DNA of 25,375 bases from a virus, in IMG/VR virus record IMGVR_UViG_3300048837_000497, positions 1 through 25,375 of that record. One strand, 5' to 3'. The position numbers and the translations under genes are program-made. The notes below the pieces were generated by a model that did not search any database, was not told where the DNA came from, and worked only from the letters and a program-made list of their open reading frames with translations. Below, in pieces: positions 1-25,375 of the stretch. Numbering within the stretch: the stretch's first letter is position 1; each line of letters begins with the position of its first letter.

Positions 1-1
1 C

Positions 2-136
2 ATGCACTACACCGGTTACAATCCAACCGGCATCGACCTGAAAAAATGGATTTCTGACCTGGGCATCCGATATGAATACTATACCCGCGTACCGGGAGAT
101 GAATCTGATTCAATGACAGTAATACTATACAAATGA
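2..136 (+). CDS. Hypothetical small protein, possibly 5'-truncated
   Basis: An open frame of 44 codons begins with ATG at the second base of the window and ends in a TGA that overlaps the ATG of the next gene. The same ATGA coupling is used along this whole plus-strand cluster, which supports it being translated. The product (MHYTGYNPTGIDLKK...) has no motif I recognise. Because the frame is open to the window edge, the true start may lie further left and the gene may be longer. Confidence 0.5.
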   Translation: MHYTGYNPTGIDLKKWISDLGIRYEYYTRVPGDESDSMTVILYK

Positions 137-378
137 CACAAGAGCAAATTAAACAAGCATCGCAAATATTCCATGAATTAAGGATATACAAAAGTGATGC
201 CGCAACATTAAAGAGAATGATAAACGAATCTTGGGGCGTTATGCAGGTTGATTCTCTTAATTACGTAGAAGTGCCAAAACTTCCTAAAGCTCCATGGCTT
301 ATTCGTGGTCTTGAGCATTCTCTCTCAATAGTTGAACGTCGTATAATTGAATTAGAATCTCAACTGGAGCATCTATGA
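133..378 (+). CDS. Hypothetical protein, 81 aa
   Basis: This small, mostly helical, charged protein has no domain I recognise. The start ATG overlaps the TGA of the upstream frame and its own TGA overlaps the ATG of the downstream gene, so it sits within a translationally coupled cluster that leads into two glycosyltransferase-like genes. Its C-terminal half (SLSIVERRIIELESQLEHL) looks like a short amphipathic helix or coiled coil. Its sequence is more AT-rich than that of the following genes. A role next to the glycosyltransferases is only a guess from position. Confidence 0.65.
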   Translation: MTQEQIKQASQIFHELRIYKSDAATLKRMINESWGVMQVDSLNYVEVPKLPKAPWLIRGLEHSLSIVERRIIELESQLEHL

Positions 379-992
379 ATTTTACCATCTACACCCGTTC
401 CTATCACTCTGACCTGTTCACCATGATGTGTGAATTCATCCCGGATGGCGTTGAAGTTGAGCGGCTAACCGGTTACAACGACTGGCAGGATGCTGACAGG
501 TTCCTACGCGATGTGATTAAAGAGTGCAACCATTACGCGGTGATACTTGATGAGGACTGCTTTCTCTACCGATTCGATGCTATTGGGCAGATGATCGCGC
601 ACATGGCTGAGCACGGTTACACCCACGCGGGTATGCCTGATCGCGGCGTATCGCCACACCGTACACTACAGTGGACCACCCTTAACCCCTTCTTCAATAT
701 CATCGACTGCCCGGCCATACGTATGCGCGGTGGCCTTGATAAGATTGATAAGCCTGATTTCATGGTCTGCGGGACATTTGAAATATTCGATGATCTTTAC
801 CTTCAAATGTGGAAAGTCGGAAAGCCTTTGTACCTGAATGCGGCTACTACTTCGGATAATCTCACCACACATTTACGCGACCACAACAACCAGTACTTCG
901 CCCTGCACACATGGATGAGCCGGGAATGGAAGAATGGCCACCGGGAGCGCATACTTTCAGTTTACAATACCGCGAAAGAATGGAGAAAATGA
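375..992 (+). CDS. Glycosyltransferase-like protein (GT-A type, tentative)
   Basis: This 205 aa protein resembles small phage-encoded GT-A glycosyltransferases. The N-terminus (MNFTIYTRSYHSDLF) reads as a first beta strand. A hydrophobic strand ending in an acidic cluster (YAVILDEDCF, residues 54-63, D59-E60-D61) is placed where the metal- and sugar-nucleotide-binding DxD motif of this fold is expected. The rest is rich in aromatic residues and histidine. It is coupled by ATGA overlaps to the gene before it and to the GT7 gene after it, so the two probably act in the same modification pathway, on a virion protein, DNA or a host glycan. Substrate and donor cannot be read from the sequence. The family call is tentative because only the fold-level pattern is visible. 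Confidence 0.55.
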   Translation: MNFTIYTRSYHSDLFTMMCEFIPDGVEVERLTGYNDWQDADRFLRDVIKECNHYAVILDEDCFLYRFDAIGQMIAHMAEHGYTHAGMPDRGVSPHRTLQWTTLNPFFNIIDCPAIRMRGGLDKIDKPDFMVCGTFEIFDDLYLQMWKVGKPLYLNAATTSDNLTTHLRDHNNQYFALHTWMSREWKNGHRERILSVYNTAKEWRK

Positions 993-1585
993 CTATCGTC
1001 ATCCCGTACCGAGACAGGGAGACGCACCTTACTAAATTCCGTTCCTACATGCAACCGCGCTATCCTGATGCGCAGATAGTGGTGATTGAGCAAACAGTTG
1101 GCAAGCCCTTCAACCGTGGAAAGCTACTGAACATCGGCGTGCTGGAGTTTCCGGCCGACTACTACGCCCTGCATGACGTGGATATGTTGCCCGTTAAGGC
1201 CGATTATTCCTTTCCTATGGTTCCAACATTACTGGCCACTAAGGCCCAGCAATTTAATTACAAGATGCCCTATGAAGGTTATTTTGGCGGCGTGGTATTA
1301 ATCAGCCGCGCGCACATGAAGCAGTGTAACGGTTTTGATAATGACTTCTGGGGATGGGGTGCTGAAGATGATAACTTCCGGGCGCGCATACTGGCCACCG
1401 TGGGCAAGGTTGATTACCGGGAAGGCGTTTACAATTCACTTCCTCACCCGCGCAAGTGGGACGCTGCGCAGCATCAGCGCAATGTTAAGCGCTGGCGTAT
1501 GGGTGGCGACCCGGATAATGGCCTATCTTCGTGCCGGTACACCGTTGTTGAACGAAGGGATAACCATTTAATAGTCGATATATGA
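989..1585 (+). CDS. Beta-1,4-galactosyltransferase-like glycosyltransferase (GT7 family)
   Basis: This 198 aa protein carries the family GT7 motifs in order: FNRGKLLNIG (residues 41-50), the metal-binding DVD in LHDVDMLP (D63, D65), YFGGVVLIS (98-106), and the acceptor/catalytic segment FWGWGAEDD (120-128). The end, DGLSS..Y.VV....N.LIVDI, also matches the C-terminus of animal beta-4-galactosyltransferases. Family members transfer galactose or GalNAc from the UDP-sugar to a terminal GlcNAc or similar acceptor using Mn2+. No signal peptide or membrane anchor is present, so it is cytoplasmic. An upstream ATG at 911 is in frame, but the ATG at 989 overlaps the preceding stop as ATGA, like the neighbouring genes, and the fold starts there (MTIVIPYRDR). 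The acceptor in this phage is unknown. Confidence 0.85.
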   Translation: MTIVIPYRDRETHLTKFRSYMQPRYPDAQIVVIEQTVGKPFNRGKLLNIGVLEFPADYYALHDVDMLPVKADYSFPMVPTLLATKAQQFNYKMPYEGYFGGVVLISRAHMKQCNGFDNDFWGWGAEDDNFRARILATVGKVDYREGVYNSLPHPRKWDAAQHQRNVKRWRMGGDPDNGLSSCRYTVVERRDNHLIVDI

Positions 1586-1827
1586 CACAAATAACGCTCA
1601 CCTATTACCGCACTGCACCGCCCGAAAAAGCAACCGGGGTTAAGCATGTGCTTTGGGAGATTACCACTGATAAAGGTGCAAAGGTCTATGATTGGGGGTT
1701 CAGCGAATGGAATGGAACTGAATGGAGCGCGGTTGATGTTCCGGAAGGCTATACCGCTACAGTGTTTGCATGGGCGCATACAGTTAATCCCTCCTATGTT
1801 ACCTCTCCTCTTATGCATATTAATTAG
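1582..1827 (+). CDS. Hypothetical protein, 81 aa
   Basis: The gene starts with an ATG overlapping the stop of the GT7 gene. It encodes a small protein rich in beta-strand-like and aromatic residues (ITLTYYRTAPP, VYDWGFSEWNG, ATVFAWAHTV), compatible with a compact beta sandwich such as a small phage decoration or accessory structural protein, but I recognise no family. Its TAG stop supplies the first base of the following tRNA gene, so no spacer separates the gene from the tRNA. Function unknown. Confidence 0.65.
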   Translation: MTQITLTYYRTAPPEKATGVKHVLWEITTDKGAKVYDWGFSEWNGTEWSAVDVPEGYTATVFAWAHTVNPSYVTSPLMHIN

Positions 1828-1897
1828 CGCAGTTGGATGAGTGGTCAGTCACCGGTCTGCAAAACCGGGTACAGAGGTTCGATCCCGCTACTGCGCC
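1827..1897 (+). tRNA. tRNA-Cys (anticodon GCA)
   Basis: A cloverleaf can be drawn by eye. The 7-bp acceptor stem GCGCAGT/ACTGCGC is perfect. The anticodon stem CCGGT/ACCGG closes the loop CTGCAAA with anticodon GCA. The variable loop has 4 nt. The T-arm AGAGG-TTCGATC-CCGCT has one A-G mismatch. The D-arm is short (GAT/GTC) with GG in its loop. The CCA end is not encoded. The base at the discriminator position is C, whereas bacterial tRNA-Cys normally has U there. The gene begins on the last base of the preceding stop codon, and its 3' end overlaps the final codons and stop of the convergent MuF gene. Confidence 0.85.
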
Positions 1898-2841
1898 CTG
1901 GCCCACCGCTTATAGGCGGCTGTAGCGTACACGGCCTCACGGATCGCTACAGGCACTTGGCGCTCAGCCAAAGGGTTGATACTATGGCCGCAGTTCCATC
2001 CCCCAGCATTGGTGAAGAAATTATCGACATTGGTGCCGGCAATGAAGCCATCCGGCAGGCCGGTCTTTGCGTATATCTCAACCGTTTTTTCTTCCCCGGT
2101 CTTATTGTCCTTATAGCGCATCCGCTGGCCAAGATACTTGCCCTCCAATAGATCTGGCACCTGACTAATGTGAAAGTACCGGTGGTTCTCCACCATTGCC
2201 TGGCAGAAGGGGCGGGAGGTGTTAATCTCGGTATTGGCATAGAGGAACCATACATACCCGAGGTCACTGGCCACAATATTGGTGTATTGCCTGTTATATT
2301 GATTGATGGAGGTCTGTGTTACCGTACGCACGCTGCGATCCAATATGCCCTTTGTCTCGGGCGTATTGGTGAGTGCCTCCCGCATCTGGCCTACCAAGTC
2401 GGCGTAGCTACCGCCTGCAGTGATATTGGTTCGTAGAATGCTGGTAAGCTGATCGGATATAGTAGCCGATACGCCGGTGGTCATATTACGCACCACATCA
2501 TCAATAGCCTGATTGCGGATGGCCTTCAGTAGTGGGCGCGGCTTAAACTGCGGTTCAATGGTTCGCCAGTATTCGTTTTGTAACTTGGTAATCTCATTGA
2601 ACGCGCGGGCGAACTCACGCACCTGCGCTTTGTATTCATCGTTCAGGATAAGCCGGTTCAGTTTCCGCTTAATCGAATCTACAATAGACAGGTTGCGGAC
2701 GGTAACGGCTATGCGGCCTGACCTTACGTCTAATCGTTTCAATTCAGCGAGTATCTCCTCGTACATTACCCGCTGCATGGCAGGAATAGACTTGTCAAAT
2801 CTTGACAACTGTCGCCGGATATAATCAGCTATCTTCTTCAT
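1888..2841 (-). CDS. Phage head morphogenesis protein, MuF / SPP1 gp7-like minor head protein
   Basis: The 317 aa product has a long helical N-terminal half (residues 1-160) and a C-terminal MuF-like module. That module contains TQTSINQYNRQYTNIV (175-190), the YVWFLYANTEINTSRPFC segment (196-213; R210, C213) and GGWNCGHSINPL (280-291; C284, H286), which match the conserved Cys/His/Arg pattern of the Mu gpF/SPP1 gp7 family. Such proteins bind the portal, are present in few copies in the procapsid, and help head assembly or DNA ejection. The start overlaps the end of the portal gene by 17 nt, which is the usual partnership. The stop lies inside the convergent tRNA-Cys. No capsid protease or major capsid gene follows, although these are common neighbours. 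Confidence 0.85.
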   Translation of the reverse strand: MKKIADYIRRQLSRFDKSIPAMQRVMYEEILAELKRLDVRSGRIAVTVRNLSIVDSIKRKLNRLILNDEYKAQVREFARAFNEITKLQNEYWRTIEPQFKPRPLLKAIRNQAIDDVVRNMTTGVSATISDQLTSILRTNITAGGSYADLVGQMREALTNTPETKGILDRSVRTVTQTSINQYNRQYTNIVASDLGYVWFLYANTEINTSRPFCQAMVENHRYFHISQVPDLLEGKYLGQRMRYKDNKTGEEKTVEIYAKTGLPDGFIAGTNVDNFFTNAGGWNCGHSINPLAERQVPVAIREAVYATAAYKRWARAQ

Positions 2842-4573
2842 CCGGTATTGGCGGTATTAATGATTGAGTAGCTGCATCCATCTGCGCCTGACCTTTGGCA
2901 TAGATAATCTCACGCTGCCGGTTAATAGGAAGGTCTTTAAAATTAGCGTTCTCGATCATCGCCTCATTGACAAATTTATTGATGTTGCTGGACACAACAT
3001 AGTCAAGCTGAGTGATACCGTTGTTGCTGAGACGGCTCATCTTGTCATCTTCGCTGATGCCTCCAAGTGGGTCAAGGGAAAGGACAAGGTTCACATGCTC
3101 GGCAATTTCCAGGTCATTATTAAACGCCTTCGTAGCATAAGCCACCTCCATCGCCGTGATGATAGCAGGTGATAGCTTGTTATTTTTCGCCGACGTTATC
3201 TGCTCGTCGAAATACTTTGTAGAAAGTATATCGTATTTCTCAGGCACGGCCACCATTGGCAACATTTCGATGATCTGCTCCGTGGTGTACTGCACCGAAT
3301 AACGGTAGCGTGCAGTCAGGTAATAAACCTTATCAATAATCCGAACCAAGTCCTCGGCCACGGCATGAACGGTGGTGTTCAGCTCGTCCTTATCAACTTC
3401 CTTCGCGGTCCCGGATTGATTAAGGGGTGTAGCTGCCAAGAACTCGAAATTGATCGATGCCAAACCCTGCACGATATGATCGTTGATTGACTGCTCCTGC
3501 ACCTTGATAATTTCCACGTCCTTCTCCACAAACCCGGCGGGAGGGGTTGGCATTGCTAATTGTTCCGGTGACTGCGGCCTAACCAGTATCTTGCTGTAAG
3601 GTCCAGAAGCTACATACCCAGACCCCGCGCAGGTATTACACGTTACCTGGCAGGTTTCGTTATTCACCACCTCAGTACGCTTACCAGTCCCCTTACAATT
3701 GGTACATTCGTTCTGTGTGTACTCCCACCGCTCGGGGTACAGGTGCAGCACCTTCGCTGCCTGTAGGTCACTGTATTCGCGTAGGGCTTCGTTAAACTCG
3801 GGGATGATCCCTGCAATACGCGATTCGTATAGCGTATGCAGTCCGTAATTATCCACCACTACGCCGCCAAGTTGGAACGCAGGCAGCTCACCGAGTTGGT
3901 GGTTGTATTCAAACATCACGGCGAACTCCTTGCGCGAATTAATCTGATCGTACCGGTGAATATACTCGGTGGTAATCACATAGTAACTCTCCCCTTTCAC
4001 ATTACGCCCGTAAATCGCCCCTTTCTTGTTGCGGAGTACCGCGTAATCATCCTCCACAAAATCAATCACATCCTCGGAGTTAAATATAGTAACCACCGGG
4101 CGCGTATATTCGTTCTCCTGCTCAGGGAGTTCGACAGGAGCCACCACTGCGACAGCATTAGCATCAATCAGGTAATTTCGGAGCAGCACCGAGAAAGCCC
4201 AGTTGGTAACGCTGTCGAATGTGGGGTACTTCTTCTCTGCATAATCAAACATCTTCTCCCCATCAACAACCCGGTCAAAAGAACCGTTCGGGTATTTTAT
4301 CGACCAATCCGATGAGCGGCGTATCTTCTGGAGTGTTGATTCAATCTTAGTGGTGTATGGCTTCGTTTTAGGAATAAAAATCTTCTTCCGGTAATCCATC
4401 ACCTCCTCCGATTCATTCGGGCGGCGCTCGTCGATCAGTTCTTTCGGGTAGGTACCGTCGAAATGCACACGCATCTCGCGCTCCATCTTCACCGAATCTG
4501 AGCGGTAATAATGATTGCGACGGTCGTTGAAGTACTGCTTTAATTCGTCGGGTGTAAATTCAAGTTTCGGCAT
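2825..4573 (-). CDS. Phage portal protein with inserted DnaJ-type CxxCxGxG zinc motifs
   Basis: This 582 aa protein is assigned as the portal from its size, its position directly before a MuF gene, and its portal-like mixed alpha/beta body with a long helical C-terminal part. The portal forms the dodecameric ring at the capsid vertex through which DNA passes. Residues 290-319 hold two DnaJ-like zinc-binding motifs, CTNCKGTG (C290, C293) and CNTCAGSG (C312, C315), with an extra Cys308 between them. DnaJ itself has four such motifs binding two zincs; two motifs could form one zinc site. They follow a helix (EFNEALREYSDLQAAKVLHL, 259-278), which may place the knuckle at the stem/clip boundary. 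The start ATG is 3 nt after the stop of the glycosyltransferase gene. The portal call is from context and overall appearance; the zinc motifs are directly visible. Confidence 0.75.
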   Translation of the reverse strand: MPKLEFTPDELKQYFNDRRNHYYRSDSVKMEREMRVHFDGTYPKELIDERRPNESEEVMDYRKKIFIPKTKPYTTKIESTLQKIRRSSDWSIKYPNGSFDRVVDGEKMFDYAEKKYPTFDSVTNWAFSVLLRNYLIDANAVAVVAPVELPEQENEYTRPVVTIFNSEDVIDFVEDDYAVLRNKKGAIYGRNVKGESYYVITTEYIHRYDQINSRKEFAVMFEYNHQLGELPAFQLGGVVVDNYGLHTLYESRIAGIIPEFNEALREYSDLQAAKVLHLYPERWEYTQNECTNCKGTGKRTEVVNNETCQVTCNTCAGSGYVASGPYSKILVRPQSPEQLAMPTPPAGFVEKDVEIIKVQEQSINDHIVQGLASINFEFLAATPLNQSGTAKEVDKDELNTTVHAVAEDLVRIIDKVYYLTARYRYSVQYTTEQIIEMLPMVAVPEKYDILSTKYFDEQITSAKNNKLSPAIITAMEVAYATKAFNNDLEIAEHVNLVLSLDPLGGISEDDKMSRLSNNGITQLDYVVSSNINKFVNEAMIENANFKDLPINRQREIIYAKGQAQMDAATQSLIPPIPDEEDS

Positions 4574-4576
4574 GGC

Positions 4577-5407
4577 TTACATTTTTTGGCGGCCAGGAGC
4601 CCAGTTTTTTTTGCTCTGAATCTTATACAAAAATGGAGTTCCAAGCCGGTAGCATATTGCCGTCATAAATTTATCATGCTGTTTTTGCATGACAGACGGA
4701 ATAAAATTGCTTCCGAAACTTAGCAGGTAATAATCTTTACGAAGGTCGCGAATTTCCGGGTAACCTTTGTTAACTAATCTTGGCCAATATGCGGGCGTTA
4801 ACGCGCGCGGCCGTATATTCAACTGCGCCAGCGCAATATTGAAGTATAACTCATCCGGGGTCTGTCCGGCAAACTCACGAATAGAAAGCAGTTTACGCTC
4901 CGGTTTTGATGCCCGCGCCTTTTCAAAAACTTTTGTTCCTTTCTTCCAATAAATCACCTCACTGCGCGTCTGTGGCACCCATTCCACTTTATACCGGTTC
5001 ATGATCTCCTGTTCGGATGCCCAGAAATAATAGGCGGGATTAAACGCGTCGGTGCTACCCTCAGCTATCATCCAAAATTCATCTGCTGCGAATTGTTCAA
5101 AGAGTGCTGATACCGGCTGCTGGCTGATCCAGAGCATATCTGCATCGAAATATATCGTTTCGTCGAATGGGCTGAGTTGATCCAAATGCAGCTTCGCGCG
5201 CACGCCTGAAGCGTACCCGTCAGGCAGCGCAATCAGGTTGTCGAATACTGCACGCTCGGTAGGGCGAAGGCTCTTAATCCCATCCTCATCGTACACGAGC
5301 GCAATGCTGGCTGGACCGGCTGCCCGTATGGTAAGTGCCAGGTTATAGGCCATCTTTCCGTAATTGGCATGCCCCGTGGCTACTAATATGATTCCTTGTT
5401 TTATCAT
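4577..5407 (-). CDS. Glycosyltransferase, GT8-like (GT-A fold)
   Basis: This 276 aa protein starts as a nucleotide-sugar-binding GT-A fold (MIKQGIILVATGHANYGKMA). It carries the typical GT8-type block RAKLHLDQLSPFDETIYFDAD (residues 70-90), with the DxD metal-binding motif at D88/D90 and a preceding conserved Lys72. Family members transfer hexoses from UDP-sugars to proteins, lipids or glycans. An in-frame start 15 codons upstream exists, but the ATG at 5407 overlaps the stop of the tail gene (ATGA), matching the coupling used across the operon and the start of the fold. It lies between the last tail gene and the portal, inside the structural operon, so a virion protein is a reasonable acceptor, though this is inference. 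It is the third glycosyltransferase-like gene in the window. Confidence 0.75.
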   Translation of the reverse strand: MIKQGIILVATGHANYGKMAYNLALTIRAAGPASIALVYDEDGIKSLRPTERAVFDNLIALPDGYASGVRAKLHLDQLSPFDETIYFDADMLWISQQPVSALFEQFAADEFWMIAEGSTDAFNPAYYFWASEQEIMNRYKVEWVPQTRSEVIYWKKGTKVFEKARASKPERKLLSIREFAGQTPDELYFNIALAQLNIRPRALTPAYWPRLVNKGYPEIRDLRKDYYLLSFGSNFIPSVMQKQHDKFMTAICYRLGTPFLYKIQSKKNWAPGRQKM

Positions 5408-6642
5408 GGTATAACTGCTACGTCGGTTACAACTCCGTTTATCTCCCCGCAATAGGAAGGGAAGGAAACGGAGGTATTCTCATTGGCCACCGTGGCACCA
5501 ATCTCAAAAGTATATTCCACCTCCACGGTCGGGTCCATCGCGTCGTTACTGTACACAATTGTTATCTTACACCTTGCACCTGCCAGCACTGAATCGGCAG
5601 CAGCATCCGCCGTGCGTACTGCCGAAGTGGTGAACAGGTCGCATACCCCGGTGATACCAGAAGTAGGCTGATAGCTGTAATTATCCGGGTCAAGATGCGC
5701 CGTGGGTACATCGGTCGTGGCATTGATGCTGATCTCATCCGATATACTGTAAACGTTACATATCGACCATACACGCACCACATAGGCGGTATCAGGGTCA
5801 AGGCCGGTGATGACAATGCCTTCCGCGTACACTACACCCGATTGCAGCACCGTATTAGGGTCTGCCTGCGTGGCTATCTCCCATCCGTACTCGCCGACCG
5901 TTCCTGACCATGATACGGAAAGAGTAGATGCTGAAGCGTTAACCAGCACGCCATCCGTTGGGGCTTCACAGACTGCACCGCTACCGGTAACGGTCTGCAC
6001 ATAGATATTCGCCTCATCATAACTACCATCCGGGCAAGTCACCCGGTAAGTGGCCACCAATACATTACTGGCATTAGGCACAGGGTTATTAAGCGTCGCG
6101 CTGAAGGTGCCATCCGGGTTGATGCTGACCGATGAGAAAAAGAAAGTATTGAACGAGCGCAATGATACCGTCGAAGGATAGCAGCATACGGCATCGTTCA
6201 ATAGTACGCTCGCACCGTTATAGGTATTCCCTTCCTCCCACGTTTCTTCCACCGTGTCATTATTCGCCACCACCTGCGCCAATTCCTCACAGGTCTGGCA
6301 GTTGCTATTGGTTGCACTGAATGGCGTTATCTGCGCCGTAAACCGTGCCTGAGCCAAAGGATAATTTAGGAAGTCCTGCCATTCGATGCCGTAGTCTCCA
6401 TCCAATGCCACGCCTGTCAGTAGCCGGGTATCTTCAATCGTCACCTCATCATGGCTGAGCGCAACCACCAGTTTTTGGTGCCATTCCTCGGGCAATTGAT
6501 CCGTAACCCCTTCCACGGTCTTACTGATAACGACACTCAACACCTTGCGCTCGCCATTGGCTTTGCGGAAGATATTGCGCTCAATAGGGAACTGTGCTTT
6601 TCCCAGCGTGATCGGTAGTCGTATGCGGTTTTTGAAGGCCAT
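5404..6642 (-). CDS. Tail/baseplate protein with a fibronectin type III domain
   Basis: The 412 aa product has an N-terminal region (residues 1-110, including FPIERNIFRKANGE and EEWHQKLVVALSHDEV) of a kind I associate with Bacteroidota phage tail genes. A cysteine pair follows (CQTC, 115-118), then beta-rich repeats, then a fibronectin type III-like domain at about 226-311 (...LSVSWSGTVGEYGWEI...ITGLDPDTAYVVRVWSI...). The C-terminal 90 residues are beta-rich. FnIII domains are common in exposed tail proteins, where they bind carbohydrate or act as spacers. It is coupled by ATGA to the downstream glycosyltransferase and follows the upstream tail gene by one base. A structural role at the tail tip is likely; the exact component is unknown. 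Confidence 0.6.
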   Translation of the reverse strand: MAFKNRIRLPITLGKAQFPIERNIFRKANGERKVLSVVISKTVEGVTDQLPEEWHQKLVVALSHDEVTIEDTRLLTGVALDGDYGIEWQDFLNYPLAQARFTAQITPFSATNSNCQTCEELAQVVANNDTVEETWEEGNTYNGASVLLNDAVCCYPSTVSLRSFNTFFFSSVSINPDGTFSATLNNPVPNASNVLVATYRVTCPDGSYDEANIYVQTVTGSGAVCEAPTDGVLVNASASTLSVSWSGTVGEYGWEIATQADPNTVLQSGVVYAEGIVITGLDPDTAYVVRVWSICNVYSISDEISINATTDVPTAHLDPDNYSYQPTSGITGVCDLFTTSAVRTADAAADSVLAGARCKITIVYSNDAMDPTVEVEYTFEIGATVANENTSVSFPSYCGEINGVVTDVAVIP

Positions 6643-6643
6643 G

Positions 6644-7381
6644 TTATCTGATTACCACTACCCCTGAAGCCGTGCCACCAAAGTCAAGGTTTATGACCGT
6701 TGGCGGGTTCGCATCAAAGGATATAGTTATTCCAAAATTAGTTAAGTTCCCGGCACCGTCGTCAATCCAGGCCTGAACTGTAGGGAAGTTCCCGTATAGG
6801 TCGCGCATGGACGAAGTGTAGGGTATGGTCAACGTTGCAACATCTGTGAACGTGGCCAAGGTAGGTTCACAAGTTCCCGCCGGACTGGGTACTTCGCCGC
6901 CATTGCAATACTTGAATCCGAAACCATCCTCCTCGCTGCCGTATTCCACTACTGCCGTGTAGCAGTCCTCTGCTATACGTTGCAGGCAATTGCTGCACCA
7001 CTCAGCGCCTTCCACGGTCACGCGGATATAGAAACACTCCTCCACATCGATCACGCTGGTGAAGTTGGGCAGGCCATGCGCCCAATTAAATAGCACCTGA
7101 TATTCACCGATCAGAAACCGGTCGGGTAGCTCATCAAATACCAGTATATCCTCGCCATCGCACTCACGAACCAGCGACACGGTTGCCCCGGCAGTGTAGG
7201 GGTTACAAAGGGCGCTGATCTCCTCCGATGTGGTTCCCTGAACAATGAATTGAAACGCAATATCACCCTGCGCATATACCGGGAGGCAGAAATTAATATC
7301 GCCCCACAGGCAATGCGGAGGCGTAGCCGATTCGTTGAATTGAACGAATGAATTAGGGGGTGATATGATCGTTAAGGCCAT
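6644..7381 (-). CDS. Putative tail/virion protein with C-terminal appended beta domain
   Basis: This 245 aa protein is beta-rich and contains many Cys residues (e.g. EWCSNCLQRIAEDC). I do not recognise the main domain. Its last roughly 70 residues (from TFTDVATLTIPYTSSM to ASGVVVIR) form a separate module with the pattern T.PYT....PTV......G.......I......P......GG.A.G.V.I. The same pattern makes up almost the whole of the 71 aa protein encoded at 13561-13776. The start overlaps the end of the 707 aa tail gene by 10 nt. Position between two tail genes suggests a virion component, perhaps a tail-tip decoration; that is inference. Confidence 0.55.
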   Translation of the reverse strand: MALTIISPPNSFVQFNESATPPHCLWGDINFCLPVYAQGDIAFQFIVQGTTSEEISALCNPYTAGATVSLVRECDGEDILVFDELPDRFLIGEYQVLFNWAHGLPNFTSVIDVEECFYIRVTVEGAEWCSNCLQRIAEDCYTAVVEYGSEEDGFGFKYCNGGEVPSPAGTCEPTLATFTDVATLTIPYTSSMRDLYGNFPTVQAWIDDGAGNLTNFGITISFDANPPTVINLDFGGTASGVVVIR

Positions 7382-9495
7382 TTAGGAAGTAAATTGAAGG
7401 TTGCCTCACCACGTGCCGGCTGAAATTCAATGCTACGAATATACGCAGGAATAAATTCACCGTCGCCGCATTGCACAGAAATATATCCATACTTGTTCGC
7501 CTTTACAGCATTGTATTCAGCCACGCTCATCGGCGCATCGAATATAAGCAGATCGGTTGTGAGGATCGGGTCAGTCTCGCCCTTGAAAAATGTAGCATCA
7601 ATATCGCTATTCTCTCCCACGGGCTTACTTTCCAGGCTGCAATCATCGCTGATCATGCCCTTTGCCTCATAGTTACCCTGTCCGGCAGAAAACTGAAGGC
7701 TGCGGCCTATCCACCTGAACCAGCGCATCAGGTTATAGGCCGGACGTATGCGCCAGTTGTATGCAGTTGGTGGCGAGAAGAAACCCGATGCTGCCGATAA
7801 ACCGCCCTGCTCTACTTCGTAGTCAACATAGGCGCCCCGCTTAACTTGCACAATGAATATATCGTTGTCGTAGTTACTATCCTTGTCGCCGGAGTTCACC
7901 AGGGTGGTACTACGCAAGTCTTCGATGATATACCCGGAAGCAATAAACTTAGCCCGTATATTCAGCGCATTAGATACGGCCTTCACCTGCGTTCGGTACT
8001 CCTTCTGCGAGTTGAACTCATCAATGCCCTTGATGCTTCGCACCTCCCATTTCTCGTACCCTCCCTGTATGTTGCTGTATATCCTTGATTCATCAAGGCG
8101 GGTATTCACTTTCGGCAGGCTGTCGATCTGCATGATTTCACTGTCCCGGTAGAACCAATCTATCGGCTCCATGCGCAGGACATTATCTGATATATCGAAT
8201 CCAACCGCATCAATCGCACGCAGTCCTTCCATTAGTTCCTTTGGACTGGCAAAAAACTGCTTGTTTTCTGCCTGCCTGATCTTTAGTCCATTCATCAGCA
8301 CCCGCAGCGACCCGCAGCCATCTTCAGACGCCATGACCGGCAGGCTATCGGTACGACCGTAGTAGTCAGAGCGGAAGGTTAGGCATTTATCCGTCACAGA
8401 TTCAATGGCCCGTGCCAATGTTTCATTCACCATATACGCCTGCACGTCCGTCGGTGGGCATGACTTAGTATTGCTGATGTTCCAGGAAGTTGCGCGCTCA
8501 AAGTTGTACTCGATCTCCATATCAGGGATAACCCCAACTCCTCCTGTTATTTCAACCAGAATATAGGCATACAGCCCTTCGCCCTCATTAAGCTGAAGGG
8601 TGCTGCTGTAGGTTTCATCAAAAGCGTATGGCGTGCCTGAACTGGCTCCGCTCACAATAACATCGCTGTGAATCGTTGTACGTGTAGGATCAACCCCATT
8701 CCACCTATCCACAATCAGGGTAATATCTACCCCTAACGCGCCGAATGTTCCCGATACCGTTACCGTACCTTTCATTCGAATGTTATACTGGAAGTCGTCA
8801 AACGTACAGGCTTGTATATCTTCAAAAAGCAATTGTGGTGTGAGGAAAAAGAAAGCATCCGGGTCTTGAAAAAAATTAGCCACCTGATCGAGATTTCCGG
8901 TCATGATAGAGTTATCAATGACATTCCCATAAACAGGCCGTATTAGAATTTGATCCCCCGGGGTAAGTAACCCCGGCGGTTCCAACGTCGTCCCATCGCC
9001 CGCCTCCACAACATACGCCTCACCGGAGATAGGGATCTCCTGCGTGGCCAATTGCATCTGGAAACCCAGCGCAGCATAATTCGTAAGCGCCTCACCGCCT
9101 ACTGACACAGGACTATCAATATCGATCTTCTGATCCCACCGGCTGGTAAATAGCGTAGCGCATCCCTCCTGCTCGACGTTCATGCGGATGATGCACTCGT
9201 CGCCACAGGATTCGTCGTAGCTGCGGAAGTTGAGGCGCCCACTGATACCCTCCTGGTAATCCTGCTGCCCGTCACATTTGACCTCAGCGACAAACTCGGC
9301 CACTGCATCTACACCGTCAGCCTCTTTGAGTGCTTTGAGTATCGTGAATGCCTCCCCGTAGAAACCAAGTGTCGATGTGGTAGCCTCAAAGATAACTCCG
9401 TGCCAGTTCGGATCGCGGGTAATACGGAAAGTAATATCGGCGAAGCCTAAAGGTTCGTCGATCTCAGTGCCATTTATGTAGAATCTCCAGAGCAT
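7372..9495 (-). CDS. Large tail protein, likely tail hub/baseplate component
   Basis: The 707 aa protein is encoded directly after the tape measure gene, with an ATGA overlap. In long-tailed phages this position is normally occupied by distal tail or tail-hub proteins that close the tube and start the baseplate. The N-terminus (MLWRFYINGTEIDEPLGFADITFRITRD) resembles the beginning of a Dit-like beta domain. The middle (about 120-330) is beta-rich, and the C-terminal half (ATSWNISNTKSCPPTDVQ onward) looks like a hub or adaptor. I see no peptidase or lysozyme motif. The assignment depends on order and length, not a diagnostic motif, so which tail component it is remains open. Confidence 0.6.
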   Translation of the reverse strand: MLWRFYINGTEIDEPLGFADITFRITRDPNWHGVIFEATTSTLGFYGEAFTILKALKEADGVDAVAEFVAEVKCDGQQDYQEGISGRLNFRSYDESCGDECIIRMNVEQEGCATLFTSRWDQKIDIDSPVSVGGEALTNYAALGFQMQLATQEIPISGEAYVVEAGDGTTLEPPGLLTPGDQILIRPVYGNVIDNSIMTGNLDQVANFFQDPDAFFFLTPQLLFEDIQACTFDDFQYNIRMKGTVTVSGTFGALGVDITLIVDRWNGVDPTRTTIHSDVIVSGASSGTPYAFDETYSSTLQLNEGEGLYAYILVEITGGVGVIPDMEIEYNFERATSWNISNTKSCPPTDVQAYMVNETLARAIESVTDKCLTFRSDYYGRTDSLPVMASEDGCGSLRVLMNGLKIRQAENKQFFASPKELMEGLRAIDAVGFDISDNVLRMEPIDWFYRDSEIMQIDSLPKVNTRLDESRIYSNIQGGYEKWEVRSIKGIDEFNSQKEYRTQVKAVSNALNIRAKFIASGYIIEDLRSTTLVNSGDKDSNYDNDIFIVQVKRGAYVDYEVEQGGLSAASGFFSPPTAYNWRIRPAYNLMRWFRWIGRSLQFSAGQGNYEAKGMISDDCSLESKPVGENSDIDATFFKGETDPILTTDLLIFDAPMSVAEYNAVKANKYGYISVQCGDGEFIPAYIRSIEFQPARGEATFNLLPKWP

Positions 9496-12236
9496 CAGAG
9501 GCTATACCATTTGTCGTAATAACGATTCTTTGCCAGCCCGTTGGCCACCGATTCTTCGATAAAATCTTTGTCAATATTCACGCTGAAATTGCTGGCAGGG
9601 ATGGCCTTCGCCAGCCGGTCGTAATCAATCCGCTCAACGGGTTGCCCATGTTGTACTGTTACAGCCGCCTTCTCGTTGTGCAGCATCCTACGCGTCTCGG
9701 CGGCCGTGTACACCTTATCGGTGCGACTTAGGTAGGTCTCCGTCGGCTTCGTGTACAGATACATCCGGCCGCCACGCTCCACTAATTCAGCACCCATATC
9801 CGCCACCATACCACGGCCTTCGTAGCTGTCGCGCTTACCTCTGAAGAACTTAGGCACGGGTCGGGCTGCTATGATAGCTGCCTGCGCTGCCGCAAGGCCG
9901 GCATAGATGGCGCCAAGTATCGGGCCTCCTGTAGTAAGGCCTTGGAGGTAAGCCTCTGGTATAGCCAGCACAGCGCGGAAGATAGCCTCACGTTTCTCCC
10001 TTTCGGCCTGCGCCTGCTTGGCCTTCTTCTCCAATATCTCAATCTCTTTGGCGCGCTTCTCAGCTTCCTTCTGGCTGATGGCACCCGCCTCAATCAATGC
10101 CTCCAGTTGCGTACGCTGCGCCTCGATCTGCTGGTTCTCGCGCTCGCTGGTAAGGGCGGATAGGTTGGCGAAGAAGTCGGCCACTTGCCCGGCTATCTCC
10201 AAAGCCACCTGAGCGGCCTGCCTGAGCGCCTCTTCCCTTTTCTCAGCTTCCTCCTTGTAAATATCCTCTCGCCGGTCAGCCGCCGCCTGCTCTACTTGGG
10301 TGATCTCGTCAATAATCGCACGGCGTTTATTTAGGTAGTCCTCATCGGATTGTTCCAGTTGCTCGTTGGCCTGTAGTTGGGCATATAACCCGCGTAGGGA
10401 GGCTTCAGTAATCTTATCCAGTGCTGCCACCCGCTCATCGACTGACCGGTTGGCATCCGAAACGATACGCTCCTGTATGCGGGATATAGCCGCAGCATTG
10501 CGCTGCTCTGTGGCCAGTGTAACCGCCAGACCACGCTCTATCTCTGCATTACGCGCCCGCGATATATCGGCATCGCGCTTCGCATTGATAGCCGCTATCT
10601 TCTCCGCATTACCTTCGGCGGCATTAACCTCCTGCTGCGCGGCCAGTTGTATCTGTTGTATTTGCAGATCCAGCCGCTCGGCATAGCTAAGGCGTATGTT
10701 TTCCAACGCTGCCGCATTGCCATCAATGGCGGCCTGCAATTCCTTATCGCGTAGCGAGCGGAAGTAGGCCTCATCCAAATCCTGTCGTTCCTTGATCGCT
10801 TGGGCGCGTATAAGATTTGCCTGTTCTTGCGTAACACCCTCCTGCGCAAGTTCTACATCACGCTTGGCCAGTGCCAGTTTCTTCCGCAATTCCAATTCGG
10901 CCTGCGTGCCGGCTTCAACCGAAAGCAGTTGCCGCTCGATAAAAAACACCACATCCTGCAACTCGCGAATACGGGCATCGCGGGCGTCCTTCAAGGCTTT
11001 ATCCCGGCGCTCTTTGGCATCTTTGGCGGCTGTTTCGGCTTCGTCTTTGACAGCCTTTTGGCCTTGCAGGTTCAATATCTCTATCTGGTTGGCAAGCTTC
11101 GCCCTCCGGTCGATATTATCCTCAATCGCGTCATTCAGCGCAAACCACTGGGCAGATGTAGCGTCCACCGCGTCTCGCTCGGCCTTCAACCGGTCAAGGG
11201 TGGCAGTGAGGAGATTATATTGAACTACTAACCCCTGCACCTGTATGCGCTGCAAATCGCTTTCGGCCTTCCCTAACAGATTCGCGCGGGCAACGGCCAG
11301 ATTAGTTTGCCTTTCAAGTAGTGATATGGAACTATCGAGCGCGGTATTGTAATCATCAATCCTTTTATTCACCTCCTCCAGGCTATCGCTCTGATCGTCG
11401 AGCGCACTCACTAATGCCAATACTGCCACCACGGCAACCCCGATACCGGTGGCAGCCAATGCCACCTTGAACGCAACCGTGGCAGCCGTAGATTTACCCG
11501 TGGCCAGCGTGTATAACTTCTGAACCGCTACCTGCGCATTAGTCGCCACCACATCGGCCAATTTCGTGAGTGCGCCTTCCTTTTGCGTGGCATTGAGAAC
11601 CTGCTGGATGCCGGTGGATATAGCCATTGCGGCGTTTACCTTCAGTAGTGCTTTCTGTAAGTCCTCGCTCTCATCCCCAAACAAGGCGGCGGCACCCTGA
11701 ACGGCGGAGAACGCACCGGCCGCAGCACCAATAGAGCCGACAAGATTATCTACATTGCGCGTATCACTGGCCACATTGGCAACCTCGGCATTAGCATCTG
11801 CGACCGCATCAGCCATAGCCCCGGCCTCATCCCGCAGCCGCCTGAACTCCTCGGTATTATCCTTACCTTCCAGTTTCAACTGTGCCAATTGCTCGCGCAG
11901 TTCGCGCATCCTTGTTCGGAAACTTACCGCCGGCTGATTGGCCTGCTGCAAAGCGGCCGCAAACTCCTCCGCACTCACCCCGGCCTCATCAAGTGCATCC
12001 TGAACGCCCTGACCAAAGGCATTTTCCACCGACTTGCCCAGTTGCGTGGCAGTAGTAGCAACTCGCTTAAACTCTGCAATTAAACCTTTGGTGTCTTGCG
12101 TTCCCGCCTTAAGTTTCAGATTGAATTGATCGAGCATTTTGCTGTCGATCTTGCCGGCCTTCGCCAGTTGCTCCTGAGCCGTTACCAGCTCCTCGTCATT
12201 TACCCGGAAGTTTATGAGTACATCCTGCGTGGCCAT
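9495..12236 (-). CDS. Tape measure protein
   Basis: This 913 aa protein is among the largest in the window. It is dominated by long Ala/Glu/Lys/Gln-rich coiled-coil stretches (about 390-740), with hydrophobic segments at about 165-190 (GSIGAAAGAFSAVQGAAALF) and about 250-275 (ALAATGIGVAVVAVLALVSA), and a Gly/Ala-rich hydrophobic stretch near the C-terminus followed by a basic region (PKFFRGKRDSYEGRG). This is the standard make-up of tape measure proteins, which set tail length and travel to the host membrane during DNA ejection. It follows the frameshifted tail chaperone directly, as in lambda-like tail operons, and its stop overlaps the start of the next tail gene. At roughly 1.5 angstrom per residue a tail of somewhat over 100 nm would be expected, implying a siphovirus- or myovirus-like virion; no sheath gene is seen. 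Confidence 0.9.
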   Translation of the reverse strand: MATQDVLINFRVNDEELVTAQEQLAKAGKIDSKMLDQFNLKLKAGTQDTKGLIAEFKRVATTATQLGKSVENAFGQGVQDALDEAGVSAEEFAAALQQANQPAVSFRTRMRELREQLAQLKLEGKDNTEEFRRLRDEAGAMADAVADANAEVANVASDTRNVDNLVGSIGAAAGAFSAVQGAAALFGDESEDLQKALLKVNAAMAISTGIQQVLNATQKEGALTKLADVVATNAQVAVQKLYTLATGKSTAATVAFKVALAATGIGVAVVAVLALVSALDDQSDSLEEVNKRIDDYNTALDSSISLLERQTNLAVARANLLGKAESDLQRIQVQGLVVQYNLLTATLDRLKAERDAVDATSAQWFALNDAIEDNIDRRAKLANQIEILNLQGQKAVKDEAETAAKDAKERRDKALKDARDARIRELQDVVFFIERQLLSVEAGTQAELELRKKLALAKRDVELAQEGVTQEQANLIRAQAIKERQDLDEAYFRSLRDKELQAAIDGNAAALENIRLSYAERLDLQIQQIQLAAQQEVNAAEGNAEKIAAINAKRDADISRARNAEIERGLAVTLATEQRNAAAISRIQERIVSDANRSVDERVAALDKITEASLRGLYAQLQANEQLEQSDEDYLNKRRAIIDEITQVEQAAADRREDIYKEEAEKREEALRQAAQVALEIAGQVADFFANLSALTSERENQQIEAQRTQLEALIEAGAISQKEAEKRAKEIEILEKKAKQAQAEREKREAIFRAVLAIPEAYLQGLTTGGPILGAIYAGLAAAQAAIIAARPVPKFFRGKRDSYEGRGMVADMGAELVERGGRMYLYTKPTETYLSRTDKVYTAAETRRMLHNEKAAVTVQHGQPVERIDYDRLAKAIPASNFSVNIDKDFIEESVANGLAKNRYYDKWYSL

Positions 12237-12521
12237 TTATTTGCGGGACCGTTTTTTTGAGGCCTTAACGGCCTGTACGCGGCTGTTCAAAAGTAAGTAA
12301 TAATTCAATATCGGCGTCGCCTCTAATTTGGCGATCCGGTCGGGATCGTAATCTGCCAGCCCGCATAGCTGGTTGAACCGGTCATTTACCTGCCTTCCGA
12401 CAATATATCGGTATGAAGCCGACGGTGTGTTTCGTCGATCATTTTTGTTACCGTCAAATAGGTCTGGGTATCGCGCTCGGGCAGCTTTAAAGACGGAATC
12501 AATTCTACTAACGGCGTCTTT
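12237..12521 (-). CDS. Tail assembly chaperone, -1 frameshift extension (lambda gpT-like position)
   Basis: This frame is open for about 98 codons, from a stop near 12531 to the TAA at 12237-12239, next to the tape measure start. It contains no ATG or GTG start and only a late TTG. The sequence after the stop of the upstream frame (QVNDRFNQLCGLADYDPDRI...LEATPILNYYLLLNSRVQ) looks like real protein. It lies in the -1 frame relative to the 202 aa gene upstream, and a U-UUU-UUA slippery heptamer sits at 12527-12521. I therefore read it as the C-terminal extension added by programmed -1 frameshifting, as for gpG/gpGT of lambda, where the long form bridges the tail tube protein and tape measure. 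The overlap with the zero frame is about 140 nt, longer than in lambda. Initiation at a rare start codon is the alternative. Confidence 0.7.
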   Translation of the reverse strand, partial: KDAVSRIDSVFKAARARYPDLFDGNKNDRRNTPSASYRYIVGRQVNDRFNQLCGLADYDPDRIAKLEATPILNYYLLLNSRVQAVKASKKRSRK

Positions 12522-12994
12522 AAAAAAAAATCAAGCGTCCCCCCGGCCGCTTTCCATCTTGCTATTTTTTGCGCATTGTAATCGTAGTCGTAAGCGTATA
12601 GCGATTCGGAAGCATCGAAGAATATCACGCTTGCCAGCTTGTAAATGAAATCCGGCATCGGCATTAGTTCCAGCCGCTCCTTTAGATTGATGTTGAGTTG
12701 AGCGATATACTGAATGGATATTTTCTTCGGGTCGCTCAGCAGCTTCTCCATCGCCTTCGTGTGCGCTTCCAGGTACTTCTTATCGCAGTTCATCTCCATT
12801 TCCGCGTATATGCCCATTGCTGCAAAGAACCTACCTGTCGGCACCTCCGTTGTCGATTCAAACATGAAGTAGTCCGTGCCGCCGATACTGAAGGCAGGAA
12901 TTACTTTGTACTTGCCATCGACAAGGTAAGGTTTAATTGATGGCTTAAAGATTCTTCGGATACGCTCAATCCAAGACTGTTTACGTAGCTGCAT
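12386..12994 (-). CDS. Tail assembly chaperone (lambda gpG-like position)
   Basis: This 202 aa protein precedes the tape measure gene and carries a -1 slippery sequence within its last quarter, both typical of the short form of a tail assembly chaperone. Recognisable segments are YFMFESTTEVPTGRFFAAMG (about 43-62) and KLASVIFFDASESLYAYDYD (about 122-141), a pattern I associate with this gene slot in Bacteroidota phages. Translation in the zero frame passes through GAT-TTT-TTT-TTA-AAG and ends about 45 codons later at TAA 12386-12388. The start at 12994 is chosen from the frame; the first roughly 30 residues overlap the end of the upstream small gene, so a later start is possible. No Shine-Dalgarno sequence is visible. 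Confidence 0.75.
   Translation of the reverse strand: MQLRKQSWIERIRRIFKPSIKPYLVDGKYKVIPAFSIGGTDYFMFESTTEVPTGRFFAAMGIYAEMEMNCDKKYLEAHTKAMEKLLSDPKKISIQYIAQLNINLKERLELMPMPDFIYKLASVIFFDASESLYAYDYDYNAQKIARWKAAGGTLDFFLKTPLVELIPSLKLPERDTQTYLTVTKMIDETHRRLHTDILSEGR
12486..12530 (-). promoter_or_regulatory. Programmed -1 ribosomal frameshift signal (slippery run plus stem-loop)
   Basis: On the minus strand a run of nine T is read GAT TTT TTT TTA AAG in the zero frame, giving the canonical X XXY YYZ heptamer T TTT TTA (12527-12521). A perfect 10-bp inverted repeat, TTTAAAGACG/CGTCTTTAAA, pairs 12524-12515 with 12495-12486 across a 19-nt loop. The part that remains after the ribosome covers the slip site is a stem of about 7 bp (AAAGACG/CGTCTTT), which could act as the stimulatory structure, although it starts closer to the slip site than usual. 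The shift continues as AAA GAC GCC into the extension frame. Confidence 0.75.
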
Positions 12995-13155
12995 AATGTA
13001 TGAATGGGTTGATATTTGGCAAGGTATGAATTATCGTGTTTTAAGTGAAATAACCCTTTACGACGCATCAGGTAGATGATATAGCGCCCGTGCTGGTACT
13101 TCTCATTGCGCACCCCGTTGCAGTTGCAGTGGCCTATGTAGGTGAATTCAGTCAT
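12901..13155 (-). CDS. Hypothetical protein, 84 aa
   Basis: The ATG at 13155 overlaps the TGA of the preceding 50 aa gene (ATGA), which favours it over the in-frame ATG eight codons upstream. The product begins MTEFTYIGHCNCNGVRNEKY and contains a basic segment (YIIYLMRRKGLFHLKH). A CNC cluster near the N-terminus is notable but not enough for a metal-site call. Its 3' end overlaps the start of the tail chaperone frame by about 94 nt, which is long; either that overlap is real or the chaperone begins later. Function unknown. Confidence 0.55.
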   Translation of the reverse strand: MTEFTYIGHCNCNGVRNEKYQHGRYIIYLMRRKGLFHLKHDNSYLAKYQPIHTLCSYVNSLGLSVSEESLSHQLNLTLSMASTK

Positions 13156-13304
13156 AATTGAACATTGCAGTTTATGCAAAATTCATTATTTATGCAGTTT
13201 TCAGCGGCACATGTTTCACATATTACCAGCGCTCTGCTGAGCATTGGTTTTAAAACTTCCTCGTAAAAATCTTGTGCTTGTTTTAATATTTCATCATCAC
13301 TCAT
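13152..13304 (-). CDS. Small zinc-ribbon-like protein, 50 aa
   Basis: This small frame (MSDDEILKQAQDFYEEVLKP...) fills the gap between two other coupled genes. It starts 2 nt after the upstream stop, and its TGA overlaps the ATG of the 84 aa gene. The first 28 residues form an acidic helix. The C-terminal part holds Cys at 29, 32, 37, 43 and 46, giving CxxC(10)CxxC spacing (CETC...CINC), a typical zinc-ribbon or zinc-knuckle arrangement. The coupling at both ends and the regular Cys spacing argue that it is translated. Role unknown; the position between terminase and tail chaperone suggests a morphogenesis accessory, which is a guess. Confidence 0.65.
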   Translation of the reverse strand: MSDDEILKQAQDFYEEVLKPMLSRALVICETCAAENCINNEFCINCNVQL

Positions 13305-13306
13305 AT

Positions 13307-13564
13307 TCAGTCATATTGAAAAAGTGATATAACCGCAGACAATCCCATTGCCGGTAAAGCGTACCACAACGGCCAATCAAGGATAGCACACATAGCAAGC
13401 GATACCCAAAAGGTGGTGCAGATATAGCACTTCCCAAGTGGCTTTGCCCACCATTCGCCCACCTTCGATTCAATCCAGTCTGCCGCCTTTTCGAATATCA
13501 TCCCCTGCCATGTTGTGGCGCAGATGCCGATGGAAGTAAGCGTGCAGATAATGATCTCGTTCAT
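13307..13564 (-). CDS. Small membrane protein, 85 aa
   Basis: Two hydrophobic segments can be seen: residues 2-20 (NEIIICTLTSIGICATTWQ) and about 48-80 (ICTTFWVSLAMCAILDWP...LPAMGLSAVISLF), the second long enough for one or two membrane passes. A CxxC (CYIC) precedes it, in the sequence PLGKCYICTTFWVSL, which resembles the pattern of small integral membrane proteins such as the DUF1360 type. It is coupled by ATGA overlap to the 71 aa gene. Holins have similar size and topology, but the location among structural genes and absence of an endolysin nearby do not settle it. Confidence 0.65.
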   Translation of the reverse strand: MNEIIICTLTSIGICATTWQGMIFEKAADWIESKVGEWWAKPLGKCYICTTFWVSLAMCAILDWPLWYALPAMGLSAVISLFQYD

Positions 13565-13776
13565 TGCGTCAATTTTACAAACCCGGTAGCCGGTCCCCCG
13601 TGGCTGATAACCACCGATGAAGCGCCCAGCACCTTCTGCACCATGAAGTCCTCCCGGTAGCTACCATCCGGCTGCACGTAGTACACGTTCACCGTCGGCT
13701 CATCACCCGTGTACGGTACAGTCGTCGTCACCTCATTGGTGAACTCCTGGGTCGTTATTGTGCAGCACAGGGACAT
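13561..13776 (-). CDS. Small beta-domain protein, related to the C-terminus of the 245 aa tail protein
   Basis: This 71 aa protein is almost entirely one module: TTTVPYTGDEPTVNVYYV...(G)...VVISHGGPATGFVKL. The same pattern (T.PYT...PTV......G......V.I..GG.A.G.V.I) ends the 245 aa protein at 6644-7381. The start overlaps the preceding 108 aa gene by about 20 nt, and its stop overlaps the next gene as ATGA. It is probably a virion decoration or neck component built from a reused beta domain. That the two modules are related is my reading of the pattern and has not been tested by alignment. Confidence 0.65.
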   Translation of the reverse strand: MSLCCTITTQEFTNEVTTTVPYTGDEPTVNVYYVQPDGSYREDFMVQKVLGASSVVISHGGPATGFVKLTQ

Positions 13777-14081
13777 TCAATAGTCGATTTACCCGATCCG
13801 TTGCGGACGGTGAAGGTTAGGGTTTCATATTGTCCGCAGAAATTATGGTAACAACCCATGCTCACCACGAACTCCCCCGCATAAGGGTTAAACCAGCCCG
13901 ACGGGAAGACTGAGCGCGGAAGCACCAGGTTGCCTTCGGTGATCTGCGCCTCAATAACCTCTGATCGGTCTTTGTTGGTGACAACAACCGTCAACTCCTG
14001 GTCGTCCAGGCCAGTCGCAATCAGTATATCGCCCTCATCATCGCAGCTCACCCAGTCGCAATAGTTCGTTTCGCAGCTCAT
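13755..14081 (-). CDS. Hypothetical Cys-containing beta-rich protein, 108 aa
   Basis: The gene directly follows the large terminase gene, with an ATGA overlap. The product has Cys at both ends (MSCETNYCDWVSC and ECPCAAQ) and a beta-rich middle (LTVVVTNKDRSEVIEAQI, LVLPRSVFPSGWFNPYAGEF, YETLTFTVRNG). This looks like a small structural protein that could bind metal or form disulfides. Similar short proteins are common in Bacteroidota phages, but I cannot name a family. Neck or head-tail connector is possible from its place in the packaging/structural operon; unproven. Confidence 0.6.
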   Translation of the reverse strand: MSCETNYCDWVSCDDEGDILIATGLDDQELTVVVTNKDRSEVIEAQITEGNLVLPRSVFPSGWFNPYAGEFVVSMGCYHNFCGQYETLTFTVRNGSGKSTIECPCAAQ

Positions 14082-15322
14082 TGTTTGAGTATTTGCTTGA
14101 AAAAAGTATTGAGGTAATACCGCCAGCAGTCCAGTGCATCGAGTTGCTTCGTCGGATCGTTTCGGTCTGTCTTATCCAGCGAGCCATCTGGCAGTACTGC
14201 TGCGTGCTCCAGATCAAAGATAAGGCCTTTACAATTCACTGGGTCAATCGAAATTTTAAGATGATGAAACGCCGCATTAACCAGCACCCGGTTCTCTATA
14301 ACCGGCGGGTTACTGGCCGGCTGTCTCATCTGTCGGTCGCCGAGGCCTAACTGCGCCTTGATCACGCGGAAATAGTTCAGGTTATCCCGGCTCAGGGCTG
14401 TAGTAGCACGCCCTGTAGCATCGCCTGTAACCAGTATCAGGCTGCGACCGTACTTTGCCTTGATATAGTCGCATAGCTCGTAGATATTGCTATTCGGAAG
14501 TTTAATCTGCTCAATGCAGTTGATCGTATCGAATCCGTTATCCTGCACCACCAGGCAGGTGATCGGGTCCCGGTTGAAGTCGAAGGATAGTTTTACCTCC
14601 CAGTTGGGGTTGATGGCGGTGGGTCGTACATGCTTTTCTGCCGAATATGTATAAGCAAAGGCATTGTTGTTTTCTGTTACAAAGCTCGCCAGGTACTCCT
14701 GCGCGAAAGTTAGTGGGTCAAGCATACCGCGCGCCTCTTCCACCTCGGCTGGGTCGATATAAGGGTTGCTGACCGTCGGCATCTGCCAACTCTTCCAGTC
14801 ATCGTGCGTTTTCTCGTTTTCAAACAGATTGTAAAAGTAGTTATTTTTACCCTTCGGCGTAGAAAGGAACCATCCATCACCTTTCAGGTCGGTAAGCGTT
14901 GGCCTGATAACCTTTGTCCAGGCATCCTTCATGTACAGCACTGTTGCGGCCTCATCAATAACCGCTCGCTTATACTTCCTACCCCTGATGCTATCCGGGG
15001 CATCCAGTGACCAGAAATCAATCACACCTCCGCCGTATAACTCAATGCGTTTTTCCTGCTCGTATCTTTTTTTTGTGATTGGTAGTGTCGTACTCGACAA
15101 TGTACGCCAAACCTCAGCCAACATCTTGTAGGTGGGTGCGAAGTAAGAAACCGGATTGCCTGTTAATGCACCATTATCACCATCGGGGTCAAGTAGCAGC
15201 TCCTCTGCCAGTGTAGTCTTACCCCACCTCCTTCCACAGCATAACACATTGAAACGCCTTGCTTCGCTGAGTGCCTGCTGCTGACCCGTATGCAGTTCAT
15301 TCAGTTTCAGTGTTAGAACCAC
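14078..15322 (-). CDS. terL: Terminase large subunit
   Basis: This 414 aa protein has the ATPase and nuclease halves of a DNA-packaging motor. Walker A reads CGRRWGKTT (residues 29-37), Walker B RAVIDEAA (119-126, D123/E124), and motif III (coupling) LSTPKG (153-158). The C-terminal RNase H-like nuclease shows acidic residues in LSFDFNRDP (D248), VTGDATG (D301) and QLDALDCW (D396/D399). It pumps DNA into the prohead through the portal and cuts concatemers. The start lies inside the end of the small subunit gene (26-nt overlap), and the stop overlaps the next ATG. Length is normal for this type. Confidence 0.95.
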   Translation of the reverse strand: MVLTLKLNELHTGQQQALSEARRFNVLCCGRRWGKTTLAEELLLDPDGDNGALTGNPVSYFAPTYKMLAEVWRTLSSTTLPITKKRYEQEKRIELYGGGVIDFWSLDAPDSIRGRKYKRAVIDEAATVLYMKDAWTKVIRPTLTDLKGDGWFLSTPKGKNNYFYNLFENEKTHDDWKSWQMPTVSNPYIDPAEVEEARGMLDPLTFAQEYLASFVTENNNAFAYTYSAEKHVRPTAINPNWEVKLSFDFNRDPITCLVVQDNGFDTINCIEQIKLPNSNIYELCDYIKAKYGRSLILVTGDATGRATTALSRDNLNYFRVIKAQLGLGDRQMRQPASNPPVIENRVLVNAAFHHLKISIDPVNCKGLIFDLEHAAVLPDGSLDKTDRNDPTKQLDALDCWRYYLNTFFKQILKQ

Positions 15323-15698
15323 GAACTATTTTTAAAGTTACTTCACCCGACACCGGTCCCCCGTCCTTGCCGGTCAGCTCGGTTTGGGTTTTGTCTGTCC
15401 AGCCCATGTTCTTGAGAGCGAAGATGGAGCCTGGCGCGGCAATCGTGCGCAGTGAAATCTCGTAGGAATTCTCCACGGCAAGCAATCCCTTAAGGATCGG
15501 GTAAGAAAACCCGGGGCGTTTTTTGTAGTCATGAAGGCTTTGACGCGACGCAAAACCAAGGTGCATACACAGCCCGGTAAGGGTGATGGATGCCGCTGGT
15601 GTCTTAGCGATATACTCGTCAATGGCCACCTCCAATTCCTCTGGCGTCTCATACTTGGGCGGTCTGCCCCCGAGGTCTATTTCAGTTTCTTCTGCCAT
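15297..15698 (-). CDS. terS: Terminase small subunit (gp3-type DNA packaging protein)
   Basis: This 133 aa protein starts MAEETEIDLGGRPPKYETPEELEVAIDEYI, then LTGLCMHLGFASRQSLHDYKKRPGFSYPI and FALKNMGWTDK. This sequence pattern is typical of the gp3-like small terminase/DNA packaging family, with a helix-turn-helix in the GLCMHLGFASRQSLHDY segment. It recognises the packaging site and recruits the large subunit, whose gene overlaps its 3' end. It is the first gene of the leftward packaging and tail operon; the 237-nt non-coding gap upstream is the likely place for its promoter and perhaps the packaging site. Confidence 0.9.
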   Translation of the reverse strand: MAEETEIDLGGRPPKYETPEELEVAIDEYIAKTPAASITLTGLCMHLGFASRQSLHDYKKRPGFSYPILKGLLAVENSYEISLRTIAAPGSIFALKNMGWTDKTQTELTGKDGGPVSGEVTLKIVRGSNTETE

Positions 15699-15935
15699 AC
15701 CGTAAAATTAAGGGTTTCACGTGGAACTTACCAAACCATGCCCTAAATCGGGTCAATTCCCACTTTTCTACTTTTTTTACCAATCGCCTATCCCCTCCTT
15801 ATATTTATCTATTTATACTCTTTTTTTATTTTATTTTTTAACTGTAAAGTAAAGTAAAAAAGTGGGAATAAGAGAATAATAGATAGTATTTTTATTGATA
15901 ACCAATTAGTTGATAATTCCCACTTTAAATATACG
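15699..15935. repeat. AT-rich non-coding gap with repeated AATTCCCACTTT motif (origin, packaging or control site candidate)
   Basis: No gene fits this 237-bp stretch. The 12-mer AATTCCCACTTT occurs exactly at 15755-15766 and 15915-15926, and in inverted form as AAAGTGGGAAT at 15859-15869. Near copies lie in flanking genes: TTCCCACTTTT at 16331-16341 (end of the primase-helicase gene) and AATTCCAACTTT at 15945-15956 (end of the GIY-YIG gene). Between the copies are long T/A tracts (15769-15860), including a tandem GTAAA run (about 15844-15859). Repeated short sites around an AT-rich core are typical of iteron origins, but also of operator or packaging sites. It lies between the replication genes and the terminase genes. 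I found no Bacteroidota-type -7 box here. Confidence 0.5.
15713..15728. promoter_or_regulatory. parS-like near-palindrome GGTTTCACGTGGAACT
   Basis: This 16-bp site matches the bacterial ParB-binding parS consensus TGTTTCACGTGAAACA at 13 of 16 positions by eye, including the central TTTCACGTG. It lies 15 bp before the terS start codon. No ParB gene is in the window. Chance, a terminase-binding site or a regulator site are other explanations. Confidence 0.3.
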
Positions 15936-16259
15936 CTAACACAAAATTCCAACTTTATCTACATATTGAATGTTTGTTAAGTTACAACCTATTGATAATA
16001 AATAATTTATTATATTTTTTTCGTGCCGCCTAACATCGGATTCTGACCCATTAAACTCCATAATAATCTTCATTTCAGGGTCCATTTGGCACTCAATAAT
16101 TTTATCACACTTAGCTTTATTTATAGCCGGTTTAATTTTTGAATTAAATGCTTCATATATATGCGATCTTAACCTGGATTTCAAATTGTTACATATACCA
16201 ACGTAAAATGGCATTGACGTTGTTGTATCATTTAATGTGTAGATATAAAAATTAGGCAT
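15936..16259 (-). CDS. GIY-YIG domain endonuclease, small (homing-like)
   Basis: From the ATG at 16259 the product is 107 aa and starts MPNFYIYTLND, followed by MPFYVGICNNLKSRLRSHIYEA. This is the GIY-YIG core: the first strand FYIYTL, the FYVG strand, and the conserved Arg in the following helix (LKSRLRSH). A Glu further on (RRHEKNIINYLL) is a candidate for the metal-binding catalytic Glu. An in-frame start at 16337 would overlap the primase-helicase gene, but the domain begins at 16259. The gene is clearly more AT-rich than its neighbours, in keeping with a mobile homing-type nuclease between the replication and packaging modules. It may instead be a repair or recombination nuclease. Confidence 0.75.
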   Translation of the reverse strand: MPNFYIYTLNDTTTSMPFYVGICNNLKSRLRSHIYEAFNSKIKPAINKAKCDKIIECQMDPEMKIIMEFNGSESDVRRHEKNIINYLLSIGCNLTNIQYVDKVGILC

Positions 16260-16309
16260 ATCTGTATGTTTTATTGTAAAAGTAGGAACTACAATATAAT
16301 AAATGGGAA

Positions 16310-18823
16310 TCAAAACGGCAATTGATCCTGTTCCCACTTTTGGGGGTCATCGCTTCCCAGTTTTTCCTCCTGCTTTTTGGCTAAAAAGTCGGAATCCCAT
16401 TTAACGATCCGGTACATACGGGTGCCGTCTGATTGGCGCTTATAGGAGCTGTCAATTTCGACGCCCCGAGCCTCTGCCCATTTGTTCATCCACTGGGTTA
16501 CCCGTGTGGTGGTAAGGTTCTTGTAGTTGCACATTTTGGCGATCTTATGGCTAAAATCATCCTTAGAGTACACGAAATAATTAAGCGGGTTTTCCGGGTT
16601 TTTCAGGTACATCTCAACATTCACGGCATTGGTTACATAGGTGCCATCCGGCATATACACAGCCAGGTTTTTAAGCCCGTGAGGGGCGAAGTCGAAGAAG
16701 TTAACGGATAGCTGCCCATCCATATATTCAACGAATTCCCGGCTTGTATTGGATATAAGAGAGCGTTCAGCAGAACGGTCGGTAATGGCACCTATTGAAC
16801 GCTTATCGCCTTCCTGAAGGTATTTTTGAGCGCAGGCAATCATGAAGTTGTCAAACTTCAACCACTCTGATCTGTCCCAACCGGAAAAGAACTGTCGGCC
16901 AAATACCTGTATAGGCTCTATATCCTCGCCAAAATATTTAACCACAGGGAACTCATATTTTCGCCGACGGCTTGAAATATCCATGTTGCCGATGCTGTAA
17001 TTGGACGTGAAAACAATCTTAGGGGACTGCTCATAGGGAATAATAACCTGATCCCGGTTCTTTTTATTAATCAGGATGGGGCCGGTTAATATGCTATACA
17101 TGGAGGTGAACTTGAAGTTTTTCTCCACGTCGTCAATGAATATGATAGCAGTGTCCGGATCAACGTTTTGAAATAAAAACGGATCAGAGAAGCGGAAATT
17201 TTTACCGTCGAAGTCGGCTGTTTTTCGGAATTGTTTGATGAAGTTTACGCATAAACCCTTACCACTACCACCTTGGGATTCGCCCTCAGCTTCCGGGTCA
17301 ATATCCTCCATCAGCACAACGGCCCGTGGGTTTATCGGGTCTTTATATTTACTCAGCAGGTAGCCTAAAATCTTCTGTAGGGATGCTGATTTGTCGCCAC
17401 CTAATATGTTGATAAACCGCTCAGCGTCGCATCCCGAATAATCGCAGCCGTAGTATTCACGGTCAATAATATCGGATTGCCAAATATAACCAGACATGGT
17501 TTTGTAGTCAACCGGATCGATGGATTCAGGAGTTATTTTTGTGGCTATGTTTTGAAAGAAAAGCCAAGTGGTGTCTTTGTCGTCTTTGATAAAGTTGTCG
17601 CCCAATTCTTCCAGCATTGCCATTAAGCCGCCTTTGTCGCTGAATATGGTGGCGACTTTCTCATACATTTCATCCTTAACCTCAAACTCCACTTCATTAA
17701 GAAATGCCCGCTTCAGGTCAGCCTCCTTTACTATCTCAACGGTATTATTTATCACTCTTACAAGTTCGCCCTTGTATTTACGGTAGCCCACGCCGTGAAA
17801 CCAGTTGAGAAGTTCGGTATATTTTATCTTAATCTTTGACTTCTCTTTAAACCAAAATACGCCCTCATTGTAAACATTAACCCCACAACCTTCAGAAGCC
17901 AGTTGCTTGCTGGCTGCGGCAACGTCGCCGTCATGGTTAAAAAGGCAATACACGCCGAAAGGGGTGTAGCCCTTCTCGTTCTCAAATTCCGTTGAAGGGG
18001 TAAAAAGATAAAGGATATTCGATTCTTTGAATATTACCCCTGAGTATTTCTGTTTGGTGTCCCCTGGACGGCGCACATAAATCTTATCGTTATCATCTTT
18101 GTAAACGATCCAGTTTCGATCAACCAGTTCACCAGAGATATACTTCCAATCATGGGTAGAATTAAATACACTCCACGGCGAATCCTCTCGCAGCGATTCC
18201 TTTTTCTTAACCTCTGGTATTACCACTTCGTTGAATGATGCGCAAACGGCAGATATGAAATTGCGCTCTTCGGCGGAAAGAAAAGGAATCTCAAACGGGT
18301 TTTTTTGCCTCAGCTCGTAGCCTTGTGATGGTGAAATTTTTATGTATTGTTTGTTCTGCCGGCTGATGCGCTCAATGATGGCAAGGGGGTTGTTTTTCCC
18401 ATGGACCTTAGCCAAAACAGGTTTCCCTCCGGTTACTTCTGAGCGGTAAATAAGGTGGCAGCCGCCGGACGGGGTAAAGTCAATGACAAGTTTATCGTAA
18501 AGATCAGGCCAGCCCGACCTGATTGCTTTAAGTACGGCTTCGGTTATACCGGGCTTGTTCTTTGCGTCAACATCAATGAACTCCATGTTGTGATCCATGA
18601 TGATACCCAAGTCCACATCCCTGTCCTTAAAGTAGAAATTGAAGTTGTGCTCGTTTATTGGCCGGGCTATGATGCTGTAAACGGATTTAATGTTTGCCGG
18701 TTCTTTATCTCCTTTCTTTAATGGGATAACCTGAAAGCCATTATTCATCAAATCCTTTGCGGCGAGGTAAACATGTGATTCGTCAAGCTCCTCGCCTGGC
18801 TGGTGGAATTCGTAGAAATTCAT
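16310..18823 (-). CDS. Primase-helicase: prim-pol-like N-terminus and SF3/P4-type helicase C-terminus
   Basis: This 837 aa replication protein has two parts. The N-terminus shows archaeo-eukaryotic primase/prim-pol signatures: GIIMDHNMEFIDVDAKN (catalytic acidic pair D84/D86) and FTPSGGCHLIYR (116-127, the sGGxH motif). A linker segment FGVYCLFNHDGDVAAASKQL (289-308) is typical of such fusions. The C-terminal ATPase has Walker A GGSGKG (518-523), Walker B AIIFIDD (559-565) and sensor FTSN (605-608), as in SF3/P4-like phage helicases. It should unwind the origin and prime DNA synthesis. The ATG at 18823 overlaps the stop of the preceding gene. No DNA polymerase gene is in the window, so the phage either uses the host polymerase or encodes one elsewhere. 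Confidence 0.9.
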   Translation of the reverse strand: MNFYEFHQPGEELDESHVYLAAKDLMNNGFQVIPLKKGDKEPANIKSVYSIIARPINEHNFNFYFKDRDVDLGIIMDHNMEFIDVDAKNKPGITEAVLKAIRSGWPDLYDKLVIDFTPSGGCHLIYRSEVTGGKPVLAKVHGKNNPLAIIERISRQNKQYIKISPSQGYELRQKNPFEIPFLSAEERNFISAVCASFNEVVIPEVKKKESLREDSPWSVFNSTHDWKYISGELVDRNWIVYKDDNDKIYVRRPGDTKQKYSGVIFKESNILYLFTPSTEFENEKGYTPFGVYCLFNHDGDVAAASKQLASEGCGVNVYNEGVFWFKEKSKIKIKYTELLNWFHGVGYRKYKGELVRVINNTVEIVKEADLKRAFLNEVEFEVKDEMYEKVATIFSDKGGLMAMLEELGDNFIKDDKDTTWLFFQNIATKITPESIDPVDYKTMSGYIWQSDIIDREYYGCDYSGCDAERFINILGGDKSASLQKILGYLLSKYKDPINPRAVVLMEDIDPEAEGESQGGSGKGLCVNFIKQFRKTADFDGKNFRFSDPFLFQNVDPDTAIIFIDDVEKNFKFTSMYSILTGPILINKKNRDQVIIPYEQSPKIVFTSNYSIGNMDISSRRRKYEFPVVKYFGEDIEPIQVFGRQFFSGWDRSEWLKFDNFMIACAQKYLQEGDKRSIGAITDRSAERSLISNTSREFVEYMDGQLSVNFFDFAPHGLKNLAVYMPDGTYVTNAVNVEMYLKNPENPLNYFVYSKDDFSHKIAKMCNYKNLTTTRVTQWMNKWAEARGVEIDSSYKRQSDGTRMYRIVKWDSDFLAKKQEEKLGSDDPQKWEQDQLPF

Positions 18824-19206
18824 AGTTCGATGATTGATTCGGGTGTTAAAGCATATTTTTTATTCTTAATGAAATTGAAGCCGTAAAAATCTTTGTTCAC
18901 CTCTATTTCAATCAAAGACTTTAATTCGCGTTTCTCCACTAAGTTACTTATATGACAGATAAAAGTTATTTCGGCCTCTGATTTAAGAAGAATATAGAGG
19001 CAGTCTTTTTCCTCGTACTTGTCGATAAACTTGCCATACAATTCTTTAAATCTGTTAGGGGCAGTTGCAACCTCTGGCGGGTTGAATAGGGATGCTTGAA
19101 TGGATTTCGATTTGTCTGCGCTATATGCGTTAGCTGGGGATAGTTTAGGGTAGAACCGATAGAAATAACCGCCATCGGTTACCTGTAAGAACCTATGTTT
19201 GAGCAT
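18820..19206 (-). CDS. Hypothetical protein, 128 aa
   Basis: Coupled by ATGA to the primase-helicase gene that follows. The product (MLKHRFLQVTDGGYFYRFYPKLS...) is aromatic- and Lys-rich with alternating hydrophobic strands (DCLYILLKSEAEITFICHI, KDFYGFNFIKNKKYALT). I recognise no family. Its position and tight coupling suggest a partner or accessory of the primase-helicase. It is preceded by a stem-loop with a U-rich tail (19213-19250), so its expression may be affected by termination or RNA structure. Confidence 0.65.
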   Translation of the reverse strand: MLKHRFLQVTDGGYFYRFYPKLSPANAYSADKSKSIQASLFNPPEVATAPNRFKELYGKFIDKYEEKDCLYILLKSEAEITFICHISNLVEKRELKSLIEIEVNKDFYGFNFIKNKKYALTPESIIEL

Positions 19207-19212
19207 AAATAA

Positions 19213-19250
19213 AAAAGGACTCCCAACCCACGACGATTGAAAGCCCTTTT
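19213..19250 (-). terminator. Stem-loop with U-rich tail (possible terminator or leader hairpin)
   Basis: On the minus strand AAAAGGGCT pairs with AGTCCTTTT (9 bp with one G-U), around a 20-nt loop. The stem is followed by TTATTTATG, so U-rich sequence runs into the start of the 128 aa gene. The loop is larger than in strong intrinsic terminators. A second hairpin just upstream in the transcript (19265-19273 with 19292-19300, AATGCAGTA/TACTGCATT, perfect 9 bp, 18-nt loop) overlaps the stop codon of the nuclease gene. Confidence 0.45.
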
Positions 19251-19298
19251 AAACATTACTGAAGAATGCAGTATCCGTGTCGTGGTACAGTTACTGCA

Positions 19299-20027
19299 TT
19301 ATTTGTCAAAGATACTACCCTGTTTCGGTTTTACGATCATCAGCCTATCATATTGTTGGAGAAAATCTTCAATCGACCACACGACCGAGTAAACGCCGCC
19401 GGTTTTCTGCACCAACTCCCCGTATTCAATCTGATTCTTTTTATGCGTATCCCCTGGAGCCTTTACTTCGATCTTCCAAGGGATGCCGAAAGGGTGATCG
19501 GGGTGCTTCAGGTTTGTATCGACATCCTGCATGCCCTTCTTGCTGCTGGAGGGGATACGCTTAGGCTTCCCATCTACCATAACAACCCGGCCCTCATTGC
19601 CGGTACGGTTGGCAAAATGCCCGGACCAGGTAAGAAAGTCGATGATATAGTTCTGTATGCCGTTGGCCGTCGAGTTGTCAGGCTTGTCGGGTTCGATAAA
19701 ATGCCCGTCCTTGATCCAGTGCGGGTACTCTACTGTTTGATAGGCAAGTTTGGCCTCCCGCAGCCGCCTAAACGCCTCCTCTGAAACCATTACCTTACGC
19801 TTTGCCGGCTTGCGCATCTTTCGCAAAATCTTCTCAGCGTCGCCCACAGAGGCCACAGGGAGCTTTACAGAGGCTTTCTCAGCGGCGGCCTGTACTTTAC
19901 TCAGGTCCTGCCCCGCTATCTGCCATATCTGCTGCTTGAGGGCTTGTAGGGTGCTATCGTATTCGATGTGGTTCACGAAGTGTAAAGATAAAGGAGCCCG
20001 CTGTTTTGCGGACTCCTCGATGCTCAA
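19299..20027 (-). CDS. PD-(D/E)XK nuclease, VRR-NUC/resolvase-like
   Basis: The C-terminal half shows a nuclease core: GNEGRVVMVDGKPKRIP, then KKGMQDVDTN (D168), then IPWKIEVKAPGD (E187, K189), then KKNQIEYGELVQKTGGVYSVV. The order G..D...(I/V)EVK...Q..Y.......GG.Y matches VRR-NUC-type or Holliday-junction-resolvase-like PD-(D/E)XK enzymes. It probably processes recombination intermediates together with the RecT-like protein and SSB. The only upstream start that overlaps the SSB stop is a TTG at 20027. The first 17 codons from there run through a terminator-like hairpin, so the GTG at 19976 (VNHIEYDS...) is a serious alternative. The N-terminal 100 residues are helical and of unknown role. 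Confidence 0.75.
   Translation of the reverse strand: MSIEESAKQRAPLSLHFVNHIEYDSTLQALKQQIWQIAGQDLSKVQAAAEKASVKLPVASVGDAEKILRKMRKPAKRKVMVSEEAFRRLREAKLAYQTVEYPHWIKDGHFIEPDKPDNSTANGIQNYIIDFLTWSGHFANRTGNEGRVVMVDGKPKRIPSSSKKGMQDVDTNLKHPDHPFGIPWKIEVKAPGDTHKKNQIEYGELVQKTGGVYSVVWSIEDFLQQYDRLMIVKPKQGSIFDK
19983..20017 (-). terminator. Intrinsic terminator-like hairpin after the SSB gene
   Basis: On the minus strand AGGAGTCCGC pairs with GCGGGCTCCT (9 of 10 positions, one A-C mismatch) around a 6-nt loop AAAACA, followed by TTATCTTTACA. This compact GC-rich hairpin with a U-rich tail begins about 7 nt after the SSB stop codon. It would reduce transcription into the nuclease gene, and it overlaps the first codons if the TTG start is used. 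Confidence 0.6.
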
Positions 20028-20386
20028 AATGGCAAATCGGATGAGTAATCCTGGGGTGCATTTTGGGCGGCATTATTTACCGCCTGCTGCTCACCCGGCT
20101 GCTTACTACCAATCAGCTCCAGCGTTGCGACGCGGAGCGTCATGGTTGCGCCGCCATCCCACTTGCGGATGCCAGGTTCGCCGCTGAGGGCAACCTGCTG
20201 GCCTTTCTTCAGATAGGCTGCTACCCCGGTTTTCTCCCCCCACTTGGCGCAGTCGATCCATAGGGTTTCCTTCTTGTCGCCATAGCCCGTATCCACGGCT
20301 ACGGAGAAGTTGATGACAGTGCCGCCTTGTAGTTGTTTGACTTCGGCATCTTTGCCGAGGCGGCCTACGATGGTGGCGTTAATCAT
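20024..20386 (-). CDS. ssb: Single-stranded DNA-binding protein
   Basis: This 120 aa OB-fold SSB opens with the classic MINATIVGRLGKDAEVKQL, followed by VINFSVAVDTGYGDKKETLWIDCAKWGEKTG, and ends with a glutamine/alanine-rich linker and the acidic tip SSDLPF that recruits partner proteins. It is slightly shorter than bacterial SSBs because the linker is short. It coats single-stranded DNA in replication and supports RecT-type annealing. The start overlaps the upstream 76 aa gene by 8 nt. A terminator-like hairpin follows directly. Confidence 0.95.
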   Translation of the reverse strand: MINATIVGRLGKDAEVKQLQGGTVINFSVAVDTGYGDKKETLWIDCAKWGEKTGVAAYLKKGQQVALSGEPGIRKWDGGATMTLRVATLELIGSKQPGEQQAVNNAAQNAPQDYSSDLPF

Positions 20387-20609
20387 CGCTGCCCTCCTTT
20401 TCCGGCGGATTCACTGCCGCAATGTGGGTGCCTGCGTAGCTATCGGCTGAGCCGTAGATGGCCCCGGATCCGTCCTTGAATTGGTGCATGACTCCGTCAG
20501 GGGTAGTGGTGCTGGCCGCCAGGGTAACGAGTACCGGGACTGGGTCTGTTGCCAGTAGGTACAGTTGGTTGAATTTAGGCTTTGCCTTCTTAATTTCTAT
20601 CCATTTCAT
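20379..20609 (-). CDS. Hypothetical protein, 76 aa (DUF551-like pattern, weak)
   Basis: The start MKWIEIKKAKPKFNQLYLLATDPVPVLVTLAA resembles short phage proteins in which a leading Trp is followed by a Pro-rich turn and a valine-rich strand, as in DUF551-type proteins, but the match is weak. It overlaps the SSB gene by 8 nt and lies 30 nt after the methyltransferase gene. Function unknown. Confidence 0.55.
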   Translation of the reverse strand: MKWIEIKKAKPKFNQLYLLATDPVPVLVTLAASTTTPDGVMHQFKDGSGAIYGSADSYAGTHIAAVNPPEKEGSDD

Positions 20610-20639
20610 GTATTGCGCGGTAACCGTAGCCGCGTGCGG

Positions 20640-21341
20640 TTAAAAGAGTTTACTCTGTTTTATATTGTAAGAAGATTCTTGGTTTGTCCATATCGCCTCT
20701 GTAGTTGATTTCAAACTCCCCCTTTGTTTAATAAGAGGCTTAAAATCTAACCAGTCAGCTTTTGTATTTTCGCAAACAATAACCTGTCCATTTCTTGACC
20801 TACACCAGTCAGAAAGGTAATTAAAGTCAACTTCGTTTTCTTTGTAACAGTACCCTCCATACTGGTAAGGCGGGTCAATAAACCATGTACACTCCTTGTT
20901 TTTTGTATCACAATAATCACCATGTATTATTTCCCAGTGTTTTATCTTAAATAGATTTTTGGCTACCCTTTGTAAATTATAATTTACATGATTTGGTCGC
21001 TCAATTGATTTTCTTTTAGTTGGTATATTTCTTGGTACTGCGTCTCCGCTTCCGGCGATAAATGAGAAAAAATTTCTTTGAGGTTCTATAAAACCATAAT
21101 CATCAAACGTTTTATTTCTATCTAATTTCCGGGGCATTGAAAGAATATCTTTCTCACTACATTGTTGTAGCCATTTCCAAATATCTACCACTACTTTATA
21201 TTTATCAATTAAAGTAATGTACCTGTCAAAATAAAGCAAAGAATATCTTGCGCTACCGGCAAAAGGTTCAATTATCTCACCATACTTTGGTGGTGGGTAA
21301 AGTTTAGCAATATTTGTTTTTGCTCCGTAGTAGCTAAACAC
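20640..21341 (-). CDS. D12-class (Dam-like) adenine-N6 DNA methyltransferase
   Basis: The 233 aa product shows the D12/Dam pattern: N-terminal FSYYGAK (motif X, residues 2-8), EPFAGSARYS (motif I for AdoMet, 25-34) and FIDPPYQYGG (motif IV DPPY, 156-159). It methylates adenine in a short DNA site, probably protecting phage DNA from host restriction or marking it. The start codon is GTG (21341). It is clearly more AT-rich than the genes around it, and non-coding stretches separate it on both sides while most neighbours are coupled. This suggests a separately acquired gene with its own leader (hairpin 21356-21410). No partner restriction enzyme was found. Confidence 0.88.
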   Translation of the reverse strand: MFSYYGAKTNIAKLYPPPKYGEIIEPFAGSARYSLLYFDRYITLIDKYKVVVDIWKWLQQCSEKDILSMPRKLDRNKTFDDYGFIEPQRNFFSFIAGSGDAVPRNIPTKRKSIERPNHVNYNLQRVAKNLFKIKHWEIIHGDYCDTKNKECTWFIDPPYQYGGYCYKENEVDFNYLSDWCRSRNGQVIVCENTKADWLDFKPLIKQRGSLKSTTEAIWTNQESSYNIKQSKLF

Positions 21342-21355
21342 TTCAATAATATTTA

Positions 21356-21410
21356 GCCCCTCCCCGGACCGTTAGGCTTCTTTTACGCCTTGTTTTAATA
21401 AGGGAGGGGC
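21356..21410 (-). promoter_or_regulatory. Long GC-rich stem-loop in the methyltransferase leader
   Basis: GCCCCTCCC at 21356-21364 is perfectly complementary to GGGAGGGGC at 21402-21410 (9 bp). The 37-nt interior contains a small AGGC/GCCT hairpin. It begins 15 nt upstream of the GTG start of the methyltransferase gene and could act as a translational control element or weak terminator. No known riboswitch was recognised. Confidence 0.45.
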
Positions 21411-21416
21411 GGTGAG

Positions 21417-21704
21417 TTAAATGGTTGAAGATATAAGAGCAACCCATTGCATTGACCTTACGCCGATATGAATGGGTCGCCAATTGCTGTTTGTTTGAAC
21501 CGGATAGCAGACCACTGATTTAGTGTCAATGTACCTCACCACCCAGCGCTGACCATATATCTCAATCACATCATCAATTCGCAAATTCCTTGCCCTTACC
21601 TTTGAAGGCGGGTGCCAACAATCCCGGTAATCCCTAATCGTTTCAACATCACCCCTAAGTTTTTTCGGCACCACACACGGGTGGCAGTAGCTTGATGTAG
21701 TCAT
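21417..21704 (-). CDS. Hypothetical protein, 95 aa
   Basis: The ATG at 21704 is preferred over one 23 codons upstream because it leaves a shorter overlap (50 nt) with the preceding gene and skips an Arg-rich stretch that looks like out-of-frame sequence. The product (MTTSSYCHPCVVPKKLRGDV...) contains a beta-rich segment (DDVIEIYGQRWVVRYIDTKSVVCYPV) resembling a small SH3-like barrel, but I cannot name a family. Function unknown. Confidence 0.6.
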   Translation of the reverse strand: MTTSSYCHPCVVPKKLRGDVETIRDYRDCWHPPSKVRARNLRIDDVIEIYGQRWVVRYIDTKSVVCYPVQTNSNWRPIHIGVRSMQWVALISSTI

Positions 21705-21972
21705 GTAGTATCTGTTTAAAGTCAGGCCGCAAAGCTGCGGCGAAATAGTCCTTATCCTCCTGCGTCGCCTCACCAGGGTACTTCCCCAGCGGCGGGACTT
21801 GAACCGCCTGCATCAGTTCTATCGCCACCCGGTGATGGCGCTCCTCCCAGATGTTGCCCTCGGCGTACTGATGGCAGGTTGACAGGATCGCTGATAACTG
21901 CATCCGGTAGTCCCTCGCCTGGGTCTCGTACCGGTTGGTTAGCCAGGTGGCGAATGTGCTCAAGTTCTTCAT
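21655..21972 (-). CDS. Hypothetical protein, 105 aa
   Basis: Start at 21972 (MKNLSTFATWLTNRYETQARDY). A GGAGG sits 9 nt before this ATG, one of the few clear Shine-Dalgarno sequences in the window; it supports this frame over the competing 80 aa frame that covers the same DNA. The product is mainly helical, with an acidic stretch (PGEATQEDKDYFAAALRPDF). No family recognised. It sits in the early operon downstream of the RecT-like gene. Confidence 0.65.
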   Translation of the reverse strand: MKNLSTFATWLTNRYETQARDYRMQLSAILSTCHQYAEGNIWEERHHRVAIELMQAVQVPPLGKYPGEATQEDKDYFAAALRPDFKQILHDYIKLLPPVCGAEKT

Positions 21973-21986
21973 CGGTCATTTCCTCC

Positions 21987-22217
21987 CTATATGTCTCGAA
22001 ACTTCTGCTCATGTTTGAATTTTTTCTCGTCCTCCAATAGCTCAGCCTGCCGCTCAGGCGTCAGGGTTGCCCACCACGCTTCGTAGGCGGCATCCTGTTC
22101 GCGCTCCCACTGCCGGCGGTTAACCGGCCTACGGAAGAACCGGGGACCGGATCTGGCCAGCCCCTCGGTTAACTGCGGCTCGATTTGCGCGTCGAGCCAC
22201 GCTTGGTAGGCGCTCAT
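21987..22217 (-). CDS. Hypothetical protein, 76 aa
   Basis: The start ATG overlaps the TGA of the RecT-like gene. The product (MSAYQAWLDAQIEPQLTEGL...) is helical, rich in Arg, Glu and Trp, and ends with a lysine-rich tail (DEKKFKHEQKFRDI). A partner role in recombination or nucleic-acid binding is only suggested by coupling and charge. No family recognised. Confidence 0.65.
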   Translation of the reverse strand: MSAYQAWLDAQIEPQLTEGLARSGPRFFRRPVNRRQWEREQDAAYEAWWATLTPERQAELLEDEKKFKHEQKFRDI

Positions 22218-22900
22218 GCGGAGACGGGGGTTTGAACCTCCTTAAGGCGGTTAACAATGCGTGTCCAGCCGGCTTGGTTAGTAGCCTCGCTCAGCTTCAC
22301 GGAGGCGGCGTCGCGCTTCTCCTGATCAAGCGTGGAGTTGTTGAGCAGTTCATTGGCCTCAGCCCATTGCTCGTCGGTGGGTTTCCAAGCTGTTTCAACT
22401 GATACCGGTGTGGCATCTTCGGTAACGGTTGCCATTTCTTCGGGGACATATACCGGGCCGGAGAATACGTCGGGCGTGAACCATTTAACGCCGTTGCTCA
22501 TAGCGCGTGCGAAAAGCATATTACGGGCGAACTTATCAAGGTTCTTTGTACCGGCTTTCTTTGCATCTTCAATCGTGAAGGTGCTGGTTCCGATCTTGTC
22601 CTTGCCCTGGTAGAATTCAATAATACAGGCTTTCTCATCCTGCTGGAGAACCCGGTAGTCGTACTTGCCAGAGCCTTTGACTGCTGCGGCCATGATGCCG
22701 GCGCCAATGGTGGGCTTGCCCTGAATGATGTGAATGCCAGACATGGCGGCAAAAGGCGGGATGCCAATTTCAGAACCTGCCTGGATTTTTACAATAGCCT
22801 GCGCGGCTGATTTGATGTCAGGAAACATACCTGATTCATGGAACTGCTTACCCAATGCTATCGCTTCGGTTGCAGACACTTTCATGATTTCGTGTGACAT
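22214..22900 (-). CDS. RecT-like single-strand annealing recombinase (phage type)
   Basis: This 228 aa protein contains AQAIVKIQAGSEIGIPPFAA (about 34-53), SGIHIIQGKPTIGAGIMAAA and ARNMLFARAMSNGVKWFTPD, a set of segments I associate with phage RecT-family annealing proteins that promote pairing of complementary single strands. Central residues are well ordered; the C-terminal 60 residues are acidic, helical and more variable. It works naturally with the SSB and PD-(D/E)XK nuclease of the same operon, although no RecE-type exonuclease was recognised. The start MSHEIMKV is fixed by the frame; a long structured non-coding stretch lies upstream. Assignment rests on remembered family pattern, not an alignment. 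Confidence 0.75.
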   Translation of the reverse strand: MSHEIMKVSATEAIALGKQFHESGMFPDIKSAAQAIVKIQAGSEIGIPPFAAMSGIHIIQGKPTIGAGIMAAAVKGSGKYDYRVLQQDEKACIIEFYQGKDKIGTSTFTIEDAKKAGTKNLDKFARNMLFARAMSNGVKWFTPDVFSGPVYVPEEMATVTEDATPVSVETAWKPTDEQWAEANELLNNSTLDQEKRDAASVKLSEATNQAGWTRIVNRLKEVQTPVSA

Positions 22901-22918
22901 AGTGATTGATTTGATTAG

Positions 22919-22957
22919 CCCCCTGTCCGGTTCGACCGACGCCGTGAGCGCAGGGGG
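22919..22957 (-). promoter_or_regulatory. Hairpin just upstream of the RecT-like gene
   Basis: CCCCCTG (22919-22925) is complementary to CAGGGGG (22951-22957), 7 bp. The interior contains CGGT-TCG-ACCG (22928-22938), a nested hairpin. It lies 18 nt upstream of the RecT-like start codon and could control its translation or terminate the upstream structured RNA. Confidence 0.45.
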
Positions 22958-23077
22958 TGATTAAAGCGGCAGGCTACCAGTGGATTTTCGCCACGTTCCC
23001 GCGCTTTAGTTCAAAGAGTGCCGGTTAACGTACCGGCGGACGGATGCGGAAGCTAAGAGGCCGCCTCAACCTCGGCT

Positions 23078-23200
23078 ATTGTGCTTTGTGTTGGCAGGGG
23101 CTTTCACCCTACTTTCGGCCGGGGACACCCCAACCCATGATGGCTTGCAAGGAGGTTTTGCCTTTCAGCAAACCCTCCGAGCCACAACACATTGCACAAT
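23078..23200 (-). ncRNA. Candidate structured RNA, three-way-junction-like, no known family recognised
   Basis: The 363-nt gap 22901-23263 has no convincing gene. Within it, 23181-23200 pairs with 23078-23095: on the minus strand ATTGTGC, a 2x2 A-rich internal loop, TGTGTTG, a 2-nt bulge, then GC, about 16 pairs closing an 85-nt interior. Inside are GGAGGGTTTGC/GCAAAACCTCC (23178-23151, 10 of 11 pairs, loop TGAAAG) and GGGG-TGT-CCCC (23131-23121) or an alternative GGG-TGAAAG-CCC hairpin. Beyond the closing helix follow GCCGGT/ACCGGC (23037-23020) and the 22919-22957 hairpin. The neighbouring genes are all on the minus strand, and the purine-rich loops also favour that strand. Whether it is transcribed as a separate RNA, a leader of the RecT-like gene or a DNA structure is open. 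Confidence 0.5.
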
Positions 23201-23263
23201 GATTTCAAACATCCCCCTTACGCCTCGACAGGCCAGGGGTACATTAACCAAAACCATAACAAA

Positions 23264-23437
23264 CTATCTTTTCCAGTTCACCCGCCAGACGGCGACAGTT
23301 GAATCCGAAGGAATGAGTGTCCATTCAGGCGGGTAATTATCCCAATACAAAAAAGAGACAGCATTAATATAATAAAAATTTTGTTGAAATATAAATTTTG
23401 TCGATAACGACATTCCAACATGTTTAATCTCTTTCAT
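23264..23437 (-). CDS. Hypothetical protein, 57 aa
   Basis: The frame starts with ATG 2 nt after the stop of the 45 aa membrane protein and ends with TAG. The product (MKEIKHVGMSLSTKFIFQQN...YWDNYPPEWTLIPSDSTVAV) has a coherent composition with many aromatic residues and reads as real protein. No family recognised. It is the last gene before the structured non-coding stretch. Confidence 0.55.
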   Translation of the reverse strand: MKEIKHVGMSLSTKFIFQQNFYYINAVSFLYWDNYPPEWTLIPSDSTVAVWRVNWKR

Positions 23438-23439
23438 AG

Positions 23440-23577
23440 TCAATTCAAATTTATATCATCCCACCCCTCTCTGGTTGCGTCGGGCAGCCTGTCCACGCCG
23501 GTCGCCTTTCGTAGCATCCGGGGTACGACGAAAATAACGATGAAGAGCAGTGGCACCGCGATCAAGATAATCAACAT
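23440..23577 (-). CDS. Small single-pass membrane protein, 45 aa
   Basis: The product MLIILIAVPLLFIVIFVVPR followed by MLRKATGVDRLPDATREGWDD is an N-terminal hydrophobic helix (residues 1-18), a positively charged turn (R20, R23, K24) and a short acidic cytoplasmic tail. It is compatible with a single-pass inner membrane protein, tail inside. Small phage membrane proteins of this size can be holin-like, spanin-like or superinfection-exclusion proteins; nothing here decides. The frame is tightly followed by the 57 aa gene. Confidence 0.65.
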   Translation of the reverse strand: MLIILIAVPLLFIVIFVVPRMLRKATGVDRLPDATREGWDDINLN

Positions 23578-23619
23578 ACGGCATGAATGTGAGGTGAAAT
23601 AATATGGTTATTAGGATGT

Positions 23620-23859
23620 TCATACGTGGTTAGCAATGATCCAGGCGGCTTCCTTACCGAAGATGTCCTCGATCATATCGGGGTTGTCGCCGTACTGATC
23701 ATTCAGCATCTGGCGCAGCTCCGGCCACTGCTGATCGTTGTAGGCATTCGCCTGACAGGTCTGCGCAAATACACTGTGATGGGTGTTGTAGCTGATGATC
23801 TCACGGAGGCGTAGCTGCTGGAACGCTGAGCCGAGGTCTGGTAGTTGTTGGAGGTTCAT
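23620..23859 (-). CDS. Hypothetical protein, 79 aa, first gene of the repressor-controlled leftward operon
   Basis: The product (MNLQQLPDLGSAFQQLRLREII...) is acidic, helical and Gln/Asn-rich with no recognised domain. Its start is 22 nt downstream of a promoter-like element that contains the palindromic operator (23881-23912), so it is likely the first gene transcribed from that promoter, ahead of the membrane protein, RecT-like and downstream early genes. Confidence 0.65.
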   Translation of the reverse strand: MNLQQLPDLGSAFQQLRLREIISYNTHHSVFAQTCQANAYNDQQWPELRQMLNDQYGDNPDMIEDIFGKEAAWIIANHV

Positions 23860-23880
23860 GGTTTATTGTGTTTGGTAGCG

Positions 23881-23912
23881 TGAAGGTAATACCGTATTAC
23901 TCACTTTCCAAG
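23881..23912 (-). promoter_or_regulatory. Bacteroidota-type promoter with palindromic operator (site 1, leftward operon)
   Basis: Minus strand: CTTG (-33) at 23912-23909, a 20-nt spacer, then TACCTTCA (-7, imperfect TAnnTTTG) at 23888-23881. The perfect 15-bp palindrome GTAATACCGTATTAC (23886-23900) begins in the spacer 8 nt after the -33 box and overlaps the first bases of the -7 box. It lies directly at the stop codon of the ribbon-helix-helix gene and upstream of the 79 aa gene. Confidence 0.7.
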
Positions 23913-24083
23913 TTTTTTCCCGCTTTTATTTTTGCAACGGCGTTGCAATTCTTTTTGTACCGGCTGGTAAGCGTTTAGGGCGGCCAGGATCACCGTAGTA
24001 TTATTACTATGCCCTTCATTATAGGCCACCGTACGGATCGCCTCCCGCAGTTCCTCCGAGCACTTATAGGTCATTGTTGCCAT
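23901..24083 (-). CDS. Ribbon-helix-helix (CopG/Arc-like) transcriptional regulator
   Basis: This 60 aa protein has the ribbon-helix-helix pattern: a short N-terminal strand (MATMTYKCS), helix A (EELREAIRTVAYNEG), the turn HSNN and helix B (TTVILAALNAYQPVQKEL), then a lysine/arginine-rich tail (RRCKNKSGKKLGK). Such proteins are dimers that insert the strand pair into the major groove of short palindromes. Its promoter, the divergent promoter and the promoter directly behind it each contain the palindrome TAATACSGTATTA (S = C or G), so autoregulation and control of both early directions is the natural reading. The stop codon touches operator site 1. Repressor is more likely than activator because the operator overlaps the -7 boxes. 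Confidence 0.75.
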   Translation of the reverse strand: MATMTYKCSEELREAIRTVAYNEGHSNNTTVILAALNAYQPVQKELQRRCKNKSGKKLGK

Positions 24084-24097
24084 AACTTTTTTAATGA

Positions 24098-24129
24098 CAA
24101 ATATAATACGGTATTACGTAATAAGCAAA
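24098..24129 (-). promoter_or_regulatory. Promoter of the ribbon-helix-helix regulator with operator (site 2)
   Basis: Minus strand: TTTG (-33) at 24129-24126, a 20-nt spacer, TATATTTG (-7, matching TAnnTTTG) at 24105-24098. Operator TAATACGGTATTA (24104-24116, 6+1+6 palindrome) overlaps the -7 box by two bases. A second perfect palindrome TATTACGTAATA overlaps it. Expected transcription start about 24091, only a few nt upstream of the ATG at 24083. Confidence 0.8.
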
Positions 24130-24160
24130 TTAAAAAATGCAACAGATTTGCAAAAATAGA

Positions 24161-24192
24161 TTTGGAATGTTGGTAATACCGTATTATCTTTG
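24161..24192 (+). promoter_or_regulatory. Divergent rightward promoter with operator (site 3)
   Basis: Plus strand: TTTG (-33) at 24161-24164, a 20-nt spacer, TATCTTTG (-7, matching TAnnTTTG) at 24185-24192. Operator TAATACCGTATTA (24174-24186) has exactly the same position relative to the boxes as in sites 1 and 2. The transcript would begin near 24199 and read the plus-strand genes from 24245. Confidence 0.8.
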
Positions 24193-24244
24193 ATCTATCA
24201 ATTAACCAAACAACGTCGCCCGGACGGTATAAGCGGGGGGAGAG

Positions 24245-24433
24245 ATGTTTACAGACGCTCAAATATTCATTGCTATTGAAACGCTGTTAAGAGCTTCGGG
24301 CTATTGCGGTCATCTTGTATCGGTTGTTGATGAGGCAAATAAATACTGCTATAAGACATTTGACGGGGAAATTGGCACTGTCGATAAATCATTTATCCAT
24401 GATCGCTGCAAAAGTTTGGCAAAAATTAGATGA
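24245..24433 (+). CDS. Hypothetical protein, 62 aa, first rightward early gene
   Basis: Start ATG with a GGGGGGAG purine run 4 nt upstream that may act as ribosome binding site. The product (MFTDAQIFIAIETLLRASGY...CYKTFDGEIGTVDKSFIHDR) reads as a small mixed alpha/beta protein with no family I recognise. It is the first gene behind the operator-controlled rightward promoter, and its stop overlaps the next ATG. In temperate phages this slot often holds an antirepressor or early regulator, but there is no motif to support that here. Confidence 0.6.
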   Translation: MFTDAQIFIAIETLLRASGYCGHLVSVVDEANKYCYKTFDGEIGTVDKSFIHDRCKSLAKIR

Positions 24434-24585
24434 ATTTGCCGAAGTTTTGCATTTCCCCCGCCACCGTGCGGGGTTTGGCGGCAAAAGACATGACCTTCAT
24501 CGCTACCATCCTCGCCGTGTGTATCTGCTGCCGGATACTGGACTACCTGGCGGAGAGGGGGGAGGAGATTTATCAGGATAAATGA
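24430..24585 (+). CDS. Small membrane protein, 51 aa
   Basis: The ATG overlaps the TGA of the preceding gene. A single hydrophobic segment (MTFIATILAVCICCRILDYL, residues 21-40) is preceded by a basic stretch and followed by an acidic tail (AERGEEIYQDK). An internal ATG (24490) just before this segment could also be the start. Two other frames are open across the same DNA, but only this one has the coupled start and membrane pattern. Function unknown. Confidence 0.55.
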   Translation: MNLPKFCISPATVRGLAAKDMTFIATILAVCICCRILDYLAERGEEIYQDK

Positions 24586-24591
24586 GACGCC

Positions 24592-24822
24592 ATGGATAGC
24601 TACATGATACGGATAGACTTTCAAACATTGTATGAACAGGGGGTAGATTACCACCCTATCAATGTAAGAAACGACCTGCGCGACAATGGCCTTACTATCG
24701 TGAAATCAGTTTATAGCTCTTATGGATCGTGCTGGTTTGTCGAAGTTGCTGGAGAATATACCGGCAGGATGCCGTTTGATGTATTGGAAACTAAACCCGA
24801 ATCTTTTAATTGGTCAATTTAA
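24592..24822 (+). CDS. Hypothetical protein, 76 aa
   Basis: The product (MDSYMIRIDFQTLYEQGVDYHPINVRND...) has a good protein-like composition, with a C-terminal part (SCWFVEVAGEYTGRMPFDVLE) suggesting a small beta barrel. No family recognised. It lies 6 nt after the preceding gene in the rightward early operon. Confidence 0.6.
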   Translation: MDSYMIRIDFQTLYEQGVDYHPINVRNDLRDNGLTIVKSVYSSYGSCWFVEVAGEYTGRMPFDVLETKPESFNWSI

Positions 24823-24827
24823 ACATT

Positions 24828-25106
24828 ATGTACTACGTAATCCACAGCCTCGACCCCTATTTACTCGCCCGCTTCTGCACGGAGTTGCAGATGGAGACGG
24901 GGCTTCAAAATTGCCATGAAGTAAATAAAGATATTCCTGATTTCTTCTGCCCTTTTAACGATATGCCATACCTACATATCGACCCGCAATATTACTCTTT
25001 TCACAATCATGATTATTGTGATGACACGCCAGAATCTAACCGCCTCACCCTCACCGAAGAGAACTACAAAAACGTATTATATAAAGTAATAAATCAGGAA
25101 GTATGA
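24828..25106 (+). CDS. Hypothetical protein, 92 aa
   Basis: The ATG at 24828 lies 5 nt after the upstream stop and is preferred to an in-frame codon at 24810, which would overlap the preceding gene. The product (MYYVIHSLDPYLLARFCTEL...) is rich in Asp, Asn, His and Tyr (PQYYSFHNHDYCDDTPESN), perhaps metal-binding, but without a known motif. Its stop overlaps the start of the next gene. Confidence 0.6.
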   Translation: MYYVIHSLDPYLLARFCTELQMETGLQNCHEVNKDIPDFFCPFNDMPYLHIDPQYYSFHNHDYCDDTPESNRLTLTEENYKNVLYKVINQEV

Positions 25107-25375
25107 AAGAAATGACAAAAAATCAGGTTTGCGAGATTGCGAACCAACATACAGAAGCTGGACTATGGAATCCGAGCATGGTTACAGATGGGGATATGCA
25201 ATTCTACAACCACATCTACCGCCTCGGCCAGCATGAGGCGCAGCCGGACAGGGCGATGATAGCGGCGAAGATGATGGCAGCATGTAGGGCGGTTTATTCA
25301 GGCCTTACTTCCGAACAGATAGCTGAACAGGCTATTTGTGACACCGACGCCCTAATCGCCGAACTCAACCGCACT
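25103..25375 (+). CDS. Hypothetical protein, 3'-truncated by the window end
   Basis: The ATG overlaps the stop of the previous gene (ATGA). Ninety-one codons are visible (MKEMTKNQVCEIANQHTEAG...DRAMIAAKMMAACRAVYSGL...) with no stop before the edge. Helical and Met/Ala-rich. Not recognised. Confidence 0.6.
   Translation, partial: MKEMTKNQVCEIANQHTEAGLWNPSMVTDGDMQFYNHIYRLGQHEAQPDRAMIAAKMMAACRAVYSGLTSEQIAEQAICDTDALIAELNRT

Follow-up and report, generated by a model that had tools for sequence, protein, structure and literature searches.

Location and composition of the gap

The window analysed here is the whole stretch of 25,375 bases of IMG/VR record IMGVR_UViG_3300048837_000497, and it carries a tailed-phage gene set, with genes for terminase, portal, tape measure, primase, SSB and a RecT-like annealing protein. 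The style of its promoters suggests a host in the Bacteroidota, and the phage is probably temperate. Two head-to-head Bacteroidota-type promoters (TTG-N17..23-TAnnTTTG) were found at 24162-24192 on the plus strand and at 24128-24098 on the minus strand, and the palindrome TAATACsGTATTA was present in three copies (at 23887-23899, 24104 and 24174), an arrangement that looks like the lysogeny switch of a temperate phage with its operators. The minus-strand promoter (24098-24128, TTG-N20-TATATTTG), which overlaps the operator-like palindrome at 24104-24116, is the likely promoter of the early operon. On this strand lie a small gene of 59 aa (23264-23443) and the gene of the RecT-like single-strand annealing protein (recT, 22214-22900; phrog_4171, E 8.5e-17; phrog_561, E 3.3e-13), with ssb and the primase gene further downstream in the same operon. 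Elsewhere in the window, a tRNA-Cys (GCA) was present on the plus strand at 1827-1898, its first base being the last base of the plus-strand ORF 1582-1827.

The region between the 59-aa gene and recT (22901-23263, 363 nt) held no minus-strand ORF of at least 40 aa, in agreement with an earlier sequence-only reading that had described it as a gap without a gene. Two ORFs on the plus strand (52 and 85 aa) had no credible protein relatives, and neither did any other gap frame that was tested; a conserved protein, which the earlier reading had named as a point against an RNA, was thus not found in these frames. That reading had also called the gap richer in GC than the flanking genes. With a GC content of 0.548, as compared with 0.486 for the window, the gap exceeded the upstream gene (0.356) and, slightly, recT (0.523), so that the claim holds weakly for its two neighbours, but not for the genes 3' of recT (0.578); 12% of all 363-nt tiles equalled or surpassed the gap.

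Folding the gap against shuffled sequence, as the sequence-only reading had proposed, gave -147.5 kcal/mol on the minus strand (z -3.56) and -133 kcal/mol on the plus strand (z -3.27), and on neither strand did any of 100 shuffles reach so low an energy. In 190-nt tiles, a core insert scored z -4.2 on the minus strand as against -2.9 on the plus strand and ranked second among 267 minus-strand tiles. Two tiles of coding DNA, at 16626 (z -4.6) and 21661 (z -4.1), folded comparably, so the folding energy is supportive and not decisive. The first of these, the best minus-strand tile (16626-16815), lies inside the primase gene and contains a 16-nt inverted repeat at 16632/16800. A minus-strand RNA is favoured both by where the gap lies, within the early operon, and by the fact that this strand folds better. 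Such an RNA would suit the phage regulatory RNA or the recombinase leader that the sequence-only reading had put forward as possibilities, and the gap would be transcribed as part of the early message.

Predicted structure of the minus strand

Read 5' to 3' on the minus strand, the gap consists of hairpin A, a TTTGAA repeat, a core formed by a closing helix (P1) and three arms, hairpins E and F, a second TTTGAA, hairpins C and D, and then recT. The segment from 23016 to 23206 (191 nt), which we named module B, carries the core together with E and F, and is bordered by the two exact copies of TTTGAA, at 23204-23209 on its 5' side and at 23010-23015 on its 3' side.

P1 pairs UUGUGC-AAU-GUGUUG (23185-23199) with CAACAC-AAA-GCACAA (23079-23093), giving 6 bp, a small symmetric internal loop and a further 6 bp; the long helix with a symmetric internal loop noted earlier was thus recovered at this place. 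Taken as arms of 16 nt separated by 91 nt, 14 of the 16 positions are paired. Eight arm pairs of comparable quality were observed across the whole window where composition-matched shuffles gave about one, others of equal quality lying for example in the operator region and at 15699-15935, which makes the P1 pair unlikely to be due to chance, yet not unique in this genome. The latter site is an AT-rich gap (GC 0.29) that separates minus-strand genes 3' of the primase gene; it contains a long inverted repeat, nearly perfect (15 of 16 positions), whose arms lie at about 15756 and 15869.

Inside P1, arm 1 (23141-23184, -20.2 kcal/mol) appeared in both the minimum-energy and the centroid folds, and consists of a UGGCU/AGCCA stem that carries an inner hairpin. 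The latter (23151-23178), which had been noticed from the letters alone, is made of two stems of 5 bp separated by a small internal loop and is closed by UGAAAG. Arm 2 (23117-23135, -12.2 kcal/mol) is an 8-bp hairpin, GGUUGGGG-UGU-CCCCGGCC, and includes two U.G pairs that are possible in minus-strand RNA only, so that it fits a minus-strand transcript. Arm 3 (23098-23109) is predicted to fold as the hairpin GGGUGAAAGCCC, again with a UGAAAG loop. The two minus-strand loops that had been read as TGAAAG therefore stand, starting at 23167 and 23106, and a third GAAAG starts at 23116.

Towards recT the sequence-only reading had counted three more hairpins; such hairpins are present, but there are four of them. 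Hairpins E (23052-23076, predicted fold) and F (23020-23037, GCCGGU/ACCGGC, -9.7 kcal/mol) belong to module B, while C (22963-23007) and D (22919-22957, -18.8 kcal/mol) lie beyond it. Hairpin D ends 18 nt 5' of the recT start codon, and the stretch between it and the start at 22900 is unstructured. At the other end of the gap, hairpin A (23214-23239, -13.7 kcal/mol) stands directly 3' of the 59-aa gene. Two longer-range interactions were considered and set aside: a helix in the minimum-energy fold that would close A on D brought an energy gain (z -0.57) that is ordinary for two shuffled hairpins, and 23238-23249 is complementary to hairpin F over 12 nt, a possible switch, but by our estimate about 0.4 such matches are expected by chance.

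Comparison with the closest relative

A search based on recT yielded 80 loci, only one of which shared the region: a 37.3-kb record (L002) whose recT is 96% identical and which is the closest relative of the phage in the window. The two are syntenic at 85-93% identity, and the C-terminus of the 59-aa protein is similar in both. In the structural half (within 1-13155) runs identical to L002 reach 1,265 nt (e.g. 6341-7605), as compared with an identity of only 85-88% in the early half, which indicates, from the pattern of identity, recent recombination between both phages. At the site of the AT-rich gap 15699-15935, L002 has a different, GC-richer sequence.

Hairpins A, C and D are retained in L002, and module B is missing: by BLAST, the adjacent positions 4498/4499 of L002 correspond to 23015 and 23207 of the window, and a single TTTGAA stands at the joined site. 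An empty site with a target repeat is what a miniature element would leave, and a repeat-mediated deletion in L002 would look alike; since target-duplicating insertion and short-repeat deletion leave the same trace, gain of module B in the window and its loss from L002 cannot be told apart. In addition, L002 carries an ORF of about 121 aa (4571-4936) between hairpins C and D that is missing from the window. It is flanked on both sides by TAACTAA, and had no Pfam family above the cut-off and no relatives among the other loci fetched. On the simplest reading of these two differences, the locus would be a series of interchangeable modules between short repeats. The earlier reading had taken the gap as one RNA; its call of an unassigned structured RNA is supported, but the comparison with L002 shows the gap to be modular, its most elaborate part being the one that is missing from L002.

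The region of hairpin A (23207-23306) was 85.7% identical to L002 by BLAST, with identical runs of 23 and 11 nt, hairpin A itself being nearly identical, while every base of hairpin D was identical, within a run of 41 nt (22919-22959). Neighbouring coding DNA is identical over stretches as long as 81 and 100 nt, so the identity of A and D does not point to special constraint. Hairpin C was 84.9% identical, and in an alignment of just these two sequences its stem persists in each phage, some of the pairs that form it being different; this retention of a stem despite differing sides is suggestive but anecdotal. The placement of C and D in L002, the former just 5' of where the extra ORF begins and the latter ahead of recT, suggests that both are cistron-border hairpins. 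Because L002 lacks module B, recT of that phage family does not depend on the module, whose absence from the other recT loci as well argues that recT expression in general can proceed without it.

Searches for homologues

No RNA family had been recognised in the gap by the sequence-only reading, and searching Rfam 15 on both strands gave no match to the gap at the gathering score; extending the search to E≤10 returned nothing but MIR2119 (E 6) and rli62 (E 6.1), chance matches that both lie outside the core. A known ribozyme or riboswitch is therefore unsupported, tmRNA, introns, GOLLD, ROOL and HEARO being among the families searched. A retron RNA is likewise unsupported, as RVT_1 (PF00078) was unmatched in the window and in the whole L002 record when controls matched.

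At the DNA level, the gap had no similarity in phage and plasmid records. Exact patterns of hairpins A, C and D matched only the contig of L002 in IMG/VR, and those of module B had no true match, in scans that may omit records very near the window. A loop-only pattern had one match in IMG/VR, in protein-coding DNA (QueC-like, by our reading), and the same degenerate pattern gave 12 matches in 84,980 species genomes, nearly all in open frames and none with the fold, as expected by chance. A covariance model of the core, run in 788 Bacteroidota genome searches and on 40 phage records, recovered the window only; it was built on one sequence, which makes this blank result weak for distant homologues. 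When the gap was run by BLASTN in 791 Bacteroidota genome searches, a single 30-nt match came back, which lies in apparent protein-coding DNA (AsmA-like, by our reading), was not matched by the covariance model and is attributed to chance. These amount to about 1,580 Bacteroidota genome searches, in which some genomes were possibly counted more than once.

Nothing resembling the core was present at the other recT loci or in the 40 phage records, and the literature on structured RNAs and recT leaders, judged by titles and abstracts, held no matching element. Module B thus has a single known copy and one partial relative, L002, and on present evidence the core would qualify as an orphan.

A proposed structured segment of the early message

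In operons as tightly packed as those of early phage genes, 363 structured non-coding bases that come and go as a module would not be worth their space unless they had a function. Our tentative preference is for a non-coding, structured and independently folding RNA segment of the early mRNA before recT, gained and lost as a cassette and acting in cis. Transcription would start at the repressible promoter at 24128-24098, and the transcript would cross four small genes, then the gap, and then recT, ssb and the primase gene. Hairpins A, C and D would be mRNA hairpins at cistron borders, C (before the ORF of L002) and D (before recT in both phages) each leading through an unstructured, A/U-rich stretch to an AUG. 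Between A and C, module B would form a cassette open to gain and loss, composed of the branched core with its closing helix and three arms, and of E and F. This folded block may divide the message between its proximal small genes and the part that carries recT and, by 5'-end protection, processing or partial attenuation, could set the amount of recombination protein.

Several observations support a function in cis: the lack of a minus-strand ORF and of protein relatives in the tested frames, a fold that beats every shuffle and is strongest in the operon's sense direction, the presence upstream of a same-strand Bacteroidota-type promoter with none of full consensus in the gap, and the retention of A, C and D in L002 with module B precisely missing. 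Like a leader of recT, the gap immediately precedes that gene in the sense orientation, with no ORF between and the operon promoter upstream. The absence of module B from L002 and the other recT loci weakens the case, and so do the ordinary conservation of A and D relative to neighbouring genes, the coding tiles that fold equally well and an A-D pairing no stronger than that of two shuffled hairpins. Conservation with recT across relatives, as a leader of that gene would show, was found for hairpin D alone, kept in the same place in L002.

It is possible, though somewhat unlikely, that module B is instead a trans-acting phage RNA, stable and about 124-190 nt long, which has a host protein or RNA as its binding partner and is either cut out of the early operon or transcribed within it, recT being merely a neighbour. 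The closed, branched core with its repeated GAAAG motifs and UGAAAG loops resembles a self-contained domain, and the module comes or goes whole, like an accessory gene cassette. Against this reading, neither a full-consensus Bacteroidota promoter in or beside module B nor a terminator-like site on its 3' side was found, and it had no relatives in anything searched. That it represents a new class, an accessory phage RNA cassette of about 190 nt that comes and goes whole among the early genes and acts in trans against some host component (for instance a defence system, RNA polymerase or the ribosome), is in our judgement quite improbable.

We consider it unlikely that module B is a functionless foreign or relic insertion, either a miniature mobile element or captured DNA, whose hairpins are left over. 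Its precise absence from L002, together with the 6-bp repeat at both borders (from target-site duplication or repeat-mediated deletion), fits such an origin, as does the TAACTAA-bounded ORF of L002, which marks the region as one that gains and loses modules. However, neither a second copy (in the window, the L002 genome or the Bacteroidota genome searches) nor terminal inverted repeats were found, as a miniature mobile element would have, and a decaying relic is not expected to hold the second-best folding score of the minus strand.

The sequence-only reading had also offered a structured origin. That the structure acts as DNA, as a replication origin or single-strand initiation site, is very improbable: it adjoins recT, and ssb and the primase gene lie further along the same operon, but no iterons or strong direct repeats were found at 22890-23460, the G.U pairs belong to minus-strand RNA, which folds better than the plus strand, and L002, a phage that must itself replicate, has no such core. 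We give almost no credence to the gap being a small-protein gene or the remnant of a lost one, a view that the additional ORF of L002 might suggest, the window having one gene fewer, and that is largely refuted by the position of this ORF between C and D, outside module B, and by the lack of credible protein relatives in any tested frame of the gap.

Returning to the preferred reading, a structured segment acting in cis on the early message, the RNA would be a new leader setting the level of the recombinase if it is expressed; on the trans-acting alternative it would be an accessory phage RNA gene. Module B is a credible but unproven new phage RNA and may be termed a candidate orphan RNA, now known in single copy, whose value depends on homologues or expression.

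Comparison with known systems

GOLLD and ROOL are ornate, protein-free RNAs that are often found in phage genomes and are much larger than module B. Both, known as large ornate RNAs (PMC12286853), are in Rfam, yet the gap was unmatched. Comparative genomics of bacteria and metagenomes yielded 104 candidate structured RNAs (PMC2864571), and the orphan RNAs among them resemble the core of module B in being non-coding, intergenic, stably branched and carried by phage or environmental genomes. They were defined there by structure-preserving mutations among many homologues, whereas the core is single-copy.

Miniature hairpin elements of the REP/IS200 type are, like module B, short, structured, non-coding inserts that are missing from a relative; unlike them, the module was found in one copy and lacks terminal inverted repeats. 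An IS200-type insertion is not known to produce a 6-bp direct repeat like the TTTGAA at its borders. Structured mRNA leaders and intercistronic hairpins differ from the gap in that it matches no known riboswitch family and its main structure is missing from L002, but they share with it a position directly 5' of a gene on the sense strand and, after the last hairpin, an unstructured start-codon region.
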